Shown: one piece after another, positions 1-38,066 of the stretch
Layout of the letters: each line of letters opens with the position of its first letter
How positions within the stretch are numbered: position 1 is the stretch's first letter
Virus record (IMG/VR): IMGVR_UViG_3300044612_000742
Coordinates: 1 to 38,066 of that record
Length of the DNA stretch: 38,066 bases
Source: a virus
Reading direction: 5' to 3' (one strand)
Translations under genes and position numbers: made by a program
The notes under the pieces: generated by a model
What the model was told of the DNA's origin: nothing
The model's input: the letters and a program-made list of their open reading frames with translations, nothing else
Databases searched by the model: none

Positions 1-786
1 CCGACCGAGGTCGTCTACGTGGTGGGTCCCGGCACTCGTCAGGCGGTTGGGCAGACGGTTCTGCAGATGGCCGAGGAGCTGGAGGTCCCCTCGCTTGTCG
101 TGGCGTTGGTGGATGAGACGCTCGGAGGGAGCTTGGACGAGAAGCTGGACACCCTCGCTCACGACGTGGTGTTGTGGGACGACAGCGAGTTCCTGAGCGC
201 CCTGCCTGACGTGACGATTGCGGCTCTGCTCTCCAACTCGGAAGATGAGTCGGTGGATGAGTGGTTGGAGGCTCTGATCGACCGAGCGCTTCCCCATGGG
301 GTCACCTGTCTCGCCATGAATGCCCAGATGTTCGACATCGCTCTGAATGACCTCAAGGAGGAGGCTCCTGTCGAGGAGGCCGCTCCTGAGCCGGTCGAGG
401 AGGCCGCTCCTGATGCCAAGTCGGAGGCTGCCCCGACGGCGGCCGAGTTGGAGGCCCTCCCTCGGACCGAACTCAAGGCGTTTGCCAAGAGCGTGAACGC
501 CACCCCGACCGACTGGCGCTCCAAGGCATCCATCGTCACTGCCATCCTGCAGCAGTTCGCTGACCAGCAGGGGGCCGAGCCGTACGGGTTCGATCTCGAC
601 GCTCTGGAGGAAGAGGTCGAGAGCGTCACTGCGGCGCCGGAGACGATCCGGGTCGAGGGCATCGAGGTGCCGGTCAAGCCCTCCAGTCCTGCTGCGCCCA
701 CGCTCTCTGTTGTGCTGGGCGACCTGCTGACGGAGATCTCTGGGGCCATCAACACTGCGCGCAAGAAGCTGGAGGAAATGAAGTGA
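1..786 (+). CDS. Hypothetical protein with acidic linker and SAP/HeH-like segment (5' partial)
   Basis: The frame is open to the left edge of the window: codons before the first possible start (GTG at 19) read on without a stop, so the true start probably lies upstream. From GTG 19 the protein has 255 residues. Residues 1-112 look like a mixed alpha/beta fold that I do not recognise. Residues 114-140 are a Pro/Ala/Glu-rich linker with the near-repeat PVEEAAPEPVEEAAP. Residues 141-181 (LEALPRTELKAFAKS... followed by SKASIVTAILQQF) have the helix-turn-helix spacing of SAP or HeH domains, which often bind nucleic acid. The match is by eye only. The gene overlaps the next one by 3 bp (GTGA), so the two are probably translated together. 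It lies opposite to the structural operon, so it may belong to a different functional block. Function unknown. Confidence 0.7.
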   Translation, partial: PTEVVYVVGPGTRQAVGQTVLQMAEELEVPSLVVALVDETLGGSLDEKLDTLAHDVVLWDDSEFLSALPDVTIAALLSNSEDESVDEWLEALIDRALPHGVTCLAMNAQMFDIALNDLKEEAPVEEAAPEPVEEAAPDAKSEAAPTAAELEALPRTELKAFAKSVNATPTDWRSKASIVTAILQQFADQQGAEPYGFDLDALEEEVESVTAAPETIRVEGIEVPVKPSSPAAPTLSVVLGDLLTEISGAINTARKKLEEMK

Positions 787-1052
787 GTCTTGATCAGTTC
801 GACGTCTCAGAGTCGAAGCCCGCTCTCAGTGGGGTGGTCGAGCTTGACCATCTCGACTGGCCTGAGGTGCGGATCTGGGCCGACTACACGGAGCTGGTGT
901 GGGACAACGTCTCGATCCGGTTCAAGTCCGGCCGAGCGGGCGAGGAGAACGCTCGGGCTTTCTCCTTGTACCTCGTTGCAGTGCAGCAGCACATCTTGGA
1001 AGTCCTAGCGAGAACGAACCTTCATTTGCCCGCTCCTCAAGAAGGCCACTGA
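783..1052 (+). CDS. Small hypothetical protein
   Basis: This 89-aa protein starts with GTG, which overlaps the TGA of the preceding gene in the sequence GTGA. GGAG lies about 8 bp upstream inside that gene. The protein is rich in acidic and aromatic residues, with a central WPEVRIWADYTELVWDN segment that suggests beta strands, then a helix with FSLYLVAVQQHILEVL. There is no signal peptide or membrane helix. Its position as the last gene of a + strand unit, converging on the structural operon, says nothing definite about its job. I do not recognise a family. Confidence that it is real rests on the tight overlap and on codon-like composition. Confidence 0.6.
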   Translation: MSLDQFDVSESKPALSGVVELDHLDWPEVRIWADYTELVWDNVSIRFKSGRAGEENARAFSLYLVAVQQHILEVLARTNLHLPAPQEGH

Positions 1053-1086
1053 CGGCCGCAACCGCTGGATCGTCAAGTAGTCGGCT

Positions 1087-1102
1087 GTAGCGTTCACGCT
1101 AC
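1087..1102. terminator. Hairpin between convergent genes, possible bidirectional terminator
   Basis: GTAGCG-TTCA-CGCTAC forms a perfect 6-bp stem with a 4-base loop. It sits just after the + strand gene ending at 1052 and covers the TGA of the - strand gene ending at 1094. No U-tract follows on either strand, so intrinsic termination is not proven. The position between converging genes is what makes the call reasonable. Confidence 0.35.
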
Positions 1103-1999
1103 GTGGGTGGCCAGCTGAAGGTCGGTCACGTCCACAGCAAACGCAGCGATGTTCGTGTCACGCCACTGTGCGCCGGGTTGGATCGACAGGTCCGACGGCT
1201 GCGGTCGCCGCCCCACCGCCCGCGCTTCGGTCGGCGCGTCGACATACCCCGACCGGTCGCCGAGGACACACCCGTACCGGACCAGCGCCTCGGCACGACT
1301 AGCTGCTTCGCCACCCAACAACAGGTTGCGTGTATGGCTCGGTGACCCGGGGCGGAGCCGCCAACGAGTCCCGACGAGCGGACCGACGGTCAACACGCCG
1401 TCGCCGCCGACGTAGTCGTGCAGCACCAGCCGTTGGACATGCGGGCCGAGCGACGACCACGGAGTCCACAGGTAGGCGTGTATCGGACCGCCGATCACGG
1501 TGCATGCCTTGCCGTCAACGAGTTTGCCGTCGACCCACTTCGACCACGACAACGCTTGGTTCGGCCACGGCAACGAACGGCGGGGAGCAGACGGGTCGAG
1601 TTGGATCATCTCATGGACCGCTCCGTCGGGCGCGGCGACGACGCAGTGCCTGTCGAACAGAGGGTTGGGGTAGCCGGTCGTCCAGTACCAGCCGGATGCT
1701 GGCCGGGGGATCGTCGTGTGGTTCTGGATGCCCCACTGTGCGTAGCCCCATGTGAGAGGTCGGGTGGCGGTGGTGCCGTGTTGCATCGGGGTGCCCATGC
1801 CGACACCGTGGCTGCTTGCCCGCCACGGTGTCTGCCCGCCGAGGGTGACGGTGTGGAACGAGGTCGGCCAGTCGAAGTCGACTGCGGCGTGTACTTCGCT
1901 GCGGTCGCGCCACACGTCGACTCGTTCTGCGGGTGGCAGGGTGTAGAACTGCCAGCCGGTGATCGTGTGGCGGATTCGGCCCCATGTGGTCAGCGTCAT
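1094..1999 (-). CDS. Putative exposed tail protein, resembles secreted actinobacterial proteins
   Basis: The 301-aa product is last in the structural operon. ATG at 1999 is the first plausible start, with a weak GGGA about 6 bp upstream. The protein is very rich in Trp, Pro, Gly and His and has no transmembrane helix. Segments in order: WGYAQWGIQNHTTIPRPASG (about 86-105), DRHCVVAAPDGAVHEM (about 117-132), GPLVGTRWRLRPGS (about 206-219) and EALVRYGCVLGDRSGY (about 237-252). This order recalls a group of secreted actinobacterial proteins with a 'DRHVLVVD' strand, an 'ARWRL' segment and a 'LQRYGMIVADNG' helix. I recall that resemblance from memory and cannot test it here. Such proteins are often annotated as hypothetical or carbohydrate-related. 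Placed after several fibre genes, it is probably a virion surface protein, but its activity is unknown. Confidence 0.7.
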   Translation of the reverse strand: MTLTTWGRIRHTITGWQFYTLPPAERVDVWRDRSEVHAAVDFDWPTSFHTVTLGGQTPWRASSHGVGMGTPMQHGTTATRPLTWGYAQWGIQNHTTIPRPASGWYWTTGYPNPLFDRHCVVAAPDGAVHEMIQLDPSAPRRSLPWPNQALSWSKWVDGKLVDGKACTVIGGPIHAYLWTPWSSLGPHVQRLVLHDYVGGDGVLTVGPLVGTRWRLRPGSPSHTRNLLLGGEAASRAEALVRYGCVLGDRSGYVDAPTEARAVGRRPQPSDLSIQPGAQWRDTNIAAFAVDVTDLQLATHVA

Positions 2000-2031
2000 G
2001 TTCGTTCCCGTGGTGTTGTTCGTGCCCTCGA

Positions 2032-3408
2032 TCAGGGGCGCTCTGAAGTGATGTAGCTGAACTGAAGGACGATGGAGTCGTTGGAGGCCAGCGTGATAGG
2101 GCTGGTAGCTGTCAGTTCGCTGGCGTCGGTGGAGGGCCTCAAGGAGATGTACGGCGATGCTCCGGGCGTGTAGCTGACGAGGCCGCTGACCGGGTACCGG
2201 CCAGCTCCTACTGCGGAGGCGTCCTCCAGCTGCCCGAACAGGGCAGCTCTCAGGTCGACGTCGAAGGGGGCGGGCATGCCTCTGATGTCAATTCGTGAGA
2301 AGCCCCCAGAACCAGCGGCGGAGTACAGACCTCGCATGCGAACTTGGACCAGCTGCCCGGTCTGCTCGAATTTGGCAAACTCTCCTGAGCCTGTCCATGA
2401 CCACACCGGGCCTGAGATGTGGGTCACCGTGACGACCCCGGCCTTCACTGTGGAAGGGACGTAGGTGAGCCAGTTGCCGTCCTTCCATGCCTTGATGTGG
2501 CCCGTGGCTTCCTCCCACAGGAGCCTGCCGTTGTAGTTGCCGGAAGTTGGCAGCGGCTCTGTAGGAGGCACCACTCTCACGGTCTGACGGCTGCCGCCTG
2601 TCGGGATCAGGTCGGTTTCGGCGGCAGCAATCGCACGCGCCGAGGACCCCTTGGTCACATCCCACAGGTTGGCGACGGTGCCGAGAGAGGGAGTCGTCTG
2701 CCAGTTACCCTGTACGGGGCTGGAGGATGTCACCTTGGTGGTGAATGCCTTGATCGTTCCTCTGGGGGCGGAGCCTGTCGACTCGAAGCTACCGAGGTAC
2801 TCCAGCACTGGCACGATGGTGTCGCCCGGGTTCAGGGTCAGAGTTGTGCTTCCCGACCCGGTAGCGCCCCATATGTTGACTCCGTTCTCGACCTTGAGAA
2901 GGGACGAGCTGAAGGCAACCGGCAGGGATGCAGCGTTGACACCAGTCGTGGGCCATACGTCGCCAGTCCCGGGCCATGTGGCGTCCTTGGCCAGCCGCCA
3001 GAGGGACACTCCCCACTTGATGTCGTTCGGCGTCTCGATGGAGATCGACCAGTCCACGGTGAACTGCCGGGGCTGCACCGGCCCATCCTCTTCCGGGTCC
3101 CCCTCGATGTAGCGAGGTCCGAGGTTGGCGACCTCTGCCAGATGGCCGGTGTAGTGCTGGTACGCCTTCACCGCAGTAGCTCGCTGGCTCTGGATTCTCA
3201 GGTACGGCACGTTGTCATCAGGGTCCGGCAGCTTGCCCCACGAGGCGGAGTCGAGGGCGCTTGTCTGCCCCTCGAACGCCTGCTCGAACGAGCTGTGCCG
3301 GGCGTAAGCAGTGATCGCCCTGACGTCCTCTTCGGTGATGGCTCCGTCGTTGTTGTCACCGAGTCCGGCAACAAGGTTGGCCCACGTACGGTCTGGAATG
3401 GATGCCAT
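2032..3408 (-). CDS. Putative minor tail/fibre protein
   Basis: This 458-aa protein starts at ATG 3408, with GAGGAC about 10 bp upstream. It lies 2 bp after the stop of the preceding gene, so it is tightly coupled to it. Residues 1-35 hold GLGDNNDGAITEEDVRAI, which resembles a short N-terminal module (D/N-rich, GxI, then a DVR/DLR helix) seen at the start of many phage tail proteins. Residues 60-290 are beta-rich and mention no catalytic motif. Residues 291-330 contain GRLLWEEATGHIKAWKDGNWL, a 'W-x-G-x-x-W' patch like those in the collagen fibre of this window. The C-terminal 120 residues look like a beta-sandwich typical of fibre tips (IDIRGMPAPFDVDLRAALFG; PYISLRPSTDAS). The context of baseplate and fibre genes supports a structural role. 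Exact function unknown. Confidence 0.75.
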   Translation of the reverse strand: MASIPDRTWANLVAGLGDNNDGAITEEDVRAITAYARHSSFEQAFEGQTSALDSASWGKLPDPDDNVPYLRIQSQRATAVKAYQHYTGHLAEVANLGPRYIEGDPEEDGPVQPRQFTVDWSISIETPNDIKWGVSLWRLAKDATWPGTGDVWPTTGVNAASLPVAFSSSLLKVENGVNIWGATGSGSTTLTLNPGDTIVPVLEYLGSFESTGSAPRGTIKAFTTKVTSSSPVQGNWQTTPSLGTVANLWDVTKGSSARAIAAAETDLIPTGGSRQTVRVVPPTEPLPTSGNYNGRLLWEEATGHIKAWKDGNWLTYVPSTVKAGVVTVTHISGPVWSWTGSGEFAKFEQTGQLVQVRMRGLYSAAGSGGFSRIDIRGMPAPFDVDLRAALFGQLEDASAVGAGRYPVSGLVSYTPGASPYISLRPSTDASELTATSPITLASNDSIVLQFSYITSERP

Positions 3409-3410
3409 GG

Positions 3411-4883
3411 TCAGTCGTCCTCAGGGGAGATCGGCACTGAGCTGCCGAGAGTGGTCACGATCGAGGTGTTCGAGTAGTCAGGGGTCGGGATGTAGATGTC
3501 CTTGGTCCATGTCGCCTGACGGTGGCCGAACACATCATCCCAGTGCGGCACTACTGAAGCGCCCTCTGGAACCCACGACACAGCAGTGTACTGACCCCCG
3601 CCCTCTATGGGGAACAGCTCGTCCTTGAGCGCCTTGCGGTTGTTGTAGAACAGGCTGTAAGTCTTGTGTGGGTCGTTCACGTCCTGCAGACCGGTGCCCG
3701 TGTACCACGAGTAATCACCCACCTGACCGAACTCCCAGTCCCCATCGAAGTACCCGGCTTGCGCTTCGTTCGGCTCGACCAGCACGTTGTCGACCCACAC
3801 GTCTCCGGTACCCTCGAACTCCAGCCTGAACATCGCTTGCGAGGTATCTTCTGGCGATGGCACAAGAGCCTTGAGGACTCTGAACTCCCCTTGATTGATG
3901 ACCTCGTCAGTGGGGCTGGCGGGGGTTTCATACTCAAAGCTGGACTGCAGGTCGAACCATCCCGTGTGGTAGTAGACGGTCGACTGCTGGAGCAGATCCT
4001 CAGGCCACAAGACCATGCCGATGCGGGCCTGCCCTTGCCCCGACACCGCTGCCTCCAGTGACCACCATGTCCCTTGAACCTCCCGCTGAACGGGGAACAC
4101 GGACGACTCGATGATCTTCGGGTCGGCCGACCCGGTGAGGCGTACGCAGAACTGCCTCGACTGGGGGGTCATCCCCTGCGGAGGGCGGATACCGCCGCGC
4201 TCCTTGGTCATCGTGGCGTTGGACCTCCACCCGTAGGGCTTGAGGCCCTGCCCGCTTGCCTCGAACGAAGGGTTGACGGCGTAGTTGACCCGCTGCGGGA
4301 ACATCCAGACGTGGGCAGCTCTGGCATCTTCCCACTCAAGGCTCGGCACTCCGATGGAGATCGAACCGAGCTGGGGGTTGCAGCTGCCGTTCTCAAGGTT
4401 CGTGAGGTACGAGAACAGGTACCCGCCGTCACCTGCAATGGGGTTGATCTTCGCCTGATTCAGGTTGTCGTCAGGGTCTCCGGTCAGGTACACCGGGCCT
4501 TCGGCTTGAAAGACGCAGATGAGGTTGTCGTTTGGCGCAGCCCGGTTGATGGACAAGGCGAACCCGGTGGCGATGGTGGGGGTGTCACTGGCGTAGGTGA
4601 ACCCAAGGGTCCCGCCGATCTTGGTGAGCGCTCCGGAGGAGATCACCGACGCTGCAGCGGTTGACACTCCGGCATTGGCCTGAGTCCCAGAGATCGCCTG
4701 CCACCCCGGGGCAGCCAGCAGCTGAGTCAGGGTGTTGTACGGGATCTCGATGGGGTCATCCTGCATGGTCCGCACGTTGGCGCTGCGGACGAGCGGGGTC
4801 AACCTGATGGCGTCGCTGCCTTCCCACGTCACTGACGGCAAGTTCGCCGCTGCCCAGTTCGAGAACGCCGCACTGATCGTCAC
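3411..4883 (-). CDS. Minor tail protein with carbohydrate-binding-like domain
   Basis: The 490-aa product starts at GTG 4883, overlapping the TGA of the upstream gene (GTGA). Residues about 198-385 show the layout of a jelly-roll carbohydrate-binding module of the type common in phage minor tail proteins: an opening NYAVNPSFEASGQGLKPYGW, a central WWSLEAAVSGQGQARIGM, and a closing DVWVDNVLVEPNEAQAGYFDG. The closing 'VDNVLVE...YFDG' signature is a familiar end of such domains. The N-terminal 190 residues are beta-rich and may attach to the preceding gpI-like fibre. The C-terminus is rich in aromatic and acidic residues (HWDDVFGHRQATWTKDIYIP). It is likely an exposed tail-tip protein that touches cell-surface glycans. 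The ligand cannot be read from sequence. Confidence 0.8.
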   Translation of the reverse strand: MTISAAFSNWAAANLPSVTWEGSDAIRLTPLVRSANVRTMQDDPIEIPYNTLTQLLAAPGWQAISGTQANAGVSTAAASVISSGALTKIGGTLGFTYASDTPTIATGFALSINRAAPNDNLICVFQAEGPVYLTGDPDDNLNQAKINPIAGDGGYLFSYLTNLENGSCNPQLGSISIGVPSLEWEDARAAHVWMFPQRVNYAVNPSFEASGQGLKPYGWRSNATMTKERGGIRPPQGMTPQSRQFCVRLTGSADPKIIESSVFPVQREVQGTWWSLEAAVSGQGQARIGMVLWPEDLLQQSTVYYHTGWFDLQSSFEYETPASPTDEVINQGEFRVLKALVPSPEDTSQAMFRLEFEGTGDVWVDNVLVEPNEAQAGYFDGDWEFGQVGDYSWYTGTGLQDVNDPHKTYSLFYNNRKALKDELFPIEGGGQYTAVSWVPEGASVVPHWDDVFGHRQATWTKDIYIPTPDYSNTSIVTTLGSSVPISPEDD

Positions 4884-7750
4884 GTCCGTGGCTCCCCGAT
4901 CACCTTGTTGCTGCCAGAACCCATACGGTAGTTGGGGTTGTTCTCGGTCACTCGGAAGTAGAAGTCGGGCCGGAACAGCTCTCCGGCGTCAGCCTTCGAT
5001 GCCTCACTCACCATGGCGGCCGACAGGTACCTCTTGGTGGCGATCCTGCCCCCGGTAGGCGTCGTGACCCAGATGACCGGAACAGTGTAGCGAGCGTCTT
5101 CCGGGGCCTCGGCCGACATGGTGTACCGGTGCCACTCTCCATCGGAGACCGTGGCCCCCTTGACGACCTGCATCGAGAGCGGCTCGATCTGCCCATAGGA
5201 CTCGAAACCGGAGAAGGTGAAGGCGTCGCTGAACCCTGCCGAGGGAAGGTCCCGCTCGTAGAAGGCCAGCCCGAAATTGACCCGGTAGCTCTCCGTGCTC
5301 GCTGACGTAGCGCCCATCCAGAACGAGAAGTAGTACTCCGTCTCCTCGTTCACCACGATCCCTCTGGTGACCGGGTTGAGGTGAGTCAGCTGGAAGATCT
5401 TCTCTCGGGAGACGACCCGACTCTTGGCGGGAAGGTTCTGGAACTCGGTGTATGAAAGGGAATCGGGACGAGCTTGAGAAGCGGTCTCGACGTCCAGCGC
5501 CTGCACCGTTATCTGCTGGCCAGCACCACAGGCCACTACCAAGTGTTCTGTGGACCCGGCCCCTGCGATGATCTCCGTACAAGTCGACACAGGCTTGGGG
5601 AGTTGGAGCAGGTCCTCTGGGTAGTCTTCCGCCTCCAAAGCTCCTTGGGTGAACGTGAGCTTCCGGGACGTGACGGTGGCAGCTGTCGGGGAGTACTCGA
5701 TGTCGCGCCAGTCCTCCAGCGCACGGTTCAGCCCGTAGTGCGACGGCGACCAGTTGCCCTTCCCCTTTGCGAAGCGGGCATCGTCACCCAGCAGGAGCAG
5801 GTTACGCCCGGGGGAGACCCGAGCTTCGTACTGAGTAGCGGCCCTCACGAGTTCTCTGAGGCCGCCGAAAGTTCCTCGCTGGGGGAGAAGGGTGCCGTAC
5901 TGGGCTACGACTCCACGATGCCTGATGTCCCCGAGAGCGTCGCTCTTGGTGAGGCCGAGGTTCTGCACAGCCAGCGCATCGAGCAAGCTCTGCGGAGATG
6001 TATCGGGGTCGTAGATGTCCTCCACGCCTTCAGTCAGAGTCCGGAGCAGGTCCAGCTCGTACCCGATCAGCGAGTACCACCGGCCCAGCATGGATGCGTT
6101 GGTCCCGGCATATCGCTCTGCATCGACACGCTGGTAGAAGGGCGGCGTCTCGTTGTACAGCACGTCCCGGTGTGCGTAGTCGATCGGCACGACGTTCTCG
6201 GTGCGCTGGACCGGGTACCACCGGGTGCCGACCTTGAACATCAGCGTGTAGTAGAACCAGCGGCCCTGTGGCAGACCCGAGTCGACCACTGCCCCGGGCA
6301 CCTCGTCATCTGGACGATTCCCGTCGAGTCCGAGGATCACCTCGCCATCAGAGGGGGTCGAGGGATGGCCGAACCCCGAGCGCACCAGCGCCATGTAGGT
6401 CCACGACCCGGTTGCCTCCGGCGGAACTCCCCACCACAGCTTGATGGCGTCGTACTCGTAGGGCTGGCTGACGAGAAGGCTCTCGTCCAGACCTTCTGGC
6501 AGGATCGTGCCGGAGCGCAGGAAGGACTTCCAGCCGCCGGGACCTCGCACGAAGTCGCCGTCGTAGATCTGGCGACGGGTCTGGAAGGCAGGGGCGTTGC
6601 TGTACCTCGAAAGCAGGTTTCCGGGATCAGTATCCGGGAGAGGAGGGAGAGGGGTGTAATCAGCTGTCTGCGGCGTCGGAATGCTGGATCTGACGGCAAC
6701 AGCAGAGGGAAGCTCTAGCCGACCGATCAACTCGAAAGAGGTGAATCTGACCCACGAGCCAGAGGTCTGGCTCTGACTGGTCGGATTCCAACCCGGCAGG
6801 GAGGTCAGCTGGACCCACGACCCAGAGGTCTGGCCCTGACTGGTTGGGTTCCAATCCGGAAGCGAGGTGAGCTGAACCCACGATCCAGAGGTCTGAGTGC
6901 TCGGATTCCAATCAGGCAGGGAGGTCAGTCGGACCCAAGAGCCAGAGGTCTGAGTGTCCAGTTCCCATTCAAGTTCGTAGCGGATGATGACGATGCCGGA
7001 ACCGCCGTTGGCCCCGTTGCCGGTGTAGCCGCCACCGCCGCCACCGCCCGTGTTCGCTGCGCCAGCCGTAGCGGCGACCGACGGAATAGCGCCGTTGCCA
7101 CCACCACCCAAACCGCCCAATGCGACCGCATCATCATCGCCGCCACCGCCGCCGCCTGCGTAAACGACGGCAGTGCCAGTGATGAACGACGTCGAACCGA
7201 TGCCGCCGCCGCCACCGACGTTGCCTGTGCCATCGCCGCCTACGCTACCCGCCCCGCCGCCGCCTCCGCCTCGACCGGTCGTAGAGTTGGCGTTGCCGCC
7301 CGCATTGCCCTGTCCTGCGGTCCCCGCCCCTGCGCCGCCGTAACTGGCCCGCCAGTTCGATGCGCCGCCACCCGAGCCGCCGGAGCGACCGTTGCCGGGT
7401 GTCGGGCCTGCGCCACCGCCACCGCCGATCGCTACGAACAGTGAGCCGATCGAGGAGTTGCTGCCGTCGCCTCCGTCTTGATCGGTTGTGGCGGTACCGC
7501 CAGCGCCGACCGTGATGGTCTGCGTGCCCGTCAGGTTGGTGAAGCCAGTTAGCAGTCCACCAGCGCCGCCGCCACCCAACCCAGCAGCGTTGTGAGACCC
7601 GCCAGCGCCGCCCCCGCCCACGACGAGGTACTCCACCTCGCCCGGCGACACCATGGTGAAGGTGCCCGACGAGGTGAAGGTGTGGATTCTGTAGCGAACG
7701 CCGCTGACGGTGATCGTCGTCTCGGTGCCGCCAGTGAACGACGCTGGCAT
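4880..7750 (-). CDS. Baseplate gpI-like protein fused to Gly-rich fibre domain
   Basis: The product has 956 aa, start ATG 7750, 11 bp after the preceding stop. Residues 1-40 form a beta hairpin pair (VSGVRYRIHTFTSSGTFTMV) leading into a Gly-rich region (about 41-255), the arrangement of the Gly-rich domain found in many phage tail proteins. Residues 266-339 hold four copies of a QTSGSWVxLTSLPxWNP unit. Residues about 535-650 (ERYAGTNASMLGRWYSLIGY, SPQSLLDALAVQNLGL, HRGVVAQYGTLLPQRGTFGG) resemble the P2 gpI/tail protein I family, which joins baseplate wedge to tail fibre. The C-terminal 300 residues are beta-rich with a possible binding domain (ETEYYFSFWMGA, DGEWHRYTMSAEA). Its place after gpJ fits gpI, but the fibre domain precedes the gpI part, which is unusual. 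Confidence 0.8.
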   Translation of the reverse strand: MPASFTGGTETTITVSGVRYRIHTFTSSGTFTMVSPGEVEYLVVGGGGAGGSHNAAGLGGGGAGGLLTGFTNLTGTQTITVGAGGTATTDQDGGDGSNSSIGSLFVAIGGGGGAGPTPGNGRSGGSGGGASNWRASYGGAGAGTAGQGNAGGNANSTTGRGGGGGGAGSVGGDGTGNVGGGGGIGSTSFITGTAVVYAGGGGGGDDDAVALGGLGGGGNGAIPSVAATAGAANTGGGGGGGYTGNGANGGSGIVIIRYELEWELDTQTSGSWVRLTSLPDWNPSTQTSGSWVQLTSLPDWNPTSQGQTSGSWVQLTSLPGWNPTSQSQTSGSWVRFTSFELIGRLELPSAVAVRSSIPTPQTADYTPLPPLPDTDPGNLLSRYSNAPAFQTRRQIYDGDFVRGPGGWKSFLRSGTILPEGLDESLLVSQPYEYDAIKLWWGVPPEATGSWTYMALVRSGFGHPSTPSDGEVILGLDGNRPDDEVPGAVVDSGLPQGRWFYYTLMFKVGTRWYPVQRTENVVPIDYAHRDVLYNETPPFYQRVDAERYAGTNASMLGRWYSLIGYELDLLRTLTEGVEDIYDPDTSPQSLLDALAVQNLGLTKSDALGDIRHRGVVAQYGTLLPQRGTFGGLRELVRAATQYEARVSPGRNLLLLGDDARFAKGKGNWSPSHYGLNRALEDWRDIEYSPTAATVTSRKLTFTQGALEAEDYPEDLLQLPKPVSTCTEIIAGAGSTEHLVVACGAGQQITVQALDVETASQARPDSLSYTEFQNLPAKSRVVSREKIFQLTHLNPVTRGIVVNEETEYYFSFWMGATSASTESYRVNFGLAFYERDLPSAGFSDAFTFSGFESYGQIEPLSMQVVKGATVSDGEWHRYTMSAEAPEDARYTVPVIWVTTPTGGRIATKRYLSAAMVSEASKADAGELFRPDFYFRVTENNPNYRMGSGSNKVIGEPRT
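6734..6955 (-). repeat. Four tandem ~20-codon repeats (QTSGSWV unit)
   Basis: Inside the gpI-like gene, residues 266-339 repeat QTSGSWVQLTSLPDWNPTSQ with periods of 20, 20 and 21 residues (60-63 bp). Copies begin near residues 267, 287, 307 and 328, and the last copy decays after WVRFTSF. At the DNA level the core encoding 'GSWV' plus the next eight codons is highly similar between copies, suggesting recent duplication. The unit likely forms a flexible or beta-stacked stalk between the Gly-rich domain and the baseplate-binding part. Confidence 0.85.
6986..7630 (-). repeat. Glycine-rich low-complexity coding region
   Basis: Codons for residues about 41-255 of the gpI-like protein are dominated by Gly with Ala, Ser and Asn, giving runs such as GGGGGAG. 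On the + strand this appears as imperfect CCGCCGCC tracts. Such regions in phage fibres can fold as polyglycine II bundles that present variable loops at a tip, as known for some T-even type adhesins. Whether that fold applies here is inference. Confidence 0.75.
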
Positions 7751-7761
7751 GGGTCAGCTGC

Positions 7762-8790
7762 TCACTCTGGCCACGGTGCAGGCGATACAGACGCCAGCCA
7801 GATCTGCCCGTTCGACCTCTTCAGGATCGGACTGTAGCCACCGTAATCTGCAGATCCCGTTACATTGGGTACATCTGCAGTGTACTGGTACAGCAACGTG
7901 ACAGGGTCAAACGCAAGAAGCCCTGTACTCGTGTCGAGAAAGTAGATCCGGTTATCGCTACCGAGGAACCCGGAGAACATGGAGCCAGAGTTCGTAGTCC
8001 ACGACTCGGCTTCTCCAGTCGTCATGTTGACTCGCCAGAGATAGCCGCCACTTCCGTAGTAGATCCAGCCGTCGTAGATCACAAGGTTGGTTGTGGGGGC
8101 GGGCACGGTACCACCGACGCGCGTCATGTTCGTAGCGTTGGGAGCAGCGGCAGGATTGATCTTGCACAACCCAGAAGCTCCCAGCCAATCTCCGGCTGCA
8201 GGGCTTACGTGGTAAGCCCAGAAGAATCCGTCGTGGTAGACGGGAGCGTACGTGACATGGGACTGCGAACCGACAACACCGGCGCTGGGCATGACATAGT
8301 TCACCGAAGTCAGGTTCGGAGTCATCAGGTTGTTGACTGGCACTGTGGCGTAACTCGAGTTGTAGTATGAACTGAACATGTACACGGTGCTCCCGACCAA
8401 GTAGCACCAAGCGGCGTAATATAGACCGTTTCCTGTCCAACCTGTCGCAGTGGCACTGGCGACCACACTTCCAGTTGCCGGGTTGAATCGGTAGAACGCG
8501 AAGTCGTTGTTCCCGCTACCCTGAAATATCCATGCGTACCCATTGTGGGTTATTCCGTTCAGAGTCCCCGGGTACAGGTACCCATTCCCCCACCCACTGG
8601 ACAGCCGCCCCTTCAAGTGCGGCCAGACTCGGGCAGTGTTGTTGGTCAGGTTGAAGGCAGCGATGCTTCGCGGCTGCCCGTTGCCCACGGGCGCCGCGTC
8701 TACTGCAACTAGGTAGTTGCCGGACTCCATGAGCCAATAAACACCGTTGGTTGGAGTGGGCGCTAGGTAGCGAGTGGTTGCGATGGACAT
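7762..8790 (-). CDS. Putative beta-propeller tail protein
   Basis: I place the start at ATG 8790 (342 aa), overlapping the upstream TGA as ATGA. A longer frame exists upstream but overlaps the previous gene fully and lacks a better ribosome site. The protein is built from repeating short beta blades: 'NGVYWLMESGNYLVAVD', 'HNGYAWIFQGSGNNDFAFYRFNPATG', 'HDGFFWAYHVSPAAGDW', 'YDGWIYYGSGGYLWRVNMTTG', 'SDNRIYFLDTSTGLLAFDP'. The alternation of 'xxGxxYF/W' strands with 'FNPATG/VNMTTG/FDPVT' turns is typical of Kelch or PQQ-like propellers, and I count roughly six or seven blades. No catalytic motif stands out. Propellers in phage tails often bind sugars or receptors. The place between baseplate wedge and gpI genes supports a tail-tip role. 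Confidence 0.75.
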   Translation of the reverse strand: MSIATTRYLAPTPTNGVYWLMESGNYLVAVDAAPVGNGQPRSIAAFNLTNNTARVWPHLKGRLSSGWGNGYLYPGTLNGITHNGYAWIFQGSGNNDFAFYRFNPATGSVVASATATGWTGNGLYYAAWCYLVGSTVYMFSSYYNSSYATVPVNNLMTPNLTSVNYVMPSAGVVGSQSHVTYAPVYHDGFFWAYHVSPAAGDWLGASGLCKINPAAAPNATNMTRVGGTVPAPTTNLVIYDGWIYYGSGGYLWRVNMTTGEAESWTTNSGSMFSGFLGSDNRIYFLDTSTGLLAFDPVTLLYQYTADVPNVTGSADYGGYSPILKRSNGQIWLASVSPAPWPE

Positions 8791-9107
8791 CAGACAGGCT
8801 CCTCTTCGGCTTCGAGCGGCACGAAGGTCGGTGCCCCGTCGATCCACGACAGGCACTGGGTTGCTGCGTCGATGGCGGCGATCATTTCATCCAGCCAGTC
8901 TGGCCCGACGCCCATCGCTTGGAGGTCCAGCTCGAAGCCATCTCCGGTGAACACCGGCATGTTCAGAGCAGGGTGCTCTGACATGACCGTACGGCGAGCC
9001 TCGGGGTCGTAGCTGGCGAGCGCTGCCAGCACTCGCAAGACCTGCTCACTCTTGGACGCCTCTGCTGAGACGATGACCGGAAAGACCGGCGGTTCAGACT
9101 CTGGCAT
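8790..9107 (-). CDS. Small baseplate-region protein, hypothetical
   Basis: This 105-aa protein starts at ATG 9107, overlapping the TAA of the gpJ-like gene in TAATG, so translation is probably coupled. Residues 1-12 are Pro/Glu rich, 15-45 are helical (AEASKSEQVLRVLAALASYD), and the C-terminal half has WLDEMIAAIDAATQCL before an acidic tail EAEEEPV. There is no signal or membrane segment. Position between gpJ-like and propeller/gpI-like genes suggests a small baseplate component or assembly factor. I do not recognise the family. Confidence 0.65.
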   Translation of the reverse strand: MPESEPPVFPVIVSAEASKSEQVLRVLAALASYDPEARRTVMSEHPALNMPVFTGDGFELDLQAMGVGPDWLDEMIAAIDAATQCLSWIDGAPTFVPLEAEEEPV

Positions 9108-10633
9108 TACGAGGTACCTCCGTACATCGTGACCTTCAACCCTGATGGGTCGACATCGAACGGTGCTGTGCCCGGGTGGATTCGTACGATCTCGTCACGG
9201 GCGGGGACGAGGTTCACCACGGTAGTGGCGCTGGGGCCTGCGAAGTTCATGGCGGTGATGTCAATCCAGTCAATGCCGCGCAACTGCATGACGGCCCGGT
9301 ACACCTGCCCCACCGTGACCTGCTGACCGAAGTCCAAGGACTCGAACTTGAACGCTTCTGTGACTGTCGAGATGACGCTGGCCTTGATCTCGTCCTGAGA
9401 GAATCCGTCGAGGACATGCACGTCGATCGAGACGTAGGCGGGCTTCCAGAGGAAGTCCTCCACAAAGACCTTCGAGCCGACGAGGATCTTGTCTTCGAGG
9501 TAGTCGATCACGTCTCGCTTGAGCTGGGCCATCACGGTGGGGGAGACTTCTCCGGTGACGGGGGCCACCTTGATGTTGACTGACGAGTAGATCTCTCCGT
9601 AGGCCATGGCCTTGGCGATCCCCGGCACCTGAAGCGTCAGGAACACGAAGTCATCGAGGGTGACAGCTCGCTCCCGGACCCGGTTTGCCCGGGGAATCGA
9701 GAAACGCATCGACTCGATCGACTCGGCGTTCGTGCCGCCGAAGGGCGGCCCCTCGTTCGTCACCGTGAGGACCTCGATCGGCAGGGTCTGATCGGTGATG
9801 ACTGTCAGGGAGTTGGTCGGGAGTGAGTTGGCTGCTGCACCTACTCCATAGCGGTAGGTGGCACGGATCTCCACCCCAACCGGAGGGATACGCCCGGAAG
9901 CGTTGTCGCCGAACAGGACGTAGGCAGTTCCCTCCTCGTTGATCCATGTCGAGAACACCGACTGAGTGGGGCGCCCGGTGACTACTGCGGGCGTCTCGAA
10001 CCACTTCACGTACTGCGGGGAGGTGGCGACTGATCCGCCCTCCAGCGAGGAGATCTCGACCGACCCGCTGATGACCCCGGTCTGGCCGAGCGAGAAGGAG
10101 CCGTTGGGCGTGCCCTTGGAGACCCCGAGCAGGATGTCTCTGACGGTCCTGCCCTCTGTCGCCGATACCGTGGCGGTGCCGCCCGGCACGATTGACACCG
10201 AGTAGTCCGTCTCGAACGAGATCGGGGCAATTTCATCGTTGGTCGATGTTGTCTCAATTCTCGTGCCGCCCGGGATCACCAACTCCGTAGCGTCCTCGGG
10301 CAGGATGTAGTTGGAGTCCAGCTTGAACTTCAGCTCACACACTGCAGCCAGCTGCCCCATCGGGACGTACCCGAGCATCTCTGCCATGTACAGCACTGAC
10401 TGGCGGCGCAGGGCCGTGCCCAGAAACGCCTCTGAGCTGACCCGGTCGACGTAGAAGTGCGCTACGTCGCCCATGTAGGCGTACAGCTCCAGCAGCAGCG
10501 TACCGAAGTCGTTGGCCTCGCCGATGGTGCGCCACTCGGGGAACTTGCCACGGGCGATGCCGACCAGCATCGAGCGAATGGCGTCGAAGTCTCGGGCGGT
10601 GTAGTCGAGGATCAGGACTTCATCGTCAGCCAC
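9107..10633 (-). CDS. Baseplate J-like wedge protein
   Basis: The protein is 508 aa from GTG 10633. I prefer this start because GGAGGT ends 4 bp before it; an alternative GTG at 10645 has no ribosome site nearby. The N-terminal LDYTARDFDAIRSMLVGIA, then FGTLLLELYAYMGDVAHFYV and SEAFLGTALRRQSVLYMAEM, is the recognisable opening of baseplate J-like proteins (P2 gpJ / T4 gp6 relatives), which form the wedge ring that triggers sheath contraction. The middle has PVGVEIRATYRYGVGAAANS and the C-terminal third has the KAYV-type domain (WKPAYVSIDVHVLDGFSQDE). Length fits the family. It overlaps the gp25-like gene by 8 bp, the usual gp25-gpJ pair. Confidence 0.92.
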   Translation of the reverse strand: MADDEVLILDYTARDFDAIRSMLVGIARGKFPEWRTIGEANDFGTLLLELYAYMGDVAHFYVDRVSSEAFLGTALRRQSVLYMAEMLGYVPMGQLAAVCELKFKLDSNYILPEDATELVIPGGTRIETTSTNDEIAPISFETDYSVSIVPGGTATVSATEGRTVRDILLGVSKGTPNGSFSLGQTGVISGSVEISSLEGGSVATSPQYVKWFETPAVVTGRPTQSVFSTWINEEGTAYVLFGDNASGRIPPVGVEIRATYRYGVGAAANSLPTNSLTVITDQTLPIEVLTVTNEGPPFGGTNAESIESMRFSIPRANRVRERAVTLDDFVFLTLQVPGIAKAMAYGEIYSSVNIKVAPVTGEVSPTVMAQLKRDVIDYLEDKILVGSKVFVEDFLWKPAYVSIDVHVLDGFSQDEIKASVISTVTEAFKFESLDFGQQVTVGQVYRAVMQLRGIDWIDITAMNFAGPSATTVVNLVPARDEIVRIHPGTAPFDVDPSGLKVTMYGGTS

Positions 10634-11006
10634 CGCTACCTCCACGGACCGGCACCGTGAGCCTCTCAGGCTCTGAGAACTCGTTCACTCGGAAGGTGAC
10701 CTCGATGTAGACCATCTCCCGATTCTGGCTGTCCGGAGTAACGGTGACCGAGTCGATCAAGGCTCGGGGCACTGCGAAGCTCAGGCGCTCCTGAATGATA
10801 GCCGACGTATCATTCCACCTGAGTTCGTCGGAAGGTGCGAAGAGCAGGGACTGAATGTCTGCTCCGTAGTCTGGCCTCATGATTCGCTCCCTCAAGTTCG
10901 TCATGAGGGTGTCGATCAGTTGGTTCCTGACCAGCTTCTGGTAGTTGCCTGTTGTCGCCAGAGACCCGCCCTCAAACCTGAATGGGAAATCTATTGCAGT
11001 GGTCAT
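10626..11006 (-). CDS. gp25/gpW-like baseplate wedge protein
   Basis: The 126-aa product starts at ATG 11006, which overlaps the hub stop as ATGA and has a strong GGAGGGG 3-7 bp upstream. A TTG at 11024 is less likely. The sequence shows the GPW/gp25 pattern: FPFRFEGGSLATTGNYQKL, a helix with RNQLIDTLMTNLRERIMRP, then DYGADIQSLLFAPSDEL, the conserved 'P..G..i..llF.p' motif, and a C-terminal strand pair REMVYIEVTFRVNE. Proteins of this family sit in the inner baseplate and nucleate sheath assembly. Its position directly before gpJ is conserved among contractile phages. T4 gp25 was once called a lysozyme, but no catalytic residues are expected here. Confidence 0.9.
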   Translation of the reverse strand: MTTAIDFPFRFEGGSLATTGNYQKLVRNQLIDTLMTNLRERIMRPDYGADIQSLLFAPSDELRWNDTSAIIQERLSFAVPRALIDSVTVTPDSQNREMVYIEVTFRVNEFSEPERLTVPVRGGSGG

Positions 11007-12136
11007 CGACCCCTCCAAGAGCAAACCCAGTTACTTGTTTGCTCGTCTAGTCGAGCTGTAGGACGTGGCCTACTGGCTCTTTGATAGAACCAGCTGTACG
11101 TTGCGTTTCGGTCAGTCCTGCGGTACCGATCACGAATCAGCGTGAGCTTCGTCTGGTAAGACCCGTTGACCACGCTATGTGCCACCTCAGTGATGATCCA
11201 CAGGCCATCGTAGGTGTCTGTCAGGGACGACAGGATTCCTGTCGAGATGTCGACGGTCATGCCCGGCATTGCTTCTGGAGTCAGCTTTGCCCTGACCATT
11301 GCGGTCTGGCCCATCTGCTGCTTCCGCCTCGCCCGGGCGAACAGCGCCTTGGCGTAGTCGTCTGAGGGTAGGTAGACGTCCTGCAGCCAGTAGCTCGTCT
11401 CCAGTACCTTCGGATTCTCGGTCCGGATGGAGTTGTCCGGGGCGAACCATGCAGCCTTCGGCAGGTCCCGATTGCTGAACTTGGGGCGGCGACTTCCGGG
11501 CACGAAGTCCAGCAGTGTGCGGTCCCCAGATGCGTAGGTGTCGATAGATTTCTTGAGTGTGAGGGCAGCAGATCCCCTGTCAAGCTCATCCATAGGAGCG
11601 AGAATCCACAACGCCCCGTTGAGCGACGTGACCATCCGGCCAGTCAACTCGGCTCCGTATACCACCGACTCCCAAGCGTCCCGGCCAGTGAGGGCGAACC
11701 GGGGGTACTTCACGTCACTTCCCTCGGAGTAGTAGTCCAGCCCGGTCCCCATGAGGACCCGGTTGGCGATGTCCTCCCCCGAGGCGTTCCGCATCAGGCC
11801 GAACACCGGAGTCTTGGCGTTGGCCGTCATCTCTACGGCAAGGATCGTGCAGACCACCTGCGCCTGCAGGTTCTGCGACTTCTCGATCTTGTAGATGTAG
11901 CCCCGGAAAGAGTACGAGGGGCTGCCGCCGATCTCGAACGAGATGGGCTGAGCCTCCAGTGAGGCCACGATTCGACTGGCGATCTTGCACTTCAGCTTCG
12001 CCGAGGTGTGCCTACCCGCCTGCATGGTGATGTCGACGCTCTCAACGACGATCTCCTTCTGGACCTCGCCCCCGATCCTCAGCGAGGAGATGGGGACGTT
12101 CAGCCCAGAGGCCGGAACGGAGACCTTGACCGTCAT
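11003..12136 (-). CDS. Baseplate hub protein, gpD / late-control-D-like
   Basis: Start at ATG 12136 overlaps the TGA of the LysM-like gene (ATGA); this gives 377 aa. A longer frame to 12217 lacks support. The N-terminal half (SSLRIGGEVQKEIVVESVDIT, HTSAKLKCKIASRIVASL, SYSFRGYIYKIEKSQNLQAQ) matches the paired beta-barrel layout of gp27/gpD hub proteins. The middle carries GEDIANRVLMGTGLDY and YGAELTGRMVTSLNGALWIL, typical of the 'phage late control D' fold. The C-terminal part (PEAMPGMTVDIST, YDGLWIITEVAHSV) is the usual closing barrel. The hub sits at the end of the tube and joins the wedge proteins. No separate spike gene is visible; a gp5-like OB-fold may be missing or divergent. Confidence 0.85.
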   Translation of the reverse strand: MTVKVSVPASGLNVPISSLRIGGEVQKEIVVESVDITMQAGRHTSAKLKCKIASRIVASLEAQPISFEIGGSPSYSFRGYIYKIEKSQNLQAQVVCTILAVEMTANAKTPVFGLMRNASGEDIANRVLMGTGLDYYSEGSDVKYPRFALTGRDAWESVVYGAELTGRMVTSLNGALWILAPMDELDRGSAALTLKKSIDTYASGDRTLLDFVPGSRRPKFSNRDLPKAAWFAPDNSIRTENPKVLETSYWLQDVYLPSDDYAKALFARARRKQQMGQTAMVRAKLTPEAMPGMTVDISTGILSSLTDTYDGLWIITEVAHSVVNGSYQTKLTLIRDRYRRTDRNATYSWFYQRASRPRPTARLDEQTSNWVCSWRGR

Positions 12137-12453
12137 GTCGGAATGAAGAGGACGTCGGCTGCCTTGAGGTCGAGAGGATGCCGAACCTGCGGGTTGGCCT
12201 CGGCCAGCACCCACCACTGCTCGGAGTCGTTGAACAACCGCTTGGACATGAGCGGGAAGGAGTCAGTCACCTTGGCCATGTAGGTGTTGCTGGGGGGTTC
12301 CGGGAGTGGGAGCACCTGCAGTCGGTACAGAGCCTGCCGGGTCTTGAAGCTCGGCCCATCGTTGTCCCCAGTGACGAGAACCCCCGCAGCGTCATAGCGA
12401 TGGCTGGGGGCATAGACGTAGTCGGCAGAGGTGTAGCGGGAGTTCGGGTTCAT
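12133..12453 (-). CDS. LysM-like baseplate/tail protein
   Basis: This 106-aa protein starts at ATG 12453, overlapping the TGA of the NlpC/P60 gene (ATGA). The open frame extends upstream but only as a shadow. The C-terminal half, YMAKVTDSFPLMSKRLFNDS followed by QWWVLAEANPQVRHPLDL and a closing VLFIP, has the LysM or gpX spacing: an initial strand, a helix with an aromatic pair, 'N...', and a 'G/A..L.IP' end. In contractile phages this position (between tube adaptor and hub) is usually held by a LysM-containing gp53- or gpX-like protein that helps attach the hub. The first 45 residues (SRYTSADYVYAPSHRYDA) are beta-rich and unassigned. Confidence 0.75.
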   Translation of the reverse strand: MNPNSRYTSADYVYAPSHRYDAAGVLVTGDNDGPSFKTRQALYRLQVLPLPEPPSNTYMAKVTDSFPLMSKRLFNDSEQWWVLAEANPQVRHPLDLKAADVLFIPT

Positions 12454-13958
12454 ACCGATCGCGCCCCTAGTGATCCTGATGCGGCTGGCCTGATCAAGAA
12501 GTTGTAGGTGTTGAGGTTCGACTTGCTCATGGTGTCGGCACCGACAGTGCCGTTTGGGCCACCAGTATTGGTGGCGTGGACCACCTTTGCCTTCTCCCCG
12601 TCCCACCCATCGAAGAAGGCAATATGGCCGCTTCTGCCACTTGGGGAGTTGACTCGCAGCAAGAGATCTCCGGGCTGAGCATACTGTCGGTACTCGTCGT
12701 AGGAATTCACCCCAGAGACCACCAAAGCCATCTTTCTCTTCCACCCTGCTTTGGCGTTCTCAGCGTGGATGGACGAGGTCGAACCCGGGCCGGGAAGGAC
12801 ATCAGAGGCGCCGCAGTCCTTGTACGCCATGGATACGAAGCCAGAGCAGTCGTAGCCCTTCGGGCCGATGCGATTATTCGGAGAAGAGTAGAACACGCCG
12901 GGGACGGATGCGCGCTGCTTGGCAGCAGCAAGGGTGGCGGCCTGCAGGCTGGTGTTTGAGGGAACAGATACCCCATTGGCTCCAGTGACTGCTGCGTCGG
13001 CTGCTCCTACTCCTCCTGCAGAGTTCCTGTACGGAGACTCTCGCGGTTGAGCTGCATCAAGAAACGAGATTGCAGCGAGGGCATCGTTGTACCCCTTGGT
13101 GGCAGCCTTGAGCTGCTCGGTGGTGTACTCCTCGCTGTAGACCTGACTGTAAGGGACCAGCGCCTCGTAGTCGCCAGTCGATTGGTACGTGTCGAATCCG
13201 TACGCCTGCCTGATCGGGCCGAAGTAGGTGATGATCATCGTCAGGCTGACGATCATCCGGGTAGGGACCATGTTCCTGTCGAACTTGATGAACTGGACCC
13301 GAGCGTTTGTAGGGCGTCCTTGCACAGTCAGGTCTTTGGAGAAGACCACCGTGATGTCCTTGGGATTGGCCATCATGATGCCGTTGTCAGGGATACCTGA
13401 CGACCCGCTTGAGGGGGGCACGTTTCTGACCACCATGTCGAAGTACTTGTAGTCGTCAAGCACCCCCCGGGTGGTACGTGCCGCCGCTTCTATCTGCCTG
13501 TCGAACAGCAGGGTGAAGCTGAAGTTGACGAAACTGGGGGCGACGATCAGGTTGCCGGAGTTGTAGACCGTGTTGAAGGGGTCCAGCGCTGCCTGATCTA
13601 GGTAGCTCACGTAATCCCTGACGATCTCTGTCGGGTTGTACATGAAGTTCAGGCTGGCCAGACTCATTGAGTCCCCAGAGTCTGGTGAGCTTCTCCTGAT
13701 GAACCCCCGGGTGATCTTGAGTCGGCTCTGGTTGGGGGTCAGTCGTCCAGCAGTAGAAGTCGAGAACTTCGGGTTGGTAGGGCCGTTTCTCCGCAGGAAG
13801 TCGTCTACTGCTTGGGAGGCACCTCCCAAGCCTGACTTGAGTTCCCCATAGGCAACCTTGTACCCCAGCGTGTTGGTTACGTCATCCCAGTAAGTCTTCT
13901 CGTATGTCTTGGGGTTAGCGGGAGAGTACTGGTTGACTCTGGTAGGTACGATCGTCAT
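12450..13958 (-). CDS. Tube-baseplate adaptor with C-terminal NlpC/P60 peptidase
   Basis: The 502-aa product starts at ATG 13958 in a TAATG overlap with the tape measure stop. Residues about 78-250 contain LNFMYNPTEIVRDYVSYLD and NFSFTLLFDRQ, the 'F.YNPTE' start and strand pattern of contractile-injection-system tube/adaptor proteins. Residues about 340-490 are an NlpC/P60 domain: Cys371 in YDCSGFVSMAY, His445 in SGHIAFFDG and a third polar residue at His461 (VVHATN). This is the Cys-His-His triad of gamma-D-Glu-diamino-acid endopeptidases that cut peptidoglycan stems. An Ala/Gly linker (about 300-345) joins the two. The fusion puts a wall-cutting enzyme at the tail tip. Function as a peptidase is inferred from intact motifs. 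Confidence 0.85.
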   Translation of the reverse strand: MTIVPTRVNQYSPANPKTYEKTYWDDVTNTLGYKVAYGELKSGLGGASQAVDDFLRRNGPTNPKFSTSTAGRLTPNQSRLKITRGFIRRSSPDSGDSMSLASLNFMYNPTEIVRDYVSYLDQAALDPFNTVYNSGNLIVAPSFVNFSFTLLFDRQIEAAARTTRGVLDDYKYFDMVVRNVPPSSGSSGIPDNGIMMANPKDITVVFSKDLTVQGRPTNARVQFIKFDRNMVPTRMIVSLTMIITYFGPIRQAYGFDTYQSTGDYEALVPYSQVYSEEYTTEQLKAATKGYNDALAAISFLDAAQPRESPYRNSAGGVGAADAAVTGANGVSVPSNTSLQAATLAAAKQRASVPGVFYSSPNNRIGPKGYDCSGFVSMAYKDCGASDVLPGPGSTSSIHAENAKAGWKRKMALVVSGVNSYDEYRQYAQPGDLLLRVNSPSGRSGHIAFFDGWDGEKAKVVHATNTGGPNGTVGADTMSKSNLNTYNFLIRPAASGSLGARSV

Positions 13959-16882
13959 TAGTTGCTCAAGTACTGGTTGTTGGCCATTACGGAGTTGAGG
14001 TGGTCAGCAATCACTTCAGCCACCCTGCGGGCGTCCGCCTCCCCGCCAGCGACGTTCAAGTTGAAGCTGTTGTTGATCACAACTGGGGTAGAGCTGACAT
14101 TTGCGGTCAGTGACCCTTGAGAGACCGGGGCTGCAACTACCGAGGGAACCATGACCTGAGGGCTGTACTTTGCCATTGAGGCAACATCGCCCACAGCAGC
14201 TGAGCGACGGCTGCGAGGGTCGCCGACCATTCCCGCCTGTTTGGCTACTTGATACACAGGATCGACAAACGGAGCGGCGCTTGTGTTCTTCCAGACTGAC
14301 CACGGCCTCCAGTTAGCTCCCCCGTTAGACACATACCACGCTGCCCGAGCATTGGTGAATGGATCGAACAGCTCGTCGTCAGATTTCAGCCCAAGCGCCC
14401 GGCGCCTGTCAGGACCCCCCGCTGCCTTAGTCATGTTGATTTGCCATAGACCGTGGCTATCTTCGCCCTTCGTGTTGTGCGCTCTTGGGTTCCATGTGGA
14501 TTCTGCGCCAGCCACTGCTCCCGCAATAACTAGGTTGTCTCCACTGAATCCTGCAGATCGAGCGGCTCGCAGTGCAGCCAGAATTGCTGGCTGCTGCCCT
14601 GATGCGTCGACACCTCTTACTGAGCCTGAAACACCCATTCTCTGGTAGATGTTGCGAACACTGGCAGGGGCATATGCACCCCCTCCAAAGACCGGGCCGA
14701 GTGCTCCAAATTCACCTGCGTTGATGCCGCCTGAGGAGCGTTGCGAGTAGTCGACGCTTGACTTGACGGGAGACTTCTTTGCCCCACCTGCGCCCAACCA
14801 TCCAGCGATGGCGTCTATCAAGCCCTCACCACCTCCACCAAGAGGTAGGCCGGTGATCTTACCGATAGCTCCAAGAGCTTTGTCTTTCAGGGACCCAATG
14901 TCGAACAGCCCGCCGTCCCCGAACAGCGCTGAGAAGTCTCCGCTGAAGGCTTTCTTGATCCCTCCGAAGACATCCATGAACATGGAAGCCACATTCTGGA
15001 GAGCGTCAAGGCCCGGCACCTGATCGGCAATCCAGCCGCCAGCACCGCCGCCGCCGCCGCCCGGCCCGGCAAGGAAATCTCCAATGATGTTTGCGACCGG
15101 CCCAATGACGGGGACTACGTTGACCACGTCGGGTACGGGGTCGCCGACGGGGACAGTACCCGGCATGCCGACGTGCCACGGCTCATCGTGATTCAGGCCG
15201 CTCTCCAGACCAAACCTTCCGGCGTTGGCTGCGATCCACCCCATCTCTGACTCAGGGCCAAGGTCGGCGGCCAACCCACGACCGTGCATCGACTGCCCCG
15301 GAGGAGCGACCATGCCAACTCCGGCTTCATACAGTCTTCCCTGCAGGGCGCCGTCCCTGAAGCCGGATGTGATCTGCAGCCGGGGGTTGGCGTCCATCAT
15401 GGCTTCCAGCCTGCGGGAGAAGCTCGGGTCCATGTGAGCCGTCGTGGTCCCTCCGTACACTCCGTACCCTGCGGAGGCATCTCCGATCAGTGCCCGACCC
15501 CTTCCTCGACGGCCGCCCCTTCTCCCGCCGGGGTCACCGACCGGTCCTCTACCGCCTCCTCCGAAGAAGAAGGAGGCTAGAGAACTAGCGACGTTGGTCG
15601 ACATCCCCAACCCCCCGTTGACCAACAGGTTGGCCAGCGGGGTCGGAATCCTCGACACGAGGTCTCCTCCAAAGGCCCCCAACACGGTGCCGAGGCCCCT
15701 GTCGATCTGGCCCAGAGCGGCCTCGAAGTACCGATCTGTGCCTTCACGGGTGTTGAAGTCTTCGTAGTTCGACGCAGATCCGAGCATCTGGAACTCTCGC
15801 CGTCCCTGCGCCGTCTGGGTGCGGAGCCGGGACATCGCCAGATCAGGCCCCCGAGCCTCGATGATCGACACGAAGTCGTTCTTACCGGTGTGAGCGGCGC
15901 CGATGACGTACTGCCAGAAGTACTGCTGCATGTACTCCGGGACTCCAGTAGCGGAGAACCAAGCGTCCATGTTCGACCCGGGGAACTGCTGGGTGATGAG
16001 TTCTTCCTTGGTGAACTTCTTGCCTCGCTGAGCGCCGGGTCGCTGGCTCTCGAACCACTTCAGGGTGCTTGTTGCCCATTCCGACAGAGTCTTGGGAATT
16101 GCCCCACTACCGAACCCGCTCATGGCCCCGCCGGTCAGCATGAGTGATCTCTGGTGCGTCTGGGTGCTGCTCAGGAAGTTGCCCTGCATGTTGACGAGAT
16201 CCGTCGCCCCTACTCCCGGGGTCAGGGCCTGCATCTGGCGAACGCCCTCGAAGAACGCCCCACTCCGAGCCGTGCCAAAGTTCCCGTACCCGATCATGGA
16301 GGCTTGGTTGATGGCGCCCAGCACGTTGTTGAGGTCGCCCTGAACCGGAGTGCCTTCTTGCAGTGCCTCGATCAACTGAGTGATGGTCTTGCCACTCAGA
16401 GTAGCTGTCGAACCCAGCGCTGAGGCGATTGTGGGAGCGTTCGCCCGGGCCTCCTCGAACCTGCCGTACGCATACTTGATCGGCGCTTGGATGACTGCCG
16501 ACAGCATCCCAGCAATACTTGAGTCAGCGGTCAAGCTCCGAGTCATGGCAGCAAACGGATTGGCCTCACTACCTCCCGGAGCGCTGAAGTTGAACGGGAT
16601 GCCGCTGGATGTCGTGCCCCCACCACCGCCCCCAGCGTTGTTGAGCGCAGAGGCAGTGGAGTTGGCTCCGGCCTGCACCTGTGAGAAGATCCCGTTCACT
16701 CCCTGCAGGAGCTGCCCCTGCTGGGACGACATCGACTGCAGGGCGTTCTTGAGGCTGTTGAGTTCTGAGGTCACCGCTGCCAGCTGTGAGGCAGTCTTCT
16801 CCAGCCCGGGGACCTTGAACTCAAATCCTGACGCTACAGGGCGAGCCGCTTGGCCCACTCCTGAGATGTCGGGTTCAGCCAC
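13958..16882 (-). CDS. Tape measure protein with M15 peptidase and SLT domains
   Basis: The 974-aa protein starts at GTG 16882 with GGAG about 8 bp upstream. Residues 25-70 are a coiled-coil-like helix and 80-450 are Ala/Gly/Ser-rich helices. Residues about 484-575 form an M15 (VanY-type) peptidase: SGFR 506-509, His533 and Asp540 in SMHGRGLAAD, and His570 in EPWH; these fit the zinc ligands of the family. Residues about 764-870 form an SLT-type transglycosylase with Glu794 in AGAESTWNPRAHN and GLWQIN. Gly-rich hydrophobic stretches lie between them. Position after the chaperone genes and before the adaptor is the standard place. If about 0.15 nm per residue applies, the tail would be near 145 nm, an estimate only. 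Two lytic domains in one tape measure is notable. Confidence 0.9.
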   Translation of the reverse strand: MAEPDISGVGQAARPVASGFEFKVPGLEKTASQLAAVTSELNSLKNALQSMSSQQGQLLQGVNGIFSQVQAGANSTASALNNAGGGGGGTTSSGIPFNFSAPGGSEANPFAAMTRSLTADSSIAGMLSAVIQAPIKYAYGRFEEARANAPTIASALGSTATLSGKTITQLIEALQEGTPVQGDLNNVLGAINQASMIGYGNFGTARSGAFFEGVRQMQALTPGVGATDLVNMQGNFLSSTQTHQRSLMLTGGAMSGFGSGAIPKTLSEWATSTLKWFESQRPGAQRGKKFTKEELITQQFPGSNMDAWFSATGVPEYMQQYFWQYVIGAAHTGKNDFVSIIEARGPDLAMSRLRTQTAQGRREFQMLGSASNYEDFNTREGTDRYFEAALGQIDRGLGTVLGAFGGDLVSRIPTPLANLLVNGGLGMSTNVASSLASFFFGGGGRGPVGDPGGRRGGRRGRGRALIGDASAGYGVYGGTTTAHMDPSFSRRLEAMMDANPRLQITSGFRDGALQGRLYEAGVGMVAPPGQSMHGRGLAADLGPESEMGWIAANAGRFGLESGLNHDEPWHVGMPGTVPVGDPVPDVVNVVPVIGPVANIIGDFLAGPGGGGGGAGGWIADQVPGLDALQNVASMFMDVFGGIKKAFSGDFSALFGDGGLFDIGSLKDKALGAIGKITGLPLGGGGEGLIDAIAGWLGAGGAKKSPVKSSVDYSQRSSGGINAGEFGALGPVFGGGAYAPASVRNIYQRMGVSGSVRGVDASGQQPAILAALRAARSAGFSGDNLVIAGAVAGAESTWNPRAHNTKGEDSHGLWQINMTKAAGGPDRRRALGLKSDDELFDPFTNARAAWYVSNGGANWRPWSVWKNTSAAPFVDPVYQVAKQAGMVGDPRSRRSAAVGDVASMAKYSPQVMVPSVVAAPVSQGSLTANVSSTPVVINNSFNLNVAGGEADARRVAEVIADHLNSVMANNQYLSN

Positions 16883-17051
16883 TCTGCACTCTCCAGTTCA
16901 GCAAGGTGAGCCAGTAGGTCCGTTGCCGGACGGTAAAGGCTCGAAATTCAGTAAGAGACCACCCCGGAAAGCCTCGGGCCAGTGCCTCGTAACTGGCGTA
17001 CAGACTGTTCTCGTCAGGCTCGAAAGAGCTGGCCCCAAGAAACGGGGACCT
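16875..17051 (-). CDS. Frameshift extension of tail assembly chaperone (+1 frame)
   Basis: The stretch between the chaperone stop (17014) and the tape measure start (16882) is open in the +1 frame from 17051 to a TGA at 16875-16877. From Glu at 17021 it encodes 48 residues, with LARGFPGWSLTEFRAFTVRQ then RTYWLTLLNW. This aromatic, 'T.RQR.YW' type tail is like the C-terminal part of many frameshifted tail chaperones. The frame has no ATG, GTG or TTG early enough to start it separately. The frames overlap at 17014-17051. Candidate slip sites are TTT-CGA at 17025-17020, where Phe tRNA could move from TTT to TTC with the rare-type codon CGA in the A site, and CCC-G at 17046-17043. The fusion would be about 334 aa. 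It overlaps the tape measure start by 8 bp. Confidence 0.65.
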   Translation of the reverse strand, partial: RSPFLGASSFEPDENSLYASYEALARGFPGWSLTEFRAFTVRQRTYWLTLLNWRVQSG

Positions 17052-17880
17052 TTACCTCCTCGTGGCAGCTCAGACAGGTCATGTCGAGGCTCAGTGCTAC
17101 GTCAGGCTGGTTGTCGGCCACGGCCTGCAGGAGGCGGTCCCGGTCACCGATCGAGAAGCTGCGGACCAGCTCCTCCGGGTCGCCCGGAGGAAGCCCGTCG
17201 ACCTCAAGGATGATGCGGCTCAGTAGGGCGGTGTTGGCCTGAGCCACCGACTTCTTCTGATCGGCGGAGATCTCGGTGAGGTCATCGCCGACCAGCAGCC
17301 GGTAGGTCACCTTCTTGCCCGACCTGAGAGTGAACTCGTAGACCTGCTGCAGCCCCTCAGGCACGTTGATCTTGAAGTCCTCATTGAGGAGGACGGTGAC
17401 GTCCTGTGTCTCATCGCAGGAGGCGCAGGTGTACCGCAGCTCCTTCTCGTTGCCGAAGGTGGCCTCCACGATCTTCAAGAAGATCTGCAGACGCTCTCCG
17501 ATCAGGAGCGTCCCGAGAATGCGTCGTCGGGCACTCACCGGCTCTTCGCTGAGGTCGAGACTTCCGATCCTGACCACTCCCAAGGCGATCAGGCCGTCGA
17601 AGACAGCTTCCTCGCCCTTGAACCGGGAGAGGTACTCCTCGTCAGAGCCGGTCAGCTCGCGCACCTCGACCTCAGTGTGGGTCACCCCTGCGCTGGAGTA
17701 GCCCCGGGGGAGGGTGAGTGCCGTTGCTGGGGCCTCGGGGAGCACCGGGCGGTCCCCCGCCACCGCCCGGCGCACTTCGGCTTCCGAGGGAATCTCAGCC
17801 CCGAAGGAGTCTGCTTCGAGTTCCTCATACCAAGGGGTGTCGGAGGGGGGCTGCATGGGGTCGAGAGAGATGGGTGGCAC
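17014..17880 (-). CDS. Tail assembly chaperone, T4 gp26/gp51-like, with CxxC pairs
   Basis: This 288-aa protein starts at GTG 17880, with AAAGGAG ending 10 bp upstream; the first inner ATG (17856) lacks this. Residues 1-60 are a Pro-rich acidic arm. The core has EVEVRELTGSDEEYLSRFKG, FDGLIALGVVRIGSLDLSEE, then LLIGERLQIFLKI, a pattern seen in the T4-type baseplate/tail chaperone family of myoviruses. Cys152-x-x-Cys155 (CASC) and Cys269-x-x-Cys272 (CLSC) flank a beta-rich segment and could bind one zinc. The second pair is 16 residues from the end. The gene lies between tube and tape measure, the normal place for the chaperone pair that coats the tape measure before tube assembly. Confidence 0.8.
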   Translation of the reverse strand: MPPISLDPMQPPSDTPWYEELEADSFGAEIPSEAEVRRAVAGDRPVLPEAPATALTLPRGYSSAGVTHTEVEVRELTGSDEEYLSRFKGEEAVFDGLIALGVVRIGSLDLSEEPVSARRRILGTLLIGERLQIFLKIVEATFGNEKELRYTCASCDETQDVTVLLNEDFKINVPEGLQQVYEFTLRSGKKVTYRLLVGDDLTEISADQKKSVAQANTALLSRIILEVDGLPPGDPEELVRSFSIGDRDRLLQAVADNQPDVALSLDMTCLSCHEEVKVPVSWGQLFRA

Positions 17881-17920
17881 GATTGATCTGCTCCTTTGAG
17901 TGGTTCAGTGACGTAGGGGG

Positions 17921-18484
17921 TCAGCTACCCCGGTAGATGACTTCGAGGCCCTCGTGGTGCAACGTCATGTTGTGGATCAGGACGCCGTTGTCCCCGGCGT
18001 TCAGCCCGCCGAACGCCACGTTTGCTGCCCAAGCGTTGTACGCCTTGTAGGTCAGCACCGTGCCGGAGGGGTTGCCCTGCACTCCAGAGCCTGCGCCCTT
18101 GGTGACGGGGTGGTCCAGCACTCGGATCACAACGTCGAAGCGGAACTCGGCACCGACACCGAGAGAGCCAGCGCCCCACTGGACCGAGAACATCTGCCGA
18201 GCGAGATCCCACATGCCGGGCTTGGTGTAGAACACCCCGCTCGACATGGTGATGGGAGCGAAGTCGGTCTGCCCCGGCAGCTTGTGCGGGTTGGTGTTCC
18301 ACCCGCCCTCTCGGTACGCCGAGACGTCGGTCGACATCGACAGACCCTCCACCGAGGTGAAGCCCATCCGGTTGATGGCCTTGGCGATGTTGCCGTCCCG
18401 GTGGATGAACTCCACTTGGAACTTGAAGTTGCGGATCGGGTCAGCGGTTGCCCGGGTCCGTTCGTTGAGCGTGGGAACTGCCAT
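17921..18484 (-). CDS. Tail tube protein, T4 gp19-like
   Basis: The 187-aa product starts at ATG 18484 with AAGGAG 6 bp upstream, a strong site suited to an abundant protein. It opens with DPIRNFKFQVEFIHRDG, then GFTSVEGLSMSTDVSAYREG and HKLPGQTDFAPITM, which is the well-known gp19/tail tube pattern ('F.V....GF..v.Gl......yreGg......lpG...y..itl..G'). It ends with GDNGVLIHNMTLHHEGLEVI. Length is typical of the family. It follows the sheath gene by 14 bp, as in most contractile phages. Hexamers of this protein build the inner tube through which DNA passes. Confidence 0.95.
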   Translation of the reverse strand: MAVPTLNERTRATADPIRNFKFQVEFIHRDGNIAKAINRMGFTSVEGLSMSTDVSAYREGGWNTNPHKLPGQTDFAPITMSSGVFYTKPGMWDLARQMFSVQWGAGSLGVGAEFRFDVVIRVLDHPVTKGAGSGVQGNPSGTVLTYKAYNAWAANVAFGGLNAGDNGVLIHNMTLHHEGLEVIYRGS

Positions 18485-18498
18485 CTTCTACTCCTTGG

Positions 18499-20097
18499 TC
18501 AGGTCTGGATCTCAGCGGTGCTGCCGCCGTCGTACTGGGACACACGGATCACGACGAACTCAGCGGGGTACTCCAGTGCCACGCCAACCTCCATCCTGAC
18601 CTCTCCGGAGGCGATCACCTGAGGGGTGTTGACCGACTCGTCACAGATGACGTAGTACGCCTCTGCAGCTGAGGTACCCCGGAGACCGCCAGCGGACCAG
18701 ATGGGCCGCAGGATGTTGTCGGCGGTGAACCGCAACCGGGTCCACAGGCGCTCATCGTTGTTCTCGAACACAGCGAAGGAGGAGCCAGACTTGAGGCTCT
18801 CCTTGATGTAGATCAGGGTCCGGCGAGCAGAGACGTACTTGTCGACGCCGAACTTCTTCCGGGTACGGCCACCCATGATGGCGATCCCGGACCCGGGCAC
18901 CGGCCGGATCACGTTGATCTGCTGCTGGGCATTGAGCGTTGCCTGATCTGATTCGCTGAACCGGGCGTCCACGTTCACGGCGTTGGAGATGGACGCAATC
19001 ACCCCGGCCGGTGCCCGGAAGATGCCCTCAGTGGCGTCGGTGCGGGCGTACACGCCAGCCACAGCACCGCCCGGCGGAATCGTGATCGTGCCGCCCTGCA
19101 CAGCAGGGTCGTTGACGACGATCCACGGAGCGTAGGCCGCCACGTACGAGCTGGACTGGCCGGTCTGCACCAGCGGGACTCCCTGCTGGATCTGGCTGGC
19201 GTAGGCGGTGGCAGTCTCGCCAGAACCCCGGGGGGGAGCGGCGTCGTTGATCACGAAGATGTCAGTTCGGTCGCCAAAGGCCGAAGGCTCGATCGAACTC
19301 TGGACGAGAGTGCTTTGAGCGTCGTTGCGTCGGTGGGGGACGATGTTCACCACTACTGGACCCTCGATCTCGGCCGCCCCCTCCGTTGCCGCAGTGCGGA
19401 GGTCTACGTCTGTAGGCAGAGTGCCGTCAGCGCCACCCTGCAACTCCACCGGCCCGGCCGTTGCATCCGGCGTGACGGTGGTGTCGATGCCCGTCACCTC
19501 GATGTAGCGGGACCCGTAGACCTCGTCGTTGACCGCCACGTCGACCCGCTTGGTGCCGGGAACGTCACCCCGCACCGAGAGGTTCTGGAAGCGCTCGATC
19601 TCGACATCGTTACCGATCGAGTCCTTCCGGTACACGATCAGGGTGTAGACCTGTGAGTAGCTCCCCGCTTCGATGTCGACGCTGATGGCGATGCTGAGTT
19701 CTTCACCCCACTCCCCCGGGCTGGCCGCCTTGACCGTGAAGGCGTTACCAGCGTCGCCCTCATTGGGGCCAGAGTCGAACTCGCCCGCCACAGGGTACTC
19801 AGCGGCGGACCCGGTGGTGTCGTTGACCGCACGGGACACGTAGCAGATCCGACCCCCGTTCTGGAAGTAGCTGTAGACGGCGTACGGCAGGTAGCTGACC
19901 GATGCCCCTGCCGCAGGCTCGTAGCCCCCGAACCGGGCGACGTAGTCCGTCCACGAATCGCAGCGGACAGCGGTACGGAACGGGCCGCGAGCGGCACTAC
20001 CAGCGAACAGCGTGACTGAGCTGGCGACGCCGGACTCGTTCGGTCCGGGGAGGACCGTTTCCTCCAAGTAGACGCCGGGGCGGCGGTATGTGGACAT
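18499..20097 (-). CDS. Contractile tail sheath protein
   Basis: The product is 532 aa, start ATG 20097, with AAGGAG 9 bp upstream. The N-terminus MSTYRRPGVYLEE is the hallmark of phage tail sheath proteins. It continues with VTLFAGSAARGPFRTAVRCD and YFQNGGRICYVSRA. The C-terminal domain holds INVIRPVPGSGIAIMGGRTR, KYVSARRTLIYIKESLK and FTADNILRPIWSAGGLRGTS, the conserved sheath core that polymerises around the tube. Residues about 130-260 form a variable outer domain. Length is normal. Sheath followed by tube defines the contractile type of this phage. Confidence 0.96.
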   Translation of the reverse strand: MSTYRRPGVYLEETVLPGPNESGVASSVTLFAGSAARGPFRTAVRCDSWTDYVARFGGYEPAAGASVSYLPYAVYSYFQNGGRICYVSRAVNDTTGSAAEYPVAGEFDSGPNEGDAGNAFTVKAASPGEWGEELSIAISVDIEAGSYSQVYTLIVYRKDSIGNDVEIERFQNLSVRGDVPGTKRVDVAVNDEVYGSRYIEVTGIDTTVTPDATAGPVELQGGADGTLPTDVDLRTAATEGAAEIEGPVVVNIVPHRRNDAQSTLVQSSIEPSAFGDRTDIFVINDAAPPRGSGETATAYASQIQQGVPLVQTGQSSSYVAAYAPWIVVNDPAVQGGTITIPPGGAVAGVYARTDATEGIFRAPAGVIASISNAVNVDARFSESDQATLNAQQQINVIRPVPGSGIAIMGGRTRKKFGVDKYVSARRTLIYIKESLKSGSSFAVFENNDERLWTRLRFTADNILRPIWSAGGLRGTSAAEAYYVICDESVNTPQVIASGEVRMEVGVALEYPAEFVVIRVSQYDGGSTAEIQT

Positions 20098-20157
20098 GAG
20101 AATGGCTCCTTCAGGGGCGCAAGTGCTAGGGAAAGACGATTCGTGGAGACGATTGGT

Positions 20158-20940
20158 CTATGGGCCTGATGGCGGTGCTTCGAGGGTGAACGTGTCGAGA
20201 GCTGTACTGTGATCATCTTCGATGTCGTGAGTGGGAGCGAGAGGCTCCCCAAACTCCTTGTCGTAGATGTCAACGTGCAGGCGTTCGATTTCAGGGATCT
20301 GTTGCAGAGTAGTCGTTGGGATCTCTGTCTCCATAGAGATCGTGTAGACCTTTCTGAACATTCTGTTCCCAGCTTCGGTCGTCTCCTGCGAATCTGCAGA
20401 AGTCCATTGCATGAGTTCACACCTGCGCCAGACATGATCTGCCGAGACGCCGATCCAGAAGGGCCGTGGGGGCAGGACGTTGATGATCATGTTGGCGTGG
20501 ATCATGCGGTCATCAATGGGACTTGAGGCGAATGTCGAGATCTGGAACATCAGCCGGTACGGGAGGTAGTCCCCCATCTGCAGACCAAAGTCAGAGATGT
20601 CAACCCCATCCGGTAGCACGTCCGGAGTTACCGACGGGTAATATAGCCCTTCCCTGACATCTCCAGTCTCTGAGTCCTCGAACAGGGCAGGACTGTGGGC
20701 CACGTTGACGCTGCTGTGCCAGAGGTCGTAGGCAGGCGTGATGTCGAGCAGGTCGATCGTGATGTAGGGGTACTTGATCGTGCGCTCAGACGAGGGCCAG
20801 CGGAAGTAGATCGGGACCTCGGCATTGGCCTTACGGGGCCGGGGCAGGCTGATGCTCCCAGCGAGGTACTTCTTGAGGGCGGCCTCTTCAGCTAGGAGGA
20901 ACCCGGTGCCTGCCTCGGGGTTGACCTGTACGAGCGACAT
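20158..20940 (-). CDS. Putative tail terminator/neck protein
   Basis: The 260-aa protein starts at ATG 20940 in an ATGA overlap with the upstream gene. It has IPYFR-type strands (EVPIYFRWPSSERTIKYPYI, TIDLLDITPAYDLW), MGDYLPYRLMFQISTFASSP and WIGVSADHVWRRCELMQWTS, then an acidic C-terminus. The pattern of an N-terminal strand-helix 'P.i.i.l.di.p' and a central 'PY.l.fqi....' resembles tail terminator or T4 gp15-type proteins from other contractile phages. The place directly before the sheath fits a protein that caps the tube/sheath and binds the neck. This is an inference from position and shape, not a clear family match. A 60-bp gap to the sheath gene follows, with no promoter I can recognise. 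Confidence 0.65.
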   Translation of the reverse strand: MSLVQVNPEAGTGFLLAEEAALKKYLAGSISLPRPRKANAEVPIYFRWPSSERTIKYPYITIDLLDITPAYDLWHSSVNVAHSPALFEDSETGDVREGLYYPSVTPDVLPDGVDISDFGLQMGDYLPYRLMFQISTFASSPIDDRMIHANMIINVLPPRPFWIGVSADHVWRRCELMQWTSADSQETTEAGNRMFRKVYTISMETEIPTTTLQQIPEIERLHVDIYDKEFGEPLAPTHDIEDDHSTALDTFTLEAPPSGP

Positions 20941-21314
20941 CAGGCCATCGCCGCCCGGCCGCCGAGGCGCGCCATCAGGAAGCCGTCAGCACGAAGACCG
21001 GCCACCCGAGCCGTCTGGTCGAGGGTCCGCATCAGAGGGTCCGGGGGATAGTCCTCCGTGCCGTACTCTGCAGCGAAGGCTTCTGACACGAACTCAGATG
21101 ACCGTATTCCGATCCAGAAGCGGTCGTTCTCATCCCATGTGTCGATCTCGTCGGCAACCTTGACCCAGCGGGGGGAAGCCTCAGCTCTCCGCATGACTTC
21201 GGTCTGGATCGTAGTTCTGGCAATGCCGAACGCCTCGTCAGCGGCCTGCCCATACTCCAGTAGCTGCGCCTCTAGCGCACGCACAAGGTCAGCTGGGATC
21301 TGAAATCCAGCCAC
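20940..21314 (-). CDS. Putative head-tail joining protein, HK97 gp10-like
   Basis: The 124-aa product starts at GTG 21314 with TAGGAG about 7 bp upstream. A long N-terminal helix (LVRALEAQLLEYGQAADEAF) is followed by WVKVADEIDTWDENDRFWIG and SSEFVSEAFAAEYGTEDYPP, then a C-terminal helix with RTLDQTARVAG. The order helix, strand pair with an acidic turn, and 'A...E.GT...PP.P..R' resembles gp10-type neck proteins, where the 'fGt...p..pf...a' stretch is typical. It precedes the terminator-like and sheath genes, the usual setting. It is likely part of the joint between head and tail. Moderately sure. Confidence 0.6.
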   Translation of the reverse strand: MAGFQIPADLVRALEAQLLEYGQAADEAFGIARTTIQTEVMRRAEASPRWVKVADEIDTWDENDRFWIGIRSSEFVSEAFAAEYGTEDYPPDPLMRTLDQTARVAGLRADGFLMARLGGRAAMA

Positions 21315-21347
21315 GACAGGCTCCTACTGGATAGGCGAACTGTAGGG

Positions 21348-21361
21348 GCACCCTCTGGTGC
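21348..21361. other. Short intergenic hairpin
   Basis: GCACC-CTCT-GGTGC makes a 5-bp stem in the 62-bp gap between the structural gene ending at 21377 and the neck gene starting at 21314. No U-tract follows on the - strand, so a terminator is not shown. It might slow or partly stop transcription before the tail-assembly genes. Confidence 0.2.
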
Positions 21362-21376
21362 GTCCTGCCCTCAAGC

Positions 21377-22486
21377 CTACCAAGTAACGCCGGGCACTGC
21401 TGGGGTAATGACGACCGTTTCCTGCCCCACCACTACCCAATCTCTGATCTTGATTCGCAGGTCGAACACTGCTGCCCGGGCGTAGTCAGTGAAGAAGAAC
21501 CCGTAGTACGGGGACCGCACACACTTGACCGGAACAACTCCCCCCGAGGAGTACTCGCGAGAAAGTCCCGTGAAGGTGATCGTTCCGGAGGTGTAGACCA
21601 ACGGTCCGTCTGACACTCCAGTGCAGAACCCAATCTTTGCTCCACCCCCGGGAACTCCTGTCAGCTCCCAAACTGAGCGGCCTCGGGAATGAAGGACAGT
21701 ATTCAAGGCTCCTGTCATTCCTCGATACACGACACGGACCTCGGCCAACTGCCGCTTGGTGGTGCCCTTCCATGTCATGTTGATCGTCATCGGGACACTG
21801 CCGTCCCCATAGATCTCGGCTATCAAGCCCCACGGGATGTTCTGAGTGCCGCTGATGGTCTCTTGTTCGTACCAAGTGCTGTTACCAGCGCTGTCATAGG
21901 CGTTGGTGAGTGCCCGGGTCGAGGAGCTTGGGGCGGGAGCGGTCAGGTTGAAGTGGGTGGTAGGGCTGAGCCAGTCCGACGCCACCGGGTTCCACCCGTA
22001 GACCGGCTGCTGTTCGGTCACAGCGTTGGAGCCGATCTGCCAGCGCACTACATCAGGGGCCGACTCCACCCCGGTCGGCCCGATGGCGTACAGCTCGTAG
22101 GAGAGCTTGGTCCCAGAGGGCGGCGCTGTGTTGACGGTGAGCACTACCCCACTGTCCCCCCATGCCCCTGCCTGCACATGGTGCAGCGTCCGGTTTCCGC
22201 CGAGAGAGTTGTAGCGGTACTCCTCCAGCCGATAGCTGGTTGACGCCGGGCCGGTTGCCGGGGGCATCAGAGTCAGCGTCGGCGGGTTGCCGGTTGCCCC
22301 TGAGCTAACGACGATGTCGGGGGTGGACAAGGTCGAGGTGCCGGTGGCTACCCAAGAACTGCCTTGCTGGACGCTCATCTGGGCAAGCCGACGCCACTCA
22401 CTCCCGCCACCAGTAGTAGTGGCTCGGACCCACACCGTCGTCGGCTGAACGAAGGTGCTGCCTGACCGGACTCGGAAGGGGAGCAC
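21377..22486 (-). CDS. Virion structural protein, fibre/decoration type
   Basis: This 369-aa protein starts at GTG 22486, 3 bp after the preceding TAG. It is almost all beta: VWVRATTTGGGSEWRRLAQM, TSYRLEEYRYNSLGGNRTLH, SGTKLSYELYAIGPTGVESA. The middle strands with a 'G.kLsYelyAigptGve' turn look like a fibronectin-type III or similar Ig-like fold. The C-terminus (YYGFFFTDYARAAVFDLRIK) is aromatic. No signal peptide or catalytic motif is seen. It follows fibre genes and precedes neck genes, so it may be a fibre, whisker or collar decoration protein. Family not recognised. Confidence 0.65.
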   Translation of the reverse strand: MLPFRVRSGSTFVQPTTVWVRATTTGGGSEWRRLAQMSVQQGSSWVATGTSTLSTPDIVVSSGATGNPPTLTLMPPATGPASTSYRLEEYRYNSLGGNRTLHHVQAGAWGDSGVVLTVNTAPPSGTKLSYELYAIGPTGVESAPDVVRWQIGSNAVTEQQPVYGWNPVASDWLSPTTHFNLTAPAPSSSTRALTNAYDSAGNSTWYEQETISGTQNIPWGLIAEIYGDGSVPMTINMTWKGTTKRQLAEVRVVYRGMTGALNTVLHSRGRSVWELTGVPGGGAKIGFCTGVSDGPLVYTSGTITFTGLSREYSSGGVVPVKCVRSPYYGFFFTDYARAAVFDLRIKIRDWVVVGQETVVITPAVPGVTW

Positions 22487-22489
22487 GAC

Positions 22490-23431
22490 CTACGCCCCGG
22501 CGACTTGCGCCCAGATGGTGCCGGGCGGGTAGGTACCACTCGGCGGGCTGGTGGAGACCACGAGACCGGCCACTTGCGCTGCCGTCTGCCCAGAAGATGC
22601 AGTCCGGAAGGTGAAGCCTCCGGTGGCCAGCACTGCCAGCTCTGAGTTGGAGTTGAGGCTCAGCGAGACTGACGCCCCGTCCACCCGACTGACTCCAGTC
22701 GAGGTGAGTCGAACCGACCCCGAGGCGAAGGTCGTGGAGTTGACCGTTGTGGAGTTGACTGTGGTGAGGTTGCCAGTCGTACTCCCGATAGTCCCGGTCG
22801 CTGTCAGGTTGCCGCTGACGTTGACCGAGCCGGTCTCCACGAGGCCAGTGGCGGTGATCGTTGTAGCGCTGATGCCCCCGGAGGACACTACTCCGGTAAC
22901 AGCTACGGTCCCGTTGACGGCGAGCTGCCCTGAGCCATTGACCTGCACGGTTCTGGTGTTCGCACCGTTCTGCAGACTCAGCAGGTTGGGGTCGAGGGCG
23001 CTCTGAGTCGAGCCACTACCGACCTCCAGCCGGGTCTCTGCTAGGACCGCTCCCGTCGAGCGCAGACTCAACCCAGAGGACGCAGCGCTGTGACGAACCC
23101 GGACCGAGGTGTCGGTGTCATTGGCCTCAGGAATCCTGAGGTACTGGGAGTGCATGAACCGACGCCAAGCCGCCGCACCATTGCGGCCCGTGTTCCCTGT
23201 GAAGTACGGCTCAGCGCCCGGCTCGATGTCGTCATCGGCGTCAGCGTCCACGGCGACGTAGGCCACCGCCCCGAACTGGTTGTGGGAGTTGGCTTCAAGC
23301 GCCGCCTGAGTCGGAAACCGCAGAACCGACCTGCGCTGAATGTAGACGACGTCTTGCGCCCTCCAGTTATCGGAGTCGTCGGTATACGTCGGCGAGCCGT
23401 AATCAGCATTACTCAGTACAGGACCTGCCAT
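22490..23431 (-). CDS. Tail fibre-like protein with beta-repeat region
   Basis: The 313-aa product starts at ATG 23431, with AAGGA about 9 bp upstream. Residues 1-110 form a globular N-terminal part with NWRAQDVVYIQRRSVLRFPT and DADADDDIEPGAEPY. Residues 110-270 are rich in Thr, Ser, Val and Gly with repeated 'GxxxxTxxTATGLVETGSVNVSGNLTATGTIG' style strands, similar to trimeric phage fibre stems built from short beta repeats. TTVNSTTVNSTT is a small internal duplication. The C-terminal 40 residues end with PPSGTYPPGTIWAQVAG, a common close of fibre chains. It lies beside the glycosidase-like and collagen-like genes, forming a fibre cluster. Confidence 0.75.
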   Translation of the reverse strand: MAGPVLSNADYGSPTYTDDSDNWRAQDVVYIQRRSVLRFPTQAALEANSHNQFGAVAYVAVDADADDDIEPGAEPYFTGNTGRNGAAAWRRFMHSQYLRIPEANDTDTSVRVRHSAASSGLSLRSTGAVLAETRLEVGSGSTQSALDPNLLSLQNGANTRTVQVNGSGQLAVNGTVAVTGVVSSGGISATTITATGLVETGSVNVSGNLTATGTIGSTTGNLTTVNSTTVNSTTFASGSVRLTSTGVSRVDGASVSLSLNSNSELAVLATGGFTFRTASSGQTAAQVAGLVVSTSPPSGTYPPGTIWAQVAGA

Positions 23432-23443
23432 AGGTCACTTCCT

Positions 23444-25411
23444 TCAGTCAGGCACGCCGTTGTATGCAGGGTCCAGTGTACTGTTCCACGCTGCGATGGT
23501 CAGTCCTGCAGGCCAGTTATCGCCGCCGCCGGAACCGGCAGGGTCTCCGGGGAAGCCGCTCACCTTGCAGCCAGTGGTGTCGTACCAGCACCACAGGAGG
23601 GGAGGATTCGGCAGTGAAGCACAGTGCTGGATCATGTCGTAAGACCGTTGGGCGCGCTGCCTGCCTGAGTACCGGAAGTGCGAGCTGTACTCCAGTGGGT
23701 CTCTGGAGGGGTCTGGGGCCGGGACCAGAGAATCTCCTCTAACCAACCCTGTCTCTCCGTTGACCCACGGCTTGTTCCGCTCTCTAGCCATACGAGCAAT
23801 AGTCTCGATGGCGTACCAGCCCTGACCGTTGGGGTTCTCGGTCGACTTACGGTCTGTATACGGAACCACTACGTAGTCAGAATCGCACCAAAGTCGACAG
23901 ATGGACTTATTGGTGGCAGATGTCTTCTGCCCTGTTGCGTAGATGTCCCACCCCATCACGTCGTAAGTCGTCCAGTTGAGCGGGTACCACGACGCAGCTG
24001 AACCCTTACCTGTATTCCAGATGGTCCAGTCACAGATCAACGGCGCTACATAGAACTTGTGGCCTTCTGCTCTGGCTATCACGAACTTGTTGTATAGAGC
24101 AGTGTGAGCAGCCCTCCACGCTGCTTGCCACTCAGACGTAGACGAGAAGTGCTTACGCCAGTTGTATGCGTCAGTGTTTGACGTCTCTTCTGGCTCATGC
24201 CAGATGGTGCAATAAACCTGCTGTCCCATGGGAATGTTGGCCGTCAGGTAGTTGACAGCGTTGGTCGCCATGGTTTCCAACGCTGAGGGAGACTTCATGG
24301 TTGCCATGTCAGGCTTCCACGAGTCCCAGATGACGACATAGTTGTTCTGAGGGTCTCGTCGGCCCCGGAGGTCGGCAGGGATCACCGGCCCGGCATTACT
24401 ACTGGTTCCGTTGTAGGAGCGGACGACCCGAGGCACTCCCAGCCCACCAGCCATCTTTGTCTGCACCTCTGACCACGACTCGGCCCCATAACCCCAGATC
24501 GTCTGAGGGGGCGGAACTGGGGGAAGGGTCCCGGTGAGGGCTGCGATCGGCGCAGTGGTGTAGATGGCGTTGACTCCGAGGTCTGCCCACTGCTTCACCA
24601 GCGCCGGGGTGTCGGCGTTGTACACCCACACCTTCAGTCCAGCAGTCTTGATCGAGTTGATGATCGTGCCGGTCAGGAAGGCTGAGTTGACGAGGAACCC
24701 GTAGATGCCGTAAGTCGATGCTGCCGAGATGTCTGACCCCGATGGGGCAGCGCTGGCCCAGCGCTGTACGGCATACATCTCGGCGTCCTTCAGGGACTGG
24801 CAGTGAGCGTAGGTGTCGCTGACCCCGATGACCTGCTTCTTGGCCGCAGGGTTGGCATTGGCCCACGCAATGAGCTGGGGTACGGCATTGGCGTCCCGGA
24901 TCAGGGGGGCGAGAATCTGCTTGCCGAGCCACGCCGGAACGACTGACTTCGTCGGGTAGGTGGGGTTGTCCCAGAACGCTGCGGGCTGAGCGGCTCCTCC
25001 CACGGGGGAGGGGATCATGACTGAGGCCCACTGGGCCGTCGTGATGGACGAGACCGCTGTCGAAGTACCGAGCACCGACGCCGAGCTGTCAAAGCTCAGC
25101 ACCAGCTTGTCGACTCCGGCAGTGCCCGACAGCATGCGGAGATCCACGGCCCCGATGAGCCGGTCCCGCACAAGGTCCAGACGCGAGTCGGTGAACAGCT
25201 GCGAAGCCGCATAGAGCGTGTTGTTCGCCCACTCACCGCCTCCGAAGCCCTGCGCCCCGACGTAGCTGAGCGTCTTGAGGTCCCCGACGAGATCGGCCCC
25301 GCCCGCCCACGGCCACTCCTTGAGTGTGCCATCGGCGAGTCCCGTGCCTCCGGTGCCGATCTTGACCGTGCCGTCCGCCCAACCGGGGTTGAGCCACATC
25401 CGCAACGGCAT
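23444..25411 (-). CDS. Glycosidase-like tail protein with GDPD-like segment
   Basis: The 655-aa product starts at ATG 25411, 3 bp after the collagen fibre stop. Residues about 190-290 look like the end of a glycerophosphodiester phosphodiesterase (GDPD) barrel: YGIYGFLVNS, TAGLKVWVYNADTPALVKQW and DLGVNAIYTTAPIAAL. I do not see the usual 'HRG....PENT' catalytic start, so that part may be inactive or reshaped. Residues about 305-640 resemble a (beta/alpha)8 glycoside hydrolase: CTIWHEPEE has Glu406 in a 'W-H/N-E-P' setting (acid/base position) and WVNGETG has Glu553 in a likely nucleophile position. The two glutamates are 147 apart, reasonable for clan A-type barrels. It could cut a host capsule or wall glycan. 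Substrate unknown. Confidence 0.7.
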   Translation of the reverse strand: MPLRMWLNPGWADGTVKIGTGGTGLADGTLKEWPWAGGADLVGDLKTLSYVGAQGFGGGEWANNTLYAASQLFTDSRLDLVRDRLIGAVDLRMLSGTAGVDKLVLSFDSSASVLGTSTAVSSITTAQWASVMIPSPVGGAAQPAAFWDNPTYPTKSVVPAWLGKQILAPLIRDANAVPQLIAWANANPAAKKQVIGVSDTYAHCQSLKDAEMYAVQRWASAAPSGSDISAASTYGIYGFLVNSAFLTGTIINSIKTAGLKVWVYNADTPALVKQWADLGVNAIYTTAPIAALTGTLPPVPPPQTIWGYGAESWSEVQTKMAGGLGVPRVVRSYNGTSSNAGPVIPADLRGRRDPQNNYVVIWDSWKPDMATMKSPSALETMATNAVNYLTANIPMGQQVYCTIWHEPEETSNTDAYNWRKHFSSTSEWQAAWRAAHTALYNKFVIARAEGHKFYVAPLICDWTIWNTGKGSAASWYPLNWTTYDVMGWDIYATGQKTSATNKSICRLWCDSDYVVVPYTDRKSTENPNGQGWYAIETIARMARERNKPWVNGETGLVRGDSLVPAPDPSRDPLEYSSHFRYSGRQRAQRSYDMIQHCASLPNPPLLWCWYDTTGCKVSGFPGDPAGSGGGDNWPAGLTIAAWNSTLDPAYNGVPD

Positions 25412-25414
25412 GGG

Positions 25415-28189
25415 TCAGCTCGTCTTCTTGGTCAGCGCCAGTGTGAAGGCGCCTCGCTGTGTCGAGGCCGCTCCTGTCTTGACCCACGTCTGGGTGCCGG
25501 TGGGGCGGCCTGCAGTCTGGTTCACGGTCAGATCGTAGCCAGCAGCGGCCGAAACGACCGAGCCACCCGTGCTTTGAGTGATGCCGCCGTTACCGCCACT
25601 GGTGAACGCAGCGGGGGCTGCAATCGTGGCGCCGACTGTGTTATTTCCCGTTGGGCCAACTCGCTCGAACCAGAAGCCCGCAACGATCGAGTTCGCCGTC
25701 GGAGTGACGGTGGGGGCCGTCTGGCTGGTCGAGGACGTGTTCGATGCCGACACGCTGATGGCGTTGACGACACCTCCGGCCCCGAGTGTGACGTTGCGGA
25801 AGATCAGCAGCGAAGCTGCCAGCTTGCCCGTCCCAGAGGTGATCGAGATGTTGCCCATCGCCGCCGGGCAGGTGCGGGTGAAGATCCGGGCCTGCCCGTT
25901 GTTGACGTTGGCCACGTAGGAGGCGTTGGTGCTGCCGGGGTTGTCGAAGCCCGCCGGGGTCGGGACGTCTGCCGTAGAGCCGTGGGTCACGATGAGCACC
26001 GCCACGTCCCCGTCCTGCGTGACGATCGGCGTACCGGCCGAGCTGACCGGCAGGGTCAGGGTCTGGTCGTTGGTCCAGAGCGAGGAGGTGCCGACCAGCG
26101 TCGGGGTCAGGTCGGGCGGGGGGAGCGTCGAGGACGGGTCAGCGACCCACCACAGGGTGCCAGCGGGGGTACCTGCCGGAGGCGTACCGCCGGAAGGCAA
26201 CACACCCACGATGGTGCCCGGAGGTCCTGCAGGCCCCTGCTCACCGCGAGTGTTGCCACAGAAGTGCCACGCTGGAGTGGTGGCTGGCGGGCTGATCCCC
26301 CATGCGTAGAGGCTGAGATCCTCGCCGACGACGTACATGTCCCCGGGGCCACCAGTTGTGGGAAGGTTGCTCGTCTGGGTCAGGAACCCACGGATGGTGG
26401 GAACGGAGAACCCTGCCGATCCGGGAGCCGAGACCATGACTCGGACGCCGTTGGTGGTCGGGGGAGAGGCGAACGACACGCTCACGGCGTTCACGCCCTG
26501 AGTGGTCACCGCCGAAACCGGCACCTGCACTCCGGTGGAGGCATTCGTGGCGACGACCAGCAGATCGGAGCTGCTCAGGTTGTGGTTGATCGAGAAGCTC
26601 GTGGCGGAGCCGTTACCCACCAGAGTGATGTGGCTTGCCCCAGCGCCGGACACGCCGATCGGCCCCTGAGGGCCAGCAGGGCCAGCGGCCCCGGCCGCCC
26701 CAGCTGGACCTTGCGTTCCCTGTGGACCTTGCGTTCCCTGTGGACCGGCAGGCCCTGCTGGACCGACGGCCCCAGCGGCCCCTGCTGGACCTTGCGCTCC
26801 TTGCGGCCCTGCAGCACCAGCAGGCCCTGCAGCGCCAGCAGGCCCAGCAGCACCTTGAGGTCCGACAGGCCCAGTGGCGCCCGCAGGACCTTGTGGACCC
26901 TGAATGGCTCCCACGTTCTGCCACGCAGTTCCGCTCCAGACCCACAGGTTGCCTGAGATCATCCAACCGTCACCAACAGTGTTGCCAGTTTCGGGCAGCT
27001 GGGCAGTAGAGGACAGAGTCCCCTTGATCGTGACAGAAGTCCCCGCTGGGCCTGTCGGCCCTGTAGCGCCCGTAGCACCGGCTGCGCCAGCTGCTCCAAC
27101 CGGTCCAGCAGGCCCTGCAGCGCCCGCAGCACCTGCGCTACCAGCGGGGCCTACGGGACCAGTCGGGCCTGCGGGGCCTGTGCCTCCGGGCAGCCCCTGC
27201 ACTCCCTGCGGCCCTTGGATTCCCTGCAAGCCCTGAGGACCGGTCGGCCCCTGCTGGCCCTGAGCGCCTGCCGGGCCAGTCGACCCGGTGTTGCCCTTGT
27301 CGCCCTTCGGGCCAACAGCCCCCGTCATCCCTGTTGCCCCGGTAGCGCCCTGAGGCCCAACTGGCCCGGTGTTACCTGTAACGCCTCGGAGACCTGTAGG
27401 TCCAGCAGGCCCGGTAGGTCCGACCGGACCCGTGGGTCCGGTGCCCCCCTGAGCACCCGTCGGCCCAGCGGGACCGGCCGGACCAGTGACGCCGACGAAG
27501 CCTCGCGGACCAATAGGCCCCGCAGCTCCTGTCGGGCCAGTGGCCCCAGTAGATCCTGCAGGCCCGGTCGGACCAGTGAACCCCCGAACCCCAGTAGGAC
27601 CGGGGACGGTGGAAGCTGGGCCAGTAGGCCCGGTCGGGCCACGGAACGGCCCGGCGTTGACCCAAGCGGTGCCGTCCCACACGATGATGTCCCCGTTGAA
27701 CGTGTACGCCTGCCCCGTCTGCCCGGTGGGCGGCAGCTGGTTGAGGTTGGTCACGTTGCCCACCAGCTGGATGCCGACGCCGGTCGGGCCGCGCTGTCCC
27801 GTGGCGCCCGTCGCACCGACAGGGCCAGTCGGCCCCGCTGGACCGGTCGGGCCGGTGAAGCCTCGTGGGCCAGATGGTCCGACCGCAGACGACATTGGCC
27901 CGGTGGGGCCAGTCGCCCCAGTGAACCCCCGAAGGCCGGTGGCGCCCGTCGCTCCGGTAGGACCTGCCACTCCTTGCGGCCCTACAGGGCCAGTAGGCCC
28001 AGCGGGAATGGCGTCTACCTCCGCCTTGGTAGCGTAGGTGTCCTCGGCCTCCGTAGAGGTCAGGAAGGCGTCGTGGTCGTACTCTTCCTCGTGAGCCTGA
28101 ACCGCCTCTGAACCGTCACCAAGAGGGGAGCGCAGCCCGACCTTGACCTTGGTCGACTTCTTGCCGCCTTGGCTCCATACGTTTGGCAT
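25415..28189 (-). CDS. Collagen-like tail fibre protein
   Basis: This 924-aa protein starts at ATG 28189 (ATGA overlap, AGGAG 5 bp upstream). Residues 1-62 are a charged N-terminal arm ending in [20 protein letters not shown], probably a trimer or attachment segment. Gly-X-Y collagen-like repeats rich in GPTG, GPAG and GAAG fill residues about 64-137, 184-384, 430-511 and 649-659. They are interrupted by three related non-collagen modules (about 140-182, 386-429, 597-647), each with 'LPxTGxxGDxY....L.vW.GtaW.nvG'. The C-terminal 250 residues are a beta-sandwich head ([36 protein letters not shown]). Collagen-like fibres form trimers. It probably forms a long receptor-binding fibre. No lysine hydroxylation or similar need be assumed. 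Confidence 0.88.
26657..28000 (-). repeat. Collagen-like GXY coding repeats
   Basis: Codons for residues 64 to 511 of the fibre are mainly Gly-Pro-Thr, Gly-Pro-Ala, Gly-Ala-Ala and Gly-Pro-Gln triplets, with two inserted globular modules. The first half prefers Gly-Pro-Thr, the second Gly-Ala-Ala and Gly-Pro-Gln, so the two halves seem to have expanded separately. The DNA shows many near-identical 9- and 18-bp units. Confidence 0.88.
26706..26746. repeat. Exact tandem 18-bp repeat inside the fibre gene
   Basis: The unit GGACCTTGCGTTCCCTGT occurs twice in direct succession (26706-26723 and 26724-26741), followed by GGACC, the start of a third. It encodes GTQGPQ on the - strand. The copies are identical, so they are likely recent and prone to in-frame gain or loss of six residues. 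Confidence 0.9.
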
Positions 28190-29394
28190 CAGGACTCCTG
28201 AACGGTCAAAGTGCCCCTGAGGACAAGCAAGGGAGGCTCGGAAGGAACCGTCTGGAAGACCTTCCAGACGTAGGTCGTGCCCTCGTCAAGGCTACCAACC
28301 ACAGACTCGGGCAGCAGTAGCACAACAGTGCCAGTTGCCTGAGAACTCGAATCGACCACGAAGCTGGCGACCACCTCGCCGTCGTCTTCGATGACGGCCT
28401 GCCATGTGGACTCCTCAGACAGCGCCGTGTCGAACCACAGAGTCCAGACGGCCGAGGAGTCAACAACCGCTTCCAAGTCGATCTCAGCGACGTTGTCCCC
28501 GGTGACCTCTAGCTCCAGTGCATCCTGCAAACTGTCCAAGACGTACAGCGTGCCTTCGAGCACCACCGATGAGGCAAGGCCGAACTGCTGGGTCAGCATC
28601 CACTTCAGCTCATCAGCAGGCAGGGCGTTTGTTGCAGATTGCGACAGTGTCGCCACAACGGTCCCGCTGGCCAGTTGGCTGCTGTTGACAGCCATCGTGC
28701 CTACTTGCGTGGTGCCTGAGTACAGCCTCAGTGTCCACGTCGACCCGGTCAGGTTGTACGACTCAAAGCTCAGGTAGTAGACGTTGTCTTGGTCGTTGAA
28801 TGCCAGTAGGGGCATGCCGAGAGTTTCAGGCGGCAGGGGGTCGCCAAACTGAGTGTCGTCCGGGAAGAAGTCATAGATCGACTCGTCATCAGGGATCAGT
28901 TCAAGACCGGAGACACCGACGATCGCATCGGTGTACTGGGCACGACCTCTGATCTGGAAGTTGGAGATCGAGTAGTACCGGTGGTCGTAGTAGACGACGT
29001 CGTTCAGGCGATCATCGAGCCATGGCCCGAGGGGGCGCCCTGCTTGGGCAGGGAAGGGGGCATCTGGGGGCGGGTCATTCAGCCGTCGGCCATGAGCTTC
29101 TTCGGCGCCCACACCCCGCTGCTTCATCTCTTCCGCAGAGACGGCGAACCTGATGCGCTGGCGGGGGCGACGCCCCTCACCGGAGTATTGCTCGGGGTCC
29201 TCGATCTGGTCCACCCACAGGGCCGGGAGGCGAATGCCGGGGAGATACCTCCGGCCGCCTTCGTCGTAGGTGTCGTCCCATCGGGAGTTGACGGAGTCGA
29301 AGCGGAACCAGACGACTTCCTCGCCGATCACCCGGTGATACGCCTCGTACTCCTTGTTGATGTGGGCGATCTCACGCCGAACGTCAACTGGCAC
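28189..29394 (-). CDS. Putative neck/connector-type virion protein
   Basis: The 401-aa product starts at GTG 29394, with GGGGG about 8 bp upstream, 3 bp after the previous stop. The N-terminal 130 residues ([73 protein letters not shown]) resemble head-tail connector or stopper proteins of actinophage myoviruses, as far as I can recall. Residues 190-400 consist of two related beta units with '[16 protein letters not shown]..[15 protein letters not shown]' and '[12 protein letters not shown]...[16 protein letters not shown]', an internal duplication (each about 90 aa). The C-terminus ends with [12 protein letters not shown]. The fusion of a possible neck core to a duplicated beta domain is unusual. 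It precedes the collagen fibre with an ATGA overlap. Confidence 0.6.
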
Positions 29395-29397
29395 AGG

Positions 29398-30210
29398 TCA
29401 GCCCCCACTGGTGCCGAGAGTCGTCCACCCGTCAGCGGCCAGCCCGTAGTCCGGGTTGTAGGCCCCAGCTCCCTCGGAACCGCCCTCTTCTGGAGATGCC
29501 ATCTCCGCTGGGATCTCCGGGAACACCCGGACCGGGGGCCGGGGATCATCCACTTCACGGCCCCGGAACTCGGGCACGTAGCGGTTGGTGAGGCGGGAGA
29601 TGCGGCGCAGATCGAAGATGTCGATGCGCTCCAGCCCAATGTTGAGCATGGCTGCATACTTGGTGTACTCCGCCTGCCAGTACTGGAAGAGCTGCTGCAC
29701 CTGCTGAAATCGCATGTGGGCCGGGATCATCATGCCCTCAGGCGTCGACACGTCGATGTCGAGCGCCAGCTCGCTCATCAACGACCCGAGCGCAAGGCAC
29801 ACTGTCAGCACGGCCGTAGCGTGCTTCTCCTCGGTGGAGAAGTCGCTGAACGACGTCACATCAGTGCGGTTGTGGGTGTGCTCAGAGATGGCGATCTCAG
29901 CGTAGTAACCAAGGTCTTCAGGCAAGAACCACTCGTAGTAGTAGCCCTTGATCGAGATACCTTCGGTGATGCCAGTCACGTCAGTGAACCGGATCACCCC
30001 GTTACGGGTGTCCACGATGTAGTTGGCTGTGGGGACAGCGGTCCCCGTGGTGAACGCCCGTATATCAAGGGTGGCCACCATCATGCGGCTGAGCTTGACC
30101 GTGGTGTCGGTCAAGGGGGTATGGGTCTCCTCGAAGAAGGCCGGGAAGTCGCGCAGCATGTTGCGCGCCCGGTCGGCAAGGTTCGTCGGGGTGTCAAGGG
30201 GGACGCTCAC
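29398..30210 (-). CDS. Putative neck/adaptor virion protein
   Basis: I place the start at GTG 30210 (GTGA overlap, GGGAGG 3 bp upstream), giving 270 aa. An earlier start at 30240 lies inside the previous gene. The N-terminus ADRARNMLRDFPAFFEETHT is helical, followed by beta strands that include YIVDTRNGVIRFTDVTGI and GYYYEWFLPEDLGYYAEIAI. Then comes a long helical part (AVLTVCLALGSLMSELALDI, RFQQVQQLFQYWQAEYTKYA) and an acidic tail. A 'helix-barrel-helix' plan and position with two other non-fibre structural genes suggests a head-tail adaptor. I do not recognise a specific family. Confidence 0.6.
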   Translation of the reverse strand: MSVPLDTPTNLADRARNMLRDFPAFFEETHTPLTDTTVKLSRMMVATLDIRAFTTGTAVPTANYIVDTRNGVIRFTDVTGITEGISIKGYYYEWFLPEDLGYYAEIAISEHTHNRTDVTSFSDFSTEEKHATAVLTVCLALGSLMSELALDIDVSTPEGMMIPAHMRFQQVQQLFQYWQAEYTKYAAMLNIGLERIDIFDLRRISRLTNRYVPEFRGREVDDPRPPVRVFPEIPAEMASPEEGGSEGAGAYNPDYGLAADGWTTLGTSGG

Positions 30211-30827
30211 GGCCCTCCCATCGGGATGCCCAGCGTCCACGACGCCAGAACCTGCACACCACCGCTCAGGTGCGTCTGGGTCTTGCAGAAGCTCTTGGGA
30301 GTGCCGTCCTCTTCTTCAGCCCACACAGAGGCACTACGGAGGTCCCAGCGGTACCTCCCGCCGGGGTTGAGCTGCTGGGTGCGGTCGGAAAGGTAGTCGA
30401 CGTAGACCTCCGTCCCCTCCTCTTCTGGGTTGTACACCGCACGCACGTCACCAATGGCCCCGAGCGACGACGCTTGGTACCACTGCATGTTCGGCCGAGT
30501 GCCGTACCACGGGACCCACCCGTTGAAGTAGCGGATCGTGCTGAGGTAGGAACTCCGCATCTCGCTGAACCAGTACTTCTTGTCCCACGGAACCACGAGA
30601 GTCGTCGGAGACGGGTCGACATCTTCGGGGACGGTCTCCGACGTGTGGTACATGGGCAGCCCGTCTTCATCCTCGGGCCGCTCGGGCGTCCACACTCGGT
30701 TCTCCCAGAAGAACGGCCCGTCGTAGAGGTGGTCACCCCGAACGAAGGTGAGGTCTCGCCGCAGAGGGGCCTGCTTCCGGGATGACGACCCTTGCCCTGA
30801 GTCAGGAGTGCTGTAGACGGCCGACAT
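30207..30827 (-). CDS. Hypothetical virion protein, possible neck component
   Basis: The preferred start is ATG 30827 (206 aa); a frame to 30905 would overlap the upstream gene by 50 bp and has no better site. GGGAG lies about 13 bp upstream, rather far. The protein is rich in Trp, Tyr and acidic residues: FFWENRVWTPERPEDED, YWFSEMRSSYLSTIRYFNGW and VPWYGTRPNMQWYQASS. DVRAVYNPEEEGTEVYVDYL and GGRYRWDLRSASVW suggest a beta-sheet. There is no signal peptide. Grouping with the next two genes suggests a joint neck complex, but that is inferred from context. Confidence 0.6.
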   Translation of the reverse strand: MSAVYSTPDSGQGSSSRKQAPLRRDLTFVRGDHLYDGPFFWENRVWTPERPEDEDGLPMYHTSETVPEDVDPSPTTLVVPWDKKYWFSEMRSSYLSTIRYFNGWVPWYGTRPNMQWYQASSLGAIGDVRAVYNPEEEGTEVYVDYLSDRTQQLNPGGRYRWDLRSASVWAEEEDGTPKSFCKTQTHLSGGVQVLASWTLGIPMGGP

Positions 30828-30855
30828 ACCTAAGATCGTACTCCCTGAGTCCGGG

Positions 30856-33800
30856 TCAAGATCCTGTTGTCCAGAAGAGATCGACCGGAGTTTCGACGGT
30901 CCCATCGAACCATGTGATCTGCCCGATAGGAGTCTCTGGTCCGTTGAGGTTCTTTCGGGTCAACACAACAGGCTGGAGAACGTACTTTCTTGGTGTAGGC
31001 AGTTGGGGCAGTACTGCAACTACTTGAGTGCTGGCCAACCAGTCGGGGCCGTAAGCCTGAGGTTCTGGTACTACAGCAAAGCTTACAACGGCACTGAGAA
31101 CCACTCCAGAACCGAATAGCGGAGTAGGCAATGACGAGTTGGCAGAGACAGTGCTGGCCGACACAATCCATTGGCCAGTGGCAGCAGGCGCCGGAATGGC
31201 AGCAGACGCAACCACGACTGCAGGTACTACGTTGACCTTCCGAGTGGGGGTAGGGATTGAGGCGCTTACCTGTAGCCCGGAAGGAACCAGCCGAGACCCG
31301 GAAATCAGGATTGGAACGGGAATCTGAGATGTGGCTACCGCTGGCAGCGGCTGCGCTGTGCCTTGAGCCGAGACGAACGGAGCCGGGATACCTGCAGTAG
31401 TCCCAACAGCGCTCGGGGTGGCTGCCCCGCCACTGATCACTGATGGGGCTGGAACAGACGTGCCCGCTGCAACTATCGAGGCAGTGATCTGCATCGAGAG
31501 GGCCGGAGTGGGAGCGGACGAGACGACGGCGACAACTCCAGCCGCAATTCCCGATCCCCAGAGCGGAGTGGGAACGGCGGCTACTGCCGCTACAGCAGAT
31601 GGCCCAACCATCGTTCCCGTTACCCAGCTCGGCTCCGGCACCGAGACAGCCGCCCCCACCGAAGTGGGCAGCGTTCCTGCTCCCCACGATGGGGCTGGGA
31701 TTGTTGCCGTCGCTGCTACTACCGAAGGAGTGAGTGAGATTCCTGCAGAAACTCCCGGCGCAGGAATCGCAGCCGTGGCCGTAACGACAGCGGGCGCTAG
31801 TCCAGCTCCCCACAGTGACGCTGGGATAGCAGTAACTGCAGCGACCACAGAAGCAGGCGCAGTTGCCCCGGAGCTGGTCGTGGGAGAGGGGATGGCAGCA
31901 ATTGCTGCAACTGCAGCGGGAACTGTCCCAGAACCCCACGTAGGTGCCGTGATGCTGCTGGTGGCCGCAACTGCAGTAGGCAGTGGTCCGGCGCCCCACC
32001 CGGGTGCTGGAATAGTGCTAATTGAGGCAACTACAGAAACAGATGCAGTTGCTCCAGAGCTGACTGCAGGAGCAGAAATGGTAGTAACTGCGGTAACGGA
32101 ACTCGGGACAGCCTGCTGTCCCCACCCGGGTGCTGGTATAGCACTAACTGCTGCAACCGCCGTAGGCAGTGTCCCAGAATTGATCAGGGGCTGAAGGATG
32201 GCCGTAACTGCTGCGACTGCAGTAGGTAGGGTTCCAGATCCCCACGTAGGTGCTGGGATGCTACTGGTGGCTGCGACCGACTCCGGCGAGATGATGACAT
32301 CTGAGAACGCATCGAGCCAGCTGAAGAAGTTGGCGATGCCGGTGGCGTTAGTCTTTGCCCCTTCGTGATCGACGCCAGCCAACTCGAAGTAGGTGAGCTT
32401 CTCAGAAGAGATGACGCCCGGTGTCGGTGGCCCGGTGACGTACCCGACGTTCGTCAAGGCCGTGACCAGCTGGTCGTAGTGTGCGGCCTTGGTCGTCAGG
32501 TCGTCCGCTGTGCCGAACACGATGCCGATCGGGAAGTCAGGGACGACAGCCGCCTTGCCACGGTATGGCTCGTTGATCGTTGGCGAGCCTGATGCGGGGT
32601 TGATGTACTTGTCGACATCAAGCTCGCCGTAGACGGTGGTGTCGATAGAAGCCTCGGAGATAGCGTGACCAGACCGAGAGACCAGATACCTGCGTCCGAG
32701 GCTGATGACGATCCGGTTGGAACCGTTGGGCGTGAGCGTCGGGTTGACAGCGTTCTGGGGCGATACGACGGGGGCAAAGAGGAACATGCCCTTGATCGTG
32801 TAGCTGTTGTTGAGCGTCAGTGAGTTGCCGGAAGCGGTGATCGTGTCACCGTTCTGGCCAAAGTCGAATGGGTACGACGTGTTCGGGGCACCGTTGCTTC
32901 TGCCGACATGCGCTGGACGCTGGTGCCGGTTCGGGTTGAAGATGTCCCCAGCTGGCCATGAGCCGGGGTATATGCCGGAGTACGTCGTCGTGTCGCCCTT
33001 GGTGAAGGCCACGAACTGGGCGATCGAGGTGCCCGCAGAGTGGCCCGAGATGATCGTGTTGTCGGTGTCGATGTTGTAGAGGTTGGACTCAAGCTTGTCC
33101 CTGCGGAAGAAGCGCAGCGCAACCTTCACATCGTGAATGCCGAGCGGGAACGACGCCTCGTTGCCGTTCGACAACGTCGCCTCTGCGAACGCTCCCCCAG
33201 CAATGGCTTCGGTCAAGCGGTAGTCGACCGAGACGACAGCGATACCTCGGTCCAGCAGCTGGTTGACAAGGGACGATGGGATTTCGCTGCGGCTGCCTTG
33301 GGAGAAGAAGCCGCCATGAATCCACATGAACAGCGGCCAACCGGTCTCCGGCGCAGTACCGTTCGGGAGCCAGAGCGAGAGATTTCGACCGCCCGGCGCA
33401 GAGTTGGGGAGATCCTTGAACGTGAGCGCAGTGCCGTTCGTGTAGGCAATGCTGATCGGAGGCGTGGATGTCGGGGTCGGGATCGACGTGGCGGCGTTGA
33501 CTGGAGCCACAGTCGGAGTGGGATTGACGAGCTGCCGAGCGGTGACCAGTAGCTGCGGCCTGCGGGCCGGGGTGGAGTCGTCGTGTGAGAACGTGCGGTA
33601 GCGAGAAGTGGACGAGCCGGTAGGCCCGATCATCACGTTCAGGTACTCGGTGCTCTGGTTGATGGACGCCAGCGCCGCCACCACCGCAGCGGAGATGTTC
33701 GGGGAGGTGTTGGTGGCGTCAGCGGCGGCGCCAACGTGGGTCCACGCCACCTGAGCCGTGTCCCCCGAACCAGCACCGATGGATGCCCACAGAGTGTCAG

Positions 33801-34206
33801 GACGACGGGCACCAGAGCTGGAGAGTTGCGCTGCTGGCCCCTGCTCCACACGGATGGCCGTGGTAGCGGTGCCCCCAGCACCATCCAACGTCGTGAGCAC
33901 GAGGCGCACGTCCGTGATCGTCGTGCGGTCGATGGACGCCGGAATCTTGAACCGGAAGCCGGTCCAAGCGCCGGTGCTGGAGTTGGTTGACGTACCCGTC
34001 CACTGCCACGTCTGCGTTGACGTGAACGCAGCAGAATTGTAGGTGGCGTCGTCAGCCCCGGTCTCCTGCAAGATCGGCGGCTGCACGATGTCCGCATACT
34101 CGCCCCACGACGGTGCGGGGATGCTGACCGAAGCCTGTACGGCAGCAGGGGCGACCGTCCCCGGACTACCGGAGCCGCTCTGAGGGGCGAGCAGCGTCAG
34201 GAGCAT
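30856..34206 (-). CDS. Virion-linked alpha/beta-hydrolase (esterase-like) in a repeat array
   Basis: This 1116-aa protein starts at ATG 34206. Residues 40-225 look like a DNRLRE-type or related binding domain (FRFKIPASIDRTTITDVRLV ... PARRPQLLVTARQ). Residues about 255-640 are an alpha/beta-hydrolase: oxyanion-hole HGG at 297-299 (MWIHGGFFSQG), VVSVDYR at 324-330, nucleophile Ser390 in GHSAG, likely Asp568 in FGTADD, and His614 in GVDHEG. Order and spacing fit the carboxylesterase/acetyl-esterase class with the HGG motif. Residues about 645-1060 hold about 20 degenerate copies of 'AVAAVxxIPAPxWGxG', with two more copies before the enzyme domain (near 27 and 240). The C-terminus has a Trp/Pro-rich end. 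It likely removes acyl groups from a host surface polymer. Activity is not proven. Confidence 0.8.
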   Translation of the reverse strand: MLLTLLAPQSGSGSPGTVAPAAVQASVSIPAPSWGEYADIVQPPILQETGADDATYNSAAFTSTQTWQWTGTSTNSSTGAWTGFRFKIPASIDRTTITDVRLVLTTLDGAGGTATTAIRVEQGPAAQLSSSGARRPDTLWASIGAGSGDTAQVAWTHVGAAADATNTSPNISAAVVAALASINQSTEYLNVMIGPTGSSTSRYRTFSHDDSTPARRPQLLVTARQLVNPTPTVAPVNAATSIPTPTSTPPISIAYTNGTALTFKDLPNSAPGGRNLSLWLPNGTAPETGWPLFMWIHGGFFSQGSRSEIPSSLVNQLLDRGIAVVSVDYRLTEAIAGGAFAEATLSNGNEASFPLGIHDVKVALRFFRRDKLESNLYNIDTDNTIISGHSAGTSIAQFVAFTKGDTTTYSGIYPGSWPAGDIFNPNRHQRPAHVGRSNGAPNTSYPFDFGQNGDTITASGNSLTLNNSYTIKGMFLFAPVVSPQNAVNPTLTPNGSNRIVISLGRRYLVSRSGHAISEASIDTTVYGELDVDKYINPASGSPTINEPYRGKAAVVPDFPIGIVFGTADDLTTKAAHYDQLVTALTNVGYVTGPPTPGVISSEKLTYFELAGVDHEGAKTNATGIANFFSWLDAFSDVIISPESVAATSSIPAPTWGSGTLPTAVAAVTAILQPLINSGTLPTAVAAVSAIPAPGWGQQAVPSSVTAVTTISAPAVSSGATASVSVVASISTIPAPGWGAGPLPTAVAATSSITAPTWGSGTVPAAVAAIAAIPSPTTSSGATAPASVVAAVTAIPASLWGAGLAPAVVTATAAIPAPGVSAGISLTPSVVAATATIPAPSWGAGTLPTSVGAAVSVPEPSWVTGTMVGPSAVAAVAAVPTPLWGSGIAAGVVAVVSSAPTPALSMQITASIVAAGTSVPAPSVISGGAATPSAVGTTAGIPAPFVSAQGTAQPLPAVATSQIPVPILISGSRLVPSGLQVSASIPTPTRKVNVVPAVVVASAAIPAPAATGQWIVSASTVSANSSLPTPLFGSGVVLSAVVSFAVVPEPQAYGPDWLASTQVVAVLPQLPTPRKYVLQPVVLTRKNLNGPETPIGQITWFDGTVETPVDLFWTTGS
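31030..32274 (-). repeat. About 20 degenerate IPAPxWG repeats
   Basis: Residues about 645-1060 of the esterase-like protein repeat a unit of about 20-23 residues with the core 'xAVAAVxxIPAPxWGxG'. Examples: SSIPAPTWGSG, SAIPAPGWGQQ, STIPAPGWGAG, ATIPAPSWGAG, TSVPAPSVISG. Later copies drift (IPVPIL, IPTPTR, LPTPLF). The alternating hydrophobic pattern ending in Pro-rich turns suggests a stacked or extended stalk. The DNA copies share only part of their bases, so the array is old compared with the other repeats in this window. Confidence 0.85.
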
Positions 34207-34212
34207 GAGCTG

Positions 34213-34377
34213 TTACAGGAGGCTCTGGAGCTGAGTGATCGTCAACTCGGTGTCGGTGATCTCGGCGTCGAGTTCGTTGACCCGCTCAAGGTTGCCGATG
34301 GTGACGGCGTGGCCTCGCTGCTGGCCGAGGGTCGACAGCCGGTTGGCGAGGATGAGCTTGAGGTCGTCGAGGGTCAT
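34213..34377 (-). CDS. Small 54-aa coiled-coil-like protein
   Basis: This short gene fills the space between the 540-aa structural gene (ending at 34390) and the esterase-like gene. ATG at 34377 has GGGAGC 4 bp upstream, and TAA is at 34213. The sequence starts MTLDDLKLILANRLSTLGQQ and ends ELTITQLQSLL. Leu, Ile and Val occur at heptad-like spacing (NLERVNELDAEITDTELTIT), so a short coiled coil is likely. Similar tiny helical proteins beside fibre genes sometimes act as assembly helpers. That role is inference. Confidence 0.6.
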   Translation of the reverse strand: MTLDDLKLILANRLSTLGQQRGHAVTIGNLERVNELDAEITDTELTITQLQSLL

Positions 34378-34389
34378 CGGCGCTCCCGG

Positions 34390-36012
34390 TCAGACGAGGG
34401 GGATGAGTTCTTGGGTCAACTGCGACAGGTGCGACTGCAACAGGACAACGTCGTACAGGTCGCTCCCGTCGATCGCGGCATACGCTGCCATCCTCTGGCC
34501 GACCACTGCGGAGCCGCTCTGAATGAAGTCCGTGGCGACGTGCGGGGAGAGCACCCGATTCGCTGCGTCGAACCGGTAGATCTGCGACACCTGCGACGCG
34601 ACGTAGATGTTCATGTAGGTGTAGCGCCCCTCATTGCCGAACGGCGAGTGCGCTGCGGTGGAGCCGGTGGCGATGTTGTCCAAGCCGCCGTCGTAGGTGA
34701 CAGCGCCGGTCCACAGCGGCGGTGCGCCTGCGGTCGGGGAGCCGGTGCCGCCGGAGAGGTCGAGCAGGTCGAGCGTGGTCGTCGCGCCGCGGAAGTTGAA
34801 GCAGAAGGCGTGGCGTGCGTTGCGGGGCGTGTCGGGCTGGATGCCCCACGACGGTGCCCACACGTTGCCTGCGCCGTGGTTGCCGGGGGCAGCGGCGATC
34901 CAAGTTGCGTTCCAAGCGTTGGCGGCGATGGTCACATTGCCGGTGTAGGAGGCGTCAGAGAAGTTGTAGACGTAGGTGGCGGTGTTCGCCGTCGTGCGGA
35001 GCAGAACGAGGTTCGGCAGCTCAATGACGTACTTGGCGGTGGCACTCGGCTGGGTCGTCCAGGCCGCGCCGAGCGTGTAGACCGGCGACGCCCCGGCGGT
35101 GTGGTGCAGGATGACTCGCCGCTGACCGACCGAGGCGGGTGTGGTCGAGTCGGCCACGATGCGGATCTGGAAGTTGCGGTACTCGTTCGCAGCGATGACG
35201 GCGTCACCGCCGCTCGCCTGCCCGGTGAGCGTGCTCGCTGCCGATGCGGTGGCGGTGAGCGAGTTCAGGCCGGTGTCGTAGGTGAAGCTGCCCTTGACCA
35301 TGCCCTCACCGGGGGCGTGGTTGTGGGGAACGTACTGCTCGTCCAGCACCGTCGCTGCGGAGTCCGTCGTGATCGACGCCGCGAGGTTCGTGTTGCTGCG
35401 ATCAGCGTAGGTGTTCGTCGCCACCTCGAAAGAGCGGAAGGTCGAGGCAGCGAGCGTGCTGGCCCCCAACATGAACAAGCGGCCCGACAGCAGTTCGTAA
35501 CGGGCACCCGAGGCTGGGGTGAACGTGAACGCTGCGTCGACCGTGATCACCGGGGCTGTGCCGCTGGTGTTGGCGACGATCGACCGTTCTTCGGTCTTGC
35601 CGGCCGTGGTGTCGATGATCCGCAGGCGGTAGCCGAGGTCACCTGACCCGCCCCGGTTGGCGAGCATGTTCACACCGACCGCCGACGGGAGCGCCGTCGA
35701 GATGACCACCGATGTAGTGGTGGCCCCCGCGGCGATCGTGCCGACCGCGCCGAAGCTCGGAGCGAACCACGACGTGGACCCTGCACCGAAGGTGCCGCCC
35801 AGCGCAGGACTGGCGAGGTTCTGCCACGACTTCTGCACGATGTTGAATCGCCGCAGGGTCGTGTTGTTACCGAGGAAGTACACGAACGGGTTGCGCGTCG
35901 CGTTGTTGCGGAGGTCTGACGCCATACTCGCCCCCGCCGCATGAGCGCCGATGTTCGGCGTCGTCTGCGCCCACATCTGACGGTCGATGACCTTCTTGAA
36001 CGTGTTTGCCAT
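34390..36012 (-). CDS. Large virion structural protein, beta-rich
   Basis: The 540-aa product starts at ATG 36012, with AAGG about 11 bp upstream. It begins MANTFKKVIDRQMWAQTTPN and SDLRNNATRNPFVYFLGNNT. Then come repeated beta segments with 'GTFGAGSTSWFAPSFGAVG', 'GYRLRIIDTTAGKTEERSIV' and 'GRLFMLGASTLAASTFRSFE'. Two halves show a similar order: 'ANEYRNFQIRIVADSTTPAS' with 'RRVILHHTAGASPVYTLGAA' mirrors the earlier RLRIIDTTAGKTEERSIVANTSGTAPVITVD, so an internal duplication is likely. The pattern 'R.I..tt.g....R.i..ntsGtaPv.tv...' is common in environmental phage structural proteins, as I recall. It may be a capsid decoration or propeller-like fibre protein. No enzyme motif is seen. Confidence 0.75.
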   Translation of the reverse strand: MANTFKKVIDRQMWAQTTPNIGAHAAGASMASDLRNNATRNPFVYFLGNNTTLRRFNIVQKSWQNLASPALGGTFGAGSTSWFAPSFGAVGTIAAGATTTSVVISTALPSAVGVNMLANRGGSGDLGYRLRIIDTTAGKTEERSIVANTSGTAPVITVDAAFTFTPASGARYELLSGRLFMLGASTLAASTFRSFEVATNTYADRSNTNLAASITTDSAATVLDEQYVPHNHAPGEGMVKGSFTYDTGLNSLTATASAASTLTGQASGGDAVIAANEYRNFQIRIVADSTTPASVGQRRVILHHTAGASPVYTLGAAWTTQPSATAKYVIELPNLVLLRTTANTATYVYNFSDASYTGNVTIAANAWNATWIAAAPGNHGAGNVWAPSWGIQPDTPRNARHAFCFNFRGATTTLDLLDLSGGTGSPTAGAPPLWTGAVTYDGGLDNIATGSTAAHSPFGNEGRYTYMNIYVASQVSQIYRFDAANRVLSPHVATDFIQSGSAVVGQRMAAYAAIDGSDLYDVVLLQSHLSQLTQELIPLV

Positions 36013-36025
36013 GAGGCTGGGCCTT

Positions 36026-36469
36026 TCAGGTGATGCGAGCGCGGTGGCAGTCGGCCCATGCGCTCATGTTCGTGGCGTTGATGAGCATGGAGCCGTTGCG
36101 GCCGTCGATGTTCGTGAGGCCGGTGACCGTCGTGATCGTGCCGCCGCTGATGGACGACACGGTCGATACCGTCGTGATGGTCCCTGACTCGATCACTGCC
36201 GTGGAGCGCTGGCGGCGCAGAAGCGAGTCGAAGCCCGGCGGGGACTGCAATAGCATGAGCAGCCGGGACATGAGCGAGTGCGGCGTGCCGATCTCGGACA
36301 CCTGCAACGGGTTGGCGTCGCTGATGTCCGTTGCGGTCTTGGCATCGTCTGCGCCACTGAACGTGACGAGGCCGACAGCCTGCGCCTGAGCGGTCTCGCC
36401 GGAGTAGGACACCTCACGGGTGGCGACCTTCTCACCAGAGCCGGGCGTGTAACCGACATTGTCAGCCAC
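36026..36469 (-). CDS. Small virion protein, hypothetical
   Basis: This 147-aa protein starts at GTG 36469, with GAGGT 5 bp upstream. The opening MADNVGYTPGSG resembles the start of a group of structural proteins often found in marine and freshwater phage contigs ('MADNVgYTPGtG'), from memory. The middle has a helix with HSLMSRLLMLLQSPPGFDSL, and the C-terminal part is Thr/Gly-rich with STVSSISGGTITTVTGLTNI. No known domain. It lies between two other structural genes, suggesting an accessory virion component. Confidence 0.65.
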   Translation of the reverse strand: MADNVGYTPGSGEKVATREVSYSGETAQAQAVGLVTFSGADDAKTATDISDANPLQVSEIGTPHSLMSRLLMLLQSPPGFDSLLRRQRSTAVIESGTITTVSTVSSISGGTITTVTGLTNIDGRNGSMLINATNMSAWADCHRARIT

Positions 36470-36477
36470 GGGTCACC

Positions 36478-36978
36478 TCACGGCTGCGGGTCGATGGTGA
36501 AGATCACGTTGTTGACCGCAGGCGTGGTCAGATCAGCCCAGTCGATCGTGAACGTACCGCCACCCGACGAGCCGACGGTGCCGAACCTCACCGCCACGAT
36601 ACAGGCGTCAGCGACCGGGGAGGTGGCCCCGTCGTCGTAGACCACACAGCCGAAGACGTTGGAGAACTGGGCGCTCGCCCACGACACGGTCGAGGCTGCC
36701 GAGCAGACCAGCAGGCCGCCGTTGACCGCCCACGTCACTGTGCCGACGGGGTTCCCGCCCGTGGTGTAGTTCGAGCCGCCGGTGGGCAAGAGTTCGCCAG
36801 TGGTGCTGTACCCGAGGGGAGTGGTACCGAGCGGGTCCTGATTCATGGAGTCGTTGTACAAGGCGACCTTGATACGGTTCGTCGGGGTCGTACTGTCGAG
36901 GTCGATGTCGGTTGCCGACGCTCCCCATGCGGCGAGAAGGTTCGCTGCGTAGAGGCTGCTTGCTGTAGGGAAGGGCAT
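36478..36978 (-). CDS. Virion-type protein, beta-rich, hypothetical
   Basis: The 166-aa product starts at ATG 36978, with AAGGAG 9 bp upstream inside the end of the preceding gene. It opens with a helix (SSLYAANLLAAWGASATDID), then has RIKVALYNDSMNQDP and YSTTGELLPTGGSNYTTGG, a pattern seen in phage structural proteins with a small beta-sandwich. TFTIDWADLTTPAVNNVIFT closes the sheet. The protein has no signal sequence or membrane helix. Its partner genes on both sides also look like virion proteins. Exact place in the particle unknown. Confidence 0.7.
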   Translation of the reverse strand: MPFPTASSLYAANLLAAWGASATDIDLDSTTPTNRIKVALYNDSMNQDPLGTTPLGYSTTGELLPTGGSNYTTGGNPVGTVTWAVNGGLLVCSAASTVSWASAQFSNVFGCVVYDDGATSPVADACIVAVRFGTVGSSGGGTFTIDWADLTTPAVNNVIFTIDPQP

Positions 36979-36981
36979 TGC

Positions 36982-37203
36982 TCAGGACTCCTTGTTGAGG
37001 GGGAGCTTCACGACATCAGGGGTCATTGTGCAATCCCAAGTGCCGTCGGGCTTGTGTGTCTCGTAACCGGCGCGCCTGCCGTTGTACTCATTGACAAGTT
37101 CCACATGCTTGACGTCCTTGTCCCTGTCAACCATCACACGAGGCTTACGGGGAGCACCAAACGAGATACTGCGGATCTTCTCCTTGAAAGCAAGATCAGT
37201 CAC
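36982..37203 (-). CDS. Small basic hypothetical protein
   Basis: The 73-aa product starts at GTG 37203; no clear ribosome site precedes it. It is rich in Lys, Arg and Asp: KEKIRSISFGAPRKPRVMVD, RDKDVKHVELVNEYNGRRAG and KPDGTWDCTMTPDVVKLP. The charge pattern suggests a small beta-rich accessory protein. It ends 3 bp before the next start, so coupling is likely. I do not recognise it. Confidence 0.55.
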   Translation of the reverse strand: MTDLAFKEKIRSISFGAPRKPRVMVDRDKDVKHVELVNEYNGRRAGYETHKPDGTWDCTMTPDVVKLPLNKES

Positions 37204-37223
37204 GGCTCGATACTACAGCTTTC

Positions 37224-37436
37224 TCAGACCGCAGGTCTGGCGATAAGCCCGACGAAACCGGTAGGAATGGGTTCCCCCTGCTGAAGGAAGAGCATCGACC
37301 CTGCCACGCCAGCAGGACCGGTAGGTCCCGTTGGACCCATGGGTCCCGCAGGGTACCTGACGATGATGTCCGGGCCAGAAGGCCCATCTCCAGTTTCGTT
37401 CTGGTCTGGCAACAGGGGGTAGGGGGAGCTAGGCAT
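37224..37436 (-). CDS. Small protein with a short collagen-like stretch
   Basis: This 70-aa protein starts at ATG 37436, with GAGG 5 bp upstream, and ends before the small basic gene. Residues about 31-47 have the Gly-X-Y run [16 protein letters not shown], like the repeats in the 924-aa fibre. The flanks are Pro-rich (SSPYPLLPDQ) and hydrophobic (SMLFLQQGEPIPTGFVGLI). It could be a tip or connector for a neighbouring fibre, or a remnant of a larger fibre gene. Too short for a firm call. Confidence 0.55.
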   Translation of the reverse strand: MPSSPYPLLPDQNETGDGPSGPDIIVRYPAGPMGPTGPTGPAGVAGSMLFLQQGEPIPTGFVGLIARPAV

Positions 37437-37443
37437 GTCTGCC

Positions 37444-38066
37444 TCAGATCTTCACGTAGTACGTGACGGCCAAGTGGGACGGGGTGGTGTTCACAGAACG
37501 TGATTCTCCCACAGCAGACTCTGGCGGGAGACTGTGCGTATGACCGCCTGCAGAGGAGATACTCACAGTGTGGGTGTGGGACCCGGTCAGGGTCACGGCG
37601 TGGGTGTGAGCACCGCTACTGGGAATGGTGATGTCGGTCTTGTCGATGGTCGTGAACGGCATCGCCCCGACTCGCCATGTGTGGCTGGAATCGGTCACGA
37701 TCCCGTCAAGGGTGCTCTCCCCGTTCCACATCGTGACGATGAAGTTGGTCGGCACGTTGAGTCCGTGCTGGCCCCGGTGAGCGTGGCCGGGGTCGGTTAC
37801 CGGATGGCTGTGCTGCCCGGCGGTGACGTTGTGACTGTGCTGCCCGGCGCTGTTGGCAGACCCAGAATGGCTGTGCTCTCCCGCAGTGGCGGTCGCCCCG
37901 ACGTTGTTGAAGTGCCGGTGGGCGGGCAGGTTGGCCGCTGTCAGCACTACGGAGTTGGACCCTGCCAAGGCTCCCGGTGTCCCCCCGAGCAGCGTGCGGC
38001 CCTGCAGGTTCGGCAACGTCCACGTTCCGTTGTTGTTGTCCCACGAAGAGAATGGCGCCGCCAAGT
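37444..38066 (-). CDS. Phage tail collar/fibre protein, His-rich C-terminus (partial)
   Basis: The gene runs off the right edge; only the C-terminal 206 residues or so are in the window. The first in-frame TTG at 38064 is not taken as the true start. FSSWDNNNGTWTLPNLQGRT and LLGGTPG match the end of tail-collar (microcystin-dependent protein type) domains, in which '..F.lPdl.GR...G' is conserved. Eight HxH motifs follow (at about 49, 64, 76, 85, 94, 153, 163 and 175 of the visible part), for example EHSHS, QHSHN, QHSHP, GHAHR. Such HxH sites in T4 gp12 and gp37 bind metal ions in a trimer. It is likely a short or long fibre tip protein. N-terminal part not seen. Confidence 0.8.
   Translation of the reverse strand, partial: LAAPFSSWDNNNGTWTLPNLQGRTLLGGTPGALAGSNSVVLTAANLPAHRHFNNVGATATAGEHSHSGSANSAGQHSHNVTAGQHSHPVTDPGHAHRGQHGLNVPTNFIVTMWNGESTLDGIVTDSSHTWRVGAMPFTTIDKTDITIPSSGAHTHAVTLTGSHTHTVSISSAGGHTHSLPPESAVGESRSVNTTPSHLAVTYYVKI

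Follow-up and report, generated by a model that had tools for sequence, protein, structure and literature searches.

We identified, in a viral contig of 38,066 bases (IMG/VR virus record IMGVR_UViG_3300044612_000742, positions 1 to 38,066, hereafter the window), a gp26-type, G-like tail assembly chaperone gene that very probably encodes two products: a 288-residue 0-frame protein and, through a +1 slip at UUU_C, a GT-like fusion. No protein or reporter data are available for this locus; slippage itself and its rate are inferred.

In the proposed mechanism, with UUU in the P site and CGA in the A site, a fraction of the ribosomes would slip forward by one base. The tRNA-Phe (anticodon GAA) would thereby shift from UUU to UUC, with perfect pairing, and translation would continue in the +1 frame, giving a GT-like fusion with a 48-residue helical C-terminal module. 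If lambda gpG/gpGT is taken as a guide, the tape measure protein would be coated by the abundant short form, and tail tube subunits would be recruited, via the module, by the less frequent fusion.

Organization of the junction

The genes concerned are on the minus strand, in the order tail sheath (18499..20097; Pfam and PHROG tail sheath), tail tube (17921..18484; Phage_T4_gp19, E=6e-23), gp26-like gene (17014..17880), module and large tape measure gene with SLT lysozyme-like domains (13958..16882). The gp26-like gene starts with GTG, with AAAGGAG upstream, and its 3′ end reads CAG CTC TTT CGA GCC TGA. The stop TGA (17014..17016) is two codons past the slip codon. The putative slip site TTT_CGA occupies 17020..17025, with the P-site TTT at 17025-17023 and the A-site CGA at 17022-17020, the C at 17022 being skipped. 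The entire open +1-frame stretch covers 16875..17051. Within it, the module (16875..17021) encodes the 48 residues EPDENSLYASYEALARGFPGWSLTEFRAFTVRQRTYWLTLLNWRVQSG and ends with a TGA at 16877-16875. A 131-bp gap (17013-16883) separates the gp26-like ORF from the GTG at 16882 that starts the tape measure gene, whose first 8 bp are shared with the +1 module. The +1 frame contains no ATG, GTG or TTG until 60 nt past the 0-frame stop.

A previous sequence-only reading of this DNA had described such a junction: an ORF end followed by a 131-bp gap, a +1 frame open from 17051 without any usable start codon, and TTT-CGA at 17025-17020. These coordinates proved correct to the base. Re-reading of the sequence also showed that the +1 frame ends 8 bp within the tape measure gene and encodes TVRQRTYW, as had been claimed. 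Elsewhere, the window carries a collagen-like tail fibre gene (25415-28189) and a gene for a large protein, part of which is esterase-like (30856-34206).

Identity of the 0-frame protein and of the module

The gp26-like protein matches the Pfam family PF12322 (T4_baseplate) with E=8.3e-11 and 42.4 bits (cut-off 24.5), and the same family is matched by 21 of 21 representatives of its relatives. Weak matches to Phage_TAC_7 and to a PHROG tail assembly chaperone are found at residues ~54-85. A chaperone fold is suggested, though weakly, by the AlphaFold model (pLDDT 88), whose best PDB match is the HK97 tail assembly chaperone 2ob9 (Foldseek probability 0.98, E 0.11, Z 6.8, residues 178-262); a second match concerns the N-terminal half and YqbN (3klu, Z 6.6, residues 37-144). 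These scores, obtained with a predicted model, are modest (Z below 8, Foldseek E 0.1) but agree with the gene order. The chaperone role remains an inference.

The module alone is predicted to form a three-helix mini-domain (pLDDT 88.8). In profile comparisons, window-type +1 modules match cyanophage gp51-like modules. Matches to PF20546 (DUF6760) and PF06528 (Phage_P2_GpE) are restricted to a few members (best E 0.039 and 0.019, respectively), and the window module itself matches neither profile. A sequence search of the PDB for relatives returned none, and a second look at the PDB with the 48-residue module returned weak, unrelated helices only.

Conservation of the +1 frame

The closest annotated phages are the Streptomyces phages LuckySocke, Alone3 and GiJojo (~30% identity). 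A second search step added pSt2308 and BRock, and profile searches yielded many IMG/VR contigs as well as 12 bacterial loci. No matches were obtained with the plain P0001 query against viral contigs, with the A1 query against genome contigs, or in a distant DNA search seeded with L044. The resulting sample comprises 100 distinct related junctions, cultured Streptomyces phages and bacterial genomes included. A strict regular expression missed seven of the module-bearing junctions, which were read by eye.

The sequence-only reading had proposed a hidden +1 product of the tail chaperone, to be judged by alignment with related phages, and had named a closed second frame or a separate start codon with a ribosome site as grounds for refutation. 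The alignment supports the proposal, in the absence of mass spectrometry or reporter data. A homologous module is found open in the +1 frame at 98 of the 100 junctions, in proteins ~28-43% identical to that of the window, and the slip codon is kept within each class of junctions (see below). The second frame is closed in none of the 98, and the window has no separate start with a ribosome site. The module consensus is LYxEYExLxxxYPGWxLxEIKxLxxRERxxW. Past the 0-frame stop, mismatches at +1-frame codon positions 1, 2 and 3 number 859, 498 and 2233 (163 non-independent pairs). As judged from these alignments, substitutions beyond the stop follow the pattern of a coding +1 frame, and the +1 module is conserved more than by chance. 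A long ORF lies downstream of the junction in 89 of the 98 relatives.

Alternatively, the module might be translated on its own, as a small protein, from an internal start or by ribosomes that re-initiate past the 0-frame stop. The annotations of LuckySocke, GiJojo and BRock have separate small genes at this place, and some relatives have a GTG or an ATG upstream in the +1 frame with an SD-like motif. However, no ATG, GTG or TTG precedes the module in the +1 ORF of 42 of the 98 distinct junctions (the window and 41 others), and the start annotated in GiJojo is a TTG within the conserved module. A separate protein would also leave the invariant UUU_C or CUU_Y unexplained. We consider this possibility very unlikely and retain the frameshifted fusion.

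The putative slip site

A slip codon is observed near the 0-frame stop in all 98 junctions, and two classes are distinguished: TTT_C, found in 50 of 50 distinct junctions of the window's class, and CTT_YTA, found in 48 of 48 in a sister class. With either UUU_C or CUU_YUA, the P-site tRNA can move forward by one base and pair again, on UUY. The slip codon of the UUU class is fixed at the end of an LF pair while the 0-frame stop is 6, 9, 12 or 21 nt away; a fixed slip codon with a moving stop favours slippage on UUU_C over slippage on the stop codon. A prfB-like slip on the 0-frame stop was rejected, because the preceding codon varies (GCC, CTC, CCC, TTC, GGT, CAA) and mostly cannot re-pair. 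The choice of TTT-CGA as slip site, made earlier from the window alone, is thus supported.

Codon usage gives a further measure of this invariance. Outside the slip codon, TTT is almost never used in genes of high GC content. Elsewhere in the window gp26-like gene, Phe is encoded by 0 TTT and 8 TTC; over the 24 ORFs of the window, TTT represents 31 of 357 Phe codons, and in-frame TTT-CGN occurs at the slip site only. Under each gene's own Phe codon use, the log10 P of finding TTT in all 50 junctions is -25.8, kinship being ignored. The window fulfils the UUU_CGN motif, with an in-frame UUU followed by CGN and a +1 frame open beyond. Of the 50 UUU-class junctions, 36 have CGN in the A site and the others CTN, CAR or CCG; because of this variation, a rare-codon pause is not universal. 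A second TTTC is present inside the window +1 module.

As regards stimulatory elements, a search for RNA structure gave a mean z near 0 both downstream and upstream of the site, and structure across the site in class I (z -1.0) was judged unconvincing. In the UUU class, AGGAGG-like sequences are over-represented at 33-36 nt ahead of the slip codon, with 10 perfect copies in 50 junctions versus 1 in 200 controls; the AGGAGG-like stretch of the window is at 17056-17066. This element was not retained as a Shine-Dalgarno stimulator, since it coincides with a conserved pair of Glu and Val codons and is too distant for prfB-like action.

The direction of the shift had been left as +1 or -2, which lead to the identical frame, and Mu-type phages are reported to use -2, a point in favour of the latter. 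Codon re-pairing, the only basis for judgement here, favours +1 and disfavours -2. A -2 move would place tRNA-Phe on UCU (from CTC TTT) or UGU (from CTG TTT), a poor match, whereas +1 gives UUC. At CUU_Y, +1 leads to UUY, a re-pairing like that of the release factor 2 CUU_U, whereas -2 leads to CAC or CCC. We give a -2 shift hardly any credence, and +1 is inferred as the direction. Finally, an assembly error or the decay of an in-frame fusion, conceivable for one metagenome contig that might carry an indel, is excluded by the relatives, which show the identical frame offset in 98 distinct junctions, cultured Streptomyces phages and bacterial genomes among them.

Arrangements in +1 and -1 among more distant kin

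More distant kin were collected with Streptococcus phage GXN1, Bacillus SP-15 and Listeria LIS04 as seeds. In the SP-15-type set, all 24 distinct junctions carry the module in the +1 frame, and 18 of them have TTT_C. The six others are L292, L295, L297, L298, L301 and L283. The first four form a small clade having AAT CCC AGT, a sequence that suggests CCC_A as a +1 site, and L301 could slip at UUU_U.

In KVP40/cyanophage-type loci (L188, L189, L191-L270, L303-L308), gp26 ends at T_TTT_TTN and the gp51-like module follows in the -1 frame. All 61 distinct junctions show this module frame and carry T_TTT_TTN; the background frequency of the motif in these genes is 20 in 12,200 codon pairs. From these patterns, a -1 frameshift joining gp26 and gp51 is likely in such phages and appears unannotated. 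In KVP40, an ATG overlaps the stop (TAATG), so that a separate start is also possible there; no ATG is found at the stop in 54 of the 61 junctions. A 595-kb phage (L187) likewise shows what looks like a -1 arrangement. The two exceptions among the 100 junctions described above are burkholderial loci, in both of which the same T9 run, similar to GGTTTTTTTTTGCCGAGCGC, precedes a DUF6760-like module in the -1 frame (L098:3686-3696 and L099:3714-3722). Ribosomal and transcript slippage are equally possible in their case.

Pairwise profile comparison of the modules gave a probability of 80% (E 1e-5) for the +1 group versus the cyanophages, 95% for the cyanophages versus the SP-15 type and 90% for the +1 group versus the burkholderial loci. 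In a 123-row tree, the window falls among UUU-type sequences. The direction labels cluster, and the four classes require at least 6 changes. Because of long branches and an uncertain root, the ancestral frameshift direction cannot be stated.

T4 gp26 and gp51

T4 is named in reviews as lacking a G-T frameshift (PMC5009743). Both T4 gp26 and gp51 (L190:6803-8229) belong to PF12322 (E 9e-64 and 4e-52), like the window gene, gp51 matching over residues 1-201. The rest of gp51, its C-terminal tail, matches the cyanophage module family. In addition, a 2010 comparison described cyanophage gp51 as lacking the first 200 residues (PMC3037559). The simplest reading, inferred from homology, would be that T4 duplicated the gene, gp26 being the short form without module and gp51 the in-frame fused form. 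Two paralogues, with the module fused in frame, would explain why T4 appears as an exception. Unlike the window, T4 has two separate genes and no frameshift.

Overall, we find it likely, though less firmly so than the +1 slip in the window, that the two modules of one ancient tail chaperone (gp26 body and gp51-like tail) have been kept together by recoding, by a mechanism that changed between lineages. Two large groups would use +1, at UUU_C or CUU_Y; the KVP40/cyanophage type would use -1 at T_TTT_TTN, and the burkholderial tail-like loci -1 at T9; T4 would rely on duplication and in-frame fusion. If this is true, T4 gp26 plays G and gp51 plays GT. These two proteins, which carry a baseplate hub annotation, would then have a testable explanation as chaperones of the tape measure. 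With one pair of modules linked in three ways (+1, apparent -1, duplication), these phages also form a natural series in which the switching of recoding direction can be studied.

Comparison with known systems

According to the authors of PRFect, few cases of programmed +1 frameshifting in phages have been published, and a general motif is lacking. In the literature that could be searched, from which most subscription journals were absent, we found no report of widespread +1 sites with an invariant codon in the gp26/gp51 family, nor of the CUU_YUA alternative or of homologues shifting in opposite directions. The ~100 distinct junctions define a +1 motif, UUU_C or CUU_Y, whose place in the protein is constant, and are enough for predictor training and for the repair of annotations in which the second module is wrongly placed or absent. 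Among public annotations, LuckySocke 91, GiJojo 83, BRock gp135 and SP15_046 have the module beginning at a false internal codon, and the annotation of LIS04 leaves it out (loci L002:4833-4988, L003:4776-4973, L181:3402-3584, L185:3321-3440 and L186).

Several +1 shifts in tail chaperones have been described. In the HF1-like haloviruses HF2, Serpecor1 and Hardycor2, a +1 shift at TTT-CGC has been proposed (PMC7230728), with the same direction, UUU_CGN site and gene position as in the window; the HF2 junction reads GAG AAG TTT CGC AGA TAG. These are, however, archaeal viruses, and the first ORF of HF2 is far shorter (156 residues). A +1 tail chaperone frameshift has also been proposed for HSTV-2 (PMC5009743), and +1 slippage is annotated in the tail chaperone of Bacillus phage Moonbeam (PMC4299906). 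Moonbeam shares TTT_C with the window, in the form of TTT_CAA near the stop at the annotated position, but its gene sizes differ (140-residue first product, 352-residue fusion region). These precedents make the mechanism known in kind. Outside phages, influenza PA-X and the plant amalgaviruses use UUU_CGN for +1 shifting with the same re-pairing of tRNA-Phe from UUU to UUC (cited in PMC7230728), although they are eukaryotic RNA viruses with unrelated genes.

With the lambda gpG/gpGT-type and P2 E/E′ systems (reviewed in PMC5009743), the window shares two overlapping genes immediately before the tape measure gene and, as predicted here, a short product accompanied by a less frequent version extended at its C terminus. 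A weak profile match links the P2 E′ tail (IFHWPPSELYPMSLTELITWREKAL) with the window-type module, which it resembles. The difference lies in the shift, which is -1 at an X_XXY_YYZ heptamer in the lambda type and +1 at UUU_C in the window. Three features of the G/GT type are present at sequence level: a position between tail tube and tape measure, an overlapping, start-less and conserved second ORF, and a slippery sequence in the overlap. The assignment of the window pair as a tail chaperone fusion of the lambda G/GT type made by +1 shifting is well supported.

Follow-up and report, generated by a model that had tools for sequence, protein, structure and literature searches.

A putative fibre protein of an uncultured contractile phage with a predicted esterase domain set in a degenerate repeat array

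Organization of the Repeat-Esterase Gene

The analyzed window is the whole stretch of 38,066 nucleotides of the virus record IMGVR_UViG_3300044612_000742 (positions 1 to 38,066). An uninterrupted ORF of 1116 aa was found on its minus strand at positions 30856-34206, exactly where a sequence-only reading of this DNA had placed a protein of that length; the plus-strand reading of the same interval is full of stops. The first 829 codons of the ORF recur in the contig G001 (L003) with zero differences. Taken as a whole, the sequence-only reading was partly confirmed and holds with corrections. The following features were distinguished in the gene:

30856..34206, minus strand, 1116-aa repeat-and-esterase protein, a putative fibre (ORF; PF20434)
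34102..34158, minus strand, repeat unit 1, aa 17-35, ahead of the N-terminal domain
33532..34101, minus strand, N-terminal domain, aa 36-225, beta-rich at low confidence
33457..33522, minus strand, repeat unit 2, aa 229-250, after the N-terminal domain and before the enzyme
32287..33456, minus strand, alpha/beta-hydrolase domain, aa 251-640, BD-FAE-like
33310..33318, minus strand, HGG oxyanion-hole motif, aa 297-299
33037..33039, minus strand, Ser390, predicted nucleophile of GHSAG
32542..33009, minus strand, long insert, aa 400-555, separating nucleophile from acid
32503..32505, minus strand, Asp568, predicted catalytic acid
32365..32367, minus strand, His614, predicted catalytic base
30988..32286, minus strand, array of 21 degenerate repeat units, aa 641-1073, most of them 20 or 22 aa long
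30859..30987, minus strand, C-terminal tail, aa 1074-1116

The Esterase Domain

In a Pfam profile scan of the 1116-aa protein, the BD-FAE family (PF20434) was matched with 57.2 bits against a cut-off of 26.8, the match spanning only the first half of the profile (positions 4-113 of 215). The COesterase and Abhydrolase_3 profiles also exceeded their cut-offs, and no SGNH domain was among the four families listed by the scan up to E 1. The core of the enzyme was modelled by AlphaFold with good local confidence as an alpha/beta-hydrolase, in agreement with the profile match and with the fold claimed earlier. The pLDDT of the whole 1116-aa model is only 51, and the N-terminal domain, the insert (here aa 405-551), and the repeats are folded unreliably in it.

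The top solved structural matches to the enzyme core were 6xyc and 6tkx (Z 24.1 and 23.9, rmsd 2.8, 247 aligned), together with Lip_vut4 and 6mly, a GH43-CE protein. Scores of Z 20-22 are also reached by many other alpha/beta-hydrolases and peptidases. The structural comparison proposed in the sequence-only reading thus put the BD-FAE carbohydrate esterase nearest. By profile and by model, the predicted enzyme is nearest to BD-FAE (PF20434) and is not of the SGNH fold.

Ser390 (GHSAG), Asp568 (GTADD), and His614 were all found at the positions claimed for them and in canonical order, and the HGG motif lies at aa 297-299. Strands at 379-389, 560-565, and 604-609 are predicted to precede Ser390, Asp568, and His614, respectively, as expected for nucleophile, acid, and base; at the level of topology, the model does not set the triad apart. 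In 23 aligned bacterial relatives, which were selected for Ser and of which 9 belong to one genus, Exiguobacterium, Ser was retained in 23/23, Asp in 20/23, and His in 19/23. HGG is invariant in alignment A3 (19 rows), the bacterial rows of which had been chosen partly for motifs such as HGG. The domain is probably a sugar esterase and is predicted to be active. That it is instead a catalytically dead, lectin-like hydrolase that only binds glycan seems very improbable: all triad residues and HGG are retained, even if the enzyme is remote from any characterized one and its large, unusual insert at aa 400-555, most of which has no equivalent in the aligned short relatives, could close the active site.

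Only matches of 27-40%, mostly to the N-terminal half, came out of an alignment-guided scan (80 kept of 362); the best cellular match among these 80 was found in a Phycisphaerae MAG (L172). No closer cellular relatives were found in a single-protein genome scan, and a scan of 396 Actinomycetota genomes, run without a positive control, had no match at E 1e-14. Among 50 relative records, of which many are short, no homologue carrying this enzyme was found, and the phage collection had none beyond weak matches, with phrog_3341 esterases and other phage alpha/beta-hydrolases showing weak homology over the N-terminal half. Since pattern-based viral scans catch close relatives only, the finding of only one viral relative is weak evidence of rarity.

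The Repeat Array and the N-Terminal Domain

In total, 23 repeat units were found, 2 before the enzyme and 21 after it, with the unit anchors placed by eye. Neighbouring anchors among the first 20 units after the enzyme (anchors 650-1046) stand 20 or 22 aa apart in all 19 cases, while the final unit is irregular, with its anchor at 1066 or 1069 and a spacing of 20 or 23. In the earlier description as about 22 IPAPxWG repeats, the sequence identity of the units had been overstated: exact IPAPxWG is present in 5/23 units and Trp in 9/23. Repeats do lie on both sides of the enzyme, as had been claimed, with the correction that one of the two preceding units sits before the N-terminal domain.

The profile consensus of this phage repeat of 20 or 22 aa is ATASPAVVAATASIPTPTVSAG. 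A repeat profile was also built from 189 units of other phages only, with the window left out. With it, 15 units were recognized in the whole protein and 16 when the array was scanned by itself, whereas none of 200 shuffles of the array had more than 2; chance repeats were rejected. A tandem duplication artefact at the DNA level was rejected as well: TRF sees no DNA repeat in the gene, in spite of the evident repeat at the protein level. The array has a GC3 of 0.49, the enzyme and N-terminal parts one of 0.80; together with the TRF result, this suggests that the repeat units have long diverged at the DNA level.

In the repeat region of the window protein, Pfam gave only a sub-threshold match to DUF7742 (PF24891; aa 1029-1063, E 0.001, scoring 19.6 bits where the cut-off is 27). 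PHROGs were scanned with four repeat proteins, those of the window, L289, L273, and L266, and none had a match in its repeat region. BLAST searches of the phage collection with low-complexity masking gave no match for the repeat segment, the N-terminal segment, or a segment of L273. Against PDB, the repeat model reached a best E of 0.11, its top rows being LpxD, LpxA, and GlmU, which are left-handed beta-helix enzymes; this result was set aside because the repeat model is poor.

The N-terminal domain had been called binding-like, and no family could be assigned to it. A DNRLRE/CBM96 identity was not supported by profiles, with no match to NF033679 or PF24517 up to E 10. In 198 Actinomycetota genomes, scanned without a positive control, the domain had no match at E 1e-6.

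The Repeat in Other Phages

The repeat recurs in other phage contigs, where 26 repeat ORFs were found. A first pattern (WGxG...PAPxWG) gave 58 viral stretches, none with an array, and these were rejected as chance matches. A looser three-unit pattern gave 43 stretches; 35 were examined by ORF, and 17 ORFs were kept by eye after chance matches, other repeats, and CRISPR-like frames had been discarded. A third pattern gave 20 stretches with 15 new loci and 10 ORF pieces with at least 4 units, leaving out L304 (the window's own variant) and a spurious overlapping frame of L301. L297 and L308, adjacent stretches of one contig whose lengths add up to that of the whole contig, were counted once, giving 9 ORFs and a total of 17 + 9 = 26. 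The first 17 include the near-identical-looking pairs L253/L262, L255/L292, and L278/L286.

In 7 of the 26 ORFs, repeats enclose a domain from either side; these counts, being pattern-based, partly by eye, and redundant, are not a survey. One of the seven, L307 (IMGVR_UViG_3300028800_000427), has a GH140-like apiosidase domain set between the repeats, and its protein had one weak match in the phage collection. A second esterase, suspected inside L302 from a GFSRTG motif, was not confirmed. The sequence-only reading had found the arrangement unfamiliar, which is half right: the repeat recurs around inserted domains in other phages, so the arrangement is not unique.

In six contigs, genes for portal, capsid, terminase, or tape measure are found no more than a few kb from that of the repeat protein. 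The repeat protein follows the portal in L286 and L307, stands between the portal and the major capsid protein in L292, precedes the terminase in L264 and L269, and is upstream of the tape measure in L289. In L266 and L299, the genes adjoining the repeat protein look non-structural by eye.

Genomic Context

The window represents the tail/fibre module of a phage with a contractile tail, distant kin of the Streptomyces phages BRock and GiJojo; for the host of this uncultured tailed phage we infer, as probable, actinobacteria. Genes for sheath, tube, hub-like, and baseplate-wedge proteins were found in the window, and those for portal and major capsid protein lie upstream, in the near-identical contig G001. 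Other genes distinguished in the window are:

36478..36978, minus strand, small protein of 166 aa, relatives of which precede the repeat protein in some other phages
36026..36469, minus strand, 147-aa protein from this stretch, without a match in PHROGs
34390..36012, minus strand, 540-aa protein from this stretch, without a match in PHROGs or Pfam
29398..30240, minus strand, putative neck protein, conserved beside the variable locus, no PHROG match
18499..20097, minus strand, tail sheath protein (phrog_23)

The esterase gene belongs to one same-strand gene run from portal to baseplate. This run, the absence of a classical signal peptide at the N-terminus by inspection, and the fusion to a virus-recurrent repeat make it quite improbable that the protein is a secreted or intracellular esterase of host metabolism, carried as cargo and not part of the virion. 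That idea draws on the esterase of Porcelain (LipC-like, phrog_3341 type), the closest annotated one among the phage esterases viewed in their gene context, a free-standing 266-aa gene among non-structural genes and outside the structural module, unlike the repeat-embedded enzyme here.

In relatives spanning the locus, the equivalent interval holds large unrelated ORFs in 9 of 10, among them one glycosyl hydrolase; one relative, L163, has no large ORF there, and GiJojo has a pectate-lyase-like tailspike at the corresponding place. By its position, the gene thus belongs to a variable fibre locus within the structural module. The claimed place beside putative neck genes was also borne out, as the gene sits between capsid and putative neck genes. 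This place would also suit an appendage of the head or neck, fixed to capsid or collar and acting on environmental glycans or biofilm, which would aid adherence and diffusion and not receptor recognition. In other phages, repeat proteins are often encoded close to head genes, if at varying places, and BD-FAE and GH140, the two enzyme families met in such arrays, are best known from plant polysaccharides. We consider such an appendage unlikely, given that the same locus in relatives serves tailspike- and fibre-like proteins, that a gene for a tail-collar-type fibre lies a few genes upstream, and that the repeat protein of L289 is upstream of the tape measure.

Proposed Function

An esterase-bearing fibre is the best reading, since the fold, the triad order, and the place in a variable fibre locus agree. 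We consider it fairly likely that the protein serves a contractile, actinophage-like phage as a virion fibre, with an esterase head in a repeat shaft, that deacylates surface polysaccharide; this partly supports the fibre proposed in the sequence-only reading, with the substrate and the host surface as its presumptive parts. The array of 20- or 22-aa units would form an extended shaft, with the BD-FAE-like hydrolase as an ester-cutting head within it, near its N-terminal end; which end of the fibre is anchored we infer only. Once the fibre is bound to the cell envelope, or dragged along it, the enzyme may take acetyl or other acyl groups off surface polysaccharide by the usual Ser-Asp-His acyl-enzyme reaction. 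Deacylation would expose or reach a receptor and leave the polysaccharide chain uncut.

It is possible, and proposed here tentatively, that the 20/22-aa repeat is a widely shared display shaft of tailed phages with exchangeable glycan-binding or glycan-cutting domains, encoded among or close to the genes of the virion structure and frequently preceded by a small partner protein of its own, with the esterase as one example. We know of no earlier alpha/beta-hydrolase esterase on such a shaft. Enzyme-bearing phage fibres are already known; new here is the esterase variant on a shared, apparently unnamed repeat. The repeat profile offers a sequence handle for further cryptic fibres and plug-in enzymes in uncultured phages.

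Comparison with Known Systems

The alpha/beta-hydrolase core and the Ser-Asp-His order are common to the predicted enzyme and BD-FAE (6xyc, 6tkx), a feruloyl/acetyl xylan esterase. BD-FAE is best known from plant polysaccharides, and in its numbering the Ser-Asp spacing is 109, compared with 178 here, about 70 residues longer (PMC8165983). Unlike BD-FAE, the predicted enzyme is fused into a phage repeat protein.

The characterized esterase-bearing fibres considered here, G7C gp63.1, Possum gp66, and Klebsiella prophage RBPs, are SGNH deacetylases of phages with Gram-negative hosts (PMC9569702, PMC13123978). The idea of an ester-cutting fibre domain that deacetylates surface polysaccharide is common to them and to the present protein, whereas the fold here is predicted to be that of an alpha/beta-hydrolase. 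If the fibre reading is true, surface-polymer deacylation would have evolved again from another fold, in a phage near Streptomyces myoviruses, and may matter for Gram-positive hosts. Predicted virion-associated lipases have also been described (Pires et al., 2016, as cited in the review PMC5380687).

The GiJojo tailspike gp76 occupies a similar relative locus, between capsid and tail genes of a distantly related myovirus, and differs from the esterase in its pectate-lyase-like domain with K1-lyase_C; no PF20434 match was found in the GiJojo genome. The L307 protein shares the repeat type, repeats on both sides of a sugar-active enzyme, and an upstream relative of the 166-aa protein; it differs in its GH140-like apiosidase with Collagen_bind_2. 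Its contig has portal and a terminase fragment and is classed here simply as phage. Viral models with a similar fold are the predicted structures of esterases of Siphoviridae sp. ctBLh2 and Arthrobacter phage Seahorse.

Domain Organization of the Esterase/Repeat Protein

The 1116-aa open reading frame (ORF; positions 30856-34206, minus strand) was confirmed to be uninterrupted. The sequence-only reading had placed a hydrolase with the catalytic residues Ser390, Asp568, and His614 among about 22 IPAPxWG repeats. All three residues were found in the protein, and repeats do lie on both sides of the enzyme, with 2 units N-terminal and 21 C-terminal to it. The array itself holds, with 23 units, but the motif does not, the exact IPAPxWG being found in 5 of them and its Trp in 9.

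Domains of the esterase/repeat protein
aa 17-35, minus strand, repeat unit 1
aa 36-225, minus strand, N-terminal domain, no family assigned
aa 229-250, minus strand, repeat unit 2
aa 251-640, minus strand, alpha/beta-hydrolase
aa 641-1073, minus strand, 21 repeat units
after aa 1073, minus strand, C-terminal tail

The near-identical contig G001 (IMGVR_UViG_3300043464_000606) shares 99.87% identity with the window across 6.3 kb, and the first 829 codons of this gene are the same in both. This contig extends upstream of the window stretch, where it carries portal and major capsid genes.

Hydrolase Family, Fold, and Putative Catalytic Triad

The hydrolase matches the Pfam profile of the feruloyl/acetyl xylan esterases BD-FAE (PF20434; 57.2 bits, cut-off 26.8), and the COesterase and Abhydrolase_3 profiles also score above their cut-offs. 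Among its solved relatives by sequence, Lipase 2 and para-nitrobenzyl esterase rank ahead of two BD-FAE structures, 6xyc and 6tkx. An AlphaFold model, computed from an alignment with 18 bacterial relatives, is poor as a whole (mean pLDDT 50.7) and unreliable for the N-terminal domain and the insert at aa 405-551, but good for the hydrolase core (roughly aa 260-330, 360-400, and 560-640). Among solved structures, 6xyc and 6tkx match this core best (Z 24.1 and 23.9, respectively; rmsd 2.8; 247 aligned), followed by Lip_vut4 and a GH43-CE protein. Numerous further alpha/beta-hydrolases, including peptidases, were found at Z 20-22; thus, the fold by itself leaves the substrate unspecified.

In the predicted model, strands 379-389, 560-565, and 604-609 lead to Ser390, Asp568, and His614, respectively, and the order of the triad along the strands is canonical. 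The triad of BD-FAE is given as Ser128/Asp237/His269 (PMC8165983). Among 23 aligned bacterial ORFs shorter than 470 aa, 9 of them from Exiguobacterium, Ser is found in all 23, as expected from their selection for HGG- and GxSxG-like motifs, Asp in 20, and His in 19. The best matches among predicted viral structures are other esterases, headed by that of Siphoviridae sp. ctBLh2 (E 2.9e-8), with the esterase of Arthrobacter phage Seahorse in third place. Alpha/beta-hydrolases per se are therefore not new to phages.

Repeat Array

The strict feature of the array is its spacing: the unit anchors, placed by eye, are 20 or 22 aa apart in 19 of 19 intervals from aa 650 to 1046, and the last unit is irregular. 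A profile built without the window detects 15-16 units in the protein, versus at most 2 in shuffled sequences (n = 200). No tandem repeat was found at the DNA level in the gene, and GC3 drops from 0.80 in the N-terminal and enzyme regions to 0.49 in the array (30988-32286); together these sequence features suggest that the array is old and maintained at the protein level. The drop in GC3 looks as if synonymous codons had diversified, avoiding DNA repeats.

No named Pfam repeat family exceeds its cut-off in the array (DUF7742 at aa 1029-1063, 19.6 bits, cut-off 27). In the AlphaFold prediction, short strand pairs recur from unit to unit, most clearly across the first half of the array, at pLDDT near 50-60, and a Foldseek search with this low-confidence model gave no match under E 0.1.

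Distribution of the Repeat in Other Phages

In total, 26 repeat-array ORFs beyond the window and its variant were found by pattern scans and the profile (17 + 9); this set is neither random nor de-replicated, and three pairs appear near-identical. The domain order, which the earlier reading had considered unfamiliar, is not unique to the window: 7 of the 26 (in L266, L269, L272, L273, L299, L302, and L307) have a non-repeat segment flanked by repeats. No second esterase was found among them. Only the L307 protein has a recognized enzyme between its repeats, an Apiosidase (104 bits, cut-off 26.5; solved relatives 4qfu and 3kzs), together with Collagen_bind_2. Inserted or N-terminal segments of the repeat ORFs gave Pfam matches over cut-off in 3 of 20 cases, sub-threshold ones in 3, and none in 14. 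The 1366-aa repeat protein of L302 (2-4099, plus strand) contains Collagen_bind_2, an Ig-like He_PIG domain and, between repeats, a further domain with a GFSRTG motif and no assigned family.

Among 21 records with repeat ORFs, profiles detected terminase in 13 and portal in 7. The position of the repeat gene varies: it follows the portal gene in L286 and L307, precedes the terminase gene in L264 and L269 and the tape measure gene in L289, and in L292 is flanked by the genes for portal and major capsid protein. In L266 and L299, its neighbors, judged by eye, appear non-structural.

Of 15 repeat contigs, 5 carry a homolog (E < 0.001) of the window's 166-aa protein (36478-36978) upstream of the repeat gene and on its strand, as do 4 of another 14 repeat stretches; a sixth contig, L267, has one at E 0.022. 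In a control search of all ORFs of 147 loci and 18 relative stretches, the hits were confined to the window and G001, apart from a weak one in L068 (E 0.029). Thus, the two proteins tend to travel together.

Phage Type and Variable Fiber Locus

The tail genes of the window code for a sheath, a tube, baseplate-hub-like and baseplate-wedge proteins, and a collagen fiber; of a tail-collar-like protein, only the end lies within it. The best-listed sheath relatives among cultured phages are Streptomyces myoviruses (33-37% identity). Relatives were sampled by sheath (80 of 176 viral loci found), and stretches from 18 records were read. Ten stretches contain both a collar-fiber homolog and the putative neck gene (homolog of 29398-30240), and in 9 of them at least one ORF of at least 450 aa lies between the two. 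In the tenth, L163 (record G003), the variable locus has no large ORF.

Nineteen locus proteins were profiled: 18 from relatives (one of 443 aa) and gp76 of the distantly related Streptomyces myovirus GiJojo. Matches over cut-off identify a glycosyl hydrolase (L153, 142 bits), a pectate-lyase-like tailspike with K1-lyase_C (GiJojo gp76), a Laminin_G lectin (L156), collagen fibers (L154, L161), and a Gp80 fiber (L159); 4 other proteins have only sub-threshold matches and 9 have none. These contents indicate that the esterase gene occupies a site of fiber- or tailspike-type protein exchange. The gene also sits between capsid and putative neck genes, a position that makes a head or neck appendage a possible alternative to a tail fiber.

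PF20434 is absent from 50 relative records, many of them short. A blastp comparison with the relatives' ORFs found no counterpart of any of the window's four genes between 36978 and 30856. Counting only repeat units that score over 5 bits, no relative ORF has more than one; at a laxer limit, a single L156 ORF has two weak ones. From these searches, the stretch appears to have been imported.

Proposed Function and Novelty

As a fiber, the protein would have the repeat array as its shaft and the enzyme as a head inserted into the shaft near the N-terminus. Fiber esterases of the SGNH type are established: Possum gp66 is described as deacylating O-polysaccharide (PMC9569702), and Klebsiella prophage fibers as active on p-nitrophenyl acetate (PMC13123978). 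By analogy with these, the enzyme may deacylate a host-envelope polysaccharide. Virion lipases have also been predicted (review PMC5380687). In the open-access literature, covered mainly by titles and abstract openings, no BD-FAE-type enzyme in a phage fiber was found, nor, in a light search, a description of this repeat. The shared repeat scaffold is the more interesting part of the finding.

Other Window Proteins

A 655-aa protein (23444-25411, minus strand) follows the collagen fiber and has a sub-threshold GDPD match (E 0.0028); no PDB sequence relatives were found. Its WHEPE and GETG motifs are reminiscent of a TIM-barrel glycosidase, and it is possibly a second enzymatic fiber. A 502-aa protein (12450-13958, minus strand) matches a phrog endolysin at aa 355-408 (E 1.7e-5), and its gene adjoins that of the 974-aa protein in the tape-measure position (13958-16882, minus strand). 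The latter has no PHROG match; its motifs resemble those of a VanY-type peptidase and a lytic transglycosylase. A repeat match in GiJojo gp92 (L004, 32330-34690) looks like chance. A lone weak repeat match (8 bits) lies at aa ~348-362 of a Tail_P2_I-type tail protein (4880-7750, minus strand).
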